From positions 2,026,501 through 2,090,500 of the forward strand of contig NZ_CP049889.1 in NCBI RefSeq assembly GCF_011299095.1: a stretch of DNA of 64,000 bases. Direction: 5' to 3'. Positions 1 to 64,000 of this stretch are shown here, piece by piece. Numbering within the stretch: position 1 is the stretch's first letter; each line of letters starts with the position of its first letter. The DNA comes from Jeotgalibaca porci. GTDB taxonomy: Bacteria > Bacillota > Bacilli > Lactobacillales > Aerococcaceae. The position numbers and the translations under genes are program-made. The notes under the pieces are model-generated. The model did not search any database. It was not told the origin of the DNA and saw nothing but the letters and a program-made list of their open reading frames with translations.

Positions 1-2473
1 ACACTTCGGTTGAAGTTGTATGAATACCTGTTTCAAAATCATTGTAGTACGAACGGACATCTTCCCAGTAACGGTTGATTTTTTGTACATTTTCAATATT
101 GATTTCAGGAGCGCGTTCGCTGCCTTCCATTGCAAAATACAAGCTGCTCAATGATGGCTGACTCGTTGTTCCGCTCATCGCGCTTTGCGCAACATCCACA
201 ATATCAACGCCGGCTTTGATTGCTTCGCTTAAGGTAAAAATACCATTTCCACTCGTGTCGTGTGTATGCAAGTGAATCGGAACGGATACCGTGTCTTTCA
301 ATTCACTTACTAAGCGATATGCTGCTTGCGGTTTTAATAATCCAGCCATATCTTTAATTGCGATGATGTGGGCACCCATCTGTTCCAGTTCTTTTGCCAT
401 TTCTTTGTAGTATGCAATGGTATATTTCGCTTGTTTTGGATCATTCAGATCACCAGTGTAACAAATAGCTGCTTCCGCAATTTTATTCACATCGCGCACA
501 TATTGAATACTCTTTTCAAGTTGCTCCGTCCAGTTCAAACTGTCGAACAAGCGGAAAACATCCACGCCATTTTCACTTGCACCTTCAATAAAACGTTTCA
601 GGGCATTGTCCGGATAATTTTGATAACCCACACCATTCGAACCACGAAACAGCATTTGGAAGAGGGTGTTCGGCATCTTCTTACGTAATTTACGCAGACG
701 TTCCCAAGGGTCTTCGTTTAAGAAGCGATAAGCAACATCAAATGTCGCGCCACCCCATAACTCGTTAGAGAACAGTTGGGGCATGCCAGCTTGGGTTGCT
801 TCTGCAATTTTCAGTAAATCATTTGTACGGACGCGTGTTGCCAGCAAACTTTGATGAGCATCACGGAACGTTGTATCGGTTAATAACACATTATTTTGTT
901 CGCGGACCCACTGGCTGACAGCTTCCGGACCTTGTTTATCTAAAATCATTTTAGCTGTAACTATTTCTTTCTCTGGAACCTGCAAGCCTTGCGGAATACG
1001 GGGCATTTCATAGAATTTCTTCGTATTACGTTCGATACCAGGGAATCCATTAACGGTAATATTACCTAAGTATGCCAACATTTTATTTCCCCGGTTCAAT
1101 GTTTCCGGAAATTCAAATAATTCTGGTGTTCCGTCAATGAAAGTTGTTTTTGCATCACCTGAAACAAATTCAGGATGCATAATAACATTTTTCAAAAACG
1201 GAATATTCGTCTTCACACCACGAATTCTAAATTCTGTGAGTGCACGAACCATCTTTTTGTTGGCTTGTGCAAAGTCAGGTGCATGAACACAAGCTTTTAC
1301 TAACAATGAATCAAAGAAAGGTGAGACAACCGTTCCTTGGAAGCCGTTGCCGGCATCCAAACGAATTCCAAAACCACCTGGAGAACGGTAAGTATTTATT
1401 TTACCGGTATCCGGGAAGAAGTTATTTAACGGATCTTCAGTTGTGATTCGACACTGAATCGCGGCTCCGATTAAAGGGATATTCGCTTGTTCAGGAATAC
1501 CAATATCTTCATGCAATCTTAAACCTTGGGCAATTTCGATTTGTGCTTGAACAATATCAACGCCCGTAATAAGTTCAGTAATTGTATGTTCGACTTGAAC
1601 ACGAGGATTGACTTCAATAAAGTAGAAACGGTCGCCTTCGACCAAGAACTCTACCGTTCCGGCATTCACATATCCCACATGCTTCATTAAACGGAGCGCA
1701 GCTTCACAAATTTCATTTCGTAAGCTGTCCGGCATGTTGATACACGGTGCTACTTCAACCACTTTTTGGTGACGTCTTTGAACAGAACAGTCACGTTCGT
1801 AAAGGTGAATAACATTTCCGTGTTCGTCTCCCAAAATTTGAACTTCGATATGTTTCGGATCTTGGATGTAACGCTCTACGTAAAGTTCGTCATTACCAAA
1901 AGCAGAGAGTGCTTCACTCCTTGCACGTTTAAATCCATCGATTGCTTCTTCTTTATCACGGGCAACACGCATACCGCGGCCGCCACCACCTAATGCAGCT
2001 TTCATAATGATTGGATACCCATGCTCATCCGCAAATGTTAAGACTTCTTCAATTGTTGATACCGGACCATCTGAACCGGGTATGGACTGAATTCCAGCTG
2101 CGATTGCAGCAGTTTTAGCTTTGATTTTATCGCCGAAAATATCCAGATGGTGCAAGGTCGGGCCGATAAATTTAATACCTTCTTCTTGGCAACGTCTGGC
2201 AAAGTGAATATTTTCAGATAAGAAACCATAGCCTGGATGGATGCCGTCCGCACCAGAATCTTTGGCAATTTTGATAATACCTTCAATATCTAAATAAGCA
2301 TCAATTGGCTTCTTTTCTTTACCAACCAAGTAAGCTTCGTCCGCCTTAAAACGGTGGACTGAACCTTCGTCTTCTTGGGCATAAATACCAACCGTATCAA
2401 TTTCAAGTTCAGTCAGAGCACGGAAAATACGAATCGCTATCTCACCACGGTTGGCTACAAGTACTTTTTTCAT
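1..2473 (-). CDS. pyc: Pyruvate carboxylase, 3' end outside window
   Basis: Biotin enzyme that carboxylates pyruvate to oxaloacetate (anaplerosis). About 824 residues are present of the roughly 1,145 usual for the family. The N-terminus reads MKKVLVANRGEIAIRIFRAL, followed by the ATP-grasp biotin carboxylase domain with its glycine-rich loop (KAALGGGGRGMRV). The carboxyltransferase domain begins at TDTTFRDAHQSLLATRVR. The biotinyl domain with the lysine lies beyond base 1. The ATG at 2471-2473 has a strong GGAGGAGAT ribosome site. It is divergent from the glycine-cleavage operon. No frame break is seen. The family assignment is very secure. Confidence 0.96.
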   Translation of the reverse strand, partial: MKKVLVANRGEIAIRIFRALTELEIDTVGIYAQEDEGSVHRFKADEAYLVGKEKKPIDAYLDIEGIIKIAKDSGADGIHPGYGFLSENIHFARRCQEEGIKFIGPTLHHLDIFGDKIKAKTAAIAAGIQSIPGSDGPVSTIEEVLTFADEHGYPIIMKAALGGGGRGMRVARDKEEAIDGFKRARSEALSAFGNDELYVERYIQDPKHIEVQILGDEHGNVIHLYERDCSVQRRHQKVVEVAPCINMPDSLRNEICEAALRLMKHVGYVNAGTVEFLVEGDRFYFIEVNPRVQVEHTITELITGVDIVQAQIEIAQGLRLHEDIGIPEQANIPLIGAAIQCRITTEDPLNNFFPDTGKINTYRSPGGFGIRLDAGNGFQGTVVSPFFDSLLVKACVHAPDFAQANKKMVRALTEFRIRGVKTNIPFLKNVIMHPEFVSGDAKTTFIDGTPELFEFPETLNRGNKMLAYLGNITVNGFPGIERNTKKFYEMPRIPQGLQVPEKEIVTAKMILDKQGPEAVSQWVREQNNVLLTDTTFRDAHQSLLATRVRTNDLLKIAEATQAGMPQLFSNELWGGATFDVAYRFLNEDPWERLRKLRKKMPNTLFQMLFRGSNGVGYQNYPDNALKRFIEGASENGVDVFRLFDSLNWTEQLEKSIQYVRDVNKIAEAAICYTGDLNDPKQAKYTIAYYKEMAKELEQMGAHIIAIKDMAGLLKPQAAYRLVSELKDTVSVPIHLHTHDTSGNGIFTLSEAIKAGVDIVDVAQSAMSGTTSQPSLSSLYFAMEGSERAPEINIENVQKINRYWEDVRSYYNDFETGIHTTSTEV

Positions 2474-2740
2474 TAGGATCTCCTCCATCGTTTCTAGTAG
2501 AATATCATTCTTTTGATATTCACGTTTCATGTATTAATCAATGACAAAAATATTAGTAAAATTGCAAGGGATATTGTGCGAAATATTATGGAGAAAAACG
2601 CATTAAAATCTAATCTTTTCTTAATTAAGTATTTTACAGTATTTTTAGAAACTGGCAATAGAAGATTGTCATCATATGGATAGTCTTTATTTCTGTCAAT
2701 ATGCTAAAATGGCAGTAACATGAGCAGAGAGGGTGAGGTT

Positions 2741-3835
2741 GTGGGCGACTTGAAGAAAACACCGCTATTCGGATTTTATCAAAATCAAAAAGTTAAACTT
2801 GTTGATTTTGGTGGCTGGGCAATGCCAATACAATTTAACGGAATTATTAAGGAACATCAAGCAGTTCGTAATGAAGTGGGTATTTTTGATTGTTCACACA
2901 TGGGGGAAATTGAAGTAACAGGTCCAGATTCAGAGCAATACCTCAATCGGTTAGTTACTAACAATGTCTCTAAAATGACTAATAATTCAGTCCAGTACAA
3001 TGTTTTTTGTTCGGAAACAGGTGGAGCGATTGATGATGTCATGATTTATCGTTTTGATGCTTCCAAGTATTGGGTAGTCTCTAATGCTTCGAATACTGAA
3101 AAAGTTTGGGACTGGATGCAAAAACAGCATAAAAATGAAGAAATAAAACTTGAAAATATTTCTGCGGCTATTGGTTTGATTGCGATTCAAGGTCCACAGG
3201 CGCAATCTGTCTTACAACAAATTGCTTCCGTAGATTTGGACACCATCAAACGACATAAATTTGAACAGAAAATAGAATTAAATAGCAGCAAGAACACGCT
3301 GATTTCTCGAACAGGCTATACCGGCGAAGATGGCTTTGAACTTTACCTACCTGCTGCTGAAACAGAACGTGTTTGGCAATTGTTATTAGAATTAGGCGCG
3401 ATGCCGTGCGGACTTGGCTCGCGTGATACTCTGCGCTTAGAAGCCGGTCTTCCTTTATACGGGCAAGACATGAGCGCGGATATCTCCCCTATAATGGCAG
3501 GCGTAGGCTTCGCAGTAAAAACTAAGAAAAGTACGTCTTTTATTGGACAAGAAGCTTTGAGATTGCAACGTGAAGAAGGAGTAACGCAGAAAATTGTCGG
3601 CTTTGAAATGTTGGAAAGAGGTATCCCCCGTCACGATTACCAGGTGCTGTCAGAAGACGGGACTGAAATCGGCGTGGTTACTTCGGGAACGCAATCACCT
3701 TCTCTTCAAAAGGGAATTGGGATGGCGTTAATTGCTGTTGAATACAGTGAAATCGGAACGCCGATTCAAATATTAGCACGCAATAAAAAGATTGCGGCTA
3801 AAGTAGTCACGAAACCATTTTATAAAAAAGCGTAG
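2741..3835 (+). CDS. gcvT: Aminomethyltransferase, glycine cleavage T protein
   Basis: Moves the methylene group from aminomethyl-lipoyl-GcvH to tetrahydrofolate and releases ammonia. The sequence runs from the conserved start KKTPLFGFYQ and DFGGWAMPIQF through DCSHMGEIEVTG to the C-terminal barrel, about 364 residues, normal for the family. An upstream ATG at 2720 is in frame but has no ribosome site. The GTG at 2741 follows AGAGAGG by 8 nt and fits known family starts (GDLKKTPL), so I prefer it; a TTG at 2750 is another option. First gene of gcvT-gcvH-gcvPA-gcvPB. No glycine riboswitch is recognisable upstream. Confidence 0.95.
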   Translation: MGDLKKTPLFGFYQNQKVKLVDFGGWAMPIQFNGIIKEHQAVRNEVGIFDCSHMGEIEVTGPDSEQYLNRLVTNNVSKMTNNSVQYNVFCSETGGAIDDVMIYRFDASKYWVVSNASNTEKVWDWMQKQHKNEEIKLENISAAIGLIAIQGPQAQSVLQQIASVDLDTIKRHKFEQKIELNSSKNTLISRTGYTGEDGFELYLPAAETERVWQLLLELGAMPCGLGSRDTLRLEAGLPLYGQDMSADISPIMAGVGFAVKTKKSTSFIGQEALRLQREEGVTQKIVGFEMLERGIPRHDYQVLSEDGTEIGVVTSGTQSPSLQKGIGMALIAVEYSEIGTPIQILARNKKIAAKVVTKPFYKKA

Positions 3836-3847
3836 GAGGTTTTAAAT

Positions 3848-4237
3848 ATGGCAGAGCAAAAAACATATTTTACAGAAGAGCACGAGTGGGTACAAGTTGT
3901 GGAAGGAAATACGGTACGTATCGGTATTACGGATCATGCGCAAGAACAACTGGGAGATATCGTCTTTATTGATTTTATTGCGGAACTTGGTGAAGTAGCG
4001 AAGGGTGACGATATCGTCACTGTGGAATCGGTAAAATCTGTTTCAGATGTGTATGCGCCGGTATCTGGTACCATCACAAAGCAAAACGAAGTTCTGAATG
4101 ATGCCCCTGAAACAATCAACGAAGCTGCGATGTCAGAAGGTTGGATGGTCGAATTGGAACTTTCTGATTTAGAAGAATTGGAAGAATTAATGGATCTAAG
4201 CGCATACGAAACATTTGTTGCCGAGGAGGATAATTAA
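3848..4237 (+). CDS. gcvH: Glycine cleavage system H protein
   Basis: Lipoylated shuttle protein carrying the aminomethyl arm between GcvP, GcvT and Lpd. The lipoyl attachment region is visible as VTVESVKSVSDVYAPVSG, with the modified lysine in ESVKS. 129 residues, normal length. Strong TAGGAGG ribosome site 12 nt after gcvT, so it is co-transcribed. Its last base pair region overlaps the gcvPA start (TAATGA), indicating translational coupling. No lipoate ligase or lpd gene is in the operon, so lipoylation must be supplied from elsewhere. Confidence 0.96.
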   Translation: MAEQKTYFTEEHEWVQVVEGNTVRIGITDHAQEQLGDIVFIDFIAELGEVAKGDDIVTVESVKSVSDVYAPVSGTITKQNEVLNDAPETINEAAMSEGWMVELELSDLEELEELMDLSAYETFVAEEDN

Positions 4238-5589
4238 TGACTGATGAATTCTTTCGTTATTTGCCAGATACTGAACAAGATATCGCAGAGATGATAGAAG
4301 AAATTGGTGTTGATTCGATTGCAGACCTATTTGCTGATATTCCTGACGCGATTCGAATGAGCGGGGAATTAGCTATTCCAGGCGCCATGGCGGAAGGCCA
4401 GTTACTGCGTCATATGCAACGGATGGCAGCAAAAAATACCACGGCGAATCAATTGCCAATCTTTACCGGTGCGGGGGTCTACGACCACGAAATACCCAGT
4501 GTTGTGGATGCAGTGATTTCGCGTTCTGAATTTCTAACTGCTTACACACCCTATCAGCCAGAAGCCAGTCAAGGCGAATTACAAGCAATTTTTGAATTCC
4601 AGACGATGATCAGTGAACTGACCGGGATGGAGGTTACCAATTCATCGTTGTATGACGGAGCAGCTTCCTTGGGTGAAGCAGTTGGATTAGCACAAGCAGT
4701 AACGCGTAAGAAAAAAATATTGGTCTCTAAAGGGGTCCATCCACATTCTCGTGCGGTATTGCATACGGCCTCACCCGGACGTGGGAATGAGATTATTGAA
4801 GTTCCGCTTGAGAAAGATTTAACGAATATGGATATTTTACAAACGGAGTTGGATGGTGATACGGCAGCTGTTGTCGTGCAATATCCGAACTTCTTTGGAA
4901 CGATTGAAGATTTATCCGCAATAAAAGGGCTGCTGGAAGGCACCAAAGCCAAATTGATTGTTGTTGCCAATCCACTTGCGTTAGCGCTTTTAGAAGCACC
5001 TGGGAATTTAGGGGCAGACATTGTGGTCGGCGATACTCAACCGTTTGGACTACCTATGGCTTATGGCGGCCCGCATTGCGGTTATTTCTCTGTAAACAAG
5101 GGGGATATTCGAAAAATTCCGGGACGAATGGTCGGCGAAACAGTTGACCAGGATGGTAAGCGTGGTTTTGTATTGACGTTACAAAGTCGTGAGCAACATA
5201 TTCGTCGTGAAAAAGCGACTTCTTATATGAGTTCGAATCAAGCGTTAAATGCTTTGGCATCTGCGGTTGCCATGACTTCATTAGGCAAGCAAGGTGTACA
5301 AGAAATGGCACAATTAAATGTCAATAAAACGGGCTATCTAGCAGATCAGTTAGCCTCTCACGGCTTCACCGTTTACAACGAAGGACCTTTCTTCAATGAA
5401 TTTGTTGTCGAATTAAATATGACAGCAGAGAATGCGAATAAACGCCTTCTGGAAGCAGGTATTATCGGTGGCTACTCTTTGGCGGAAGAGTATGACTTAC
5501 CCAATCATCTTCTTGTCTGCGCAACTGAGAAACGGACGAAAGAAGAAATCGATCAATTCGTTTTAGCTCTAGGAGGTGTCTGGGCATGA
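4237..5589 (+). CDS. gcvPA: Glycine dehydrogenase (decarboxylating) subunit 1
   Basis: N-terminal half of the split PLP-dependent P protein, which decarboxylates glycine onto lipoyl-GcvH together with GcvPB. 450 residues, the usual size for the two-subunit form of Firmicutes and archaea. It begins [20 protein letters not shown] and contains the conserved stretches [18 protein letters not shown] and [10 protein letters not shown]. This half has the fold but not the PLP lysine. The start overlaps the gcvH stop and the end overlaps the gcvPB start by 4 nt, so all four genes are tightly coupled. Confidence 0.95.
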
Positions 5590-7031
5590 GTGAGGTAAAT
5601 CCGATGATTTTTGAACTGGGACGTGAAGGACGTATTGGGTATAGCTTTCCTGAATCCGATGTTCCTATGAAACAACTTCCTACGCAAGTATTGCGGAAAG
5701 AACCGGCACGTCTTCCTGAAGTGAGCGAACTTCAGTTGATGCGCCATTACACACGTCTATCACACGATAACTTTGGAATTGAGAACGGCTTTTATCCATT
5801 GGGTTCTTGTACGATGAAATATAATCCTAAAATTAATGAAGTAACAGCGCGTCTAGATGGCTTTGCGAACATTCATCCGTTTCAACCGGTTGAACATGTT
5901 CAAGGTGCGCTGCAGTTGATGTATGAATTGCAAGAAGACTTAAAAGTTATTACTGGAATGGATGCTGTTTCCCTTCAACCAGCTGCAGGTGCACATGGTG
6001 AATGGACAGGGCTCATGATGGTGCGTGCCTACCACGAAAAAAATGGTGACACAAAACGGACGAAAGTCATTGTGCCCGATAGTGCCCATGGGACAAACCC
6101 TTCGAGCGCAAATATTGCTGGCTATGATGTCATCAGTATTCCTACGAATGAATATGGACTTGTTGATGTGGAGGCTTTACGCAGTAAAGTAGGCGAGGAT
6201 ACAGCCGCGTTGATGTTGACGAATCCAAGTACACTTGGCTTGTTTGAAAAAGATATTGTTGAAATTGCTGATATCATTCATGAAGCAGGTGGTTTGGTTT
6301 ATTACGACGGTGCCAACTTGAACGCGATTATGTCTAAGACATCGCCCGGCTTGATGGGCTTTGATATCGTTCACTTAAATCTGCATAAAACATTCAGTAC
6401 ACCACACGGCGGAGGAGGTCCTGGTGCGGGTCCGGTTGGAGTGAAAGCACACATTATTCCGTTCCTACCTGTGCCACGTGTAGAAGAAACAGAGCAAGGT
6501 TATACATTGAATGCTGAATATCCAGATTCAATTGGTAGAGTGAAAGCATACTACGGAAACTTCGGTGTTCTAGTCCGTGCTTATACGTATATCCGTACAA
6601 TGGGACCAATTGGATTGCGAAAAGTATCCGAGAGTGCGGTCTTACACGCTAACTATTTAGCAAGTCGCCTGAAAGAGACCTATGATCTTCCATATCCTCA
6701 AATTTGTAAACATGAATTCGTACTGTCCGGAAAACGCCAGAAGAAACAAGGTGTGCGAACGTTAGATATCGCTAAGCGTTTATTGGATTACGGATTCTAT
6801 GCTCCGACTGTCTACTTCCCATTAATCGTTGAAGAAGCGATGATGATTGAGCCGACAGAAACAGAGTCGAAAGAAATGTTAGATGAATTTGCCGATGTGA
6901 TGATTAAAATTGCGACTGAAGTAACTGAGAATCCTGATTTGGTTCGCGAAGCACCACATAATAAACCTGTGCGCCGTTTGGACGAAACGAAAGCAGCACG
7001 ACAAATTAAAGTGAATTACTATTCTGAATAA
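5586..7031 (+). CDS. gcvPB: Glycine dehydrogenase (decarboxylating) subunit 2
   Basis: Catalytic half of the split P protein. The PLP-binding lysine lies in [18 protein letters not shown]. Other family landmarks are [16 protein letters not shown] near residues 63-78 and [15 protein letters not shown]. 481 residues, typical. The ATG overlaps the gcvPA stop by 4 nt. Last gene of the operon: about 30 nt downstream is a long GC-rich inverted repeat. A full glycine-cleavage operon is uncommon among fermentative lactic acid bacteria, which helps narrow the host. Confidence 0.96.
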
Positions 7032-7045
7032 GTATCCATAAGGTA

Positions 7046-7119
7046 GCTCCGATATCACAAAACGCGTACACACAGAAGGTTCAGACCATCTGTGTGTACG
7101 CGTTTCGTTGATTCGGAGC
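7046..7119 (+). terminator. Nested long inverted repeat after gcvPB
   Basis: An inner perfect 17-bp stem (AAACGCGTACACACAGA at 7060-7076 pairing with 7089-7105) is nested in an outer 7-bp stem (GCTCCGA 7046-7052 with TCGGAGC 7113-7119). A short T run (GCCTTTTT) follows. It most likely ends the gcv transcript, although the tail is weak for a standard intrinsic terminator and the stem is unusually long. Confidence 0.6.
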
Positions 7120-7169
7120 GAAGCCTTTTTAAAGTATGGTTTGTAAGTTTCTGTAAGAACGTCATTCAT

Positions 7170-7400
7170 TTTTTTGTGGGTTCCACGTGTTTTTTTGTTC
7201 CACGGAGGGTAAATAATTGATTTTTAGTTGGCAGAATGATTAACAGACCGGCTTTCAGCCGTTAACCATAGGCCGTATGCCGGTAATTAGATGATTTTAC
7301 CGGCGTCTAGCGATACTCGTAAGTCTGTAAGCCGGTATATTTTCTTTTTTATTGAGAAAATATTAATTTTCAGACACCGTGTATAGTTTTATAAACGTGG
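7170..7400. other. Gene-free stretch with clustered CCGG hairpins
   Basis: No gene is seen. Several inverted repeats cluster at 7240-7340: TTAAC...GTTAA around GGCT-TTC-AGCC, then a perfect 8-bp stem GCCGGTAA (7279-7286) with TTACCGGC (7297-7304). There are also long-range complements ACCGGCTT (7247-7254) with AAGCCGGT (7329-7336) and ACAGAC with GTCTGT. It lies just ahead of the promoter of the next gene. It may be a 5' leader or a small RNA; I do not recognise it as a known riboswitch or T-box. Confidence 0.4.
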
Positions 7401-7406
7401 TATAAT
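7395..7406 (+). promoter_or_regulatory. Extended -10 promoter for TIM-barrel gene
   Basis: TGGTATAAT (TATAAT at 7401-7406) is a good extended -10 element. A clear -35 is not visible at the right spacing. It lies 46 nt before the chosen TTG start. Confidence 0.5.
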
Positions 7407-7451
7407 TTCTATATAATAAATTTAAATGCGATGAAGAAAGGGGAACTCCCA

Positions 7452-8135
7452 TTGGCAAGAGATAAAAAACATATTCCTGGTGTTATTTCCAGTTTAAGAA
7501 AAGACATCGTAGAAGTTCCGGAAGTCATAACAAAATGTAGCGGAATCAATATTAACGGACGTAAATTAAAGTCGTTTTTATTCACAACCGACATCGCGAT
7601 TATTTGTAATAACGATGCAGATGCTATTTTGGCCGTCTATTCCTTTACACCACATCCGGGAATCATCCAAGCGATTGCTTCTGCAGCACCAGTACCCGTT
7701 ATTGCAGGTGTAGGTGGGGGACTGACTCATGGTCCGCGTTCTGCTAACATTAGTCTTTTCGCAGAATCTTTGGGTTCGATTGCAGTTGTGGTAAATGCAC
7801 CGACTCCGATTGCGACGATTCAATTAATAAATGAGACTGTTGATGTTCCTGTCATCGCGACAATCGTATCTGAAGCAAATGATATCCAATCACGTTTAGA
7901 TGCGGGAGCGGATATATTAAACGTCAGTGGCGGTGCAAATACAGTTGATTTGGTAAGGAAAATCCGCGCTGAATTTCCTGATGTTCCTATTATCGCAACG
8001 GGTGGTAAGACAGATCAAGATATCTTGGATACAATCGAAGCTGGCGCCAACGCGATTTCCTATACCCCGCCAAGTGTAACGGAGCTCTTCAAGAAAAAGA
8101 TGGATATTTATCGGAACGAAATTAAAAATAAATAA
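7452..8135 (+). CDS. TIM-barrel protein of unknown function
   Basis: About 227 residues with an alternating alpha/beta pattern and phosphate-binding-type glycine turns (GVGGGLTHG, VSGGANT, IIATGGKTDQD). This resembles (beta/alpha)8 barrels such as indole-glycerol-phosphate synthase or nucleotide-precursor enzymes. Homologues in lactobacilli are usually labelled hydrolase without proof, so no reaction is claimed. The open frame begins at an ATG at 7431, but AAAGGGGA lies between it and a TTG at 7452, spaced 8 nt, so the TTG (MARDKKHIPG) is the better start. It probably shares a transcript with the next gene, 15 nt downstream. Confidence 0.7.
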   Translation: MARDKKHIPGVISSLRKDIVEVPEVITKCSGININGRKLKSFLFTTDIAIICNNDADAILAVYSFTPHPGIIQAIASAAPVPVIAGVGGGLTHGPRSANISLFAESLGSIAVVVNAPTPIATIQLINETVDVPVIATIVSEANDIQSRLDAGADILNVSGGANTVDLVRKIRAEFPDVPIIATGGKTDQDILDTIEAGANAISYTPPSVTELFKKKMDIYRNEIKNK

Positions 8136-8150
8136 CAGCGAGGTGGAAGT

Positions 8151-8498
8151 GTGATAGAAAATGATTCTGTAGACGTTTATATTTCTGAGTTTCCCATAGA
8201 AGTGCAAGAAATCTTAACGAACATCCGCACCATCATTTTTGAAGAAGCACCCGAAATCACAGAGAAAATAAGTTATCAAATGCCGACATATTGGCGCGGT
8301 GGAAATTTATTTCATTTCGCGGCTTTCAAATCACACATCGGATTCTATCCGACGCCCTCTGGAATCACGCCCTTTGAAGAAGCATTAACGCCCTATAAAC
8401 ACGGCAAAGGTTCGATTCGTTTTCCTTTGAATGAACCGATTCCATACGAATTAATTCGAAAAATGGTTCAGTACCGATTGAAAGAGACAGAAATATAA
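8151..8498 (+). CDS. DUF1801 family protein (YdhG-like)
   Basis: 115 residues matching the DUF1801 fold found in proteins sometimes described as frataxin-like iron chaperones. Diagnostic parts are EKISYQMPTYW, FHFAAFKSHIGFYPTPSG and the basic patch KHGKGSIRFPL. GTG start at 8151 after GAGGTGGAA. Small cytosolic protein with no signal or membrane segment. The iron role in B. subtilis relatives is family knowledge and is not shown here. An intrinsic terminator follows directly. Confidence 0.8.
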   Translation: MIENDSVDVYISEFPIEVQEILTNIRTIIFEEAPEITEKISYQMPTYWRGGNLFHFAAFKSHIGFYPTPSGITPFEEALTPYKHGKGSIRFPLNEPIPYELIRKMVQYRLKETEI

Positions 8499-8507
8499 AT
8501 ACACGAG

Positions 8508-8542
8508 AACAACCATCGTTTTAAGCGGATGGTTGTTTTTTC
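8508..8542 (+). terminator. Intrinsic terminator after DUF1801 gene
   Basis: AACAACCATC pairs with GATGGTTGTT across a 10-nt loop, followed by a T run. It ends the 7.45-8.5 kb transcript. Confidence 0.85.
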
Positions 8543-8635
8543 TTATTTAATAAGTATTAAAAGCAACGTTGCCAATCCCAAAAGAATAGTGTTGGTAATG
8601 CTGCTTTTAGGTTTAGAACGAAAGTCTGTAAACCA

Positions 8636-8913
8636 TCATTTATTTTCCACCAATTTTTTTGTTGTTTTGTCGATGAATGTGAGTTCTAAGTTTAAACCAT
8701 CTGCAATTTTTGTAATGGTCTTTAGAGAAGGAGCATAAGAAAAATTTTCTACCCGAGCTATTTGAGCTTGAGATACATGCACCTTGTCAGCTAATTCTTT
8801 TTGCGTCATTTTTTTTCTTTACGCAAGCTAGCTAATAGAGCGGTCAATTCAATTAGATTTTTATCTTCTTGCGAAATGCTGCTAATATCTTTCTTTACAT
8901 CGGTCCATTTCAT
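8636..8913 (-). pseudogene. HigA-like XRE antitoxin, frameshifted
   Basis: Starts MKWTDVKKDISSISQEDKNLIELTALLASLRKEKK, then hits TGA inside a poly-A run. Adding one base restores a helix-turn-helix (MTQKELADKVHVSQAQIARVE) that continues for about 64 residues to the TGA at 8636-8638. One indel in the A tract therefore breaks the gene. The downstream part keeps its own ATG and could in principle be translated alone. It lies 5 nt after the toxin remnant, the gene order of HigBA-type pairs. Confidence 0.75.
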
Positions 8914-8918
8914 ATGAA

Positions 8919-9280
8919 TTATCCTTTCTTACGCTCTAGTCAATCAGCTAGTTCACGTTTCGCTTGTTCGATTTCTTTTTTGGGCGTCTTTTGTGTTTTT
9001 TTCTAAATTGGTGCAATAAAAGTAACTGATTATCTTCTAGCGTTGCGAAAAAGACCCGATTAGGGATGGGGCGTAGTTCTCACAGTTTCCCGTCAATTTG
9101 TTTTACTAGCGGTTCTCCTACAAATGTGCCATCATATTCAAGGCGTTCCATTTGGTAGTAGAGCTTTTTTAAGGTTGACTTGTTTTCTTTTGTTGGATTA
9201 CGATCTAATTCTTTGATCCAATCCATGATTTGACTGTTCCCTTTTTTATCTTCATAAATTTCTATTTCGTATTTTTTCAT
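8919..9280 (-). pseudogene. HigB/Gp49-type RelE-superfamily toxin, inactivated
   Basis: MKKYEIEIYEDKKGNSQIMD starts a phage Gp49/HigB-like toxin. The frame stops at a TGA where the family has tryptophan (DGKL-W-ELRPIPNRVFF). The conserved continuation ELRPIPNRVFFATLEDNQLLLLHQF follows in the same frame. A one-base deletion in the A-rich FRKK region comes next, and a second TGA stands where RELAD-W-LER is expected. Two Trp-to-TGA changes plus a frameshift mean the toxin is dead. With the broken antitoxin this is a relic pair at the island edge. Confidence 0.8.
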
Positions 9281-9473
9281 AGAAACGCCTATAACGTTCT
9301 GTATAATTAAACAATATATCAAATTTGATATATTGTCGAGAAAGCAAAGAAAGAAGTGAGTGAATGAGTAAAACCGTTATTTTGTTATATGGATAATATT
9401 GTTCAAAGTAGGTTCTTGACTTGAAAAAACATTCTAACACCTTGTTTGCCAAGAAGGAATAGGACATATAAAT

Positions 9474-9501
9474 GTTCGACTATATGAAAGGAAAAGTCGA
9501 A
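9474..9501. repeat. Left end-site of the Tn554-like element
   Basis: Reads GTTCGACTATATGAAAGG then AAAAGTCGAA. It shares 15 of 17 bases with 25393-25409 as a direct repeat, and both copies are internally palindromic (TTCGACT / AGTCGAA). This suits an attachment site cut by a tyrosine recombinase, but could also be a coincidental hairpin. Confidence 0.5.
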
Positions 9502-9548
9502 TAAAAAAGGAATAATAGGTATAAAGTTAAAGATTTTTCTTGGGTTTG

Positions 9549-9603
9549 TGAAAAAATGTACTTAAGCTAAACGGGCAGGATAGTTTAAGTGTATTTCTTC
9601 ACA
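9549..9603. repeat. Imperfect hairpin with AACGGGCAGG core
   Basis: GTGAA...ACTTAAGCTA pairs with TAGTTTAAGT...TTCAC around AACGGGCAGG. A second copy of the core (ACTTAAATTAACGGGCAGG) is at 34190-34208 beside cat. This is a shared mobile-DNA fragment of unknown role. Confidence 0.5.
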
Positions 9604-9668
9604 ACAACTTGTACTTTGAACTATGAAGTGTTAATATACTATTAATCGAAAGGAGAGATGGGTGGACA

Positions 9669-9680
9669 ATGAAGAACTAA
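9669..9680 (+). CDS. Three-codon leader ORF (MKN) of lnu
   Basis: ATG AAG AAC TAA. The upstream AGGAG at 9651-9655 is 13 nt away. An overlapping mini-ORF MGGQ starts at 9658. The last codon and the stop form the 5' arm of the first hairpin of the lnu attenuator, the position expected for a stalling ribosome. Which mini-ORF is translated cannot be told from sequence. Confidence 0.45.
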   Translation: MKN

Positions 9681-9860
9681 TCTAATTTTTAACAATTGAA
9701 ATAGTATATTTCAGTTTAAAAACTTAGGATTAGTTTGCCCATTTTTTCATATACTAAATAAATGTAAGACTGAATAGCTAAAAAGGCTACTTAGTTTTAT
9801 TTGAGTATCGTAAAGAGTGACATGACTAATCCTTCCAACATTATATGGGAGGATTTTTTA
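9675..9860 (+). promoter_or_regulatory. Transcription attenuator in the lnu leader
   Basis: Three mutually exclusive pairings can be read. Hairpin 1 is AACTAATC (9675-9682) with GATTAGTT (9728-9735). The antiterminator is AGGATTAGT (9726-9734) with ACTAATCCT (9825-9833), 9 bp perfect. The terminator is AATCCTTCC (9828-9836) with GGGAGGATT (9847-9855) followed by six T. A ribosome stalled on the leader ORF would free GATTAGTT and so prevent termination before lnu. This is the logic of known antibiotic-induced leaders in Firmicutes; the function here is inferred. Confidence 0.7.
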
Positions 9861-9900
9861 TTATTCTCCCAGAATCAAAATAAAGAAAGAAGGAATCGAA

Positions 9901-10704
9901 TTGTTAAAACAAAAAGAACTAATGGCAAGGGTTAAGGAACTTGTCCAGTCAGATGAACGAATATCTGCTTGTATGATGTATGGGTCTTTTACAAAAGGAG
10001 AGGGAGATCAATACTCTGATATAGAATATTATGTTTTTCTGAAAGATGATACAATTTCCACCTTTGATTCAGCAAAATGGCTAAATGAAGTCGCTTCCTA
10101 CCATTTACTCTATCAAAATGAGTACGGTACGGAAGTAGTAATTTTTGAAAATCTAATACGTGGTGAATTTCATTTCCTTTCCGAAAGCGAAATGAATATT
10201 ATTCCTTCATTCAAAGAATCAGGCTACATTCCTGACACAAAAGCAATGTTTATTTATGATGAAACAGGACAATTAGAATTGTATTTATCAGGGTTGGAAG
10301 GTTCGGGACCAAATAGACTTACAGAAGAAAACGTAAATTTTTTATTGAATAATTTTTCCAACCTATGGTTAATGGGGATTAATGTTCTTAAAAGAGGGGA
10401 ATATGCACGTTCACTGGAAATTTTATCTCAATTACAAAAAAATATACTGCAACTCATTCGAATTGCGGAAGAAAATGCCGATAATTGGTTTAATATGACA
10501 AAGAATCTTGAAAAAGAAATTAGTCCTGAAAACTATGAAAAGTTTAAAAAGACTACTGCCCGATTAAATGAATTAGAACTATATGAAGCCTATAAGAACT
10601 CTTTGCTTCTCGTTATGGAATTTCGAAATCTTGTTGAAAAACAGTATCAGTTAACCGTTAGCAATGATTTTTTCGAAAAACTGTTACATTATATGAATGA
10701 ATAG
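9901..10704 (+). CDS. lnu: Lincosamide nucleotidyltransferase, Lnu(B)/Lnu(G) type
   Basis: Inactivates lincomycin and clindamycin by adding AMP or a similar nucleotide. 267 residues, exactly the length of Lnu(B) and Lnu(G). The nucleotidyltransferase motif is MYGSFTKGEGDQYSDIEYY, with GS at 28-29 and the metal-binding D40/E42. The C-terminal helical part (SNLWLMGINVLKRGEYARSLE) matches the Lnu(B) pattern from memory, with many substitutions elsewhere. It is therefore a divergent allele; Lnu(G), reported on Tn6260, is the likeliest match but could not be checked. TTG start with AAGGA 6 nt upstream. Controlled by the attenuator at 9675-9860. Confidence 0.88.
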   Translation: MLKQKELMARVKELVQSDERISACMMYGSFTKGEGDQYSDIEYYVFLKDDTISTFDSAKWLNEVASYHLLYQNEYGTEVVIFENLIRGEFHFLSESEMNIIPSFKESGYIPDTKAMFIYDETGQLELYLSGLEGSGPNRLTEENVNFLLNNFSNLWLMGINVLKRGEYARSLEILSQLQKNILQLIRIAEENADNWFNMTKNLEKEISPENYEKFKKTTARLNELELYEAYKNSLLLVMEFRNLVEKQYQLTVSNDFFEKLLHYMNE

Positions 10705-10748
10705 AAAAAAACTTATTGTGCTATCGGGTGCTTAATACAAAAAGGAAG

Positions 10749-10904
10749 GTGAGTGAGAGAATAAAATTCAACTCTTTAATTCCAGAGTTTTCAGTTAAGT
10801 ACATTGAGAAGTCGAAATGGTTTTATATAGATATACTTGGATTCCAATTAGAATATAAGAGCATAGTAGTAAAGGGGTTAGTCGTAAGGCAGGGATTTTG
10901 TTAA
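10749..10904 (+). pseudogene. Truncated VOC/glyoxalase-fold (bleomycin-type) remnant
   Basis: The frame encodes IKFNSLIPEFSVKYIEKSKWFYIDILGFQLEY, the opening beta-alpha-beta of vicinal-oxygen-chelate proteins such as bleomycin-binding proteins. Similarity then stops after about 37 residues. The family needs about 120-130 residues, so this is a 5' fragment, probably left by a deletion downstream of lnu. Confidence 0.65.
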
Positions 10905-11107
10905 GCAAGTTCTTTTAGTGTTTCATATTCTTTACCTTGATGAATACTATGGAATTTACATATGGTAAACTTTAAATAAAAACGACTTTTATGTAACGCT
11001 ATTTTAATTATGATATACTTTTGAAAAGGTACATAAATTCTAAAGAATATAAATGGATACAGTTATAAAGTGGCATGCTATAATTTAAAGCACTGATGGG
11101 TGATTTC

Positions 11108-11782
11108 ATGTATAAAATTATGATGGTAGAAGATGATGAAAAAATTAGAAGAATCGTTTCCGATGTGCTTCACAAATGGAAGTATGATGTGATTGAGGTT
11201 ACAAATTTTGACCAAGTGTTAACGGAGTTTGAACAGGTCCAGCCACACTTAGTATTATTGGATATCAATTTACCGACATTGGATGGTTTTTATTGGTGTC
11301 AGCAGATTCGTTCAGTTTCCAAAGTCCCTATTATATTTCTTTCTTCTAGAAACGAAAACATGGATATTATTATGGCTATTAATATGGGCGGGGATGACTT
11401 TGTGCAAAAACCGTTTGATTTAGATATACTTGTTGCCAAAGTAAAAGCACTTTTACGTAGAAATTATTCCTATCGAGATGAAGAATCTGTACAACTTATC
11501 CATCGGGGTTTGAAATTAAATATAAGCAATTCGGTGGCTGAATATAAGGGACAGAGCGCAGAGCTATCTCGCAATGAATTTATTATTTTACAATTAATGA
11601 TGCGCAAGATTGGGAAAATCGTATCACGAGATGACTTAATGCAGGCATTGTGGAATGAAGAGCAATTTGTTGATGATAACACACTGACAGTAAATGTGAA
11701 TCGTTTACGTCGAAAGGTTGCTAGTCTTGGGTTGAATGATTTTATAGTTACCCGTAAAGGAATGGGGTATATTATCGAATGA
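11108..11782 (+). CDS. OmpR-family response regulator, BceR-like
   Basis: Receiver domain with acidic pocket E8-D9-D10, phospho-acceptor D52 (LLDINLPTLDG) and the late lysine in VQKPFD. A C-terminal winged helix follows, ending RLRRKVASLGL and RKGMGYIIE. About 224 residues. The ATG at 11108 is preferred to one at 11096 because GGGTGA lies between them. Its 3' end overlaps the kinase gene by 4 nt. With the kinase and the convergent ABC pair it forms a Bce-type peptide-antibiotic sensing and detoxification module. A matching operator is upstream of the ABC operon. Confidence 0.9.
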   Translation: MYKIMMVEDDEKIRRIVSDVLHKWKYDVIEVTNFDQVLTEFEQVQPHLVLLDINLPTLDGFYWCQQIRSVSKVPIIFLSSRNENMDIIMAINMGGDDFVQKPFDLDILVAKVKALLRRNYSYRDEESVQLIHRGLKLNISNSVAEYKGQSAELSRNEFIILQLMMRKIGKIVSRDDLMQALWNEEQFVDDNTLTVNVNRLRRKVASLGLNDFIVTRKGMGYIIE

Positions 11783-12771
11783 CTTTTTTTCGGTTTTTAC
11801 GGTATGAAAAGTCTTATATATGCGTCTATTTAATAGGTTTCATGCTCATGGCTACTGTGTTTTTCCTTGATGTTAATATAAATTTCACTTGGGGAACCTT
11901 TTTATATGCCTTTGCTTTATGCACGATTGTATTGATTGGATTTTTAGTATTTCGCTATCAACAAAATGTACGAGCAATCCACAATATTGATCATGAGGCA
12001 TTTGACAGATTATCTCTAGAAGCTGAGCAGATGCAACAATTAATGGATGAGATGAGAAAAGAGCATATACGAGAAATGAATGCTGTTCAAGAGAAACAAA
12101 AAGAACATTATGATTTTATTGTTTCTTGGTTTCATGAAATCAAAACGCCAATTGCTGTCCTCCATTTAATCCAACAAACGGATATAGATGCGAATAGTTT
12201 AAGGGAAGAAATCGAGAAAATTGAAAATTATGTTGATCAAGCTCTTTATTATGCTAAATTAGATAGTTTTAATCAAGATTATAGTATAGGGAGTTGCGAT
12301 ATGATTGGCATTGTGAAAGATACGGTGAGAGACCATTCCAAAACTTTTATTTCTAAAAAAGTTCGAATCCTCTTGCCCTCTGAATCGATGAGCGTACAAA
12401 GTGATTCTAAATGGTTGAAATTTATAGTAAATCAACTTTTAACCAATAGCTTGAAGTATACGGACAACAGTGGAGAAATTTTGATTGGTACCAATGAAAC
12501 CCCACAAGAAAAACAACTCATCATCCGAGATAATGGGATCGGAATTACACCACAAGAGCTACCAAGAATATTTAACCGAGGATTTACAGGTGAAACGGGG
12601 CGAACATACTCTAAATCAACAGGGATGGGCCTATATTTAGCACAACAATTATCCAATAAACTTGGTCACTATATTACTTGTACATCTGAAGTTAGTTCCT
12701 ACACAGAATTTATTATCCATTTTCCAAAAGATGATGATCCTTTTTTGTTTATGAATAAGGAAAAGCAATGA
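11779..12771 (+). CDS. Intramembrane-sensing histidine kinase, BceS-like
   Basis: 330 residues. Two transmembrane helices (about residues 13-30 and 38-56) are separated by only a few residues, the hallmark of intramembrane-sensing kinases, which sense through their ABC partner and not through an extracellular domain. The phospho-acceptor is H119 in SWFHEIKTPIAVLH. Further boxes are N (NQLLTNSLKYT), G1 (IRDNGIGI) and G2 (STGMGLYLAQQL). It overlaps the regulator gene. The stop lies inside the shared terminator with the convergent permease gene. Confidence 0.9.
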   Translation: MTFFRFLRYEKSYICVYLIGFMLMATVFFLDVNINFTWGTFLYAFALCTIVLIGFLVFRYQQNVRAIHNIDHEAFDRLSLEAEQMQQLMDEMRKEHIREMNAVQEKQKEHYDFIVSWFHEIKTPIAVLHLIQQTDIDANSLREEIEKIENYVDQALYYAKLDSFNQDYSIGSCDMIGIVKDTVRDHSKTFISKKVRILLPSESMSVQSDSKWLKFIVNQLLTNSLKYTDNSGEILIGTNETPQEKQLIIRDNGIGITPQELPRIFNRGFTGETGRTYSKSTGMGLYLAQQLSNKLGHYITCTSEVSSYTEFIIHFPKDDDPFLFMNKEKQ

Positions 12772-12800
12772 CTAATAAAATCAGTCATTGCTTTATTTTT
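12762..12800. terminator. Bidirectional terminator between kinase and permease
   Basis: AAAGCAATGACT (12762-12773) pairs perfectly with AGTCATTGCTTT (12783-12794), with T/A tracts outside both arms. It serves the convergent kinase and permease transcripts. Confidence 0.85.
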
Positions 12801-12801
12801 A

Positions 12802-14766
12802 TCACTTTTGTTGATTAACAATCTTATAGTAAAGATTGGTTGACGACACGTAAAACAAGAAATAGATAACAAAATAAATAATTAGTATTGCCCACATGAT
12901 AGAAGTGAGCTGTGGGAAGTCTCTCACTTCCTCGAATATAGAGTAATTCATAATAAACAAGCTATGCAGCATTCCCAGTATAAGTGGAGGCAAGAAGACA
13001 AAAAGCAGTTTCTTACGGATGACTTTTTTCATTTCAGTGTTACTAACACCAATTTTACGCAGGATAGCATATTGTTTTTGTTCGTCTGTTGCTTCACGTA
13101 ATTGTTTGAAATATATAATGCTTCCTAAAGCAAATACAGCGATGACGGCAAGAAAAGCTGCTGTAAACAGTAATAATGCTGAAGATTCAGCTTGAATAGC
13201 ATAGCCGTCCGCAAAAGCTGAATAATAGATATCAGGTGATTGCGAAACAATCGCTTGTATTTGTGCTGATAAAGCTGACGCATCTTTAGCATTTTCAATT
13301 TGGTATAGTTCATACATTTGGGTATTCTGACTATTTTGTATAGTGGCATACGCTTCATCCGAGATAATGAATATAGCAAGATGAAGAAAAACATTGGTGT
13401 TACTCAAATTACTGGCAGGGCCAAGTAGTGCATAGTCTTTTCTTTCTATAAGGTGAAAAGTAGACTCATCTCCTACTTTTACTGTGAATTCTGATTGATC
13501 ATCCTGTGTGAACTGTTTGGGTGTATCTATTTTTGAAAGAACAATAGCCTCTTGGCCATGCAGGTTAACTTCCTGGTCATCACCGCGTAAGGCAACTATA
13601 TCGTTAAATTGGGTCTCTGAAAATAAAAGGATATCTTCTGTGAGATAATCCGATTGTTCAAAGGCAACATCTCTGTTTGTAACGGGATTTACTAAGATCC
13701 CTTCAATCGTTTCATGAGTGATAACTGGGTGGTTTGATTCATGAATCAATGTTTCAATTTGATGCTGAATATGTTCATCCTGAGATTCGAAAGCAATATC
13801 ATTTGGGAAATTTTTAGTACTCCCATCGAGTTGAACAGCGTAATTAATGGCTACAAAACCTACTAAAATGATAATTGCTGCGCTAAATAATGAAATGGAA
13901 GTAAGATTTAAGGCGTTTCCGCGAATGGAAAATCGAAGTGAAGAAGTCCATAAAACACGGTTTCCTTCATTATATTTTCTACCTCGACTAACGATTTCTA
14001 ATAACCACCCCGAAAATTGACGAAAGAATAAATAAGTACCTCCGACAAGTCCTATCGCCATAACAATTATGCTAGCCAGACGATAATCTTCCCAGACGAT
14101 AGAAGTACCATCCCGACTAATTAAAAAGAAAGCCATCCCTAATAGCAGAATAGATAATAAGGCAAGCAGCTTAGAAGCTGGTTGAAGCTTTTCCAAGTTT
14201 GTTCCTGAATGAAATAATTCTACCAGTTGGATACGACGTACACTGAAGTAGCTTTGTATACTAATAATCCCAGTTAGTATAATGAATAAAACAATAGTCG
14301 CCCCGATAGCCTCGAGCGGGAAAGTAAATGAAATCACTTCGTCGTACTGCATTAAATTCATTAAAAGCATCCCAGAAAATTTGGAAAGCAGACCACCTGT
14401 TAAAATGCCGATGACGAGCGAAATACTACTAAGAATAAAAGTCTCGACAAAGACCATCAAAGCAATTTGACGCTCACTCATCCCATAAAGCAAATACATT
14501 CCAAATTCCTTTTTACGTTGGTTCATAAAAAATGTATTAGCGTAGAGTATGAAAAAAATAATAAATAAAAACACCACAATGGATGCTGCTATAAGCCCTA
14601 CCTGAAAATTTTCTTCATTTTCTAATGCAGCTAAAACATCCTCATTAAAGATTAAAGATGAAAAAGTAAATTGAATAACTACTCCAATAATCATCGAAAT
14701 AAGATAGATGGAGTAAATTCTAAAATTCCGTCTGACATTGCGCCACGATAAATCCAATAATTTCAT
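12802..14766 (-). CDS. BceB-type ABC transporter permease
   Basis: 654 residues of FtsX/BceB architecture. TM1 is near the N-terminus (IYLISMIIGVVIQFTF), followed by a three-helix bundle with NTFFMNQRKKEFGMYLLYG. More helices flank a large extracytoplasmic domain of about 200 residues (roughly 315-520), and three C-terminal helices follow, ten in total. In this family the large domain binds peptide antibiotics such as bacitracin or lantibiotics and signals to the BceS kinase. The start overlaps the ATPase stop by 4 nt. The exact substrate cannot be predicted. Confidence 0.88.
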   Translation of the reverse strand: MKLLDLSWRNVRRNFRIYSIYLISMIIGVVIQFTFSSLIFNEDVLAALENEENFQVGLIAASIVVFLFIIFFILYANTFFMNQRKKEFGMYLLYGMSERQIALMVFVETFILSSISLVIGILTGGLLSKFSGMLLMNLMQYDEVISFTFPLEAIGATIVLFIILTGIISIQSYFSVRRIQLVELFHSGTNLEKLQPASKLLALLSILLLGMAFFLISRDGTSIVWEDYRLASIIVMAIGLVGGTYLFFRQFSGWLLEIVSRGRKYNEGNRVLWTSSLRFSIRGNALNLTSISLFSAAIIILVGFVAINYAVQLDGSTKNFPNDIAFESQDEHIQHQIETLIHESNHPVITHETIEGILVNPVTNRDVAFEQSDYLTEDILLFSETQFNDIVALRGDDQEVNLHGQEAIVLSKIDTPKQFTQDDQSEFTVKVGDESTFHLIERKDYALLGPASNLSNTNVFLHLAIFIISDEAYATIQNSQNTQMYELYQIENAKDASALSAQIQAIVSQSPDIYYSAFADGYAIQAESSALLLFTAAFLAVIAVFALGSIIYFKQLREATDEQKQYAILRKIGVSNTEMKKVIRKKLLFVFLPPLILGMLHSLFIMNYSIFEEVRDFPQLTSIMWAILIIYFVIYFLFYVSSTNLYYKIVNQQK

Positions 14767-15509
14767 CTGCGATTTCCCCCTAGAGTGCTCTGAAAGGTGA
14801 GGATGCGATCAAAAAATTCCTTTTGGGTTTGTTCTCCTTTGAACAGCTCATTTACAATCTTACCGTCTCGTAGAAAAATGACACGTTGGCAGTAACTTGC
14901 AGCATAGGGGTCATGTGTAATCATCATTATCGTTGTTTTAAATGTTTGATTAAGTGATTCAATTTGTTCCAGTAGCTGTGTTGCAGAGCGAGAGTCAAGT
15001 GCACCTGTAGGTTCATCAGCAAAGACAATCGCTGGGTTAGTAATAATAGCACGTGCCGAAGCAGTACGCTGTTTCTGCCCGCCAGATATTTCAGATGGAT
15101 AATGATTTAAGATCGATTCAATGTTTAGCGGTTGAATGATATTGGATAGTCGTTTCTCCATTTCCTCAACATGTGTCTTTTGTAATGAGAGTGGCAAAAG
15201 AATATTTTCCTTTACTGTCAACGTATCTAGTAGGTTATAGTCTTGAAAAATAAACCCCATCCGCTTTTGACGAAATTCACGTAATGATTTCTTTTTTACT
15301 TCCAATAGCGAGGTCCCTTCAATCCAAATGTTCCCGCCATTAAATGTGTCAATCGTGGATAATGTATTCATTAATGTTGTTTTTCCTGATCCAGATGGAC
15401 CCATAATTGCGGTAAACTCACCTTCTTCAACAGCTAAATCTATATTTTTTAAGACCTGAGTCTTTCCGTATGATTTAGATAAGTTTTTCGTTTGAATAAT
15501 TGTATTCAT
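14763..15509 (-). CDS. BceA-type ABC transporter ATPase
   Basis: 248 residues, cytosolic. Walker A is GPSGSGKTTL, the signature is SGGQKQRTASARA, Walker B is VFADEPTGALD, and the switch histidine is in MMITHDP. This matches MacB/BceA-type ATPases that work with a single large permease. First gene of the minus-strand ABC operon, with an AAAGGGGAC ribosome site. A BceR-like inverted repeat lies 77-90 nt upstream. Presence of all four Bce genes inside a probable transposon suggests transferable peptide-antibiotic defence. Confidence 0.9.
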   Translation of the reverse strand: MNTIIQTKNLSKSYGKTQVLKNIDLAVEEGEFTAIMGPSGSGKTTLMNTLSTIDTFNGGNIWIEGTSLLEVKKKSLREFRQKRMGFIFQDYNLLDTLTVKENILLPLSLQKTHVEEMEKRLSNIIQPLNIESILNHYPSEISGGQKQRTASARAIITNPAIVFADEPTGALDSRSATQLLEQIESLNQTFKTTIMMITHDPYAASYCQRVIFLRDGKIVNELFKGEQTQKEFFDRILTFQSTLGGNRR

Positions 15510-15585
15510 TTGCTTAGTCCCCTTTCAATGTCAATACTATACCTCTGAATAGGATTACCAACCATCGATGTAATATAATGCAACA

Positions 15586-15599
15586 TGACAAATCTGTCA
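15586..15599 (-). promoter_or_regulatory. BceR-like operator
   Basis: TGACA-AATC-TGTCA is a perfect 5-bp inverted repeat with 4-nt spacing. It agrees with the TNACA-N4-TGTNA pattern of BceR-type regulators. It lies upstream of the ABC operon, facing it. Confidence 0.65.
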
Positions 15600-15954
15600 C
15601 AAATAAAAAATTGCATAGTAGAACTCTCGGTTGGAAGATTAGAATTACTAAAATAATCGTTATCTTATTAAAATATGTTATAACCATCATGAGAGGACTG
15701 TGGATATGATTTTATTTTTACAACCATGATTTATATTATTATCTTTTATTGGTCACGACTGACTTTTTGGAGTTAATATAAATAACGAAGGGGGGTTATT
15801 GAAGTAACAGGTGCTTATCTTGAATAAAGGAGAGCACCATTTCGCTATAGGGGCAGTTTAGTTGATGAAGCTTACTGAAAATATTATTCCATTACTTTAC
15901 TGTATGAGAATAATCAAATTAAGTATGCCTTGATTTCTTAATGCACATTATGCT
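15600..15954. other. Gene-free spacer between Bce ABC operon and tetR
   Basis: AT-rich with no open frame of note and no clear RNA gene. It separates two divergent units and holds the tetR promoter at its right end (possible -35 TTGATT at 15930-15935 and -10 TAACAT at 15954-15959, spacing 18). Confidence 0.5.
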
Positions 15955-15989
15955 AACATAAAAACAAATGAAAAACTTGTTTTTATGTT
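15955..15989 (+). promoter_or_regulatory. TetR-type operator, perfect 13-bp inverted repeat
   Basis: AACATAAAAACAA (15955-15967) and TTGTTTTTATGTT (15977-15989) are perfect complements with a 9-nt centre. The repeat overlaps the likely -10 and ends 23 nt before the tetR start. It is the obvious autoregulatory site for the tetR-hydrolase-mph operon. Confidence 0.75.
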
Positions 15990-16012
15990 TTTATAAGAGA
16001 AGGTTTAGGACT

Positions 16013-16621
16013 ATGGCTAAATTCACACAATTAGAAAAAGAAAGGATTAAAAAAGAATTATTTGAAGTGGCATATCGTTTTTTCGTTGAAAAGGGTTTTA
16101 AGAGTACTTCCCTTGAGGATATAACTTCGTCTGTTGGCATTGCGAAGAGTACTTTTTATGTATTTTTCCAATCAAAAGAAATGCTATATATGGAGTTGTT
16201 ATCACATGAGGGAGAGCAAATTGAAAATCAGGTTTGGCCAAAGGTTTTAGCTGCTGAGGATATACGTTCAGCTATAAAAATATACTTAGATGAGATGGCT
16301 TTGGAGCTAGAAAATAAGATTTTAACTCAAAGGCTGATTTACGATCTCGAGGAGTACAAGCTTGTATCAAGAAAGCTAAATCCAGAGTATGTTGGATCAG
16401 AGAATCTTAGAAGTATCACCCCTCTTATGGACTTTATCAGGTCACGTCAAGATTCTAAGGAGATTATCGACGAAGAACCAAGCGTAATTGCTGGCGTTTT
16501 AAGAGCAGCTTTATTAATAGGCTCACAAAAGGGAGATTTACTGGAATACAATTATGAAATGATTAGGGAGTTATTATTCGAAGCTGTTGCTGATCGAATT
16601 ACTCGGTCTTATTTGGTCTAG
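16013..16621 (+). CDS. TetR-family regulator of macrolide-inactivation operon
   Basis: About 202 residues. The N-terminal helix-turn-helix is typical (FKSTSLEDITSSVGIAKSTFYVFFQSKEML), and the helical C-terminal ligand domain is unlike any I can name. An in-frame ATG at 15968 lies inside the operator palindrome, so the ATG at 16013 after AGAAGGTTTAGG is preferred. It sits 43 nt upstream of the hydrolase gene in the same direction. I infer that it represses the operon until a macrolide or breakdown product binds. Confidence 0.85.
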   Translation: MAKFTQLEKERIKKELFEVAYRFFVEKGFKSTSLEDITSSVGIAKSTFYVFFQSKEMLYMELLSHEGEQIENQVWPKVLAAEDIRSAIKIYLDEMALELENKILTQRLIYDLEEYKLVSRKLNPEYVGSENLRSITPLMDFIRSRQDSKEIIDEEPSVIAGVLRAALLIGSQKGDLLEYNYEMIRELLFEAVADRITRSYLV

Positions 16622-16664
16622 GTAAGTATTAATCAGATGAAAGTACTAAAAAAGGTGATAATTC

Positions 16665-17528
16665 ATGACAGAAAAAATAATTCGTTTTAATGATGTTCAT
16701 ATCTGTACTGAGAGTTTTGGAGATATTAATAATCCAACTATCTTGTTAATTATGGGAGCTACTACATCAATGATTTGGTGGGAGGAAGAGTTTTGTAAGA
16801 GATTAAGCGATCAAGGGTTTCATGTTATACGCTATGACAATAGGGATGTAGGTAAATCAATTACTTACGAGTATGGCCATCCAGAGTATACTTTTGAGGA
16901 CTTGGCTGATGATGCAATTCAGGTACTAGATGCGTATAAGGTTGATAAGGCTCATATAGTCGGTATGTCTATGGGAGGGATTATTACGCAGATAGTAGCT
17001 CTTAAACACCCAAGCAGGGTGCTTACTATTTCATTGGTTATGACATCAAATTTTGACCCTAGCCTTCCTAAAAAGGATAGTAAAGTAACAGAAGCTTTAG
17101 GTGAGCTTAAAATCAAAAATTGGCAAAACAAAGATGAAGTGATAGAGTGCTTTATTAAAAAAAGCAAAGTTCTTATAGGCTCTAAACATATATTTGATGA
17201 AGAAAAAATAAGAAGACTGAATGAAGAAGAATTTGATAGGGCTAGTAATTTACAGAGTAGGGATAATCACGGAATTATAAGGGGATGGGGTTCATATTTA
17301 TCAAGAACTGCTGAAATAAACGCTCCTACATTGGTAATTCACGGAATAGAAGACCCTATTATTCCATACGAGCATGGAGTTCATCTCTCTAAGATTATAC
17401 CAAATGCTGTATTAGTTACCTTAGATGGTTCTGGACATGAGCTTAACTATAATGATTGGGATGAAATTATTAATTCTATATCAAAGCATGCAGCAAATTT
17501 ATTACCGAAATTTTTAAAAATTAGATAG
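16665..17528 (+). CDS. Alpha/beta hydrolase, EstT-like candidate macrolide esterase
   Basis: 287 residues. The catalytic triad is readable: Ser102 in the nucleophile elbow VGMSMGG, Asp230 in HGIEDPI, His258 in GSGHEL. The oxyanion region is LLIMGATTSMIWWEEEF. The sequence resembles RdmC-type methylesterases and, as I recall them, the EstT serine esterases that open the lactone ring of 16-membered macrolides. It lies between a TetR gene and a macrolide kinase gene, with 11 nt to the latter. Substrate is inferred from family and context; other ester substrates are possible. Confidence 0.75.
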   Translation: MTEKIIRFNDVHICTESFGDINNPTILLIMGATTSMIWWEEEFCKRLSDQGFHVIRYDNRDVGKSITYEYGHPEYTFEDLADDAIQVLDAYKVDKAHIVGMSMGGIITQIVALKHPSRVLTISLVMTSNFDPSLPKKDSKVTEALGELKIKNWQNKDEVIECFIKKSKVLIGSKHIFDEEKIRRLNEEEFDRASNLQSRDNHGIIRGWGSYLSRTAEINAPTLVIHGIEDPIIPYEHGVHLSKIIPNAVLVTLDGSGHELNYNDWDEIINSISKHAANLLPKFLKIR

Positions 17529-17539
17529 GAGTGATTTGA

Positions 17540-18448
17540 ATGGGTAAAGAAATGAAACAAGTTATGGAAATAGCTAAAAAACATAATCTAATTTTAAAGG
17601 AAGAAACAATACAGTTTAATGAATCCGGACTGGATTTTCAAGTTGTATTTGCCCAAGATGAAAGTGGTACGGAGTGGGTTCTTAGATTGCCTAGGCGGGA
17701 AGATGTTATGCCTAGAACAAAGGTAGAAAAACAAGCATTAGATTTGGTTAATAAGTATGGAAAATCTTTTCAGGCGCCAAATTGGATTATTTACTCAGAT
17801 GAGCTAATAGCTTACAAGAAGCTAGATGGCGTACCAGCAGGAACTATAGATCATAATATAGGGAACTATGTTTGGGAAATAGATATTAACAATGTTCCAG
17901 AATCTTTTCACAAGTCTCTTGGAAGAGTGTTAGCAGAGATTCATAGCATACCGAGTGATAAAGCCGTGGAACTTGACTTAGTAGTACACACACCAGAAGA
18001 AGCAAGAATGTCAATGAAGCAGCGTATGGATGCGGTAAGAGCAAAGTTTGGTGTAGGTGAGAATCTATGGAACAGATGGCAAACATGGGTGAATGATGAC
18101 GATATGTGGCCTAAGAAAACTGGTCTGATTCATGGAGATATACATGCCGGACATACCATGATTGATAAAGATGCTAATGTGACCGGATTAATCGACTGGA
18201 CTGAAGCTAAAGTTACAGACATTTCGAATGACTTTATTTTCAACTTTAAAGCTTTTGGTGAAGAAGGGTTAGATGCCCTAATTCTTGCTTATAAAGAAGC
18301 TGGTGGGTATTACTGGCCTAAGATGAAAGAGCATATTATTGAACTTGACGCAGCATACCCAGTTTCAATTGCTGAGTTTGCATTAGTGTCAGGCATCGAG
18401 GAATATGAACATATGGCAAAGGAAGCATTGGGAGTGATAAGTTCGTAG
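17540..18448 (+). CDS. mph: Macrolide 2'-phosphotransferase
   Basis: 302 residues, the Mph length. Phosphorylates the 2'-OH of the desosamine sugar of macrolides, using GTP in characterised members. The APH/kinase core includes WVLRLPRR (nucleotide lobe), the catalytic loop [12 protein letters not shown] (Asp200, His205) and metal-binding GLIDWTEA (Asp219). ATG after AGGAGTG. Co-transcribed with the EstT-like hydrolase. It belongs to the Mph(B)/Mph(C)/Bacillus Mph group, but I cannot assign a numbered allele without comparison. Confidence 0.88.
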
Positions 18449-18660
18449 GTGGTTGATGCCTTCGTTGACACGTTCCCACATAATTCGGTTTCCACATAAG
18501 TAAAAATCGCTTGTATAGCAGTAAGAGAGATTGTGAAGGATTACTCTTTAACTAAAGGGTGCATTAGTTCAATTAGATGTTAGAATTAATCATTATCTAA
18601 TCTTAGGCGGAAGAAATGATTAATCGCTTTATAAAAATCCTATAGCATTTGGTGAAGAGA

Positions 18661-18697
18661 GAACCTGTTTTAAATTAGACTTTTTTAAAACAGGTTC
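18661..18697 (+). terminator. Terminator after mph
   Basis: GAACCTGTTTTAAA (18661-18674) pairs perfectly with TTTAAAACAGGTTC (18684-18697), with flanking T and A runs. It is about 210 nt after mph. The 18449-18660 spacer shows no gene. Confidence 0.8.
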
Positions 18698-18836
18698 TTT
18701 GTGTTTAAATTAAAAAGTGAGTTCTCTTTGAATAAATATTATTTTAAACCCGAATTTGATTGACTTTTAAACAGAAATCGTCCAAACTAAAAACAAGAAT
18801 AAACGTTCGGTTTAAAGGTTTGGAGGAGGGGATAAA

Positions 18837-20192
18837 ATGTATAATGCAAAATATCGATTCGTCTGGAAGGCGATAAAATACAATAGAAAACAAGGTGGAG
18901 AAATTGTAAGTACACCTTCATTTATTATTGGTCTAGAGGATAGAGAAACAAAAGAAGTTTTCCCTCATCCCATAAGCCATTTTTTGTATAAGAAATACCA
19001 TAGAAACTCGGGTTCAGTAAATACTGAATTAACTGTGGCGCAAATTATTGTTCCCTTCTTGAACTTTGTATTAGATAAAGTGAATCAAGAAGCGTTAAAT
19101 TATACTGCAATCAAAGGATTGGTTGACTTACAAGAGTGTCATGCTAATGCTTATTTACAATATTGTGTAGATGAAAAATCAAATAAGAATAGCACTTTAG
19201 AAATGAAAGAGAACTTTTTATCCAAGTTTTATAAGTACTTATGGGATGAAAAAGTATTAAAGCATAAGCCCAGATTCAAGTTAGTTTCAGTAAGAACAGG
19301 AAAAGAAATCAGAAAAGTCTATAAAATAGACTTTACCTACAAGAAGACAGATGAAACTCTTTTACGTGAGAAGATTAAAAGAAAAGATTTAGTTCCTCAA
19401 AATCATGAATCTAACGAGAACAGAATCTTTATTCGTTTGCAATATATTCGAGAGATACTTTACGTAGCAAAGCATGAAGTACCTGATATAGCATTTGGAG
19501 TGGCTTTACAAATTTTTGGAGGGTTACGTAAAGGTGAAGTCGTAAACCTGACTAGAACAGCTTTAAAGTCGCAAAATGGGCAAGATTATGGTGTTGAAGG
19601 ATTAGTGATACTTGTCAGGGATCGTCAACTTGATTTATTTAATAGGTTTGAGGATGTTTCAACAATGCAGGTGAAAAATCCAAGAGACCAATCATGTCTT
19701 ATTGATCCAATTTTAAATTATCTATATAAAAATCATATGGAAGTGGTACTTAAAAAGGTGAAAGGACCTAAACAGCCTAATGCATTGTTTTATAATACGG
19801 AAGGAAATTCAATGTCTGCCGACACGTATGATAAGCGCTTTTTAAAATTAAAGAATGCTTATTTAGGGATGTTATTAGGTACAGAAGGTAGATATCAGGA
19901 TTATTTAGACTTCTCTCAAACAAAGTGGCGCTCTCATATAGGGAGAGGAGTATTTACAAACATGTGTTTAGATGCTGGATTTAATGAAAAACAGACGGCC
20001 GTATTACGAGGTGATAGATCTACTCAATCAATGGAGTCATATTTTGATATTATAACTGCCACTTATAATATTCGAAAGGCTTTAGGCTTACTCTCTCCAG
20101 ATCAATCTAGTAATATAGCAAACTTAAATATGCCAATAAATAATAAAATGTGGAAGGAGGTTCAAGAATTTGGGTCAGGACTTAGAAATTAA
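18837..20192 (+). CDS. Tyrosine recombinase, TnpA-like
   Basis: 451 residues. The catalytic set is R231 (GGLRKGEVVNL), H367 and R370 (RSHIGRGVF), and nucleophile Y402 (QSMESYFD). The position normally held by the second His/Trp is Asp (LRGDRS), a departure seen in some transposon recombinases. Tn554 TnpA is shorter (about 361). A strong GGAGGAGGGG precedes the ATG. First gene of a four-gene block whose members overlap, so they are made together. Probably cuts the element ends. Confidence 0.85.
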   Translation: MYNAKYRFVWKAIKYNRKQGGEIVSTPSFIIGLEDRETKEVFPHPISHFLYKKYHRNSGSVNTELTVAQIIVPFLNFVLDKVNQEALNYTAIKGLVDLQECHANAYLQYCVDEKSNKNSTLEMKENFLSKFYKYLWDEKVLKHKPRFKLVSVRTGKEIRKVYKIDFTYKKTDETLLREKIKRKDLVPQNHESNENRIFIRLQYIREILYVAKHEVPDIAFGVALQIFGGLRKGEVVNLTRTALKSQNGQDYGVEGLVILVRDRQLDLFNRFEDVSTMQVKNPRDQSCLIDPILNYLYKNHMEVVLKKVKGPKQPNALFYNTEGNSMSADTYDKRFLKLKNAYLGMLLGTEGRYQDYLDFSQTKWRSHIGRGVFTNMCLDAGFNEKQTAVLRGDRSTQSMESYFDIITATYNIRKALGLLSPDQSSNIANLNMPINNKMWKEVQEFGSGLRN

Positions 20193-22800
20193 CTTTAACG
20201 ATTACATGACAATCTACGAGATAGCCGAAGAGAAGTTTAATAAGAAGCCCAATAATTACTATTTTATTTACAAATTAGAAGAATCCATATCAAAATTACC
20301 AGCTGAATGTAAGATTTCAAAGGTCGAATTCAGAGAAAAATATTACGTTGAAAAATATGATAAAAATATTAAAAACTTATATTTGAAAGAAGATGTAAAA
20401 CGTTTTTTTAGAAATTATGTACCAAAGGCATCTCTCAAGGCAAAACTAAAAAAAGTTGTTAGCGACGCTACAATTCACAAATATTATAAAAAACTAAACC
20501 CAACTGAAATTATACTTGGTGGAAATTTAGATGTTTTTGTTTCAATAGAAATAGCACAAGAACTAACTGAGATAATAAACACAGTGGCAGGCAAGGGACA
20601 ATGGGGGTGGAGAACTCATACTTTCGAAAAATATAAAAATCAACACAACTATTTGTCACTTGATGAGGTTATGAAAAAATTAAATTGTTCTTATGCGACT
20701 ACTCAAAGGTTAATTAAAGAAAAGTTGTTATTCGTGTCAGATAAATATGGAGACAGAATGCTTTTTGAAAAAGAGCACGTATTCGAATTGTTTTCTGAAC
20801 AAGCAAGGCTTATTGAAAAATATAGCAACAATTATTACACAGCGAAGCAAATTCAAGCGAAATATAGTAATGCTTTTGCGCAATATATAAAAGGCGGAGA
20901 AGATAAGGTTCGAATAAAGGTAACAAAAGTTGATCCCCCACTGCTATTAATCTCACACTTTGGTGTTCAAATGAAACTCTATGAAAAAAACGAAATTGAT
21001 AATCTATGGGCGGATTATAAGCTTTATTTGGATATGAATTCTATGTCGATAGAAGATCCTTTTGAAGATTTTCTTTTCAAAGTTGAGCAAGTGTTAAATA
21101 TTAAATTTACAAAAACTCAGCAAAACACAAAATTATTATGGTATCAGTATGTTGAAAAATACCTTCTTAGGACTAGGATGTCTGATAAGAATAGAATTAC
21201 ATTTCTAACTAATCAATTTGCCAGATGTACGGAAATAATATTCACTACTTTTAATAAAGAAATATACTCCTATTCTGGAAAAGAAATCAATAGTAAATTT
21301 CTTAACGATACACCTAATATTAGAAGAAGTTATCAAGGGGATTTCTATTATTTCTTAAAACAAATGCTTGAAACTTTTACTATGGAAGGATTACCTTTAC
21401 CGTATAGCGTAGATGAATTAAATGACCCAAGAACCTTTAAAAGAATTAAGGAAGTAGCCACGGATATTTATTCTTTAGAGGAATATCATGAGCTATACAA
21501 ATATACCAATCGTGTAGGATTTCATAAAGAGAAAGCAATACAAGATGTTACTGAGTTAATCCAAAGCATGAATTATACAAAGTATAAACGATACGACAGT
21601 TGCTGGTTATATATTCTAGTTCAATTAACAAATAATTGGAGACATAGTACCGTACTATCACAAATTCCAAGAATTGATCTATCAACTACCTCAATTGAAA
21701 ACTTGGAGTGGTTAAAGAGAAATGATCCTTCGGTGGAGGATGCAAACAATATCATTTATCAAATTAGCAGGTATGTAACAAAAATAAATAAAACAGATGT
21801 AAGTGCTGAAGGAATATTTACTATTGGTGAGCCACTCAAAGTTGCTTTTGCAACTGCGATAAGTATTTGTGAGTTTCGTAGAAGAGCAACATTGGATAGT
21901 AGTTCTACCTTAATAGATTTATCAGGTCATTTAGTGAAAAAATATAATCCACATAAAGATTTCTTTTCAGAGTTTACTAATGGATTTAAATTTGAAAACA
22001 GAAAGATGAATAGAACTCTTAACACTCTAATCTGGTCAGTGCTTAGACATATGGGGAAAGGGTTAAAAGAATCACAAGTATCAAGAAGCCACTTGCAAGA
22101 TCAAACAACCATTAACCATTATATTAAGCTATCTAACGAACAAGTGAAGAATCTTGTGGATGAATTGTTTGAAAGAAATCAATTTGGATTTGTAACACAA
22201 ACCTTAACGAATATACTTTTTGGCACTGAAACAAACAAAAGTATCGAAACGGAAAGAATGTTAGAGGTAAATAAGCAATTCGGTGATGTTTTTAAAATTG
22301 AAGCGACCGCAGGATTAATTAACAGAATCACAACAGAAAGGGAGCATGTATTAAAATACCTCGCAGAGTTTGATATGGAAGGACTTCGTGCCCTTTTTTA
22401 CCAATCCCTAACAGGATCGCTTCCTTCAAAACAGAGATACCATCAATGTATCTATGCTGAATGTAAATATGAGAATGAATACGGTGAAAGACCATCGTGT
22501 GATACTTGTGCAGCATCAATGATTAATGTGTATGCGCTAGAAAATATAATGGACAATTATATCTTTATGATGGAAAAAATAGCAAAAGAGTTTGATAGTG
22601 CAACCATCGGAGAAAAACAGAAGCTTGCAAACCAGTTTTTTCTACTGCATAACGTTGTTGATCAAGCAAGAAGTAGATTTGGCAGAGAGGTTGTAGATGG
22701 ATTTGTAGAAGGAAATACCGAGCGAATAAAGAACTTAGGTCTAGATTTATCAACAAAAGGACTAAAGAGTTTTAGAACTTCAGGAATACTAGGGGGGTGA
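20170..22800 (+). CDS. Large degenerate tyrosine-recombinase-like protein
   Basis: 876 residues. It overlaps its neighbours by 23 nt and 4 nt. No standard catalytic set is present. The middle-to-C-terminal part has NWRHSTVLSQIPRIDL, resembling an Arg I box, and SQVSRSHLQDQTTINHYIKL, resembling the terminal HxxxTxxxYI segment of phage integrases. A zinc-like cluster CIYAECKYENEYGERPSC...C follows. TTG start (20170) after AAGGAGG. By position it is the middle member of a recombinase trio. It may be an architectural partner and not a catalyst. I do not recognise it as a named family. Confidence 0.65.
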   Translation: MGQDLEINFNDYMTIYEIAEEKFNKKPNNYYFIYKLEESISKLPAECKISKVEFREKYYVEKYDKNIKNLYLKEDVKRFFRNYVPKASLKAKLKKVVSDATIHKYYKKLNPTEIILGGNLDVFVSIEIAQELTEIINTVAGKGQWGWRTHTFEKYKNQHNYLSLDEVMKKLNCSYATTQRLIKEKLLFVSDKYGDRMLFEKEHVFELFSEQARLIEKYSNNYYTAKQIQAKYSNAFAQYIKGGEDKVRIKVTKVDPPLLLISHFGVQMKLYEKNEIDNLWADYKLYLDMNSMSIEDPFEDFLFKVEQVLNIKFTKTQQNTKLLWYQYVEKYLLRTRMSDKNRITFLTNQFARCTEIIFTTFNKEIYSYSGKEINSKFLNDTPNIRRSYQGDFYYFLKQMLETFTMEGLPLPYSVDELNDPRTFKRIKEVATDIYSLEEYHELYKYTNRVGFHKEKAIQDVTELIQSMNYTKYKRYDSCWLYILVQLTNNWRHSTVLSQIPRIDLSTTSIENLEWLKRNDPSVEDANNIIYQISRYVTKINKTDVSAEGIFTIGEPLKVAFATAISICEFRRRATLDSSSTLIDLSGHLVKKYNPHKDFFSEFTNGFKFENRKMNRTLNTLIWSVLRHMGKGLKESQVSRSHLQDQTTINHYIKLSNEQVKNLVDELFERNQFGFVTQTLTNILFGTETNKSIETERMLEVNKQFGDVFKIEATAGLINRITTEREHVLKYLAEFDMEGLRALFYQSLTGSLPSKQRYHQCIYAECKYENEYGERPSCDTCAASMINVYALENIMDNYIFMMEKIAKEFDSATIGEKQKLANQFFLLHNVVDQARSRFGREVVDGFVEGNTERIKNLGLDLSTKGLKSFRTSGILGG

Positions 22801-22805
22801 CGTGT

Positions 22806-24653
22806 GTGGCAAGCAAAAGGAATGTAGGATCATTAATGCTTGATTTCAGCAGTATTAATCCAGGGGATATAAGAGGTGCTGGGTTTGATATTAGCAAGAA
22901 TGTAGAAGAGGCAAAGAAGTCTTTAGAAAGCTTTCATGATTATAGAGTTAAAAAAGTTAGTGTAAATTTTGAAGATAGTAAATGGATTTTTAATGAAGAG
23001 TTCACGCGAAGTAACGTGGTTTTTGATTACACGATGATTTCCCACTCTTTAAAATTTGGTACAACTGAAAATAAAGAGGAATTATTTATCGCAGTGAAAT
23101 GTTGGATGGCCAAAAAACTTAATGAAAGCTCTATAACGGTTACAAAGGCTAGGCTTTTAAACCTTGTTACTGCTTTTCTATCTACAAAGGGTCTTAGGGA
23201 ACATAGTGAATTATTGGAAATGATTCAGGAAAGCAATCTTATCCGTAGAGGTTCAAAAAATCAATATAACGTCAAAAAAGTGTCTAACAATGTTATGTAT
23301 AGATTTATATCGGATCTTGTCAATTTTTTAGAATTTTATAATCGAGATGAATTTGTATATTTCATAAATGATTTAAACGAACATAAAGCGAAAATCAAAT
23401 TGGAAAAAAACTACAGAAAGTTGCCGTCTTTCAAAGATATTTTAACCATAAAACAATGTCTAGACAGTTGGTACGAAGAAGCGGTAAAAAACGATAGTGA
23501 AAAATTACTTAAATATTTTCCTCTTGTTTTATGGTGGAATCTAACAACTATTATCCCTATGAGGGTAATTGAGTTTTGTCACATTAAAAGAAATTGTTTT
23601 TCATTAAAGGATGGAAATTATTTCATCACCTTTCCAAGAATGAAGTACGATCGAATTAGTACACATCGAACAGACATTGAATACGACACGTTACCTATCC
23701 CTCAAGAATTGTACGACCTTTTTCAAAACTATTTAATACGCTCGGAACAGTATGGACTATCGAATTATTTAATTTCACATAAGGTTTATCGTCATTATTT
23801 CAGCGATGATAAAAAAACATATGATGATAATTCTTTGTTTAACTATCATAATTTCAATAATACAATAGCAAGTTTTTTCAAAGAAATAGTACACGAGAAA
23901 TATAAAATCAATATTATTTCTATAAATAAGCATTACCGGAGAAATTACTCAACAAGATCAAAAGAGGCATTTATATCTGATTCAGCAATCGGTAGTATAG
24001 ATACAATGATTAACCTTGGCGATTTAAGACACATCGCAATTATTAATATGATGATGCAGGGATATGACAAGGTTGAGATTCAGCGATTGGCAGGACATAT
24101 TACAGAGGATATACAATATAGCTATTTCAATCATATGGAAAACTGGATGGACATTGAAATACAGAAAATGGAGAAGGAATTCAATCAGTATAGACCAATA
24201 AATTCAACTTTTAATGACAATGAAATTTCACTTTTACATCCAAAATCCCAAGATATTTTTGAGAATCAAAGCAAAAAAAATTACATAAACAAGAATGTGG
24301 AGGAAAAGGAATATTTAAAATTAGATTTAGGCTCTTGTATGGACAAAACTATGCCCTGTCCTAGTTTCAATTGGAAACATAGAGGTTGTTATTTTTGTAA
24401 ACATTGGTCTATTTCCAATCAAGAACTAGAAGAAAAAAGAAATCAAATTGCTTTTGACTTGAATTTACTTTATGAAGAAACAAGAGGGAAAATCAAGTTT
24501 ATACAGTCGCTATTTGATCTGCAATTCGATAACACAGAAAACGTCAATAATAATACAAAACGAGACTTATCTTCAACGTCAAAGGAAATTCAATTAGATA
24601 TTAAACGGATTGCAAAATTACGGTCTATGTTAGGGGTTTCAGATAATGAATAA
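22806..24653 (+). CDS. Tyrosine recombinase, TnpB-like
   Basis: About 615 residues, close to Tn554 TnpB (about 630). Catalytic residues are R253 (IIPMRVIEFCHIK), K280 (FPRMKYD), R408-H409 (DLRHIAIINMMMQ), H431 (LAGHITED) and Y440 or Y438 (IQYSYFNH). A cysteine cluster follows the catalytic domain (CMDKTMPCPSFNWKHRGCYFC), as in TnpB-like proteins. An in-frame GTG at 22797 exists, but GGGGGG spaced 8 nt from the GTG at 22806 favours the latter. It overlaps the next gene by 8 nt. Confidence 0.85.
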   Translation: MASKRNVGSLMLDFSSINPGDIRGAGFDISKNVEEAKKSLESFHDYRVKKVSVNFEDSKWIFNEEFTRSNVVFDYTMISHSLKFGTTENKEELFIAVKCWMAKKLNESSITVTKARLLNLVTAFLSTKGLREHSELLEMIQESNLIRRGSKNQYNVKKVSNNVMYRFISDLVNFLEFYNRDEFVYFINDLNEHKAKIKLEKNYRKLPSFKDILTIKQCLDSWYEEAVKNDSEKLLKYFPLVLWWNLTTIIPMRVIEFCHIKRNCFSLKDGNYFITFPRMKYDRISTHRTDIEYDTLPIPQELYDLFQNYLIRSEQYGLSNYLISHKVYRHYFSDDKKTYDDNSLFNYHNFNNTIASFFKEIVHEKYKINIISINKHYRRNYSTRSKEAFISDSAIGSIDTMINLGDLRHIAIINMMMQGYDKVEIQRLAGHITEDIQYSYFNHMENWMDIEIQKMEKEFNQYRPINSTFNDNEISLLHPKSQDIFENQSKKNYINKNVEEKEYLKLDLGSCMDKTMPCPSFNWKHRGCYFCKHWSISNQELEEKRNQIAFDLNLLYEETRGKIKFIQSLFDLQFDNTENVNNNTKRDLSSTSKEIQLDIKRIAKLRSMLGVSDNE

Positions 24654-25377
24654 AATCGGTACTAAAGGCATTTTGGATGATATAGAAAAAGAGACTTCAT
24701 TGAGGAAACTGATTGTTGAATATGATGAAAACCATAATATCAAATCTAAAATCACATATAAAGACATCTATGATTTCGTTAAATCGCAGTATGATAATGG
24801 CCAAGTTGATTTTTATCCTGGATATACGTGGTGGAAAACAAAAGGAAAACATTTAGTAGACGAATACAATTTAGTAAAAAAAAGAACCATACCCTTATCC
24901 GAAACAGAGGACTTAGACGTTTTTGACATCCTTGATGTGATAGAAAAGAATTATGGAGATAAAGAATCGTTAATTAAATATCTCCTTCCTTATAATGATT
25001 TGTTAGATAGGCTTGTCAATAAAATTAATAAGCTTCAAAGTAATTCCCGAAGCCTATCAGAACAGATTGTAAAAAAGGATGAACGAATTCAAATATTAGA
25101 ACAAAAAAACAGCAATCAACAGTCTTTATTGGACGGGCTATTCTACAATATTATAGGATCTGAAAAAGAATTAAATAAAGTAATGAAAAGGGGTAGTACG
25201 AAATCAGATATAGTGAATTATGCATTGTCTGAAACTTTCGGAAATCCTGCTGCATACATTGACGAGTTCAGCAAACGTTTAGAGATAGGTAATTTTACTA
25301 TAGACGATCAGACAAATAATGTCGTTAAGTTCCAACCCAAAAGTGATGTTTTGGAGGAAGATGATTATGATTATTAA
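24646..25377 (+). CDS. Coiled-coil accessory protein, TnpC-like
   Basis: 243 residues with no enzyme motif. The N-terminal half has KSKITYKDIYDFVKSQY and a WW pair in PGYTWWKTKGKHLV. Residues about 118-165 are a heptad-rich coiled coil (LVNKINKLQSNSRSLSEQIVKKDERIQILEQ begins it). Tn554-type elements carry a small TnpC in this place that helps orientation and frequency of transposition; this one is about twice as long. The assignment rests mainly on position. Confidence 0.6.
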   Translation: MNKIGTKGILDDIEKETSLRKLIVEYDENHNIKSKITYKDIYDFVKSQYDNGQVDFYPGYTWWKTKGKHLVDEYNLVKKRTIPLSETEDLDVFDILDVIEKNYGDKESLIKYLLPYNDLLDRLVNKINKLQSNSRSLSEQIVKKDERIQILEQKNSNQQSLLDGLFYNIIGSEKELNKVMKRGSTKSDIVNYALSETFGNPAAYIDEFSKRLEIGNFTIDDQTNNVVKFQPKSDVLEEDDYDY

Positions 25378-25382
25378 AAACC

Positions 25383-25425
25383 ATAAGTCTTGTTCGACTT
25401 TATGAAAAAGTCGAACAAGACTTAT
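25383..25425. repeat. Perfect 19-bp palindrome at right end of Tn-like element
   Basis: ATAAGTCTTGTTCGACTTT (25383-25401) and its exact complement (25407-25425) enclose ATGAA. It could terminate the recombinase transcript, but there is no T run beyond the palindrome. Its core recurs at 9474-9501 at the other end, which favours an attachment-site role. Confidence 0.7.
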
Positions 25426-25463
25426 ACCAATGAAAACGTGTAGAAAAGGAGATTGACCTAAAA

Positions 25464-27584
25464 TTGGGATACGTATTAATTTTGGCCGAAAAACCCAGTC
25501 AAGCGTCCGCTTATGCAGACGCTTTTGATTATTCAGAACGTAAAGATGGCTACTTTATTGTGTCAGATAATGAATTTTCGAATGCCGTCATTACCTATGG
25601 ATTCGGTCATCTCGTATCCCTTTTTTCACCAGAAGATTACACCCAAGAATGGAAAAAATGGAACCTGCAGACATTACCGCTCTTACCAACGGAGTATCAG
25701 TTTAAAGTCAGTGAAGGAAAGAAAAAACAATATATGATTGTGAAGAAGCATTTAGATGAAGCAGACACGATTATTATCGCTACAGATGGCGATCGAGAAG
25801 GAGAAGCCATTGCGCGTTTAATCATTAATCTTTCAGGAAATAGCCAAAAGCAACTCAAACGTCTCTGGATTAATTCATTGGAAAAAGTAGAAATAAAAAA
25901 TGGGTTCCGCAACTTACGGAATGGAGAAGCATTCTATTCTAGTTATAAAGAGGCCGAAACTAGGCAAATCGCTGATTGGTTGGTCGGTATGAATCTCTCT
26001 CGCCTTTACACGCTTTATATGCAAAAAAATGGCATGAAAGGCGTCTTTAGTATTGGTCGTGTTCAAACACCGACGTTGTATCTGATTTACCAGCGGAATA
26101 AAGAGATTGCGGCATTCGTCAGTAAACCTTTTTTTGAGTTGTATGGCAACTTTAGACATGAAAAGGGTGTTTATCAAGGGAAATACGCAGAGCGTTTTGA
26201 TAGTGAGGCAGATTTAGAGGCATTTAAAGAGAAGCATTCACTAAGCGATTCGCTTCCTGGACAGATTACATCCGTCAAGACGGAGGAAAAGAAGCAGTAT
26301 GCACCGAAACTTTTTAGTCTTTCTGATTTGCAAGCAGTAGCGAATAAACGCTTTAATTATGGCGCTTCTGAAACATTGAAAATCGTGCAAGGTCTGTATG
26401 AGAAAAAATTGATTTCTTACCCGCGTACGGATACGAACTATATTGGACGTCCAGAGTTCGACTATTTAAAAACGTCTCTTTCAAGTTATTTGAATCTGGT
26501 AAAGGAGACAATCGACGACCCACAACTAAAAGAGAACAAGCGCTATGTCAATGGCGCCAAAGTCCAAGAGCATTATGCGATTATCCCAACGCGGACATTA
26601 CCACAATTAGCAAAACTATCTCAAAAAGAACGAAATATGTATGAGTTGATTCTGTATCGCACGCTAAGCATCTTTGAAAAACCATATGTGTATGATGAAA
26701 CCACGATTGAAACCACCGTCCATGCGGTATTGTTTAAGACAACAGGAAAAGTAGAAAAAACGATGGGGTGGCGGAAGTTTTACAAGCATAAAAAAGAATC
26801 CACACAATCGAAAGAAGCAAATCAAACACTTCCTGCTGTAAAAGAAGGAGAGGCAGTTGTCAGTCATTTTTTAGCTAAGGAAGGAAAGACCCAGCCACCC
26901 AAGTACTACACAGAGGGAACCCTGATTACGGCCATGAAAAATGTAGGACGTGATGCTGAAGATGAAGATAATAAAGTCATCTTAAAAGAAACCGAAGGCA
27001 TTGGAACGGAAGCGACACGCGCAAGTGTCATTGAAACCTTGAAAAAACAAGACTATATCACACTTCAGAAAAACGATATTCTAGTCACAACAAAAGGCGA
27101 AACGCTGTGTGAAGTCATTCAGCATGATGAAATAGCCAATGCTACTATGACAGCCAAATGGGAAAAGTACCTTAAAAAAATACGTAACCATGAAGGCACG
27201 CAAGAAGCGTTCTTGAATAGTATTACAAACTTTATTCGTCACTTAATCCAAAAAGTACCAGGTACGTTTGAGACCATCGATATAAAAACATATGCCGAAA
27301 AAGGTAATTCAGACACGGTCATAGGTGTGTGTCCGCAATGCCAGAAGGATATAATAGATAAAGGGAAGTTCTTTGGTTGCACGGGTTACCGTGAGGGATG
27401 TTCCCTTACACTGCCTAAAAAGTGGAGTGGAAAGACCCTCACAAAGAAGAATATAAAGGATTTGTTAGTCAAACAAGAAACCAGTCTTATAAAAGGATTT
27501 AAGAGTAAAAAAGATACACCTTTCAATGCCAAATTGAAGTTAGTTAATAATAAATTAGCTTTTGATTTTCCTAATCCAAAGTAA
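25464..27584 (+). CDS. topB: DNA topoisomerase III (type IA), plasmid/ICE type
   Basis: 706 residues. The TOPRIM domain begins VLILAEKPSQASAYA and contains IATDGDREGEAIARL. The active-site tyrosine is in LISYPRTDTNYIGRPEF. Near the C-terminus is a zinc-ribbon-like segment VCPQCQKDIIDKGKFFGCTGY...C. It relaxes or decatenates single-stranded regions. Copies like this travel on conjugative plasmids and ICEs. TTG start after AAGGAG. It begins just after the palindrome at the end of the Tn-like element, so it probably belongs to the older island into which that element inserted. Confidence 0.92.
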   Translation: MGYVLILAEKPSQASAYADAFDYSERKDGYFIVSDNEFSNAVITYGFGHLVSLFSPEDYTQEWKKWNLQTLPLLPTEYQFKVSEGKKKQYMIVKKHLDEADTIIIATDGDREGEAIARLIINLSGNSQKQLKRLWINSLEKVEIKNGFRNLRNGEAFYSSYKEAETRQIADWLVGMNLSRLYTLYMQKNGMKGVFSIGRVQTPTLYLIYQRNKEIAAFVSKPFFELYGNFRHEKGVYQGKYAERFDSEADLEAFKEKHSLSDSLPGQITSVKTEEKKQYAPKLFSLSDLQAVANKRFNYGASETLKIVQGLYEKKLISYPRTDTNYIGRPEFDYLKTSLSSYLNLVKETIDDPQLKENKRYVNGAKVQEHYAIIPTRTLPQLAKLSQKERNMYELILYRTLSIFEKPYVYDETTIETTVHAVLFKTTGKVEKTMGWRKFYKHKKESTQSKEANQTLPAVKEGEAVVSHFLAKEGKTQPPKYYTEGTLITAMKNVGRDAEDEDNKVILKETEGIGTEATRASVIETLKKQDYITLQKNDILVTTKGETLCEVIQHDEIANATMTAKWEKYLKKIRNHEGTQEAFLNSITNFIRHLIQKVPGTFETIDIKTYAEKGNSDTVIGVCPQCQKDIIDKGKFFGCTGYREGCSLTLPKKWSGKTLTKKNIKDLLVKQETSLIKGFKSKKDTPFNAKLKLVNNKLAFDFPNPK

Positions 27585-28199
27585 AACCTCCTGATATTCG
27601 CTTGAATCTCATGCTATTCAAGCTATAGAAGCAGATTTAAACTCTAGAACTGTATATTTCTTATATTATTATAGTGAACTTTATGGTTCTTTATATAAAT
27701 AATCAGCGAGTCGTATTCTTAATAGATTCGCTGATATTTTCCGGATAGAAGCCGTTGTACTCGACGGCTTCTATTTGTATGCCACCTTTTTTATTGGTTT
27801 GAATGGCTTCATACAGAATATGCTAGATTTCGGTTGTCCGTATGTGATATTCAGAACATACGCTCTCTTTTTAGAAGCGAACAGGTAAAAATAATAACGT
27901 AATAAAATATATTATTTCAAACTATAAGAGTTAAGGGCATGGTTGGTTTTTTCAAACACTATTATTTAAAGTCATTTTTTCGTTTTGTGTCGCCAAGCGC
28001 CCTGAACGATCCGAGAGGGCCGGATCAGGGCTTTATCATTTCGGGCTGTTCTTAACGGCAATCTCCATGCGGGAGCCCTTCCCTTCGGTCCCACACGGAT
28101 TTATCCGAGAACAGAAAAGAAAATCAAGAACCGAAAAAACTTTTTTTCTCCTTGCGTTTCATCTTATTCCACTCCACTCCAAATAAACTTTTTGTCTAA
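27585..28199. other. Non-coding stretch with GC-rich hairpins
   Basis: No gene is seen. It holds a hairpin ATCAGCGAGTC/GATTCGCTGAT (27702-27735), a perfect 11-bp hairpin ATAGAAGCCGT/ACGGCTTCTAT (27745-27774), and a GC-rich island at about 27990-28095. The island contains GCCCT...GATCCG-AGAGGGC-CGGATC-AGGGC (27999-28031) and CGGGAGCCCTTCCC. The composition is unlike the AT-rich surroundings. It may be an oriT or a structured RNA of the old mobile element. Confidence 0.45.
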
Positions 28200-28238
28200 A
28201 GAGTCCCTACCTGCTGAAGCAGCGAGGGGCTCTTTTTT
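28200..28238 (+). terminator. Intrinsic terminator
   Basis: AGAGTCCCT and AGGGGCTCT enclose a second small stem (CTGCT...AGCAG), then TTTTTT. It probably ends an RNA transcribed through the GC-rich island. Confidence 0.8.
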
Positions 28239-28540
28239 CTTGATTCCCTTTTAAACCTCATAATTACTGGCTAGCCAACAAAACGGAAAAAATTCAGCTT
28301 TTAGCTCACGCATATGCGACTCAAAACAAAAAGGGAGTGGGAAATAATGAATAAATAAAAATGAGTAGTAGCAGTAAATAACTTGAAAAATGACATAAAA
28401 GGATTGGAAAGATACGAATTTGTGAAAGTTTTGTGACACTGTCTAAACGTTGAATGTGCGTTTTGGATAATAAAAAAAGCTTTTTGAGAACTTTTACTTA
28501 TCTATATATGAAGGAATAAATTGAGAAAGAGGGAAATGAC

Positions 28541-29020
28541 ATGTTAGAACAATTAAATTTATTAACCGAACAAGAAACGATTACAGAAATTGTCAGAGTT
28601 AAGCAAGTTGTGATGGAAAGGCCCGTTGCCTATGCTGAAGGTATTACTTCGACAGAAAGAGCGGGACGCTTAGGAATGAACGAAATCGGTGACGAAGCGC
28701 AAGAGGTCGTTCTTATCCTGATACTCAATACGAAAAATCAAATCAATGCTATTCACCGGGTATTCACGGGTAGTTTAAATTCATCTGTAGCTCACCCGAG
28801 AGAAATATTTAGAAGTGCGATTTTGAACAATGGTGCACGTATTATTCTTTATCATAATCATCCCAGTTCAGACCTCGAACCCTCACAAGCTGATTTGTAT
28901 TTTACTGCAAGAATAGTAGAGGCAGGGATTATATTAGGAATAGAAGTTTTGGACCATATCATAGTTAGTGATAGACATTGGTTTTCTTTTAAAGATTTTG
29001 GTTTTTTTGAGGAAATATGA
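28541..29020 (+). CDS. RadC-like JAB-domain protein (mobile-element type)
   Basis: 159 residues. The JAMM metal motif is YHNHPSSDLEPSQAD (H105, H107, D118) with an upstream acidic residue near E55. Short RadC-domain proteins like this are common on plasmids, ICEs and prophages; their function is unsettled and a repair role is not proven. It lacks the N-terminal HhH domain of chromosomal RadC. RBS GAAAGAGGG. Consistent with a plasmid/ICE origin for 25.4-30.7 kb. Confidence 0.85.
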   Translation: MLEQLNLLTEQETITEIVRVKQVVMERPVAYAEGITSTERAGRLGMNEIGDEAQEVVLILILNTKNQINAIHRVFTGSLNSSVAHPREIFRSAILNNGARIILYHNHPSSDLEPSQADLYFTARIVEAGIILGIEVLDHIIVSDRHWFSFKDFGFFEEI

Positions 29021-29230
29021 GAACGATTATTTGAGGAAGGCCCTGAGATCGAAGGAACTATTTTTATAAATGGGATAAGCTACTAAGTAACAGATAATAA
29101 TAAGACGGAGATGTCTTAGTAGGAATAAAACTTTCTCCTTATTTTTGACTTATAATGATAAATTGATAGCTATTACAGTATAATAAAATAAAGTTCCTTA
29201 AATAATAAAGATAAAGGGAGATAAAAAACA

Positions 29231-29587
29231 ATGACCAATCAAACAGAGCACGATGAACGTTACTTTGAATTATTAGAAAAAGATAATACAAGCCCTACTG
29301 ATTTGGAGCGGAAGTCTCTATTTTATATTCTTGCAAATGCCGATATTTTCAGCAAGGTCGATTATATCTATGACTTCAATACTCATTGGATTAAGACAGA
29401 TTACTTTGAAAAGACTGATTTTAGTAGCAGTAGTAAGAAAATGGTTGAACTTGCATTCAATTTATACAATGGTAATCCATCACCAGACCCGCTTAGAATA
29501 TTTAGTGGACTTGATGATGATAACTTCCAAATCTGCTTAAACGCTATTTTAATACGTTTCAGCAGATTTGACGCACTTGAAAAATAG
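29231..29587 (+). CDS. DUF6075 family protein
   Basis: 118 residues, acidic, no membrane segment. The segments LERKSLFYILANAD, YIYDFNTHWIK and KKMVELAFNLYNGN with PLRIFSGLDDDNFQICLNAILIRF match a small uncharacterised Firmicute family that I recognise as DUF6075, often on mobile DNA. Clear AAAGGGAG ribosome site before the ATG. Function unknown. Confidence 0.7.
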   Translation: MTNQTEHDERYFELLEKDNTSPTDLERKSLFYILANADIFSKVDYIYDFNTHWIKTDYFEKTDFSSSSKKMVELAFNLYNGNPSPDPLRIFSGLDDDNFQICLNAILIRFSRFDALEK

Positions 29588-29880
29588 GGCTGCTTCTTTG
29601 TAATTGAAAGGTATAAATAATAGTTTTCACTCAAGAGTGGTCTATAAAAAAGAATATTAGATTTTTATCTACAGAAAATTGGAAAGATATAAAAAAATAA
29701 GTGCTACTTTCAAAGTGGCTCTTATTTTTTTATATCTTATTAGCTATACGCTGAAAAAATTATATTGATTTTCCAGTTTTTCTGAGTGAAGTAGTAAACA
29801 AAACTATTCTAAGAAATTGGGCGTCACACATTATCGTATTGCTAAATGATGTATTTATGCAAACACGAGTTCGTTATTTC
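29588..29880. other. Gene-free spacer with terminator
   Basis: Contains a terminator at 29696-29731 (AAG-TGC-ACTTT paired with AAAGT-GGC-CTT, then a T run) for the DUF6075 gene. No other structure is seen. Confidence 0.55.
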
Positions 29881-29909
29881 TTTACATGTCGAACACACGT
29901 TCGTATAAT
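29881..29909 (+). promoter_or_regulatory. SOS promoter with LexA box
   Basis: TTTACA (29881-29886), a 17-nt spacer and TATAAT (29904-29909). Inside the spacer is CGAACACACGTTCG (29890-29903), matching the Gram-positive LexA/DinR consensus CGAACRNRYGTTCG. It drives the yolD-umuC remnant. Confidence 0.85.
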
Positions 29910-29940
29910 AGGGTTAAAAGAGAACAAGAAGGTGTTTATA

Positions 29941-30345
29941 TTGGAGAATAAATCGAAAGAGAAAAATATACTAATCAATCCAAATACCACAGGTTATAGA
30001 GATAGGAAGATGGCTAAGTGGCAAGGTTTGATACTGTCGGAGCATAATGAATTCGTAAAAGAAGAAAAACGTAAGCATGGAAAATAAATTATAAAAAAAG
30101 AGAAACAGCCTGTAGAAGTTATCTATCCCTTAATTGACTATTCTTATAGTCAAAAGGTAACGGTAGCCATTCAATTAGATTGCTTATTTAATGGTAGATA
30201 TGAAGATGATCTAGTAGGCGTCGTTGCTGGTTATTATGAGAATTACGTTTATATTCAAACGATGGAATCAGGAATAGTAGTGTGTGAGTTAGATTTGATA
30301 CGCAATGTGGAAGAATATGATTGGACTAAATGGTTTAGAGTATAA
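29941..30345 (+). pseudogene. YolD-like gene with internal stop
   Basis: TTG start; the frame reads NTTGYRDRKMAKWQGLILSEHNEF, the YolD-like opening. It hits TAA at 30085-30087, then continues in the same frame with VTVAIQLDCLFNGRYEDDLVGVVAGYY and ELDLIRNVEEYDW to a stop at 30343-30345. One nonsense change therefore splits a gene of about 134 codons. YolD-like genes normally precede a UmuC/DinP-type translesion polymerase under SOS control, and both features are present here. Confidence 0.75.
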
Positions 30346-30374
30346 AATGAGGAATGAAATGAGGTGTATGAATC

Positions 30375-30470
30375 ATGATCAAGATAGACTATACCTATCA
30401 ACCAAGGCGCGATATTCTATGCATTGACGTTAAGTCTTTTTTTGCCGAAGCATTTACTCAACTAATTTAA
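30375..30470 (+). pseudogene. UmuC-like Y-family polymerase, 5' remnant
   Basis: MIKIDYTYQPRRDILCIDVKSFFAEAF is the N-terminus of plasmid/ICE-borne UmuC proteins, including the first catalytic aspartate (CIDVKSFFA). After about 27 residues it runs into IS256-type transposase sequence, so more than 90% of the gene is gone. The ATG has a good GAGGTG site. Confidence 0.8.
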
Positions 30471-30704
30471 TCGAATCTTTCAATAAACAAATCAAGAAAT
30501 ACAGCCGCAGAAAAGAGCAGTTTCAAAATGAAGAATCACTAGAGCGTTTCCTAGTATCCATCTTTGATACATACAATCAAAAATTCTTAAATAGAAGCCA
30601 TAAAGGCTTCCAACAAGTGACGGATACATTAGCTTCAATGTTTACGGAGTAACTCATTATTTTGCAGAAGGACGACTTATTTACACAAAATTATTGACGC
30701 TCCC
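30461..30704 (+). mobile_element. IS256-family (IS905-like) 3' remnant
   Basis: The last 63 codons of a mutator-type transposase are present (TNLIESFNKQIKKYSRRKEQF ... FLNRSHKGFQQVTDTLASMF), followed by the typical IS256-family end sequence TTTACACAAAATTATTGAC and GCTCCC. The 5' part and left inverted repeat are missing. Its insertion or deletion end truncated umuC. Confidence 0.75.
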
Positions 30705-30904
30705 ATAAAAAAACCCTCCGTTTAAAAACTATTCTATAAAAGTATAGCGAAAACAAAATAAAAAATAACCCAAAAACTAAAAACCCTCTTTTTTGAGTTT
30801 CTAGCTTTCGGGTAAAAGTTCACATTCATTAGGACAAAAACTTTTTAGACTTTTTTATCTTTAGTTAGTAAGCTATGGACTCCTCATTTTCAAAAAAGGT
30901 ATAC

Positions 30905-32104
30905 TTACTTAATACTAAAGTACCCAATAATACTTATCATTAAACTAAAAGTCCCTGCAATTAGAAACCACGTATTTATTCCTAATAAATCAGTCATTGG
31001 ACCAGCTAATAGCAATCCCAAGGGCATCGCTATACTCATGATGCTGCCATAAAAACTGAAAAAACGGCCCAACTTTTCTGTAGGAATCTCTTCTTGGACA
31101 TAAGAGTAAAAAGGTATATTAAATTGATTCCCAAAACCACCCATTAAGAAAGAGCAGAACACAAATAGCCAAAAGCCAATAAGATTAACCGATGTAATAC
31201 CTGACAATACAGTCACTATACTGATTCCTATCAAGCCATAAATACTTTGCTTTAATTTATTCTGTTTTCTATTGAGTTTTCCAATCACTATAGATCCTAT
31301 AAGCATTCCAAAAGCAAAGACAAACTCAACGATTCCTCCATAAGCAGCTGATAATTTAAAATGACTTGTTGTCATCAATGGAAATAAAGAAGAAAGTGGC
31401 AAATAAAAGAACATCACACAAACACCAATAATGGTAACATTCAAAATTTTTCTATTCTGAATAAATTCTTTAAAACCTAATCTTAACTCTTCAAAATAGG
31501 GTGTTATTTCCCCAGATACCGCAATTTTTTTTATGTTGATTCTTCCGATAATAATACATGCGATTACCGCTCCTAAAGTATCAGTCATTAAAATGACCCA
31601 TAATGGTACTATTGAATAAAGAATGGCTCCTATAACTGGACCTAGCATATACGCTCCAGATTGCAAAAATTGATTCCAACTATTGGCTTCCACTAATTCA
31701 TCGACTGGAACTAAGGTCGGAACGATCGCTTGAATAGCAGGGGTATGGAATACACTTGCCACAGCTCTTAAAAACAACGAAATCAAAATAAACGCTATTT
31801 GTGGTTCACTTACTATGATAGAGAGTGAAAGAAGAAGTGCAACAAGCCCGGTAAACAGATCAGCGACGATAACAACTCGCTTTTTATCCATTCTATCAAC
31901 CCAGACCCCAGCAAAGGGGCCGATAATAAGCTGTGGTAAAAAAGCAAATAGTCCTGCTATTGATAATACTGTACCTGAATTTGTTTGACTTGCAAGCCAC
32001 CACATCAAAGCGAACTGGACTGCTGAACTGCCAATCAAGCTAATGGATTGACCTAAAATTAATGGAATAAATTGTTTTCGCCAATTTTTTGTTTGGTTCT
32101 CCAT
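30905..32104 (-). CDS. mef: MFS macrolide efflux protein, Mef-like
   Basis: 399 residues, near the 405 of Mef(A)/Mef(E), with 12 predicted membrane segments. The N-terminal motif is FIPLILGQSISLIGSSAVQFALMWWLA and motif A is GPFAGVWVDRMDKKRVV. Exports 14- and 15-membered macrolides in the family. The ATG shares one base with the stop of the upstream ABC-F gene, so the two are translationally coupled. In the well-known mega element the order is mef then msr(D); here the ABC-F gene is first. Identity to known alleles could not be measured. Confidence 0.85.
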   Translation of the reverse strand: MENQTKNWRKQFIPLILGQSISLIGSSAVQFALMWWLASQTNSGTVLSIAGLFAFLPQLIIGPFAGVWVDRMDKKRVVIVADLFTGLVALLLSLSIIVSEPQIAFILISLFLRAVASVFHTPAIQAIVPTLVPVDELVEANSWNQFLQSGAYMLGPVIGAILYSIVPLWVILMTDTLGAVIACIIIGRINIKKIAVSGEITPYFEELRLGFKEFIQNRKILNVTIIGVCVMFFYLPLSSLFPLMTTSHFKLSAAYGGIVEFVFAFGMLIGSIVIGKLNRKQNKLKQSIYGLIGISIVTVLSGITSVNLIGFWLFVFCSFLMGGFGNQFNIPFYSYVQEEIPTEKLGRFFSFYGSIMSIAMPLGLLLAGPMTDLLGINTWFLIAGTFSLMISIIGYFSIK

Positions 32105-33585
32105 TAAAGAACGTCTCCTTTCATCAAAGAGAGTTTTTTATCAGTTATTTTCCAAATCTGATCAGCTATTTTTTCTACAAAGTAGTTATCATGAGACGTG
32201 AAAATTATTGTCCCAGGATATTGCTTAATGAATCCTTCTAATGCTTCTATTGTTTGGATATCGATAAAATTTGTTGGTTCATCTAAAATTAATACATTTG
32301 ATGGTCGTACAAATAAACTAGCCATTGAAATCCTAATTGCTTCTCCACCACTCAAAGTATTAACTGGTTTTAAAATTTCTGTTTGTTTGAATCCTAAATT
32401 ATTCAGAATTGATCTTACAGTATTTTCTGGATAATCAGTTTGTTTCATTAAATAATCAATCACAGGTACTGATCCGGTTAACTTATAATCCATCTGTTTA
32501 TAAGAACTAAATATCACCTTTTTTGATACAATCATTCCTTCTGCTTCATTTAAAATAGAATGTAGTAATGTTGACTTACCGGTTCCATTGTCCCCGGTAA
32601 TAGCAATTCTTTTCCCTAATGGAAATTGAAAATCCACATTGTCTAGTAATAGTTTATCTCCTGCATATAAATTAATTGATTGACCCATTATAGGAAAACG
32701 ATTATAAAGTTCCAATGCCGAACTTGTTGGAAATTGTATAGGTTTAATTGTTTCTTTTTTTTCAATATCTTCCAAGTGATTGACTCTAGACTCTAATGCT
32801 TTAGCTGATTTTTGAACAGCTTTTTGCGCACTATCTTTTTGTTTAGAAGATGAAAGTCGATCTGGTTTAATATTTCTTTTTTTATTTTTTTCACTAACAC
32901 TACTCATTTTTTTTGCTTGTTTTCTTTTTTGTGTTATCGCTTGTTCTAAACGTGTTTTTTCTTTTTCAACTTTTTCAAATCCTCTTGCTTCCTCTAACTT
33001 TTTCTGTTCTTTTTGTTTCATATAGTCACTGTAATTTCCAGGATATTCAGTAACCTTTCCATCTTCTATTTCCCATATCTTGTTTACTAACTGATTTAAA
33101 AAGTATCGATCATGACTAACGAGAATCATTGTCCCATAATAATAGCTCAATTCATCTATTAATAGTTGTATACTTTTTCCATCTAAATGAGTTGTAGGTT
33201 CATCCATTAGTAATCCCATCTTATAATTTGATAGCACTCTAGCTAAACGTAATTTATTTTCTTCACCTCCGCTTAGTACTTCGATCGTATTTCTCGGAAT
33301 AGTGAATCGACTAATAAGTTCAGCGTTAAGATCATCAAATTCGTATAAATTATTGGTTTCTTCCATCTGTTTAAAGTAATTAAACTCCACAAATCGGTTA
33401 ACTTCCCCTGAATTTGGTGATAACTTTCCTTGGATAAGATTCAGTAGCGTTGTTTTCCCTTGTCCGTTTCTTCCGACAATGCCAATTCGATCATTCTCAT
33501 ATACAGTTAAATATTTAATGGCTACTAGTTCTTTGTTTCCAAAATTTACTTCTATATTTTTTAATTCTAAAGATATATTTTTCAT
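32104..33585 (-). CDS. msr: ABC-F ribosomal protection protein, Msr(C)/Msr(D)-like
   Basis: 493 residues with two ATPase domains and no membrane segments. Walker A motifs are GRNGQGKTTLL and GDNGTGKSTLL, signatures LSGGEENKLRLA and LSGGEAIRISMA, Walker B LLMDEPTTHLD and LILDEPTNFID. The linker of about 80 residues is basic (KRKQAKKMSS...), as in antibiotic-resistance ABC-F proteins that dislodge macrolides from the ribosome. Overall pattern is closest to Msr(C). RBS AAGGAGTG. Preceded by a leader peptide and an intrinsic terminator, indicating drug-induced attenuation. Confidence 0.88.
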   Translation of the reverse strand: MKNISLELKNIEVNFGNKELVAIKYLTVYENDRIGIVGRNGQGKTTLLNLIQGKLSPNSGEVNRFVEFNYFKQMEETNNLYEFDDLNAELISRFTIPRNTIEVLSGGEENKLRLARVLSNYKMGLLMDEPTTHLDGKSIQLLIDELSYYYGTMILVSHDRYFLNQLVNKIWEIEDGKVTEYPGNYSDYMKQKEQKKLEEARGFEKVEKEKTRLEQAITQKRKQAKKMSSVSEKNKKRNIKPDRLSSSKQKDSAQKAVQKSAKALESRVNHLEDIEKKETIKPIQFPTSSALELYNRFPIMGQSINLYAGDKLLLDNVDFQFPLGKRIAITGDNGTGKSTLLHSILNEAEGMIVSKKVIFSSYKQMDYKLTGSVPVIDYLMKQTDYPENTVRSILNNLGFKQTEILKPVNTLSGGEAIRISMASLFVRPSNVLILDEPTNFIDIQTIEALEGFIKQYPGTIIFTSHDNYFVEKIADQIWKITDKKLSLMKGDVL

Positions 33586-33637
33586 TATTTTGCACTCCTT
33601 AAATTAGGCCGTGCAATCAACAGATTTTTGGGTACAC

Positions 33638-33665
33638 AAAAAAGAGATAGATTTCTACCTCTTTT
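33638..33665 (-). terminator. Attenuator terminator upstream of msr
   Basis: On the minus strand AAAAGAGGTAGA-AATC-TATCTCTTTTTT forms an intrinsic terminator between the leader peptide and the msr start. Read-through would be needed for msr-mef expression. Confidence 0.8.
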
Positions 33666-33776
33666 GACAATTTCCATATCTATATTTTCTTAGATAAATA
33701 GAATTTGAAAAATAGACAGATTGCTCCCCTGTTTCTGCCAATATAACAGGACCTTTTGAATAATAGTATTTAATTA

Positions 33777-33818
33777 TTATTTCAAAAGGTTAAACCACAA
33801 TCTTATAGATGCTGTCAT
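33777..33818 (-). CDS. Macrolide-sensing leader peptide of msr
   Basis: Thirteen codons, MTASIRLWFNLLK, with AAAGGAG 10 nt upstream. It closely resembles leader peptides of macrolide-inducible genes that contain an M-R-L-type stall motif (MTASMRLK-like and MTHSMRLRF, from memory). It ends about 110 nt before the attenuator terminator. I infer drug-dependent ribosome stalling that lets transcription continue into msr-mef. Confidence 0.75.
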   Translation of the reverse strand: MTASIRLWFNLLK

Positions 33819-33938
33819 TTTCCAAATTCTCCTTTGTACATCCTATTTGTATACTAGATACTGCTCAAATGAACACGTATCTTTCTACCAACGTCTCATA
33901 AAGCTTAAAACATTTTTTTCAAATAGTCAAGTTATGCT

Positions 33939-33973
33939 CACCTATTATAGGTCAAGATAACTTATAATAGGTG
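33939..33973. repeat. 11-bp inverted repeat upstream of msr leader
   Basis: CACCTATTATA (33939-33949) and TATAATAGGTG (33963-33973) are perfect complements. On the minus strand they lie just upstream of a likely msr promoter (TTGACT near 33930). They may be an operator or part of mobile-DNA debris. 33974-34142 shows no gene. Confidence 0.5.
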
Positions 33974-34142
33974 ATATGAAAAAAAATACTCTTGCTCCTT
34001 TTTCGCCATTCAAGGTAACTTCAATATAACATGAAATTCACATGGCGTTTTTTAGTTAGCGGTGGCTAACTTCATTATATAATCCACCGTAAAAAATATT
34101 ATTAGTTACATTTGTCATTATAGTCTTAACTTAAGAGTTGTG

Positions 34143-34174
34143 GCATTGCTTATTACATATGTAATAAGCAATGC
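34143..34174. repeat. Perfect 32-bp palindrome without loop
   Basis: GCATTGCTTATTACAT followed directly by its exact complement. It lies between the msr-mef region and cat, with no poly-T on either side. Long loopless palindromes are unstable and rare; it may be a fused pair of element ends. Confidence 0.6.
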
Positions 34175-34262
34175 GTTTTGTGAAGTAGTACACTTAAATT
34201 AACGGGCAGGTTAGTGACATTAGAAAACTGACTGTAAAAAGTACAGTCGGCATTGTCTCATA

Positions 34263-34913
34263 TTATAAAAGCCAGTCATTAGGCCTATCTGACAATTCCT
34301 GAATAGAGTTCATAAACAATCCTGCATGATAACCATCACAAACAGAATGATGTACCTGTAAAGATAGCGGTAAATATATTGAATTACCTTTATTAATGAA
34401 TTTTCCTGCTGTAATAATGGGTAGAAGGTAATTACTATTATTATTGACATTTAAGTTAAACCCAGTAAATGAAGTCCATGGAATAATAGAAAGAGAAAAA
34501 GCATTTTCAGGTATAGGTGTTTTGGGAAACAATTTCCCCGAACCATTATATTTCTCTACATCAGAAAGGTATAAATCATAAAACTCTTTGAAGTCATTCT
34601 TTACAGGAGTCCAAATACCAGAGAATGTTTTAGATACACTATCAAAAATTGTATAAAGTGGCTCTAACTTATCCCAATAACCTAACTCTCCGTCGCTATT
34701 GTAACCAGTTCTAAAAGCTGTATTTGAGTTTATCACCCTTGTCACTAAGAAAATAAATGCAGGGTAAAATTTATATCCTTCTTGTTTTATGTTTCGGTAT
34801 AAAACACTAATATCAATTTCTGTGGTTATACTAAAAGTCGTTTGTTGGTTCAAATAATGATTAAATATCTCTTTTCTCTTCCAATTGTCTAAATCAATTT
34901 TATTAAAGTTCAT
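34263..34913 (-). CDS. cat: Chloramphenicol acetyltransferase, pC194 type
   Basis: 216 residues, as in the Gram-positive CatA of plasmid pC194, with what appear to be only one or two substitutions from memory. Acetylates the 3-OH of chloramphenicol using acetyl-CoA; trimeric. Catalytic His189 lies in LQVHHSVCDGYHAGLF and the substrate loop is IPWTSFTGFNLN. The start lies just behind a leader peptide and RBS-masking hairpin. Closeness to pC194 suggests recent acquisition from a small plasmid, of which no rep gene remains here. Confidence 0.95.
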   Translation of the reverse strand: MNFNKIDLDNWKRKEIFNHYLNQQTTFSITTEIDISVLYRNIKQEGYKFYPAFIFLVTRVINSNTAFRTGYNSDGELGYWDKLEPLYTIFDSVSKTFSGIWTPVKNDFKEFYDLYLSDVEKYNGSGKLFPKTPIPENAFSLSIIPWTSFTGFNLNVNNNSNYLLPIITAGKFINKGNSIYLPLSLQVHHSVCDGYHAGLFMNSIQELSDRPNDWLL

Positions 34914-34920
34914 TTGATAT

Positions 34921-34957
34921 GCCTCCTAAATTTTTATCTAAAGTGAATTTAGGAGGC
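34921..34957 (-). promoter_or_regulatory. cat translational attenuation hairpin
   Basis: GCCTCCTAAATT (34921-34932) pairs perfectly with AATTTAGGAGGC (34946-34957). On the transcript this hides the AGGAGG of cat until a ribosome stalls in the leader, the classic inducible-cat mechanism. Confidence 0.9.
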
Positions 34958-34978
34958 TGACTTGTCTGCTTTCTTCAT
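34949..34978 (-). CDS. cat leader peptide (MKKADKSAS)
   Basis: Nine codons and a stop that overlap the 5' arm of the attenuation hairpin, with AAAGGA upstream. Chloramphenicol-dependent stalling here opens the cat ribosome site in characterised systems. Confidence 0.85.
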   Translation of the reverse strand: MKKADKSAS

Positions 34979-35017
34979 TAGAATCAATCCTTTTTTAAAA
35001 GTCAGTATTATTGTAAC

Positions 35018-36707
35018 ATAAATCCTGAATAATTCATACTTTTAATTAAAACCATGTGAAACTGCCTCACGGCAGCTTACAATTACTTTTTCATCTTCAC
35101 CCGTTAAGTGATGAAAAAAGAACCCCTTTCTGCTATGGTTAAAGTGACTAAACCAACCAAAAGAAAGGAGTTCTTTTCATGACTAGCTTACACAAAAACC
35201 AAGTAAAATTCAATTCAAATATCACTATTTCTCATACAGGTGGTCAATTATCGAGTGATTCGGGTCTCGTCCTAGTGAAAGAGCTGATGAACATCTTTGG
35301 TTTTTCTGAACTGGCTAAGCAACACATTCACATTGAAGACGAACGAGCGTATTTTACTCATGACAACTTATCCATACTTGAGCAGTTCATTATGCAATTA
35401 ATTGCTGGTTACTCAGCTGATTCTGCAGCTAATCTCCTGAGACAAGATCCTGTGTTTAAAGCTGTTTTAGATAGGAAAGAACTCGCTTCTCAATCTTCAC
35501 TTTCCCGATTTTTAGATCGACTATCTGAGGAGAATATCCATGAACTTCAAGCTTTGAACCAAGAACTTATCGATAAAGCACGCCTCATCCGTAATGATAC
35601 GGAATTAATCATTGATTTAGATTCGACCCATTCAGATACATTTGGTCACCAACAACAAACGAATTATAATACACACTACCAAACCTATGGTTACCATCCA
35701 TTGGTAGCTTTTGACGGATTGACTGGTGACTTCTTAAAAGCTGAACTACGTTCAGGAAATCAATATACATCAAAAGGCGTAAAGGAGTTTCTCACACCTT
35801 TATTAGAGCACTATAATCACTCTCTACCAAACACTGACATCTTGGTTCGTGGAGACAGCGGGTTCGCTACACCTGGTGTGTATGATTCGTGTGAATCAAA
35901 AAAGAGTCATTATGTTATTCGACTGAAGAATAATCGTAGACTAGGTCAAATAGCTGAGAAATCAGTACTTTATGGCGATAATCAAAAGTGGGAAGAACGA
36001 GAAGTTCAGTACTTCTCGACCACTTATCAAGCACAATCCTGGTCACAAAGTCGTCGCGTGTGTATACGCTCAACACGTGAAGCGGGCGAACTACTCTTTC
36101 GACATGAATTTATCGTGACGAATCTATCAGAAAATGTTTCTCCTGATACCATCTTTTCTATCTATGCCAAACGTGGCACAATGGAGAACTTCATTAAAGA
36201 AGCGAAAGCTGGCTTTTACTTTGACAAAACAGACAGTCCTCGCTTTTTGGAGAATCATGTCCGAATGATGCTCAGCTTGATAGCTTACAACTTAGTCAAC
36301 TTCTTAAGAACGATTGGCTTTGAAGAAGTCCAAAAGGGAATGACCATTCATTCTATTCGATTGAAGTTTCTGAAAGTTGCTGGGAAATTAGTCCAAACGG
36401 GTAGACGAGTCTATCTCAAATTATCTAGTTATCATGTGTATCAGAATGAATTCTACAGGGTCTTTGCTCGCCTGAGGCGAGCCAGTCAATGGATCTAATC
36501 CAACAATCTAACGATTTTTTTACTGGGAAGTTATCCAGGGAGAAGTATGCTCAAAATGCCTTACACCCAAAATTTATTCCTCAATATTTTTGAACAGTGA
36601 ATGTTTGAAGTAACTTTTTAGTCAAAATCAGTTGATAGGGATATTAGTGATACATATTTCAATAAAATGTGCCAAAGAATTAAAGCTATGAATTATTCAG
36701 GATAAAT
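35018..36707 (+). mobile_element. Complete IS1380-family element with 6-bp duplication
   Basis: The element spans 35024-36701 (1,678 bp). Terminal inverted repeats CCTGAATAATTCATA (35024-35038) and TATGAATTATTCAGG (36687-36701) are perfect over 15 bp. ATAAAT flanks both ends (35018-35023 and 36702-36707) as a target duplication. One intact transposase gene lies inside. The length suggests IS1678 or a close relative, unverified. Confidence 0.9.
35179..36498 (+). CDS. IS1380-family transposase
   Basis: 439 residues, intact DDE enzyme. The first catalytic Asp is in ELIIDLDSTHSD, the second in DILVRGDSGFATPG, and the Glu region is YAKRGTMENFIKEAKAGF. Strong AAAGGAG ribosome site before the ATG. 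Perfect ends and a visible target duplication mean it is probably still mobile. A solo copy of the right inverted repeat remains at 42043-42057 in the cassette array. Confidence 0.93.
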   Translation: MTSLHKNQVKFNSNITISHTGGQLSSDSGLVLVKELMNIFGFSELAKQHIHIEDERAYFTHDNLSILEQFIMQLIAGYSADSAANLLRQDPVFKAVLDRKELASQSSLSRFLDRLSEENIHELQALNQELIDKARLIRNDTELIIDLDSTHSDTFGHQQQTNYNTHYQTYGYHPLVAFDGLTGDFLKAELRSGNQYTSKGVKEFLTPLLEHYNHSLPNTDILVRGDSGFATPGVYDSCESKKSHYVIRLKNNRRLGQIAEKSVLYGDNQKWEEREVQYFSTTYQAQSWSQSRRVCIRSTREAGELLFRHEFIVTNLSENVSPDTIFSIYAKRGTMENFIKEAKAGFYFDKTDSPRFLENHVRMMLSLIAYNLVNFLRTIGFEEVQKGMTIHSIRLKFLKVAGKLVQTGRRVYLKLSSYHVYQNEFYRVFARLRRASQWI

Positions 36708-36938
36708 ATATATTTTAAAAATACCCCACTTTATCCAATTTTCGTTTATTGAACTAATGGGTGCTTTAATAAAAACTAAAGTCGATTATAATCGGCTTAT
36801 TTTTTGTTGTGTGGGTGTCATAACTCAAGACTAATGATTATGTTGATAGTACATGATATTCAATGGCTTTTTTCATATCTATATCTTATGTTTATAAGTA
36901 AGATGATTTTTACAAAAAGACATAGTACCCATCAAATT
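36708..36938. other. Spacer right of the IS
   Basis: No gene. A small hairpin AAGTCGAT-TATA-ATCGGCTT with T run near 36780-36805 looks like a terminator. Confidence 0.45.
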
Positions 36939-37007
36939 AAAACGCATTTTAAGCTTCTTCATGGTTAATTACCCATCTATGAATCTGAAACAGCCTTAAA
37001 ATGCGTT
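36939..37007. repeat. Resolvase-linked hairpin, left copy
   Basis: AAAACGCATTTTAAG (36939-36953) pairs with CTTAAAATGCGTT (36995-37007). A closely similar hairpin stands at 48167-48236, also next to a resolvase 3' end. The two are direct copies flanking the cassette platform. Confidence 0.7.
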
Positions 37008-37020
37008 ATTTTTACCTCTA

Positions 37021-37112
37021 TATAATAGCGATAGAGGATGACTCTGCTAATACCGGTTATTTTAATCATTTCTTAGACGCTGTAGACTTGGCTAGCGTAC
37101 AGTTTCACAGAT
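37021..37112 (-). pseudogene. Serine resolvase C-terminal remnant
   Basis: Reads SQVYSV, stop, EMIKITGISRVILYRYYIE. This aligns to the C-terminal helix-turn-helix SQVYSVKEITEMTGISKATLYRYL of the intact resolvase at 48320-48883. Only about 30 codons remain, with an in-frame stop. It marks the left border of the platform as a decayed duplicate of the right border. Confidence 0.75.
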
Positions 37113-37174
37113 TGAGTAACATTACGTTAGTTTACGCATGATCTCCTACCCTCATTATATGAGGATGGGAATGA

Positions 37175-37726
37175 TCAAAAGCCTAATCGGAAGGTTAATA
37201 ACGTTTCACTAATCTCGTCTTCATTAATCCCGATGTAGCGTTTGGTAATCTTCTCGCTGCTGTGACCAAAGATTTCCATTAAGGTGGCCACGTCTTTGGT
37301 TTTCTTGTAATAGTGGTAACCGAAGGTTTTTCGTAGGGTGTGGGTGCCGATATCATCGCGCCCCAACAGGTTAGCGACTTTTTGAAACATCTGGTAGACC
37401 GTGTTGACTTCTAAATGGCCGCCCTTAGTACTGGGAAACAAGTAAGCCTCCGGATCTAAGGCTGCGGTATAGCCGTGAATCAAGTCCTGTAAGCTGCTTA
37501 AGTATAAAATGCGTGTTTTCCCCGTCTTTTGCTCCACGATGCGCGGGTTTTTTGAGGTAATCACGTCTTTTTTCTTGAGTTTGACGATGTCGGACATGCG
37601 CAGACCGCTGTTAATTCCGATTAGAAACAAGAAAACGTCACGTTCCGCATTTTTATTCCGTCGCAGGCAAAATAAAAAATCATTAATCTCCTGTTGCGAC
37701 CGTAGTGGCTGAACATTATAGCCCAT
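37175..37726 (-). CDS. Tyrosine recombinase, catalytic domain only (cassette integrase)
   Basis: 183 residues. All catalytic residues are readable: R43 (SGLRMSDIVKL), K67 or K70 (EQKTGKTR), H129 and R132 (GTHTLRKTFGYH), H155 (FGHSSEKI), Y164 (TKRYIG). The N-terminal core-binding domain of XerC/D and IntI is missing, so the protein is about 100-140 residues shorter than those. ATG after AAAAGGAGGG. It is transcribed away from the array and starts 27 nt from a site related to the array repeats, the layout of an integron integrase beside attI. Short relatives occur on Gram-positive plasmids. Confidence 0.85.
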   Translation of the reverse strand: MGYNVQPLRSQQEINDFLFCLRRNKNAERDVFLFLIGINSGLRMSDIVKLKKKDVITSKNPRIVEQKTGKTRILYLSSLQDLIHGYTAALDPEAYLFPSTKGGHLEVNTVYQMFQKVANLLGRDDIGTHTLRKTFGYHYYKKTKDVATLMEIFGHSSEKITKRYIGINEDEISETLLTFRLGF

Positions 37727-37753
37727 GACAATCCCTCCTTTTTAGTCTGTTCG

Positions 37754-37794
37754 AATACATGATTATAGTCATTATAACACGAAATCGTGTGTTT
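37754..37794. other. attI-like primary site beside integrase
   Basis: Arms AATACATGA and TCGTGTGTT match the outer arms of the T1 repeats (ATACAYGA / TCATGTATT) but with a longer centre. A perfect ACACGA-AA-TCGTGT palindrome (37777-37790) is embedded. It also covers the probable integrase promoter (TATAAT on the minus strand), so recombination or integrase binding could control its own expression. Confidence 0.55.
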
Positions 37795-37810
37795 AGGGGG
37801 AGTACAAAAA

Positions 37811-37866
37811 AAGAACCCTATAGGTATAGGATTCTTGATACATGATTTTATCCAATTTGATGTGTT
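37811..37866 (+). repeat. Cassette boundary repeat 1 (hairpin + T1)
   Basis: Hairpin AAGAACCCTATA-GG-TATAGGATTCTT, then the T1 core at 37837-37866 with arms GATACATGA and TTTGATGTGTT. First boundary of the array. Confidence 0.75.
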
Positions 37867-37907
37867 AGTATTTCTAAAAATAGATTTTAAACTAAATGAA
37901 TTTATAA

Positions 37908-38375
37908 TCATCTTGTATCTTGAAAAACCCAAGCAATTGCATATGAAAGAAAACCTATACAAATTACAAGTGTAAATAATACTACTCCTGAAACAAATAA
38001 ATTTAGTTCAATATCAAACGGTGGGTTAAGGAGATTATTTATAAATACAAAAATACCTAAAGCAATAAACAAACTAATAATCGTAGACTTATAGGAGACG
38101 ATACTTGCAAAATAAGCATTATTTTTCTCTCTTTCATCAGCAGCACTAAACTCACCTTGCTTCAATGAATAACTTTTATCTTTTTTACTAAGTACCCATC
38201 TACTAATTAGAAAAACAATCAAGTAGATCAAAAATATGCTTGAAATAGTGCCTGTTGTAAATTGGCTCCCATCATTTGTGTACTTAACATTCGTTACGAA
38301 AACTTCAATAATTACAGCAGCGAATAATGAGACCAATATTAAATTTCCAATAGCTTCAAATATAATTTTTCTCAT
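37908..38375 (-). CDS. Membrane protein, partner of XRE regulator
   Basis: 155 residues with four hydrophobic helices (about 10-28, 43-60, 95-115, 125-148) and a cytosolic loop GEFSAADEREKNNAYFA. The DEREKxxxxxA pattern is typical of small DUF2178-like membrane proteins encoded beside Xre-type regulators. It overlaps nothing but lies 3 nt after the xre gene, same strand. Function unknown. With xre it forms array unit 1, read opposite to most units. Confidence 0.75.
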   Translation of the reverse strand: MRKIIFEAIGNLILVSLFAAVIIEVFVTNVKYTNDGSQFTTGTISSIFLIYLIVFLISRWVLSKKDKSYSLKQGEFSAADEREKNNAYFASIVSYKSTIISLFIALGIFVFINNLLNPPFDIELNLFVSGVVLFTLVICIGFLSYAIAWVFQDTR

Positions 38376-38378
38376 TCG

Positions 38379-38582
38379 TTATTCTCCTCTAAAAAATAAT
38401 TGATCAATTTTAATATTTAATGCACTAGCTAAATCCATGGCAAGTAGTAATGATGGGATATAACTTCCTTTTTCCAATGATAATATTGTTTTTCTTGTGA
38501 CTCCTACTTTATTTGCGAGATCTTCCTGTGTTAAATGTTGTTCTTTTCTTTTTTCTCTCACTTTATTTATAATTGTTGCCAA
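38379..38582 (-). CDS. Small XRE/Cro-type regulator
   Basis: 67 residues, a single helix-turn-helix (LTQEDLANKVGVTRKTILSLEKGSYIPSLLLAMDLASALN), typical of stand-alone Cro/YozG-like regulators. It has its own promoter and operator upstream. Co-transcribed with the membrane protein gene. Probably autoregulatory, since a perfect inverted repeat overlaps its -35. Confidence 0.88.
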   Translation of the reverse strand: MATIINKVREKRKEQHLTQEDLANKVGVTRKTILSLEKGSYIPSLLLAMDLASALNIKIDQLFFRGE

Positions 38583-38620
38583 AATAGGCCTCCCTTACGT
38601 TACTTACAATCTATATTCTT

Positions 38621-38659
38621 AATATACTTCACTATAAAAGTGTAGTCAACTACACTTTT
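38621..38659 (-). promoter_or_regulatory. xre promoter with overlapping operator
   Basis: On the minus strand TTGACT (38644-38649) and TATATT (38621-38626) are 17 nt apart. AAAAGTGTAGT / ACTACACTTTT (38636-38659) is a perfect 11-bp inverted repeat with a 2-nt centre across the -35. Confidence 0.8.
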
Positions 38660-38669
38660 AGGTATATAT

Positions 38670-38729
38670 GAATCCCTTATAGAATCTTCTTAAGTGCTCG
38701 ATACATGATTCTATGTAATTTAATGTATT
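38670..38729 (+). repeat. Cassette boundary repeat 2 (T1)
   Basis: T1 core at 38700-38729, arms GATACATGA and TTTAATGTATT. The preceding hairpin is degenerate. A weak T2-like palindrome follows near 38760. Confidence 0.75.
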
Positions 38730-38865
38730 GAAATAAAGAGATGAATTACAAATGATGATGTCAGTTTGTTATAATAAAAATTGAATAAACTTATATAACG
38801 TATTTAAGTAAAAAAAAATGCTCACGTGCTTTTGATTCGTTTATGACACATTTAGGAGGGATTTC

Positions 38866-39039
38866 ATGAAAAAAGATATCTTTAAACACCCGTCTTTTTA
38901 CATAGCTATAGCTAGTTTTTTTATCGGATTTTTTTTTATTTTTCAAGAAGGATCTTATATGCGTTTGAATAGTTACCTTTGGCAATTAAATTTTATTTTT
39001 AATCTTAATATAGCTAGAAAAGCAGCTCCAAAAAAATGA
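38866..39039 (+). CDS. Small membrane protein (57 aa), array unit 2
   Basis: MKKDIFKHPSFYIAIASFFIGFFFIF begins it: a positively charged start and one transmembrane helix, then a short basic tail ending ARKAAPKK. The ATG has an excellent TTTAGGAGGG site 8 nt upstream. It is the only coding frame that fits between repeats 2 and 3. No homologue recognised. Single-helix peptides in such arrays can be toxins, but nothing here proves that. Confidence 0.6.
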   Translation: MKKDIFKHPSFYIAIASFFIGFFFIFQEGSYMRLNSYLWQLNFIFNLNIARKAAPKK

Positions 39040-39103
39040 ATTTTTTTTAAAATTAACTGTTACACACAAAAAATTAAAGAACTTGCTCTGCAGATTTAAA
39101 AAA

Positions 39104-39159
39104 AAGAACCTTGTTAATACAAAGTTTTAGATACACGATTCTAAGCAATTTCATGTATT
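39104..39159 (+). repeat. Cassette boundary repeat 3 (hairpin + T1)
   Basis: Hairpin AAGAACCTTGT-TAAT-ACAAAGTTTT, then T1 at 39130-39159 with arms GATACACGA and TTTCATGTATT. A T2 palindrome follows 13 nt later, giving the fullest composite site in the array. Confidence 0.8.
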
Positions 39160-39172
39160 TATAAAGCAGAAA

Positions 39173-39208
39173 CTGAGTTTGTCACATTAAGAATTGAGTA
39201 AAACTCAG
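39173..39208 (+). repeat. T2 palindrome a
   Basis: CTGAGTTTGTC...GAGTAAAACTCAG: outer arms CTGAGTTT and AAACTCAG are perfect complements. Same orientation as the other T2 copies. Confidence 0.75.
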
Positions 39209-39291
39209 ACAAATAATTAATAAATTATAATACTAACCAATAAAATTAAATGAATCATATAGATCGGTTGACGGTTTATATGATTTTTTTA

Positions 39292-39341
39292 TTGACATAT
39301 ATCAGTACCTGATATACGATAATCGTATCAGGTGCTGATAT
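39292..39341 (+). promoter_or_regulatory. padR promoter and operator
   Basis: TTGACA (39292-39297), 17-nt spacer, TACGAT (39315-39320). A long inverted repeat ATATCAGTACCTGATATACGAT / ATCGTATCAGGTGCTGATAT (39299-39341) covers it, one mismatch and a 2-nt indel apart. A PadR autoregulation site is likely. Confidence 0.75.
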
Positions 39342-39374
39342 AACTGTAGCCGATATGATTTCAAGGAGGGCAAT

Positions 39375-39713
39375 ATGAATAAGAAAACAACAAAAGTGCT
39401 GACACAGCCAATGTATTATATACTTTTAAGTTTAAAAGAAAAAAGACATGGATATGAAATTATGCAATATATAGATTGGCTTACTGATAGCCGTGTGAAG
39501 GTAGGACCAGGAACACTGTATTCACTTCTTTCTCGTTTTGAAGATGATAAGCTTATAAAACTTGTCTCAGATGATGATAATAAAAAGACTTATATAATTA
39601 CAGATGAAGGTAAAGAGAGATTAAATCAAGAAGTAAAGAGATTAGGACAATTATTAGAAGATGCAAAGCTAGTAGAGGGAGGTCAAGAAGATGAATTTCA
39701 AGATAGAAAATAG
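39375..39713 (+). CDS. PadR-family regulator
   Basis: 112 residues of the PadR winged-helix family: YYILLSLKEKRHGYEIMQYIDWLTDSRVKVGPGTLYSLLSRFE begins the fold and KKTYIITDEGKERL is the wing. The ATG has AAGGAGG. Overlaps the next gene by 23 nt. PadR genes are commonly fused in operons with DUF2812 genes in Firmicutes, which is the case here. The operator above indicates autorepression. Confidence 0.9.
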   Translation: MNKKTTKVLTQPMYYILLSLKEKRHGYEIMQYIDWLTDSRVKVGPGTLYSLLSRFEDDKLIKLVSDDDNKKTYIITDEGKERLNQEVKRLGQLLEDAKLVEGGQEDEFQDRK

Positions 39714-41151
39714 ATTTTTAGATATAACAAATTATCGATTAGTAGAGAAACACTTTGAAAAAATGGCTAGTCTTGGGTGGATGATCGATAAAATAACAAT
39801 GGGAAGCTTGTTTATATATAAGAAAATAGATCCTGAAGAACTAGACTTTTCAATATCTCCATATGAAGTTGAAACAGCATTTACTGTAAAGAGTAAAGAA
39901 GAGTTAGAAGAGTTTCAATCTGTATGTGAGTCAGTAGGCTGGAACTATGCTATGAAGGCAAGTGATCTTCATATTTATTTCAAAAAGGCTGGAACAGAAG
40001 TGGTAGATATATCAACAGATGAAGAAGATGAGTTCAACACATTAGAAAGAATAGCTAGAAAACAATTGATATCATCTTATATCTTAATTCCTTTTTATAT
40101 ATACTTATCGTGGGCAATTCTAGGTGGAATATTTAAAGATATTCAAACTTTACAAAATGGAATGGTTCAGATAATAGCTCCTGTAATACCGATATTTCTC
40201 ATATCAGCAATTTATCAAATAATAAGAATAAAAAAATTCTTAAAAATAAACAGGAAGAATATGGAACTCGGAGATTCATTAGAATATGTACACTCAAAAT
40301 TTTACTTTGAAAAGGCGACTTCTTGCATATATTTATTATTCCTGATTTTATTTGTTTCATATAGTTTTTATTCAGCGTTTATATTAAACTCTAAGATTAT
40401 TTTAATAGGATTTGTTCCTCTAGTAATAGGAGTAACAATAGGTATATTCTATAAAATCTTCATAAAACCATCTAAAAAAACTGTCAAATATAAGAAGGTG
40501 TTCTTAGGTCTAGCTCTTATACTATCAACACTAGCATCTATAAGTATAACTTTTATAAGTATCAATGCATTTGCAATGGATAGCAATAATCATGATATAG
40601 AAGAATACAAAGTACTTTCAGCTAATGATTTTAAAGAAAAACCTTCTGAAGATGAAGGAGATTTGATGAGAAATACTAGTTTTCTTATTCCAACATCTTA
40701 CACATATTGGTCTTGGCCTAAAGGCGATATCTCTGTAAAGACTGAGTATTCAAATGGACTTACAGAAGGAATAGCTAAAAACCTAGTAGTGAGGTATATA
40801 AAGCAAGCTGAGAAATCTGTTGAGAATAGGATATCTTGGGAAATAGAGATTTTAGTGGAAGAAGATATCTATGATTATTCTCTAGAATCAAATGGTATAA
40901 CAGAAGAAGAATTTGATCGTTTCAAGGTAAAATCAATTAAAGAAGCAGTAAAAGAAGCTATAAAGATAGCAAAAGAAAAAGCTATAATTAAGGACGATAA
41001 AAATCTATGGGATCTTGATGAAGTATACTTCTTAAACTATCGAAAAGATGAGATAGTTATAAGAAAAGGTAAAGAAGTGTTCTATATACATGGATTAGAT
41101 TTTACCGATCTTAAAGTGATAGAGATAATAAAAAAGAGATTAGATTTATAA
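39691..41151 (+). CDS. DUF2812 membrane protein
   Basis: 486 residues. The N-terminal DUF2812 domain (NYRLVEKHFEKMASLGWMIDKI...FIYKK..PEELDFSISPY) is followed by two pairs of transmembrane helices (about 130-175 and 210-260), another helix near 280, and a long C-terminal extracytoplasmic or cytosolic domain. Usual DUF2812 proteins are shorter (about 190-350), so this carries an extra C-terminal domain. The PadR partner overlaps its start. Role unknown, possibly envelope stress. Array unit 3, bounded by T2 sites on both sides. Confidence 0.8.
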   Translation: MNFKIENRFLDITNYRLVEKHFEKMASLGWMIDKITMGSLFIYKKIDPEELDFSISPYEVETAFTVKSKEELEEFQSVCESVGWNYAMKASDLHIYFKKAGTEVVDISTDEEDEFNTLERIARKQLISSYILIPFYIYLSWAILGGIFKDIQTLQNGMVQIIAPVIPIFLISAIYQIIRIKKFLKINRKNMELGDSLEYVHSKFYFEKATSCIYLLFLILFVSYSFYSAFILNSKIILIGFVPLVIGVTIGIFYKIFIKPSKKTVKYKKVFLGLALILSTLASISITFISINAFAMDSNNHDIEEYKVLSANDFKEKPSEDEGDLMRNTSFLIPTSYTYWSWPKGDISVKTEYSNGLTEGIAKNLVVRYIKQAEKSVENRISWEIEILVEEDIYDYSLESNGITEEEFDRFKVKSIKEAVKEAIKIAKEKAIIKDDKNLWDLDEVYFLNYRKDEIVIRKGKEVFYIHGLDFTDLKVIEIIKKRLDL

Positions 41152-41163
41152 AATCTAATACCA

Positions 41164-41199
41164 TTGAGTTTGTCTTAATGTCAATTAAGTAAAACCCAA
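41164..41199 (+). repeat. T2 palindrome b
   Basis: TTGAGTTTGTCTTAAT / AATTAAGTAAAACCCAA with a 4-nt centre, 13 nt after the DUF2812 stop. No T1 site accompanies it. Confidence 0.8.
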
Positions 41200-41287
41200 G
41201 ATTGTAAATTGATGAACATTAGTAGATAAATGCGACATTAAAATAATATGGATATATGAATAAATATAGATTTTACGGAGGTTGAAG

Positions 41288-41779
41288 ATGCGAAATATTT
41301 ATATAGATAGAACAGAATTTACTGGAGCTATAAGTGTATTTTCAAAAGATACTGAGATTATTATATCAGCAGGTACAACAATTTATTCTATGAGTGTTGG
41401 TGATAGAAATGAGGAGTATCAAAGATATGCTAACGATTATGATATTCAATTTATATTTGATGATTATATTCCACATTTAGAATTTTATACGGTTCCACAG
41501 GTAGATATTATGGCAAAAGATAGTAGAGGTGGATTTATCGGAACCATTGGCCAATCATGTGACTTAGAAAGTAACGCACCAATTTGTTATATCAATAAGG
41601 ACTTAGAGTGCTTTATAATCGCTGAAAACGGAGCAGATTTTCTGAGTAATATAGAATCATGGCAAAACAATTTGAAACCCTATAATAAAATCATCTTTTA
41701 TCGTTCAAAAGTAGAAGCAGAAATGAAACTAGAATTTATAGATTTATCTGATATAGGAACAGATGAAATTAATCTATAA
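41288..41779 (+). CDS. Hypothetical protein, array unit 4
   Basis: 163 residues, acidic, no membrane segment or signal peptide. A C-terminal stretch ICYINKDLECFIIAENGADFLSNI resembles the end of SMI1/KNR4-type immunity proteins, but the N-terminal signature is not clear, so this is only a hint. The ATG at 41288 is chosen over a TTG at 41282 because GGAGG is 6 nt ahead of it. Bounded by T2 copies b and c. Probably a stand-alone cassette gene. Confidence 0.7.
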   Translation: MRNIYIDRTEFTGAISVFSKDTEIIISAGTTIYSMSVGDRNEEYQRYANDYDIQFIFDDYIPHLEFYTVPQVDIMAKDSRGGFIGTIGQSCDLESNAPICYINKDLECFIIAENGADFLSNIESWQNNLKPYNKIIFYRSKVEAEMKLEFIDLSDIGTDEINL

Positions 41780-41856
41780 TTTTTAATACACATAATGAAT
41801 AAAAATATTAATTATGTCGCATTATTAGAATTATACATCGTTAAAAAATTTATAAT

Positions 41857-41890
41857 CCAGTTTGTCTTAATCTCAAATATGACAAACTCA
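41857..41890 (+). repeat. T2 palindrome c
   Basis: CCAGTTTGTCTTAAT / ATATGACAAACTCA. Arms AGTTTGTC and GACAAACT are perfect complements. Confidence 0.75.
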
Positions 41891-42174
41891 ACAAAAGAAC
41901 CAAAATGCTTTTACAGCCAAGAGAATCGTAAGAAGGTTCATTTAGTTAAAATCTACTTCGAGAACGCACTATTTTGTAGAAAAATTCCCAATTTTTCCAA
42001 GAACGATTAATTTATTCAAGAAACCAGCTTAAATTATAGAGGTATGAATTATTCAGGTTTTATTATAAGAAAAAATATAAGTTCATTTCCTTGTGATATT
42101 TTTCATTTTCTATATAATAATTATATAAAGTTATTTTAAAGGTAACTATTGTATAAAAAGAAAGGTTGATATTA
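41891..42174. other. Spacer with IS1380-type solo right end
   Basis: No gene is supported. At 42043-42057 TATGAATTATTCAGG is identical to the right inverted repeat of the IS at 35024-36701, but the adjoining IS body is absent. It marks an old insertion or deletion that may have brought in the dehydrogenase gene. Confidence 0.7.
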
Positions 42175-43230
42175 ATGAGAGCGGCAAGATTTTATAATGC
42201 AAAAGATATTCGTGTGGAAGACATCGAAGAACCAAAGCTAGTTGGTGACGATGATGTTAAAGTGCGTGTAGCTTGGGCGGGTATTTGTGGTAGTGACTTA
42301 CATGAATATTTAGCAGGGCCAATCATAGCTCCAGGCGATGAACCTGATCCACTTACTGGTCAAAAACGTCCTATTACCATGGGACATGAATTTTCAGGTG
42401 TTGTTGAAGAAGTTGGTAGTAACGTTAAGACAGTAAAACCAGGTGACAAAGTAGCAATTAATCCACTTATCACAAGTGGTAATCATGATAATCGTTTATA
42501 TGATATGTATAAAGGCTTCCAATTCGTTGGTTTAGGCTCAGATGGTGGATTTGCTGATTATACAGTTGTTGACAAGATTAACGTGGTTAAAGTCAGTGAT
42601 GATGTTTCTTTAGAAATTGCTGCGTTAGTAGAGCCGACTGCTGTTGCGATGCAAGCTATTCGAGAATCAGAGATGGAGTTTGGCGAAACGGTAGCAGTGT
42701 TTGGTGTTGGTCCGATTGGATTAGTAAATATTATTGCTGCACGTGCAGCTGGTGCTAAAGAAATTTTTGCATTTGACTTATCGGAAGAGCGACTAGCAAA
42801 AGCGAAAGAAGTTGGAGCAACTCATGTCGTTAACTCGGGTGAAGTTGATCCGAATGAGTACATTAAAGAACGTTACCCAGATGGAGTTGATCGAACATTT
42901 GAAGTGGCTGGCGTACCTGTAACATTAGAACAAGCAATTCAAGTGACTCGTCCACGCGGTACAGTCACTGTGGTCTCTATTTTTGAAGAACCCATTGACT
43001 TTAATCCAATGTTATTAACAGCTTCTGGTGTTCGTATATCATCAACACTAGCGTATGAAGATGATATTTTTGATCTAACGCTGAAGATGATTGAAAATAA
43101 TCAAATTGATGTATCACCACTTATTACTGACCATATTGAGCTAGAAAATATCGTTGAAAATGGTTTTGAATCATTAAGCAATGATAAGAGTCAAGCGAAA
43201 ATCCTTGTAAAACTTAGTGGCGACAAATAA
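42175..43230 (+). CDS. Zinc-dependent (R,R)-2,3-butanediol dehydrogenase-like
   Basis: 351 residues of the medium-chain dehydrogenase family. The catalytic zinc motif is GHEFSGVVEEVG, with the first ligand Cys in AGICGSDLHEY. The NAD-binding motif is VFGVGPIGLVNIIAARAAGAKEIF. The insert GPIIAPGDEPDPLTGQKRPITMGHE is typical of butanediol dehydrogenases, which interconvert acetoin and 2,3-butanediol. The ATG follows AAAGG. Codon use is more GC-rich than neighbouring array units. A solo IS end upstream suggests it entered separately. Confidence 0.88.
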   Translation: MRAARFYNAKDIRVEDIEEPKLVGDDDVKVRVAWAGICGSDLHEYLAGPIIAPGDEPDPLTGQKRPITMGHEFSGVVEEVGSNVKTVKPGDKVAINPLITSGNHDNRLYDMYKGFQFVGLGSDGGFADYTVVDKINVVKVSDDVSLEIAALVEPTAVAMQAIRESEMEFGETVAVFGVGPIGLVNIIAARAAGAKEIFAFDLSEERLAKAKEVGATHVVNSGEVDPNEYIKERYPDGVDRTFEVAGVPVTLEQAIQVTRPRGTVTVVSIFEEPIDFNPMLLTASGVRISSTLAYEDDIFDLTLKMIENNQIDVSPLITDHIELENIVENGFESLSNDKSQAKILVKLSGDK

Positions 43231-43247
43231 AAATTAACGGATTTTAA

Positions 43248-43290
43248 CAGCCTATACTTTACAATTATATAGTAAAGTATAGGCTGTTTG
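43248..43290 (+). terminator. Terminator after butanediol dehydrogenase gene
   Basis: CAGCCTATACTTTAC (43248-43262) pairs perfectly with GTAAAGTATAGGCTG (43272-43286), short T run after. 43291-43442 shows no gene. Confidence 0.85.
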
Positions 43291-43442
43291 ACTGATTTTG
43301 CATGCTGCACACATCGTTTATATTATATGTCAGCATATGCAACAATACCAATCGGCTCTCAGTTTAATAATTATTTTACTAATTTATATGAAAGCAGATA
43401 GAATGTACTTCTTGAATATTTCTATATTTTTTAATTATATCC

Positions 43443-43523
43443 AATAAAAAGAAGCCCTTAATTTTTTTAAAGGCTTCTTTTTATTGGGTTTTCAATACAC
43501 GAAACTTATGCAATTTCATGTAT
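43443..43523 (+). repeat. Cassette boundary repeat 4 (hairpin + T1)
   Basis: Strong hairpin AATAAAAAGAAGCC / GGCTTCTTTTTATT (43443-43484), then T1 at 43494-43523 with arms AATACACGA and TTTCATGTAT. A degenerate T2 follows at 43534-43565. Confidence 0.8.
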
Positions 43524-43574
43524 GAATCAAACTTTGAGAATTGTCTTAATAGTGATTATTTTGGATACATTTCA

Positions 43575-44024
43575 TTAATCAGTATTTACTAAGTGAATTA
43601 TATGATTTTTATTTTTGAAACCAGCTAGCTCACTAAAGATACTAGGTTTTAATTCATTTATAACTTTTAAAGATTCCCATGTAATATCTTGATCATCATT
43701 ATCTATACCATGATATTCTTTTTTCTCTTTTATTTTACCTTTATAAACAAAAAGAAATTCATGAAAATCCTTTTTTGATTGTTTTTCTAAGAAAAAATTT
43801 TCAATTACTGAAAATAATTCTACATCATAAAATTTTTCTCCAGTTTCTTCCAAAACTTCACGTTTTACTGCTTCACTAGTAGTCTCTGAAAATTTTACTC
43901 TACCACCTGGTAAAGAAATTATTCCATCAACGTATTTAGAAACTAGTAAACTATTTTGGCTTTCTATCCATGCTGCTACCCTAATATTTAATTTTCCTGA
44001 ATCTGTATCTAAAGTTAAATCCAT
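43575..44024 (-). CDS. NUDIX hydrolase
   Basis: 149 residues. The Nudix box is complete: GGRVKFSETTSEAVKREVLEETGEKF fits G-x5-E-x7-REUxEExGU. Hydrolyses a nucleoside-diphosphate-linked substrate that cannot be predicted. RBS AAGGAGTAA. Minus strand, one of two units in the array read toward the integrase. Bounded by T1 repeats 4 and 5. NUDIX genes are frequent cargo of cassette arrays in other bacteria. Confidence 0.9.
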   Translation of the reverse strand: MDLTLDTDSGKLNIRVAAWIESQNSLLVSKYVDGIISLPGGRVKFSETTSEAVKREVLEETGEKFYDVELFSVIENFFLEKQSKKDFHEFLFVYKGKIKEKKEYHGIDNDDQDITWESLKVINELKPSIFSELAGFKNKNHIIHLVNTD

Positions 44025-44077
44025 ATTAAATTACTCCTTAACGTTTATTTAAAATAATAAAAATGAGTTAAAAATAT

Positions 44078-44129
44078 ACCTTATTTTAAAAAGGTTCTTG
44101 ATACACGACTTTATACAATTTCATGTATC
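44078..44129 (+). repeat. Cassette boundary repeat 5 (hairpin + T1)
   Basis: ACCTT...AAGGT hairpin, then T1 at 44100-44129 with fully complementary outer arms GATACACGA and TCATGTATC. Confidence 0.8.
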
Positions 44130-44232
44130 TAGAATAATTGAATAGTTATAGGAATTATAGAATTAAAAGAAAATAAAGTTTATGATAGAAGTATGTTATA
44201 ACAAAGAAATTCATACTAGAATGGGGATTGTT

Positions 44233-44712
44233 ATGAAAAAAAATAATGTACTTCTATGGACTATTTTGACAGGTATCGTTGTTACAATATTTCTTATTTT
44301 TGGTCCATTAAAAAAAGATGTATGGGATATAAATGCTAGTAAATTAGAAGATTTAACTGATAGTTTGAGCGATCCTATGGTTATTAATGACTTTTCAAAA
44401 TGGACTCCTTTTGAATGGGACACGCTTTATAGCTTTTCACCATATACTACAAAAGAAACTATATATGACATTGTTGGATACAAATGGGACAATATAAGTG
44501 AAACTGTAAATGATAATATGAATCAAATTGTATTTGTTAAAGACGGAAAAGTTGTCTGTTATCTTTATGGATATCCTGAAAACACCAAATCCAGCTATAA
44601 TTTTGGCGAATATGAAGGTGAATACATAACAGTTAATTCACAACAAAAATTATCCTTTGATACTGAGATTGGTGCAGATGGTATCAGATATTTTAATTCT
44701 ATTAATCATTAA
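44233..44712 (+). CDS. Single-pass membrane or secreted protein, array unit
   Basis: About 159 residues. The N-terminus KKNNVLLWTILTGIVVTIFLIFG is an uncleaved signal anchor, followed by an extracytoplasmic domain rich in acidic and aromatic residues (WTPFEWDTLYSFSPYTTKETIYDIVGYKW). In-frame ATG codons exist at 44182 and 44221; 44233 after GGGGATTG gives the best membrane anchor. No family recognised. Bounded by T1 repeats 5 and 6. Confidence 0.65.
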   Translation: MKKNNVLLWTILTGIVVTIFLIFGPLKKDVWDINASKLEDLTDSLSDPMVINDFSKWTPFEWDTLYSFSPYTTKETIYDIVGYKWDNISETVNDNMNQIVFVKDGKVVCYLYGYPENTKSSYNFGEYEGEYITVNSQQKLSFDTEIGADGIRYFNSINH

Positions 44713-44715
44713 TTA

Positions 44716-44756
44716 AATACGATTCTCGATACACTTTTTGAGCATTTTCATGTATT
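44716..44756 (+). repeat. Cassette boundary repeat 6 (T1)
   Basis: T1 at 44728-44756, one base shorter than the rest, arms GATACAC and TTTTCATGTATT. The preceding hairpin is weak. Confidence 0.7.
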
Positions 44757-44825
44757 AATTTGAAATATAGTTTACTGTTTTTTTTAAAATATTTACATAA
44801 TAAACAGTTTTGAAAGGAGTTTAGT

Positions 44826-45152
44826 ATGTTTAATTTATTTGATTACGGCTGGCTTAATATGAGTAGTTTAGTTTTTGGTTTAATTGCTTGGATAATTCCC
44901 ATTTTTAATATTATACGACACAAGAAAAGAGGGAATAATCATTCAATCCCGACATTATTAAGTATGGGATCTTGTGCAATTGCTTTGTGGTCTCAACTAT
45001 CCTATAACATATATTTAATTGAAATCAATGATTATCCTGCTCTTCTGGATACGGTAGGTACTTTAAATTGGGTCGCAGCGATACTTATTTTCACAACAAT
45101 TATTTTGAATGTTATTAGCATAACTTTGAATAGAAATGTTGTCTCAGACTAG
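44826..45152 (+). CDS. Three-helix membrane protein, array unit
   Basis: 108 residues with three transmembrane helices (about 12-29, 42-64, 77-100) and a short basic loop RHKKRGNNHS after the first. Similar small proteins occur in Bacilli, but I know of no role. The ATG has AAAGGAG 8 nt upstream. Bounded by T1 repeats 6 and 7. Confidence 0.7.
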   Translation: MFNLFDYGWLNMSSLVFGLIAWIIPIFNIIRHKKRGNNHSIPTLLSMGSCAIALWSQLSYNIYLIEINDYPALLDTVGTLNWVAAILIFTTIILNVISITLNRNVVSD

Positions 45153-45257
45153 CCCAGTTGTTTTGTAGAATAACTTCTATCTTAAATAGACAGCTTCAAA
45201 GAATTGAGTTCCTGTATTTTACGCTGTCGTTTATATTTTACTGAAATTCTAAAGAAA

Positions 45258-45313
45258 AAGAACCTTGGTTTATCAAGGTTCTTAATACATTAATCTATGT
45301 AAAATAGTGTATT
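45258..45313 (+). repeat. Cassette boundary repeat 7 (hairpin + T1)
   Basis: Perfect hairpin AAGAACCTTG-GTTTAT-CAAGGTTCTT, then T1 at 45284-45313 with arms AATACA and TGTATT. A degenerate T2 (CTGAGTTTAT...) follows at 45328-45360. Confidence 0.8.
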
Positions 45314-45384
45314 TTAAATTGGTAGGTCTGAGTTTATCCCAACAAGAATTCAGTAGAATTGTTTGTATTCAAGGAGGTGTTACC

Positions 45385-45843
45385 ATGCCAACAAAACCAA
45401 AAATAAAAATAATAGATAATAATGAACTGAGAAAAGAAATTGATGAAATATATGAAAATATGAATCAGATAAACGTAGCAAAATGGTCTTTATCAATGGC
45501 AAAACATATCTTGAAAATTGTTAATATAGATTATAAATCAATAAATGAGATAGAAGAAGGATTTAGGATAAATGAATTATGGCAAATAAAAGAAGCCAGA
45601 ATGTACGATGTAAGACAAGCAGGTTTCAAAATCCACAAAATTGCTCGTGAAAGTGATTCAGAAATAAGTAAAACTGCATTAAGGGTAGTTGGCCAAGCTG
45701 TAGGAAGTGGCCATATGAAAGAACACGCAATGGTAGCTTCTGATTACGCAGTAAAGACTATAGGATTAATGAGTTCTAATGATTTAGAGTCAATTACTCT
45801 TGAACGAGAATGGCAACTTAATGAAATAAATAAATTTTTATAA
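45385..45843 (+). CDS. Putative immunity protein (Imm5-like)
   Basis: 152 residues, helical. The segment AGFKIHKIARESDSEISKTALRVVGQAVGSGHMKEHAMVASDYAVKTIGL matches the repeat-like helices of a family annotated as putative immunity protein. The ATG at 45385 follows AAGGAGGTG. No cognate toxin is adjacent, so it would be an orphan immunity gene, a common kind of cargo in defensive arrays. Bounded by T1 repeat 7 and T2 d. Confidence 0.7.
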   Translation: MPTKPKIKIIDNNELRKEIDEIYENMNQINVAKWSLSMAKHILKIVNIDYKSINEIEEGFRINELWQIKEARMYDVRQAGFKIHKIARESDSEISKTALRVVGQAVGSGHMKEHAMVASDYAVKTIGLMSSNDLESITLEREWQLNEINKFL

Positions 45844-45878
45844 AAAGATATTAAAATAACCTCTTCAAATTCAATAAA

Positions 45879-45912
45879 TGAGTTTGTCTTAATGCTAATT
45901 AAGTAAAATTCA
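45879..45912 (+). repeat. T2 palindrome d
   Basis: TGAGTTTGTCTTAAT / AATTAAGTAAAATTCA. It separates the immunity and methyltransferase units; no T1 here. Confidence 0.8.
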
Positions 45913-45941
45913 AAATATATGGGAAAAAAGGAGACTATATA

Positions 45942-46718
45942 ATGTCAAAATATAACGATTTTAATAAAGAAAGATGGAATAGAATTTCCAGAAATAAAGG
46001 GAATTCTTTTACCATTCCAATAACCCACAAAGAATTAGTGGAAGCTAAAAATAAACCGATTGAAGTCGCACTGACAGTTGGGAAAGCTGTTCCAGTAGAA
46101 TGGTTTGAAAAAGCCAAAGGAAATAAACTTTTAGGACTAGCTTGTGGTGGTGGTCAACAAGGGCCCATATTTTCTATTAAAGGTTACGAAACAACAATAA
46201 TGGACTTTTCTGAAGCACAGCTTGATTCTGATCGACTTGTTGCTGATAGAGAAGGCCTAACAATGACTACCGTTCAAGCAGATATGACAAAAAAATTTCC
46301 ATTTGATGATGAAAGCTTTGATATTATTTTTTGTCCTGTATCGAATGCGTATGTAGAAGATTTAGAAAACATGTGGCAAGAATCCTTTAGAGTCTTAAAA
46401 AAAGGTGGCTTACTAATGGTGGGATACATGAATCCCTGGATTTATATGTATGATGCAGATACTGTTTGGGATTACCCTGAAAAAGAACTGTTTTTGAAAT
46501 ATAATTTGCCATTTAATTCAAGACAATTAGAAGAAGAGGGAGTCATTAAAATATACCCAGAGTATGGATACGAATTTAGTCACACACTAGAATCGCAAAT
46601 AGGTGGGCAGCTAAAAGCTGGTTTTGCAATGATTGATTTTTACGAATCTCAAGATTCAAGAAATAGACTGACCAAATATGGAAAAGACTACCTAGCAAAT
46701 CTTTGTGTTAAATTGTAA
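45942..46718 (+). CDS. Class I SAM-dependent methyltransferase
   Basis: 258 residues. SAM motif I is LLGLACGGGQQGP, motif II region TIMDFSEAQLDSD, motif III VQADMTKKFPFDDESFDIIFCPVSNAYVED, then FRVLKKGGLLMVGYMNP. Soluble. The substrate is unknown; the UbiE/small-molecule type is more likely than DNA because no target-recognition domain is present. The ATG follows AAAGGAG. Bounded by T2 copies d and e. Confidence 0.85.
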   Translation: MSKYNDFNKERWNRISRNKGNSFTIPITHKELVEAKNKPIEVALTVGKAVPVEWFEKAKGNKLLGLACGGGQQGPIFSIKGYETTIMDFSEAQLDSDRLVADREGLTMTTVQADMTKKFPFDDESFDIIFCPVSNAYVEDLENMWQESFRVLKKGGLLMVGYMNPWIYMYDADTVWDYPEKELFLKYNLPFNSRQLEEEGVIKIYPEYGYEFSHTLESQIGGQLKAGFAMIDFYESQDSRNRLTKYGKDYLANLCVKL

Positions 46719-46730
46719 TCTTTCACTGCA

Positions 46731-46764
46731 TGAGTTTGTCTTAATGCCAATTAAGACAAACTCA
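46731..46764 (+). repeat. T2 palindrome e (best copy)
   Basis: TGAGTTTGTCTTAAT-GCCA-ATTAAGACAAACTCA: 15-bp arms, perfect, 34 bp in all, the same overall layout as lox-type sites. Confidence 0.85.
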
Positions 46765-46793
46765 GAAAAAGTGCTAGAAGGACTGACAAGATT

Positions 46794-46827
46794 AAGATAG
46801 AGTAGATTTTATGCTCTATCTTTTTTC
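46794..46827 (+). terminator. Terminator after methyltransferase unit
   Basis: AAGATAGAG and CTCTATCTT with an 11-nt loop and TTTTTT. Confidence 0.8.
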
Positions 46828-46844
46828 TTTTTAAGATGAAAAAT

Positions 46845-46896
46845 AACCTTGATTACACAAGGTTTGGAACACAAGATTTTATATAATTTCATGTAT
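46845..46896 (+). repeat. Cassette boundary repeat 8 (hairpin + T1)
   Basis: AACCTTG...CAAGGTT hairpin, then a 31-nt T1 variant at 46866-46896 with arms GGAACACAAG and TTTCATGTAT. Confidence 0.75.
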
Positions 46897-47016
46897 GACA
46901 TTTACTAAATAACGAAATTTAATCAAACATGGTCTCTTGAATAAAGTGAAAAAATGAGCAATAATATCAATATCTATAAAGTTACATAAAAATAATAATT
47001 ATAAGGAGTTTAAAAA

Positions 47017-47169
47017 ATGAATAATATAGTTATTTTTTCACTTATTGCAACGCTATGTGTACTAATAATATCCCTTGCTCTAAGAATTAACCGGTTAAAA
47101 TCAGATGTTGATCTTATAAAAATGAAATTGAATACTATGAGTGAGCATGTTGATCATTTGAACAAATAA
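47017..47169 (+). CDS. Small membrane protein with coiled-coil tail (50 aa)
   Basis: MNNIVIFSLIATLCVLIISLALRI is one transmembrane helix, followed by a short heptad-like tail (LKSDVDLIKMKLNTMSEHVDHL). The ATG has TAAGGAG at the right distance. It is the only coding frame between T1 repeats 8 and 9. No homologue recognised. Shape resembles small regulatory membrane peptides. Confidence 0.6.
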   Translation: MNNIVIFSLIATLCVLIISLALRINRLKSDVDLIKMKLNTMSEHVDHLNK

Positions 47170-47224
47170 GAATCCTTATTTTATAAAGGTTTTAGATACA
47201 CGTTTTTAAGCAACTTCATGTATT
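47169..47224 (+). repeat. Cassette boundary repeat 9 (hairpin + T1)
   Basis: ATCCTT...AAGGTT hairpin, then T1 at 47195-47224 with arms GATACACG and TTCATGTATT. Last recognisable T1 copy. Confidence 0.8.
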
Positions 47225-47304
47225 GAAGTAAACTTACTTGCAAGTGCGTTTTTGGCTTCAAGTTAAAAACATATTATTATTCTACATAATTTCCTTCCTA
47301 ATCA

Positions 47305-47344
47305 AATAAAACTCCTTTGGAAATTGTTCTAAAGGAGTTTTATT
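47305..47344 (+). terminator. Terminator-like hairpin upstream of toxin-antitoxin unit
   Basis: AATAAAACTCCTTT and AAAGGAGTTTTATT, perfect 14 bp. It would insulate the toxin-antitoxin unit from upstream transcription. Confidence 0.75.
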
Positions 47345-47374
47345 ATTTTGTATTTCTACTAAAAATAGAGTACA

Positions 47375-47397
47375 ATGTAATTACTAAGTAATTACAT
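47375..47397 (+). promoter_or_regulatory. Antitoxin operator
   Basis: ATGTAATTAC-TAA-GTAATTACAT, perfect 10-bp inverted repeat just upstream of the toxin-antitoxin genes. Probably the autoregulatory site. Confidence 0.65.
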
Positions 47398-47433
47398 CGT
47401 GCTTACGAAGTGTTAAATGATGGAGGAAATAAT

Positions 47434-47763
47434 ATGATTACAAAAACAAGAAAACAAGGAAATTCTATTATGTTAACTGTCCCTAAAGAATTCGATGTTC
47501 CCAATGGTGTTGAAGTAGAAGCTAAGCTTGTAGAGAATGGTATACTTTATGAGTTTGTAGAGCCTAAAAAAGAGTTTTTTGATTTTAGTGAAGATGTTTT
47601 GGCTGATATTCTTTCAGAAGGTTATAATAAGCATGAGATATTAAAAGAATTTAGAAATAGAAAAAATGAGTTAACTTCTGCATTTAGATCTATTGCTGAA
47701 GAGACTGTTGCAAATTCTAAACCGATGACAAAAGAGGAGTTGGCAGCAGAAATTGGCTTATGA
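47434..47763 (+). CDS. AbrB/MazE-type antitoxin
   Basis: 109 residues. The N-terminal swapped-hairpin fold begins MITKTRKQGNSIMLTVPKEFDVPNGVEVEAKL; the acidic, flexible C-terminus would bind the toxin. The ATG follows TGGAGG. It overlaps the toxin gene by 11 nt. An inverted repeat upstream suggests autoregulation. Stabilising toxin-antitoxin units are typical of large cassette arrays elsewhere. Confidence 0.85.
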   Translation: MITKTRKQGNSIMLTVPKEFDVPNGVEVEAKLVENGILYEFVEPKKEFFDFSEDVLADILSEGYNKHEILKEFRNRKNELTSAFRSIAEETVANSKPMTKEELAAEIGL

Positions 47764-48040
47764 GATTCTACCTTCTAAACACGTAATAAAGTATCTAAAA
47801 AAATTAAAAGAGAAAACATTAAAAGAACAATTTTTAACGATAATTTATGATGAGATAGCAGTTCGTCCTTATTCGGGAGAAAAAAAAACGGGTGATTTAT
47901 CAGGAATTTGGGCTATGGGATTCAAGTATGCAGGTACGACATATCGCGTTGCATATGAAATTAAAGATAATGCAGTGATACCTATCTTACTATGTGGAAC
48001 GCATGAAAATTTTTATGAACAATTAAAAAAAATTAGGTAA
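47753..48040 (+). CDS. RelE/ParE-superfamily toxin
   Basis: 95 residues. MAYEILPSKHVIKYLKKLKEKTLKEQFLTII opens the RelE/ParE fold, and GIWAMGFKYAGTTYRVAYEI and VIPILLCGTHENFYEQLKK close it. Members either cleave mRNA on the ribosome or inhibit gyrase; which applies cannot be told. TTG start inside the antitoxin 3' end, so it is translationally coupled. The last unit of the array before the resolvase. Confidence 0.85.
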   Translation: MAYEILPSKHVIKYLKKLKEKTLKEQFLTIIYDEIAVRPYSGEKKTGDLSGIWAMGFKYAGTTYRVAYEIKDNAVIPILLCGTHENFYEQLKKIR

Positions 48041-48319
48041 GAACCCAACGTTATCAACTTGAGAGGATAGACTACACTTTAAAAGATAATTTTTAATAGC
48101 TGAGAGTTGTAATACCCTATATTTTTAAACCACTAACCTATATATTTATGAAAAATAGAAAAAATTAAAATGCATTTTAAGCCTCTTTCAAATCAAACGC
48201 TTCATCCTTATGCACAAAGAGGGCTTAAAATGCGTTATTTTATATTGTTTTTTAGTAATAATAAAAAAATCACTCTCATTCTCCCATAAATATTATAGAT
48301 TCCTAAAGATTAAAATAGA
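48041..48319. other. Right platform border with resolvase-linked hairpin
   Basis: AAAATGCATTTTAAGCCTCTTT (48167-48188) pairs with AAAGAGGGCTTAAAATGCGTT (48216-48236). It is the right copy of the hairpin at 36939-37007 and the two are direct repeats. No T1 or T2 copy is seen after the toxin gene. Confidence 0.65.
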
Positions 48320-48883
48320 TTATTCCCTATTGTCTTTTAAGTAGCGGTAGAGTGTTGCCTTGCTAATACCAGTCATTTCCGTAATTTCTTTTACGCTATA
48401 AACCTGACTTTTATACAATTTTACTGCTCGATCAACATCTTTCTGGTTCACACGTGGACGGCCACCTTTACGACCTCTCGCACGTGCACTTTTCAAACCT
48501 TCTTTGGTACGTTCAACAATTAAATCACGTTCGAACTGACTAAATGCTTGGAAGACAGTCATCATTAAGCGTCCGTGAGGCGTGCTGGTATCGAAGTTTT
48601 CTTTCAAGCTCACCAGCTTAACATGGTGTTCTTCAAAATAGGTAACAAGATCAATCAAATCCTTTGTACTACGACCCAATCGAGAGAAACTTTCCACAAT
48701 TACCGTATCTCCCGGACGAATTTTATCTTTTAAACGATTTAGTTGGGGACGATCCGCTTTGGTTCCCGTCATTTTCTCAGTTAGGATTTCATTACAATTT
48801 TGTTCATTGAGTAAGTCTAATTGACGATGTAGTTCTTGTGAACGCGTACTCACCCGGGCATAACCATAAATGTATCCACTCAT
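48320..48883 (-). CDS. Serine resolvase/invertase, Tn3-type
   Basis: 187 residues. The catalytic serine (Ser12) is in YGYARVSTRSQELHRQ; other landmarks are DTVIVESFSRLGRSTKDL and FDTSTPHGRLMMTVFQAFSQFERDLIVERTKEGL. The C-terminal helix-turn-helix is SVKEITEMTGISKATLYRYL. An upstream in-frame ATG at 48919 exists, but AAAGGAAG precedes the one at 48883. A decayed C-terminal copy at 37021-37112 marks the other side of the cassette platform. Confidence 0.93.
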   Translation of the reverse strand: MSGYIYGYARVSTRSQELHRQLDLLNEQNCNEILTEKMTGTKADRPQLNRLKDKIRPGDTVIVESFSRLGRSTKDLIDLVTYFEEHHVKLVSLKENFDTSTPHGRLMMTVFQAFSQFERDLIVERTKEGLKSARARGRKGGRPRVNQKDVDRAVKLYKSQVYSVKEITEMTGISKATLYRYLKDNRE

Positions 48884-49231
48884 GCTTTTCTTCCTTTCGT
48901 ACTTTAATTCTGGTTTCATTGTATCATAAAAGGGTGTTATAGATACGTAGTTAATGTAACAAGTTATGATACAGAATATCGCCTCTTTTATTTAATAAAA
49001 GAGGCGATATGATTTTGTCTCATAATCGATTGTTTTTGATACATAGCAACGCCGATAAAAAATGAAACCTTTTTTGATTCTTTCTTTTTAGTTAAATACG
49101 TAAGTGACTAAAGAACTTTGGATAAGATTTAATTCGTTAAATACTATTTCATAAAAATTTGAAAGGGAAAATACTAACAATCCGAATTTTATTGGGATTG
49201 TTAGTATATTTTTATTTCCGCTCGTTGGCTA
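48884..49231. other. Right island edge: palindrome and terminator
   Basis: No gene is present. It contains possible resolvase sub-sites (TGTTATAGATAC, GTAACAAGTTATGATAC at 48930-48975), a perfect palindrome ATATCGCCTCTTTTAT-TTA-complement (48976-49010), and a terminator ATACTAACAATCC / GGATTGTTAGTAT with T run (49171-49212). The island probably ends within this stretch. Confidence 0.55.
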
Positions 49232-49293
49232 TTGACACCTCGAGTGTATTAACCTTACAATACAACGTGAAGCGTATTACGTGATTAATACGC
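49232..49293 (+). promoter_or_regulatory. Promoter and operator of GntR-ABC operon
   Basis: TTGACA (49232-49237) and TACAAT (49256-49261), 18-nt spacer. GCGTATTA-CGTGAT-TAATACGC (49272-49293) is a perfect inverted repeat, and GTGTATTA occurs again between -35 and -10. This suits autoregulation by the YtrA-type repressor. Confidence 0.8.
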
Positions 49294-49317
49294 AAAAAAG
49301 AAAGGTGGGTGGATTAG

Positions 49318-49689
49318 ATGGAGTTTGATCGCCGTAGTCCGGTCTATGAACAATTAGTAAATCATTTCAAAGAACAGATTGCTAACAATGAATTGAAGCC
49401 GGGACAAGAATTACCCTCACGAAGGGAGATTGCAGCTACTTATAAAATTAATCCTAATACTGCACAACGGGCTTTTAAGGAAATGGAGGAAAGCGGTTTG
49501 ATTTATACGGATGGAAATTCGCCTAGTAAAATTACGGAAGATACGGAGTTAATCAAAGAAGTCAGAATTGAACTGCTAGATTCGGCCCTCGATAATTTTA
49601 TAACTGTTGCGATGCGGTTAGGGCTTACGTATGAGGATTTGAATCATGTTATCGCCGAAAGGTTTAAGGAGGAGAAAGCGAATGCTTGA
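49318..49689 (+). CDS. GntR-family regulator, YtrA type
   Basis: 123 residues: N-terminal winged helix (SPVYEQLVNHFKEQIANNELKPGQELPSRREIAATYKINPNTAQRAFKEME) and a very short C-terminal dimerisation tail. This is the YtrA subfamily, whose members control adjoining ABC transporters and respond to cell-envelope antibiotics. RBS AAAGGTGG. Overlaps the ATPase gene by 8 nt. The operator lies just upstream. Confidence 0.9.
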   Translation: MEFDRRSPVYEQLVNHFKEQIANNELKPGQELPSRREIAATYKINPNTAQRAFKEMEESGLIYTDGNSPSKITEDTELIKEVRIELLDSALDNFITVAMRLGLTYEDLNHVIAERFKEEKANA

Positions 49690-50371
49690 AATAAAGAATC
49701 TACATAAACAATTCGGTAGAAAGAAAGTTTTAGATGGCGTTTCTTTCAACTTGAATCGGGATGAAATCACCTGTATTACAGGGATAAATGGAACAGGAAA
49801 AACGACGCTTATGAATTCTATTATGGGTTTATTACCAGTTAAAAAAGGGAGCGTTCATTTAGACCAAGAACCTATTTCAGGAACTAATTACGATAAAATC
49901 GCCTACATTGCCGATACGATTACAGTTCCGCGCACTATGACAATTGAGGAAGCAATGACTTTTATGCATACCTTTTATGAAAAATGGAACCAAGAAAAAG
50001 CTGATGAACTTCTTTCATTCTTTAAGCTGCAAGCTAGCGATAAAATTAAAGATTTATCGAAAGGAAACCAAGCAAAAGTAAGTATTCTATTGGGTATCGC
50101 ACAGGATGCTGATTTTTATCTAATGGATGAACCATTGTCAGGGATTGACATGTTTGCCAGAGAACAAATTTTGGAAGTATTCACCAGTCAGTTTGTTTCC
50201 GGTAAAGGCGTGCTCCTTGCGACACATAATATGGAAGAAATTGAGACGTTAGTAGATCGCGTTATTATGCTGAATCAAGGCATTATTACCCACGATTTTT
50301 ACGCTGAGGAATTGCGTGAAACGGAAGGGAAATCAATCATCGATATGATGCGGGAGGTGTACCAAGGATGA
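49682..50371 (+). CDS. ABC transporter ATPase, YtrB-like
   Basis: 229 residues. Walker A is GINGTGKTTLMN, signature LSKGNQAKVSILLG, Walker B FYLMDEPLSGID, switch His in LLATHNMEE. The degenerate signature (SKGNQ) is common in YtrB/EcsA-like exporters. The ATG follows AAGGAGGAG, inside the gntR 3' end; an in-frame upstream ATG at 49646 is less likely. Overlaps the permease gene by 4 nt. Confidence 0.9.
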   Translation: MLEIKNLHKQFGRKKVLDGVSFNLNRDEITCITGINGTGKTTLMNSIMGLLPVKKGSVHLDQEPISGTNYDKIAYIADTITVPRTMTIEEAMTFMHTFYEKWNQEKADELLSFFKLQASDKIKDLSKGNQAKVSILLGIAQDADFYLMDEPLSGIDMFAREQILEVFTSQFVSGKGVLLATHNMEEIETLVDRVIMLNQGIITHDFYAEELRETEGKSIIDMMREVYQG

Positions 50372-51192
50372 AAAAGTTTACTGATTTATTATTATTCGAA
50401 ATCAATCGCATAAAGAAAGCTTATTTGATGCTGATTGGATTGATTGTCTCCCTACAAATAGTCGCAAATATTTGGGCAAGTAATAATTTTATGCGCATGT
50501 ATAAAAACCATGTGAAAGAAACTAGAGGGAGTATGAACGACTTTTTAGAAAATTGGGGAAAGTTTGATTTCTTCCAAGTACAAAATCATTTTATCTTTGA
50601 ACTCTCTATCATGCTGGGTATCTTTGCTTTGGTCTTGTATGTCTTTGTTATATGGTACCGCGATTGGATTGGGAAGAATAATTTATCCTATCGTTTCCTG
50701 ACACTTCCAGGTTCCCGCATGAGTATTTTCTATGCGAAGTTAGCCTGTATTCTCTTTCTAATCGGTGGACTGCTGGCAACGCAGATAGTGATGCTTTATC
50801 TGGGAGAAATGTTGACTGGCATACTGTTGCCGGATGAGATGTTCGAAACTCTTCGCTTTTTAGGTCAGCCCGCAAAGAATGAAGTGATCAGCTTTATTTT
50901 ACCATCTCGGATTTTAGATTTTGTTCTTCACTATACTGTAGGCATTGCTATTTTAGTTGCTGTCAATCTTATGATTGTTTTGCGGTTAAGCTTTAAGTGG
51001 AAAGGCTTGGCAATGGGGATTGCGGTAATTGGAATCCTTCTTGCTCTCTTTATAGCAGTATTGCTTTCAGGTTGGCTGGATTATATTTTCCCAATAGAAC
51101 AATTAGCATTGACGATTCTATTTAGTGTCCTTGTGACTGTTGGCTCTTTACTAGCAAGCCACTATCTGATGAATAATAAAATTAGTGTATAA
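50368..51192 (+). CDS. ABC-2-type permease subunit
   Basis: 274 residues with about six transmembrane helices (near 18-36, 70-95, 118-142, 185-205, 213-235, 243-262) and a soluble loop MYKNHVKETRGSMNDFLENWGKFDFF. It pairs with the ATPase that overlaps it. The substrate is unknown; the context suggests envelope stress or peptide resistance. Confidence 0.8.
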   Translation: MKKFTDLLLFEINRIKKAYLMLIGLIVSLQIVANIWASNNFMRMYKNHVKETRGSMNDFLENWGKFDFFQVQNHFIFELSIMLGIFALVLYVFVIWYRDWIGKNNLSYRFLTLPGSRMSIFYAKLACILFLIGGLLATQIVMLYLGEMLTGILLPDEMFETLRFLGQPAKNEVISFILPSRILDFVLHYTVGIAILVAVNLMIVLRLSFKWKGLAMGIAVIGILLALFIAVLLSGWLDYIFPIEQLALTILFSVLVTVGSLLASHYLMNNKISV

Positions 51193-51208
51193 GAAGGAGG
51201 AGACTAAA

Positions 51209-52387
51209 ATGAAAAAACAGAAACGTATCTTGGCCGGCTTGGGCATTGTTATAATGATCATTCTATTTGGTTCTTATTTTGCTCCTTTGGTTACGGGCTA
51301 CTCACGTGCTTCATTTGATGTAGTCACCACAGCAGGTGATGAAACATTAATAAAAGATATTCACTTTTTTGGTGCTGTAAATAAAGGTTATGATTCCGAG
51401 ACCATTATGATTGAAAATGGAAAGGCACATTATGTGAGTACAACAACTAATTTTTCCAGTTACGTTTGGGAGGAGAGGGAAGTTGCTTATTTAATGGAGC
51501 GTTATCCTTCCTTTGTGCGCGGAAAGTCACGCGCTGCTGAAAATTTTCACGAAACAAAAGACAGTATTGTCTATGTAGAAAATTATACAAGCAGTAATGA
51601 TAGTGACGAGCCGGTTTTGGAAATGACCCTTCCGATTGCAGTGCTGGATAAAAACACAGGCAACGAAAAAGAAAGTAAAATAACAATAAAAGGCAGACAA
51701 CCCTTCAACTTTATTCATGTGTATGATGTAATCGTAAATGGTGACCGCGTGATAATGGATGTTTCGGTTGATTGGCGACAAGACCAGATGCAGACAATTG
51801 TCTACGACTTGAAAGATGAAATAGAAATTAATACCTTGGATAAAAAGCTGACACTTTACGATGAAATGGATAATCATAGCTACACTAATTTCGTTGTAGA
51901 CGAAGAAGGACAGATGCTACTTGTACGTGAACAAAAAGCAACAGGAGAAATAGAACTAGCATATGAGTATGCTTACTGGTTATTCAATTTACAAGATGGA
52001 TCGCGTGAAGAAATAGAGCTATCAGAAGCTGCGTATCAACCAGAGAACTTGTTCTATGCATCCAAAGCAGGCGTTTTTGTCATCAATAAAATAGACGAGC
52101 AGCTTGTCATAGAGAAATCTGAATTAAATGCGCAGCGTGTTATTTGGAAAGAAGTACTTCCAATTGAAAGTGATGATTCCAACAGCTATCAGTCAAGTTT
52201 TTCAATTCTTGGCAAAGATGGGATGTTATTAGTAGCTGAAAACTATTTCTATGATACAGAAGACACTCTTCAATTTACATTTGTCAATTTGGAAGAGTTC
52301 GGTATACTAGCAGAAGGCTATATCGAAATGAACGTTGTTGGCACTTCTACAAATGGTTATTTTGATACCATCACTTTTACTGAATAG
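51209..52387 (+). CDS. Membrane-anchored extracytoplasmic protein of ABC operon
   Basis: 392 residues. A single N-terminal signal anchor (RILAGLGIVIMIILFGSYF) is followed by a large beta-rich exterior domain, possibly a propeller, with repeated motifs of the kind IVYDLKDEIEINTLDKKL, YWLFNLQDGSREEIEL and FVNLEEFGI. ATG at 51209 after AAGGAGGAG, 16 nt past the permease stop. I do not recognise the family. Position suggests an accessory subunit of the transporter. Confidence 0.7.
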   Translation: MKKQKRILAGLGIVIMIILFGSYFAPLVTGYSRASFDVVTTAGDETLIKDIHFFGAVNKGYDSETIMIENGKAHYVSTTTNFSSYVWEEREVAYLMERYPSFVRGKSRAAENFHETKDSIVYVENYTSSNDSDEPVLEMTLPIAVLDKNTGNEKESKITIKGRQPFNFIHVYDVIVNGDRVIMDVSVDWRQDQMQTIVYDLKDEIEINTLDKKLTLYDEMDNHSYTNFVVDEEGQMLLVREQKATGEIELAYEYAYWLFNLQDGSREEIELSEAAYQPENLFYASKAGVFVINKIDEQLVIEKSELNAQRVIWKEVLPIESDDSNSYQSSFSILGKDGMLLVAENYFYDTEDTLQFTFVNLEEFGILAEGYIEMNVVGTSTNGYFDTITFTE

Positions 52388-52397
52388 GAGCGATTCC

Positions 52398-54422
<2,025 letters not shown>

Positions 54423-54423
<1 letters not shown>

Positions 54424-56075
54424 TGAAACTTTCGGCAGAAACACGCACGGAAAATATAGACTGGCTCCAGAATAATCAGTTAGATTTACTTGTTATTGGT
54501 GGGGGCATTACTGGGGCAGGTATCGCCCTACATGCCAGTGCGAAGAAGATGGCAGTCGGATTGATTGAAATGCAGGACTTCGCGGCAGGTACTTCCAGTC
54601 GCTCAACGAAGCTTGTTCATGGTGGTCTCCGTTACTTGAAAAATTTTGAAGTTGAGTTAGTAGCAAATGTTGCACGTGAGCGGGCCATCATTCATCACAA
54701 TGCGCCGCATATCGTCCAACCCCGCAAAATGCTATTGCCCGTTTATGATGAGCAAGATGCTTCGTTCACAGATTTTTCAGCGGAAATTGCTCTGCAGTTA
54801 TACGATCAGTTAGGAGAAGTGAGTGAAGAATGGCGTTATTCGCTTATAACTAAAGAAGAAGTACGTGAGGAAGCGCCGGGTATCAAAGAAGAAGGATTGC
54901 TAAAAGGCGGGCTATATTTAGACTATTTGAATGATGATGCACGCTTGACTATTAGCATTTTGAAAACGGCTCATCAACAGGGTGCTAAAATTACGAACTA
55001 TGTCAAAGCGGTAGGTTATCTCTATGACGAAGAAAATAGAATTAATGGTGTTGAAGTGGCAGACAAAGAAACGGGAGAGACGTTCTCAGTTTATGCTCGC
55101 GTAGTTGTTAATGCAACAGGTCCTTGGTCAGACGAAACCCGACACATGCAGAAGAATCGCCAAGAGAGCCGGATGTTACCGACGAAAGGCGTTCATTTTG
55201 TGGTCGATCATAGTCGCCTGCCCGTTAAGCGAACCATTTATACGGACACAGGGCTACAGGATCACCGGATGCTATTCATTATTCCCCGTAATGGTAAGAC
55301 CTACTTTGGTACGACAGATACACCTTATGAAGGAGACCTTGTTGATCCGAAAATTACCCAAGAGGATGTTACCTATCTTTTAGAGGCAATAAATATACGT
55401 TTCCCAGGTGCGAACCTCACGCTTGCTGATATTGAAACAGGCTGGTCGGGTCTACGTCCCCTCATTCAACCGGAAGATGCTAAAGATCCTTCTGACATTT
55501 CCCGCGAGCATGAGATTTTTATATCTGAAGAAGGACTTGTGACAATTGGCGGTGGGAAGTTGACGGATTACCGATTAATGGCTGAGGATACGCTTAAAAC
55601 GATTGAAAGTCTCTTAGATAAGAAGTTTTTGGAAGTAGATACAGCTACAATTCACTTATCAGGTGGTGAAATTAAAGCAGGGTATACATTTAACGACTAC
55701 TGTGAGCCAGCTATTAAAATAGGGGTTGCAGCAGGGCTCAGCGAGACGGATGCACGAACGTTGATTGATTGGTACGGGACTGATTTTGAAAGCGTCCTGG
55801 AAGGGTTGGATGCGGTCAAAAAGAGCCGGTTACCTGTGAAAGATGCTTTGTCTTTGCAGTATGCCATGCAGTATGAAATGGCACTAAACTTGGAAGACTA
55901 TTTCTTGAGAAGAGTAGAGACGTTGCTGTTTGACTATAATCGGATGCGCGCATTATTGATGCCAGCATTGGAACAAATGGCCGCTCACTATCAATGGGGT
56001 GAAGAGAAACAACAAAAAGAGAAAGAAAAACTGATTTCTGCAATGGAACGGGCGCATTTGACAGACTTAAGATAG
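54423..56075 (+). CDS. glpD: Glycerol-3-phosphate dehydrogenase/oxidase (FAD)
   Basis: 550 residues. Oxidises glycerol 3-phosphate to dihydroxyacetone phosphate at the membrane. The FAD motif is LLVIGGGITGAGIALHASAKKMAVGLIE, followed by SRSTKLVHGGLRYLKNFE. Lactic acid bacteria often have GlpO oxidases of about 600 residues with a roughly 50-residue insertion that make hydrogen peroxide; the length here lacks that insertion and is nearer B. subtilis GlpD (555). The start codon overlaps the glpK stop (TAATGA). Electron acceptor not certain. Confidence 0.9.
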
Positions 56076-56085
56076 GAGTGAAAAG

Positions 56086-56805
56086 ATGGATTCTCGGATG
56101 ATGACAGAATTACTTGGTGAATTTATAGGTACAATGATTTTAGTCCTGTTAGGAGATGGCGTTGTAGCGGGAAATGTCTTGAAGAAAACGAAATCTGAAG
56201 GAACCGGCTGGCTGCTTATTACGTTCGGATGGGGCTTAGCCGTTACCATTGCTGTGTTCGCTTCGGGTTATTTATCGCCAGCGCATTTGAATCCTGCTGT
56301 AACGTTGGGTATGGCAATCGCTGGTGAGACGCCGTGGTCAGCAGTTGTTCCCTATATCCTTTCTCAAATCGCTGGAGGTATTGCGGGTGCTATCTTAGTC
56401 TGGTTGCACTACAAACCGCATTTCAATGAAACAAAAGATTCTGAACTTATCTTGGCTGTCTTTGCAACTGGACCGGCAATTCGTGATACAATATCGAATT
56501 TAATTAGCGAAATTATTGGCACGATGATTCTCGTGTTTGGTCTCTTGGCTTTTGGTCGGGCGACATTTGCAGACAGTTTAAATCCGATTGTTGTCGGAAT
56601 GCTGATTGTATCAATCGGGATGTCTTTAGGTGGAACGACGGGATATGCAATCAATCCAGCTCGTGACCTTGGGCCAAGAATTGCCCATCAGATTTTACCT
56701 ATTTCAAATAAAGGAGACTCGGATTGGGGTTACGCTTGGATTCCGTTTATAGGTCCCTTAATTGGTGGAGCTCTTGCTGCTGTATTGTATTTATTAATAC
56801 CTTAA
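56086..56805 (+). CDS. glpF: Glycerol uptake facilitator (aquaglyceroporin)
   Basis: 239 residues, six membrane helices and two half helices with the NPA motifs HLNPAVTLG and INPARDLGPR. The D after the second NPAR is typical of glycerol-permeating members. ATG after TAGGAGTG, 10 nt past glpD. Last gene of the operon. Imports glycerol by facilitated diffusion. Confidence 0.93.
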   Translation: MDSRMMTELLGEFIGTMILVLLGDGVVAGNVLKKTKSEGTGWLLITFGWGLAVTIAVFASGYLSPAHLNPAVTLGMAIAGETPWSAVVPYILSQIAGGIAGAILVWLHYKPHFNETKDSELILAVFATGPAIRDTISNLISEIIGTMILVFGLLAFGRATFADSLNPIVVGMLIVSIGMSLGGTTGYAINPARDLGPRIAHQILPISNKGDSDWGYAWIPFIGPLIGGALAAVLYLLIP

Positions 56806-56815
56806 GAAAGTAAAG

Positions 56816-56858
56816 AGACTCGCTCAGACATATTTTTAGTCTGAGTGAGTCTATTTTA
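56816..56858 (+). terminator. Terminator of glp operon
   Basis: AGACTCGCTCAGAC (56816-56829) with GTCTGAGTGAGTCT (56839-56852), 14-bp stem with a single G-T pair, T-rich tail. Confidence 0.85.
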
Positions 56859-56974
56859 ATTGGATACTATGCTCGGAACATTTCACAAGATAGTACTATT
56901 TGGAACTGTTTTTTTCCTTTAACATTCCAAGTCTGATAAAATGAGAAGTAGGATTAATTTATGGAGGGTGAAGG

Positions 56975-57541
56975 ATGGACAAAAAGGAGAGTAAGTTAGC
57001 AATTTATTGGACATTGGTAAAATCGACATTCATTTTAAGTGCATTCACAATCGGAGGCGGGTATGTTATTGTTCCGCTCATGCAAAAAAAGTTTGTGGAA
57101 GAGCTGAATTGGATCGATTCCGAAGAGATGCTTGATTTGGTAGCCTTGGGACAATCCATGCCAGGTGCATTAGCGGTTAACACATCGATATTGATTGGTT
57201 ACCGGATTGCGGGTGTAACCGGAGCATTGATAACATTGTTGGGGACGGTCAGTCCACCACTCATTATTATCACAATCATATCTTATTTTTATATGTCGTT
57301 TAGAAATAATCCGATTGTGGACGCTTTAATGCTCGGGATGCAAGTCGGAGTAGTGGCAGTTATTCTGAATGTCGTATTTAATATGGTGAAAGATGTTCTC
57401 AAAAGAAAAGACAATGTGAATATTCTTATTCTAGTGGGTGCCTTTATTGCTGCCTTTGTGTTTGATGTGAATGTTATTGCTATTATATTTGTGGCTGGAA
57501 TACTAGGATTTATCAATAATCGTATGAAAGGAGAAGTATAA
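56975..57541 (+). CDS. Short-chain chromate transporter subunit 1
   Basis: 188 residues with about six membrane helices. The CHR-family signature FTIGGGYVIVPLMQKKFVEE is near residue 23, and LVALGQSMPGALAVNTSILIGYRIAGVTGAL follows. Short-chain CHR proteins come as adjacent pairs that work as a heterodimer; the partner is next. RBS GGAGGGTGAAGG. May export chromate or a related anion; the real physiological substrate is unproven. Confidence 0.88.
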   Translation: MDKKESKLAIYWTLVKSTFILSAFTIGGGYVIVPLMQKKFVEELNWIDSEEMLDLVALGQSMPGALAVNTSILIGYRIAGVTGALITLLGTVSPPLIIITIISYFYMSFRNNPIVDALMLGMQVGVVAVILNVVFNMVKDVLKRKDNVNILILVGAFIAAFVFDVNVIAIIFVAGILGFINNRMKGEV

Positions 57542-57542
57542 C

Positions 57543-58112
57543 ATGCTGTTACTAGAATTATTTTGGTCTTTTTTTAAGATTGGTCTATTCACGATTGGCG
57601 GCGGGTATGCTTCGTTACCTTTAATCGAAAATGAAATTGTGAATGCTAAAGCCTGGATTACAGTACAAGAATATACAGATATTATTACTATTTCTCAAAT
57701 CTCACCCGGTCCTATTGCGATTAACTCAGCGACCTTTGTAGGTACGAAGGTTGGTGGCTTCATTGGTGCCGTGATTGCGACATTAGGCGTTGTAGCGCCA
57801 TCCGTGATTATTGCGTTAATATTGGCGAGAATGTATTACAAATATCGCAGTGTGGATACGATGCAAGGAGTACTGGCTGGACTGAGACCCGCAGTTGTGG
57901 CTTTAATCGCTTCTGCAGGAGCAGCCCTGCTGGTCACTGCGCTTTTCCAAACAGGTGGCTTCCAAATCGCAGGGTTCGAAGTAAATGTGATTGCTGTTAT
58001 TATGCTGATAATTGCCTTGTTTGCATTGCGGAAATATAAGGTGGATGCGATGCTTGTTATCTTTATATGTGGTGTGAGTGCTATTTTATTATCATTTCTA
58101 GGAATCATGTAG
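57543..58112 (+). CDS. Short-chain chromate transporter subunit 2
   Basis: 189 residues, about six helices. Signature LFTIGGGYASLPLIENEIV, then ITISQISPGPIAINSATFVGTKVGGFIGA. Starts 1 nt after subunit 1, so translation is coupled. It is closely followed by the C39-like and glutathione reductase genes, giving a four-gene cluster that may respond to oxidative or metal stress. Confidence 0.88.
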   Translation: MLLLELFWSFFKIGLFTIGGGYASLPLIENEIVNAKAWITVQEYTDIITISQISPGPIAINSATFVGTKVGGFIGAVIATLGVVAPSVIIALILARMYYKYRSVDTMQGVLAGLRPAVVALIASAGAALLVTALFQTGGFQIAGFEVNVIAVIMLIIALFALRKYKVDAMLVIFICGVSAILLSFLGIM

Positions 58113-58122
58113 GAGGAATTCT

Positions 58123-58656
58123 ATGAGTGACGTGCCCACTAAATGGCTTGGTTTACCACCAGCCCGTTTTATGAAATACAAAAACTGGATTAACAAGGAA
58201 AGACCAGGCATATGCGGCACTTATTGCGCATCTGTTCTTGTCCATGATGCTATTTATCAAAGAACCAAACACTCACTTCCCAAAAAAGTCTTATTAAATG
58301 GGATGCGTGTGGTTGTTGATGATGTCATGCCGTATCGAGGGACATTTTATTGGGATTTGGCACATGGTATCAGAAGAATGCTGAGTCATTCAAAAATCTG
58401 GCGTGTAAAGACGGGAATTCTCACAGAACGGATTGTTCCCGAAATCCTGAGCAGTGAGAATCCACGACCAATCATCGTCGGGACGACACGCTATCTAAAT
58501 AGTAAATACAAGAATCATTGGCTCGTCGTCTATGGCTATGGATACAACGAAGCGGGGAAATTATTTTACCGTGGTTATGATAATCATGGGCGTTATAAAA
58601 CGATTATTCCAGCCTCACAGACAATGTGCTGTGTCTGGTTGGAAGATAGACTATAG
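58123..58656 (+). CDS. C39-like cysteine peptidase-fold protein
   Basis: 177 residues. Candidate catalytic residues: Cys31 in [12 protein letters not shown], His132 in [12 protein letters not shown], Asp153 in GYDNHGRYK, the order of papain-like C39 domains. No signal peptide or transporter fusion is present, so it is cytosolic. The oxyanion Gln usually just before the Cys is not evident, so catalysis is doubtful. It sits 10 nt after the chromate transporter gene and 11 nt before gor. Function unknown. Confidence 0.65.
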
Positions 58657-58667
58657 GAGGAATAAAA

Positions 58668-60017
58668 GTGAGAGAATTCGATTTTATTGCAATTGGTGGC
58701 GGTAGTGGTGGAATTGCTACGATGAACCGTGCATCAGAATACGGTGCAAAAACAGCTGTTATCGAAAGCAACTTATTAGGAGGAACATGTGTCAATATTG
58801 GTTGTGTTCCGAAGAAAATTATGTGGTATGCAGCGGAAGTTAAAGATGCAATTACAAAATATGGGCCGGATTATGGTTTTACAAGCAGCCAAACGGAATT
58901 TGATTTTGATACATTATTAAAGAATCGTGAAGCGTATATCGAAAGATCGCGAAATAGCTATGATGCTGGTTTCGAAAGACGGGGCGTTGAAGTAATTAAC
59001 GGACATGCGAAGTTTATTGATAATCAAACTGTTGAAGTTAATGGCGAACAAATTCGTTCGAAACATATTCTGATTGCCACTGGTGCAAGACCAGTCTATC
59101 CGGATATACCAGGCAAAGAACTAGGTGAAACGTCAGATGACTTCTTCGAATGGACAGAGCTACCTAAAAAAGTAGCAGTTGTTGGAGCAGGGTATATTGC
59201 TGTTGAATTGGCCGGAGTCATGAAAACATTGGGTGTGGATGTTCATTTATTCACGCGCCAAGATCGTCCGCTGCGTTCTTACGACGAAACAATCATCAAT
59301 GTATTAGTTGAAGAGATGAAAAAAGATGGCCCAATCTTACATCCATTCTCGGTGCCAAAAGCAGCGGAGAAGAATGAGGATGGGACGATTACCTTACATT
59401 TTGAAAATGACTATTCAGACGATTTTGACAAAGTTATTTGGGCAGTGGGCCGTGAAGCGAATATCGACAGTATTAATTTAGAAGCGGCCGGTGTACGTGT
59501 GAACCAAGCTGGCTTTATCCAAGTTGACGACTACCAAAATACAAGTGCAGATAACATTTATGCAGTAGGAGATGCGACTGGAAAAACAATGCTGACACCT
59601 GTTGCGATTGCAGCGGGAAGAAGATTGTCAGAGCGTCTGTTTAATAATAAACCGAATGAAAAGTTGAACTACGATAATATTCCAACGGTCATTTTCTCTC
59701 ATCCACCGATTGGGACAGTTGGTTTGAGTGAAGTAGAGGCAATTGCGAAACACGGTGAAGAGAATATTAAGACGTATACTTCTACATTTGGTTCGATGTA
59801 TACAGCCGTTACAGCTCATCGTCAGACTGTGAAGATGAAGCTAGTTTGCCAAGGTCCAGACGAGAAAGTTGTAGGACTCCACGGGATTGGTTTTGGGGTT
59901 GATGAAATGATTCAAGGATTCGCTGTTGCCATTAAGATGGGTGCAACGAAAGAAGATTTTGATAATACGGTAGCCATCCATCCAACGGGTGCAGAAGAAT
60001 TCGTAACAATGCGTTAA
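58668..60017 (+). CDS. gor: Glutathione-disulfide reductase
   Basis: 449 residues, FAD/NADPH flavoprotein. The redox disulfide is Cys41-Cys46 in [17 protein letters not shown], the FAD motif is [17 protein letters not shown], the NADPH motif [17 protein letters not shown] and the C-terminal active His in [17 protein letters not shown] start after TAGGAGGA. Keeps glutathione (or a related thiol) reduced. Last gene of the chromate/C39/gor cluster. Confidence 0.93.
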
Positions 60018-60030
60018 TACGTAAATAATA

Positions 60031-60127
60031 AAACCAAGGAGCAGGGGATAGACCCTCAGCACCTTGGTTTTTTTATGTGAGCGATTTTAAACCAAAAACA
60101 GACTGGAACAAATGTCCCAGTCTGTTA
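60031..60127. terminator. Two convergent terminators
   Basis: AAACCAAGG / CCTTGGTTT with T run (60031-60074) serves gor. AACAGACTGG / CCCAGTCTGTT (60097-60127) serves the minus-strand ATPase gene. Confidence 0.8.
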
Positions 60128-60140
60128 GTGACTTACTTAA

Positions 60141-62801
60141 TTATTTTTTACCCATTGCACGTTGTACAGCTTTAACTAATTCAACAATTGGAACAATCGC
60201 AAATGCAGAACCAACGGAAACTGCCCATTGTAGTCCAGTCAATTGAGAAACTCCGAAGAATGTGCTCAAGCCAGGTGTTAAGATAACACCTAACAATAGT
60301 ACAGCAGATAGGATTGTTGCGTAAACCAATGTCTTGTTACTGAATACGCCAACTTGGAAGATAGACTTGTAAACAGACTTAGAGTTGTACGCGTGGAACA
60401 ATTGAATCATACCCAATGTGATAAATGCCATTGTTTCAGCGTCCATATGAGCTAATTCGCCCGTATGACCCATCATTGGGTTGGAAGAACCCCACCAGTA
60501 AACGAATAGAGTGATTGCACCTTCAAGGATACCTTGATAGATAATCGCGCCACCAACACCATTTGAGAAGAAGTTAGAGCTACGTCCACGAGGTTTTTGT
60601 TCCATGATATCAGCTTCAGCATCTTCAAGACCTAGAGCGATAGCAGGGAATGTATCAGTAACCAAGTTAATCCATAGAATATGAACAGGCTCTAGGATTG
60701 TCCAACCTAGGAAAGTAGCAACGAATAGAGATAGAACCTCACCCAAGTTAGCAGATAGTAAGAACTGAACTGCTTTTTGGATGTTAGCAAAGACTTTACG
60801 TCCTTCTTCAACCGCAACAACGATTGTTTGGAAGTTGTCGTCAGCAAGTACCATGTCAGAAGCACCTTTAGATACTTCAGTACCAGTGATACCCATACCA
60901 ACACCGATGTCAGCTGTCTTCAATGAAGGAGCATCGTTAACACCGTCACCAGTCATGGAAACAACTTTACCATGGTTTTGCCATGCTTTAACGATACGAA
61001 CTTTATGTTCAGGAGATACACGTGCGTATACAGAGTATTTCTCAACGTTACGTGCAAATTCTTCGTCAGTTTGTTCGTTTAATTCAGCACCTGTAAGAAC
61101 AGCGCCTTTTTGACCATTTTCGATAATACCAAGACGAAGCGCGATTGCTTCAGCAGTATCTCTGTGGTCACCAGTGATCATGATTGTACGGATACCAGCA
61201 CCTTTAGCAGTTGCAATAGCAGCAGCAGCTTCTGGACGCTCAGGGTCGATCATACCGATCAATCCAGCATAAGTCATATCAAACTCAACCGTTTCAGATG
61301 ACATTGTAGCAGGAACTTCATCAATAAATTTGTATGCCATTGCCAATACACGTAGAGCTTGAACAGCTAGACTGTGGTTAGCAGAAAGAATGTTTTCACG
61401 AATTGCATCAGTCATTGGTAGAACTTCACCGTTCATATCAATTGTAGTTGCACGTTTCAACAACTCATCAGGCGCACCTTTTGTAGCAACTAGGTAACGT
61501 CCGTCAGCAAGTTTATGGATTGTAGACATCAATTTACGATCTGATTCAAATGGAACCTCAGCAACACGTGGCTCTTTTGCAAGATCCGCTTTTAGGTTCA
61601 TACCTTTATCAAGACCGTATTGAACCATTGCAGTTTCAGTTGGGTCACCGATTAGAGTGCCATCGCTACTGATTTCAGTATCGTTAGCAAAGTTCATAAC
61701 TTTCATAACTGGTAAGTCCAAAGCGATTGCTGCATCAGCATCATGAATTTCACCGTTGTAGAAAACTTTCTCAACAGTCATTTGGTTCATTGTTAATGTA
61801 CCCGTTTTATCAGAACAGATTACTTCAGTACCACCAAGTGTTTCAACAGCTGGAAGTTTACGAACTAAAGCGTTTCTCTTAGCCATTTTTTGTGTACCAA
61901 GAGCTAGAATGATTGTTGTAATAGCTGGCAATCCTTCAGGAATAGCAGCAACTGCAACAGAGATAGAAGTAAGTAACATTTCTAACCAGTCACGGCCGTT
62001 TAGTAATCCCACAACGAACATAATTGCTGCAACAGCAAGAATTAAGATTGTTAGAGATTTACCTAATTGGTCTTGGTTCTCTTGAAGAGGTGTTTTTGTT
62101 TCTTCAGCGTTAGCCAACATGTTAGCGATGTGACCAACTTCTGTATTCATACCCGTTCCAACAACAACACCCGCTGCACGTCCGTAAGTTACGTTTGTAC
62201 TTGAGAATGCCATGTTCAAGCGGTCACCGATACCAGCATCAGCATCGATATCAACAAGCTCTTTCTCTACAGGAACAGATTCACCTGTAAGAGCAGCTTC
62301 TTCAATCTTAAGGGAGTTTGATTCAATCAAACGTAGGTCAGCAGGGACAACGTCACCAGCTTCTAGTAATACGATATCACCAGGAACGATTTCGTCACTA
62401 CGAACAGTAACAACTTCGCCATCACGCTTTACGCGAGCCATAGGAGATGCCATTTGTCTCAAAGCCGCAATTGCTTCTTCAGCTTTAGATTCTTGATAAA
62501 CACCAAGAACAGCATTCAAAACAACTACCATTAAAATAATAATTGCGTCAGAAATTTCACCAAGAACGCCAGAGATTAAAGCAGCTGCTAATAGGACTAC
62601 GATCATAAAATCTTTGAATTGATCCATGAACTTAGCAAGGAGTGATTTTTGTTCTCCCTCCTCTAAAGCGTTAGGACCGTATTCTTCAGCCCGTTTTTTT
62701 GCTTCTGCACTCGTAAGACCTGTTGCTGTTGAGTCTAGTTTTGATAAGACTGTTTCAGCATTTTGAGCGAAGAAAGCTTCACGTAATTGTTCTTTTGCCA
62801 C
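60141..62801 (-). CDS. P-type cation ATPase, Ca2+/Mn2+ type
   Basis: 886 residues, P2-type. The phosphorylation motif is VICSDKTGTLTMN, the actuator TGES is in EEAALTGESVPVEKEL, and the hinge is VSMTGDGVNDAPSLKTADIGVGMG. About ten membrane helices; the M4 motif AAIPEGLP matches calcium pumps. GTG start at 62801 (MAKEQLREAFFAQNAE) after GAGAGGGG is preferred over the longer open frame. A yybP-ykoY riboswitch in the leader points to manganese control, as for related lactococcal and streptococcal pumps. Confidence 0.92.
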   Translation of the reverse strand: MAKEQLREAFFAQNAETVLSKLDSTATGLTSAEAKKRAEEYGPNALEEGEQKSLLAKFMDQFKDFMIVVLLAAALISGVLGEISDAIIILMVVVLNAVLGVYQESKAEEAIAALRQMASPMARVKRDGEVVTVRSDEIVPGDIVLLEAGDVVPADLRLIESNSLKIEEAALTGESVPVEKELVDIDADAGIGDRLNMAFSSTNVTYGRAAGVVVGTGMNTEVGHIANMLANAEETKTPLQENQDQLGKSLTILILAVAAIMFVVGLLNGRDWLEMLLTSISVAVAAIPEGLPAITTIILALGTQKMAKRNALVRKLPAVETLGGTEVICSDKTGTLTMNQMTVEKVFYNGEIHDADAAIALDLPVMKVMNFANDTEISSDGTLIGDPTETAMVQYGLDKGMNLKADLAKEPRVAEVPFESDRKLMSTIHKLADGRYLVATKGAPDELLKRATTIDMNGEVLPMTDAIRENILSANHSLAVQALRVLAMAYKFIDEVPATMSSETVEFDMTYAGLIGMIDPERPEAAAAIATAKGAGIRTIMITGDHRDTAEAIALRLGIIENGQKGAVLTGAELNEQTDEEFARNVEKYSVYARVSPEHKVRIVKAWQNHGKVVSMTGDGVNDAPSLKTADIGVGMGITGTEVSKGASDMVLADDNFQTIVVAVEEGRKVFANIQKAVQFLLSANLGEVLSLFVATFLGWTILEPVHILWINLVTDTFPAIALGLEDAEADIMEQKPRGRSSNFFSNGVGGAIIYQGILEGAITLFVYWWGSSNPMMGHTGELAHMDAETMAFITLGMIQLFHAYNSKSVYKSIFQVGVFSNKTLVYATILSAVLLLGVILTPGLSTFFGVSQLTGLQWAVSVGSAFAIVPIVELVKAVQRAMGKK

Positions 62802-62844
62802 AATTTTTCCCCTCTCTAAAACTATATATTTTGTGCTAGATATG

Positions 62845-63003
62845 AAAAAAGACCTATGCATTTCAAGACAAACCTCTATAAGTAGAAAGTTTTCCTGTAT
62901 GCATAAGTCTCACTATTTAAGATAACACCAGCAGAATAGTGAAACTTCTACTTATTGTTGATGCTACCACAGCCGGAGCTGCTAGTTACTCCCCTATGGA
63001 GAT
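62845..63003 (-). promoter_or_regulatory. yybP-ykoY manganese riboswitch
   Basis: On the minus strand: AGGGGAGTAAC, then GCTGTGGTAGCATCAACA, then GAGACTTATGCAT, and finally ATGCATAGGTC followed by TTTTTT. The last arm pairs with GACTTATGCAT to form a terminator-like switch. The conserved GGGGAGUA and CAUCAAC elements fit the yybP-ykoY family. High manganese would allow pump expression. Confidence 0.8.
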
Positions 63004-63071
63004 ATTCGAATCTAACACTTCTTACAGTATAAGGCTAAATATGCTAATTATCAAGCAAAAACTTGAAATGA

Positions 63072-64000
63072 TTAAAAATATTGGATGAATGCCATAATAA
63101 TGTAATTAATTAAGAATAGAATAGTTGAACCCCATAGGATAGGGTGAATTTCTTTCGCTTTACCCAACGTAACTTTCACGATTACAAAGAAGATGAAGCC
63201 AGCTGCGATACCTGTTGAAATGTTGTACGTCAATCCCATAAACACAGAAGCAAAGAAAGCAGGGATTGCTTCTTCTAAATCAGTCCAATTGATATCTTTA
63301 AATGAACCCATCATCAAAACACCCACAATGATAAGGGAAGGAGCAGTAGCTGCTGCCGGAACAACTCCAATAAGTGGAGCGAAGAATGCACTAACTACGA
63401 ATAGAATAGCAACGACTACAGCTGTCAAACCAGTACGACCACCAGAACCGATTCCTGCTGCACTCTCAACGAAAGTAGTTGTATTGGAAGTTCCGAAAAT
63501 AGCACCAAAGATTGTTCCGATTGAATCTGCGAAAAGAGCTTTATCCATTTTAGAATTAAAACCTTTTCCTTCTTCCAAAGCTTTTTCATCTTCGGCTGAG
63601 AAGATACCTGTACGACGACCCGTACCCATAAATGTTCCAATTGTATCAAATGTATCGGATAGACTGAAAGCAAAAATTGTCATTAAAACCAGTGGAAGGC
63701 GAGAAGTATCAGTGAATAATGATAATAGTCCTTCGCTTCCGAATGCTGCACCAAATGTGACACCTAGCTCATCAATTGCAGATCCTAATGTGTTAGCTGC
63801 AAGGATTTCAGGTGAAACTTGTACAACTCCCATTGGAATTCCTACAAGAGTAGTAGCAATAATACCAATCATGATGGCACCACGTACATTTTTGATCATT
63901 AAGATAATCGTTAGAATAACACCGAACAATGCTAATAAAGAAGCAGGTTGCGTAAAGTTAACTAGTGCCGGAACGATTCCGCCGCTTGTAATAACAGTAC
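63072..64000 (-). CDS. NCS2-family purine permease, 5' end outside window
   Basis: The frame is open to the window edge, about 309 residues of a usual 430-480. AzgA-type (adenine/guanine/hypoxanthine) signatures: VITSGGIVPALVNFTQPASLLALFG, FSLSDTFDTIGTFMGTGRRTGIF and GTSNTTTFVESAAGIGSGGRTGL. Multiple membrane helices; ends FIQYF. Probably a PbuG/PbuO-like proton-coupled purine importer. The first possible internal start at 63929 is not the true start because the conserved sequence continues upstream. Confidence 0.9.
   Translation of the reverse strand, partial: TVITSGGIVPALVNFTQPASLLALFGVILTIILMIKNVRGAIMIGIIATTLVGIPMGVVQVSPEILAANTLGSAIDELGVTFGAAFGSEGLLSLFTDTSRLPLVLMTIFAFSLSDTFDTIGTFMGTGRRTGIFSAEDEKALEEGKGFNSKMDKALFADSIGTIFGAIFGTSNTTTFVESAAGIGSGGRTGLTAVVVAILFVVSAFFAPLIGVVPAAATAPSLIIVGVLMMGSFKDINWTDLEEAIPAFFASVFMGLTYNISTGIAAGFIFFVIVKVTLGKAKEIHPILWGSTILFLINYIIMAFIQYF

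Follow-up and report, generated by a model that had tools for sequence, protein, structure and literature searches.

The window, that is, the whole stretch of 64,000 nucleotides of Jeotgalibaca porci DNA that was analysed, very probably holds an integron-like array whose units are exchanged between genomes at a 28-bp site (T1), likely by the adjoining 183-residue recombinase (Table 1). Comparison between genomes strongly supports the reading of these units as cassettes. We consider it likely that the system represents an independently evolved third class of cassette capture, in addition to integrons and dif modules, and that it is native to Lactobacillales. Such a system would consist of a family of minimal catalytic-domain recombinases with several lineages, every one of them having attI-like and cassette sites of its own (T1, T2 and perhaps more). 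The half-sites moved would be ordinary double-stranded DNA of 28 bp, and the transfer would link different genera as well as chromosomes with conjugative plasmids; metal-resistance cassettes of enterococci would be part of this traffic.

Table 1. Features of the cassette array (positions in the window).
Feature	Position	Strand	Evidence
Integrase (tyrosine recombinase, 183 aa, catalytic domain only)	37175..37726	-	PF00589; invariant residues; model pLDDT 85.9
Integrase-proximal T1-like site (AATACATGATT...) and palindrome ACACGAAATCGTGT	37754..37790 (T1-like part 37754-37781)	+	sequence; 49 aligned upstream regions
Hairpin of attI-like composite, terminator-like on - strand	37811..37836	.	terminator scan
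T1 site 1 (attI-like), core 111 bp from integrase start	37837..37865	+	
Cassette 1: XRE regulator (38379-38582) and membrane protein (37908-38375)	37866..38699	-	
T1 site 2	38700..38728	+	
Cassette 2: 57-aa membrane peptide (38866-39039)	38729..39129	+	
T1 site 3	39130..39158	+	
T2 site a	39175..39206	+	
T2 unit: PadR regulator (39375-39713) and DUF2812 protein (39691-41151)	39207..41165	+	
T2 site b	41166..41197	+	
T2 unit: 163-165-aa protein	41198..41857	+	no Pfam match
T2 site c	41858..41889	+	G050 L035 identity stops at 41897
Zinc alcohol dehydrogenase, in segment from T2c to T1 site 4	42175..43230	+	
T1 site 4 (30-nt variant)	43494..43523	+	
Cassette 4: NUDIX protein (43575-44024)	43524..44099	-	
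T1 site 5	44100..44128	+	
Cassette 5: membrane-anchored protein (44182-44712)	44129..44727	+	
T1 site 6 (28-nt variant)	44728..44755	+	
Cassette 6: 108-aa membrane protein (44826-45152)	44756..45283	+	
T1 site 7	45284..45312	+	
Imm5-like immunity protein, before T2d	45385..45843	+	PF21805, E=1e-35
T2 site d	45880..45911	+	
Methyltransferase, between T2d and T2e	45942..46718	+	PF08241
T2 site e	46732..46763	+	G050 L105 identity starts at 46731
T1 site 8	46868..46896	+	
Cassette 8: 50-aa membrane peptide (47017-47169)	46897..47194	+	99.7% identical in G050
T1 site 9	47195..47223	+	E. faecium plasmid similarity begins here
Terminal unit: antitoxin-like ORF (47431-47763) and ParE-like toxin (47753-48040)	47224..48040	+	toxin, PF15781, E=3e-27; antitoxin-like ORF, no Pfam match

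As originally predicted, the integrase is a catalytic-domain tyrosine recombinase (PF00589, E=2.5e-24) that faces away from the array. The catalytic motif of tyrosine recombinases is R-K-H-R-H/W-Y, and R43, K67, H129, R132, H155 and Y164 are invariant in 16 aligned sequences. The residue set named for these enzymes, an RKHRH pentad and a tyrosine (PMC8138268, in the part consulted), is present, and activity is predicted from the sequence. The closest solved folds to the structure model are XerA (5hxy, TM 0.72) and XerH (5jk0, TM 0.65; both query-normalised). The protein scores 25 bits with the FimB/FimE model NF007371, below its cut-off of 222, which places it outside that family.

Nine boundaries carry T1 in one orientation, as predicted; the cores are 29 nt long except in two indel variants (sites 4 and 6). 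The T1 pattern, with up to three mismatches allowed, was matched 5 times in the window and 0 times in 100 dinucleotide shuffles. A weight matrix, seeded or trained partly on these sites and missing the two indel variants, gave 8 matches at a score of at least 20, representing 7 sites (site 7 is read on both strands). None of 100 Markov copies of the window reached a score of 20 (highest 18.7), and outside 37000-48100 the window itself scored no higher than 6.5. The pattern matched six of the nine sites in the whole 2.35-Mb genome, on the forward strand only, and at up to three mismatches it identified no T1 outside the array; the repeats are not dispersed through the host genome. An extra core-like match at 46423, inside the methyltransferase gene, was left out of the site count. 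The related site predicted beside the integrase start recurs, with exceptions, in the aligned upstream regions, and in two other genomes (G050 and G084) a cassette is joined there.

The point of exchange was located by a linkage test on 183 distinct T1 junctions, in which pairs sharing a left neighbour and pairs sharing a right neighbour were compared by core position. Positions 8 and 10-12 follow the left neighbour, 19-28 follow the right, and 16-17 follow neither. Agreement at position 12 was 97% in same-left pairs versus 28% in same-right pairs; it was 99-100% at positions 19-23 in same-right pairs, and 39-61% at positions 16-17 in either class. Left positions 7 and 9 vary inside same-left groups (58% and 78%), and differences beyond position 23 occur in 4 of 56 same-right pairs. 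A single-linkage repeat left the direction unchanged (position 12, same-left, 88% for all lefts and 77% for non-attI lefts; same-right, 28% and 34%). Because this clustering blurs the left clusters, we relied on the pair test. On these linkage counts the palindromic core of 30 bp with a 10-nt centre, as first described, was replaced by an 11-6-11 geometry. The comparison places the neighbour switch between core positions 12 and 19, between two 11-bp arms, and thus supports T1 as a 28-bp site exchanged within its 6-bp centre, in keeping with the predicted dif/lox-sized recombination site.

The hairpin that was described as joined to the core is found at many sites, but is degenerate by eye at sites 2 and 6 and called by the terminator scan at three of the nine. 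A left flank that folds at -5 kcal/mol or below is present in 84 of the 183 junctions, and the other 99 have no stable hairpin there. The many terminator-like copies would suit a reading of T1 as terminators or REP-like elements, with cassettes shuffled by homologous recombination. However, sites that lack a hairpin shuffle too, neighbours switch only within the centre of the 29-bp repeat, and the near-constant distance to one integrase (below) would be left unexplained. We consider this reading highly improbable. Gene order is not fixed around terminator-only repeats, and the hairpin was dropped from the T1 site because junctions without it also recombine.

A canonical integron, in which an IntI integrase acts on folded single-stranded attC sites, would have the same layout of integrase, attI-like site and cassette array. 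The integrase does match the integron integrase model TIGR02249, but weakly (29.2 bits versus a cut-off of 265) and solely via model positions 236-300, and it is too short for a core-binding domain; by this measure it is not IntI. An I2 insertion for extrahelical bases is given as a feature of integron integrases in the part of PMC4792948 consulted. The T1 arms do not covary like those of folded attC: 13 of 14 position pairs do not exceed the shuffled maximum in pairing (the exception, 8-23, is just above it), and 7-24 pairs in 44%. Both arms are instead conserved in sequence, with the switch in the centre of the palindrome. A canonical integron is thus extremely improbable.

We surveyed 395 Lactobacillales genomes, with a close integrase defined as at least 86% identity, a cut set after viewing the data. 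T1 is present in every one of the 41 genomes that carry a close integrase and in 19 of 354 others (Fisher 2e-41, for genomes that are not independent and a cut chosen afterwards); orphan T1 sites thus exist. The reversed-pattern control gave 1 match versus 498 (hand sum). Two genomes (G057 and G169) have integrase fragments (91-95% identity) and no T1, and in two further close-integrase loci T1 was not identified in the fetched flanks (1,500 nt and 250 nt examined). In 44 of 46 distinct integrase-T1 junctions, the distance between the integrase start and the first T1 copy is 108-111 bp, and many different cassettes follow this copy in different genomes. By comparison, the platform consists of the integrase, about 111 bp, an attI-like T1, and then cassettes ending in T1. 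It occurs in genomes of Carnobacterium, Desemzia, Jeotgalibaca and Tetragenococcus, as well as on conjugative plasmids of enterococci. The attI-like T1 appears to serve as an integron-type primary site that receives cassettes beside the integrase.

T1 could alternatively be a relative of plasmid dif that is recombined by the host XerC/XerD, with the small integrase a passenger. It shares the 11-6-11 geometry of dif and pdif as described in the consulted part of PMC13141974, occurs in genomes that lack a close integrase, and is found as attI-type composites where no integrase was seen, including on small plasmids with no annotated integrase. However, T1 tracks one integrase clade (41/41) at a near-constant 111-bp layout, and the host encodes XerC-type proteins and has its own dif-like site, ACTTAGTATAATATATATTATGTAAACT (G000:C1:149870), located with a dif pattern. 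The arms of that site are unlike those of T1, so T1 is not the host dif. The nine T1 sites also point one way, whereas the pdif modules of PMC13141974, in the part consulted, alternate. Recombination of T1 as a dif module is therefore very unlikely.

The cassette reading is borne out by near-identical units with different neighbours. In 94 junction pairs, the 400-bp left sides are at least 97% identical and the right sides less than 60%. The NUDIX cassette of the window is 99.8% identical end to end in Trichococcus flocculiformis, where it has other neighbours, and one CadD cassette occurs in eight loci with differing neighbours. The E. faecium plasmid pF179_1 and a Lactococcus plasmid have 3,348 bp in common at 99.7%, ending at T1. 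Window positions 39121-41897 are 99.6% identical in G050 (L035). Of the nine units in the window, C4, C8 and C9, and C3 in part, were the only ones with near-identical copies among the loci used for this comparison. The sequences indicate that such cassettes have changed neighbours between genera at the T1 core, as expected of mobile cassettes in tandem.

A second repeat family, T2, missing from the original prediction, subdivides two of the window units. It goes with a second integrase that is 36-40% identical to the T1 integrase, and both loci found have the same layout with this other integrase. This second integrase/site pair belongs to the same family and is the likely source of the T2 units found in the array.

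Cassette statistics cover 93 units in 67 families, in which some units (e.g., window 44100-46868) are merged because the weight matrix misses indel sites; we use these statistics for gene orientation only. Cassette genes lie in both orientations (the longest ORF is on the + strand in 27 short families and on the - strand in 29). An Rfam scan of 37000-48500 identified nothing at gathering scores. PADLOC gave weak matches only among ten cargo proteins (the methyltransferase and NUDIX protein), and a defence-island reading was therefore dropped. The collections searched give few hints that the T1 system resides in phages: one IMG/VR contig matched, none with a narrower pattern, and three phage records matched in part.

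We predict that the integrase binds both T1 arms and brings the attI-like T1 into synapsis with a T1 carried by a cassette, either circular or neighbouring. The exchange would involve both strands of the 6-bp centre and tolerate mismatches at positions 16-17, and each T1 would therefore be a hybrid of the half-sites of two cassettes. Because cassette genes lie in both orientations, cassettes probably carry their own promoters. The hairpin at many cassette ends may be a terminator rather than a site component. With the exchange confined to 6 bp and the attI-like site at a near-constant position, the mechanism can be tested directly.

Plasmids, transposons and conjugative elements are the usual explanation for gene shuffling in Gram-positive bacteria. 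A dedicated cassette platform would explain how small genes (metal resistance, toxin-antitoxin, NUDIX, membrane peptides) travel one at a time among the genera named above, and the T1 system would be a Gram-positive counterpart of integrons in lactic-acid-type bacteria. As an independent case of cassette capture that does without folded single-strand sites, it could be used to test which integron features are essential. Canonical integrons are most prevalent in Proteobacteria, with some reported from Firmicutes (PMC8618304, in the part consulted). Among the matches listed in the open-access PMC literature (titles and abstract starts; preprints outside this scope), no paper apparently describes the T1 system.

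The array was originally called integron- or pdif-like; the organisation is integron-like and the site geometry dif-like, but it belongs to neither class by the tests applied. As in integrons, the recombinase gene faces away from the array beside a primary site, each small mobile unit has a site, and toxin-antitoxin cassettes, single-gene cassettes and orphan arrays occur. Unlike in integrons, the enzyme is catalytic-domain only and below the integron integrase cut-off, the genes lie in both orientations, and T1 is a short site of conserved sequence whose two arms are divided between two cassettes, with no sign of folded single-strand recognition in the arm-pairing test on sequences. FimB/FimE-type DNA invertases are likewise tyrosine recombinases of about 200 aa that lack a core-binding domain (family model length 198-200), but T1 in direct repeat would lead to exchange of units rather than inversion of one promoter. 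XerA and XerH differ in being longer (about 270-350 residues) and in carrying additional domains. A dif module site consists of a XerC site, a 6-bp spacer and a XerD site (PMC13141974, in the part consulted). Acinetobacter pdif modules share with T1 the 28-bp 11-6-11 site, spacer exchange and modules common to plasmids, whereas the T1 array encodes its own recombinase, has window sites in one orientation and arms unlike the host dif, has an attI-like primary site at a near-constant distance, and has spacers that often differ at two positions.

In the Jeotgalibaca porci window (G000:C1:2026501-2090500, part of a 2.35-Mb genome), eight more T1 cores of identical orientation follow the first one, and the hairpin next to the integrase would protect that gene from read-through. 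The cargo comprises an XRE and membrane protein pair, membrane peptides, PadR with DUF2812, a 163-165-aa protein, an alcohol dehydrogenase, a NUDIX protein, membrane proteins, an Imm5-like protein, a methyltransferase and a ParE-like toxin with an antitoxin-like ORF; the membrane proteins and peptides were classed as such by eye.

Features of the array and its flanks (window positions)
Feature	Position	Strand	Remark
Integrase gene	37175-37726	minus	start at 37726, oriented away from array
Hairpin ahead of first T1 core	37836-37811	minus	called by terminator scan
First T1 core	37837		begins 111 bp past first base of integrase start codon
T2 sites a to e	39175, 41166, 41858, 45880, 46732		near palindrome, GAGTTTGTCTTAATNNNAATTAAG...
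Mosaic flank of array	30702-36704
MFS- and ABC-F-type genes	30702-34013		99.5% identity to Vagococcus fluvialis plasmid
Chloramphenicol acetyltransferase	34263-34913
Transposase region	35023-36704		99.8% identity to E. faecium pS177
Toxin-antitoxin and serine resolvase segment	47196-49043		resembles many enterococcal plasmids; likeness begins at T1 site 9

The T1 pattern (up to three mismatches) matched six of the nine array sites in G000, all forward, and nothing outside the array; the dispersal away from the integrase that the original prediction held to be incompatible with mobile cassettes is thus not seen in this genome. Among 395 sampled Lactobacillales genomes, T1 (up to two mismatches) occurs in 60, with 498 matches (a hand sum, in which near-palindromic sites may be counted once per strand and certain contigs look concatemeric) and one match to the reversed pattern. 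The integrase is matched at E 1e-30 or better in 98 genomes. All 41 genomes whose integrase reaches at least 86% identity with E 1e-80 or better contain T1 (a cut chosen after the list was seen, and a set that takes in decayed copies), as do 19 of the 354 others (Fisher p 2e-41, genomes not independent). T1 is present in four of the remaining 57 integrase-positive genomes: G080 (86% integrase fragment), G119 (decayed integrase), and G202 and G372 (integrases of 53% and 46%, one T1 match each). It was not identified in the other 53, which include G254 (72%, E 7e-87) as well as G057 and G169, whose integrase fragments are of 91-95%. Thus, relatives below about 72% identity seem to use other sites.

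Linkage was evaluated over 183 distinct junctions (T1 weight matrix seeded from sites of the kind under study), giving 943 pairs with the same left and different right neighbours and 74 with the same right and different left. At positions 8, 10, 12, 23 and 28, same-left pairs agree in 99%, 99%, 97%, 83% and 67% of cases, and same-right pairs in 61%, 59%, 28%, 99% and 93%. Same-right pairs agree at positions 19-23 in 99-100%, agreement at positions 16 and 17 is just 39-49% and 50-61%, and positions 7 and 9 vary even within same-left groups (58% and 78%). A first set of 117 junctions gives the same picture, with 4 of 56 same-right pairs differing beyond position 23. With position 12 linked to the left and positions 19-23 to the right, the alignments place the switch between neighbours between positions 12 and 19; as read from sequence, arms at 2-12 and 19-29 around a 6-bp centre have dif geometry. 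The mixed inheritance at 16-17 would fit a mismatched overlap resolved either way, which would imply exchange of both strands.

Trichococcus flocculiformis has a copy of cassette 4 (NUDIX) that is 99.8% identical over 601 of 601 nt. That copy lies directly behind an attI-type composite, and the fetched stretch showed no integrase; the window copy is the fourth unit, and both flanks differ. Cassettes 8 and 9 recur in G050 at 99.7-100% identity, cassette 3 is matched over 2,750 of 4,359 nt, cassettes 2 and 7 at their ends only and cassette 1 at 71-74% only; cassettes 5 and 6 have no match among the fetched loci. A CadD/ArsR cassette (1198-1201 bp, 92-99% identity) occupies eight loci in Desemzia, Enterococcus, Marinilactibacillus and Tetragenococcus, with several different contexts on either side. 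A 3,348-bp stretch is common to E. faecium pF179_1 and a Lactococcus lactis plasmid (99.7% identity); it runs up to the attI-like T1, past which their first cassettes differ. Identity of the integrase region (window 36818-37855) to a Vagococcus fluvialis plasmid (99.3%) stops at core position 19.

We identified 46 distinct integrase-T1 junctions among fetched loci that encode a full-length integrase (at least 80% identity and at least 175 aa); two further such loci have no T1 in the flank covered (1,500 nt in one, 250 nt in the other). Start codon and core are 111 bp apart in 39 junctions, 110 in four, 108 in one and 28 in two. In the 28-bp cases (G050 and G084) the cassette is joined at the integrase-proximal T1-like site instead, natural evidence that recombination can take place there. 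Left flanks of attI type make up 63 of the 183 junctions, with 43 distinct right partners. Small plasmids (L179, L180, L186, L222; the L186 stretch is part of its plasmid only) carry an attI-type composite without an annotated integrase, one of them upstream of vga(C) in S. aureus pKKS825. Such composites would need the enzyme in trans.

The exact T1 pattern was found in 54 stretches of species genomes, which by title name we take to be Lactobacillales, save one Proteus contig. Labelled Proteus sp. FME41, this 10-kb contig (34.6% GC in the stretch) is possibly contamination. The attI composite is present in 160 of 72,556 plasmid records (Enterococcus 111, Carnobacterium 18, Staphylococcus 10). 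Metal-related genes (mercury genes, CadD, P-type ATPases) come first past the attI-like site in the five fetched stretches of enterococcal plasmids that encode a close integrase.

T2 is a breakpoint too, given that identity to G050 stops at window position 41897, just past T2c (stretch L035), and begins at 46731, at T2e (L105). The 148-bp piece running from T2e up to T1 site 8 also occurs behind the last T2 of L035. T2 (up to three mismatches) occurs in 20 of 395 genomes (control 1). Only two loci pairing it with an integrase were found. In G054, T2 lies 139 nt from the integrase start, and this enzyme has 36-40% identity to the T1 integrase; in G143 the distance is 130 nt, and the integrase is 89% identical to the G054 enzyme and reported with three in-frame stops. 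Since no T2-type integrase is reported in G000 at E 1e-50, the window T2 units look orphaned. Relatives of the T2 integrase (48-49%) are encoded by Bacillus subtilis plasmids H141-H155, including that of NCIB 3610. At G000:C1:154662, about 5 kb from the dif-like site (G000:C1:149870), there is a further short integrase (38%); upstream of it is the palindrome GATACACAATTGTAATTGTGTATCC, nearly the same as one in the same-genus stretches L029 and L031. On Vagococcus and enterococcal plasmids (L046:14001, L047:14001), integrases with 63% and 58% identity have no good T1 nearby; palindrome-like stretches of their own lie upstream and may represent further site lineages.

According to PMC8138268, tyrosine recombinases generally combine a core-binding domain with a catalytic one. 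The T1 integrase has space for the catalytic domain alone. All 16 aligned sequences share its six catalytic residues, and its predicted structure (pLDDT 85.9) has XerA and XerH as nearest folds. NCBIfam scores are 87 bits for XerA-type (cut-off 220), 66 for XerC (335), 29 for integron integrase (265) and 25 for FimB/FimE type (222). The arms of T1 show no covariation: 13 of 14 position pairs stay within shuffles, with 8-23 just above. Judged by enzyme and by attC, the platform falls outside integrons; judged by relatedness to dif and by alternation, T1 falls outside dif modules. Apparently undescribed in the papers listed by the open-access searches, the T1 platform combines an integron-like layout with the site geometry of a dif module.
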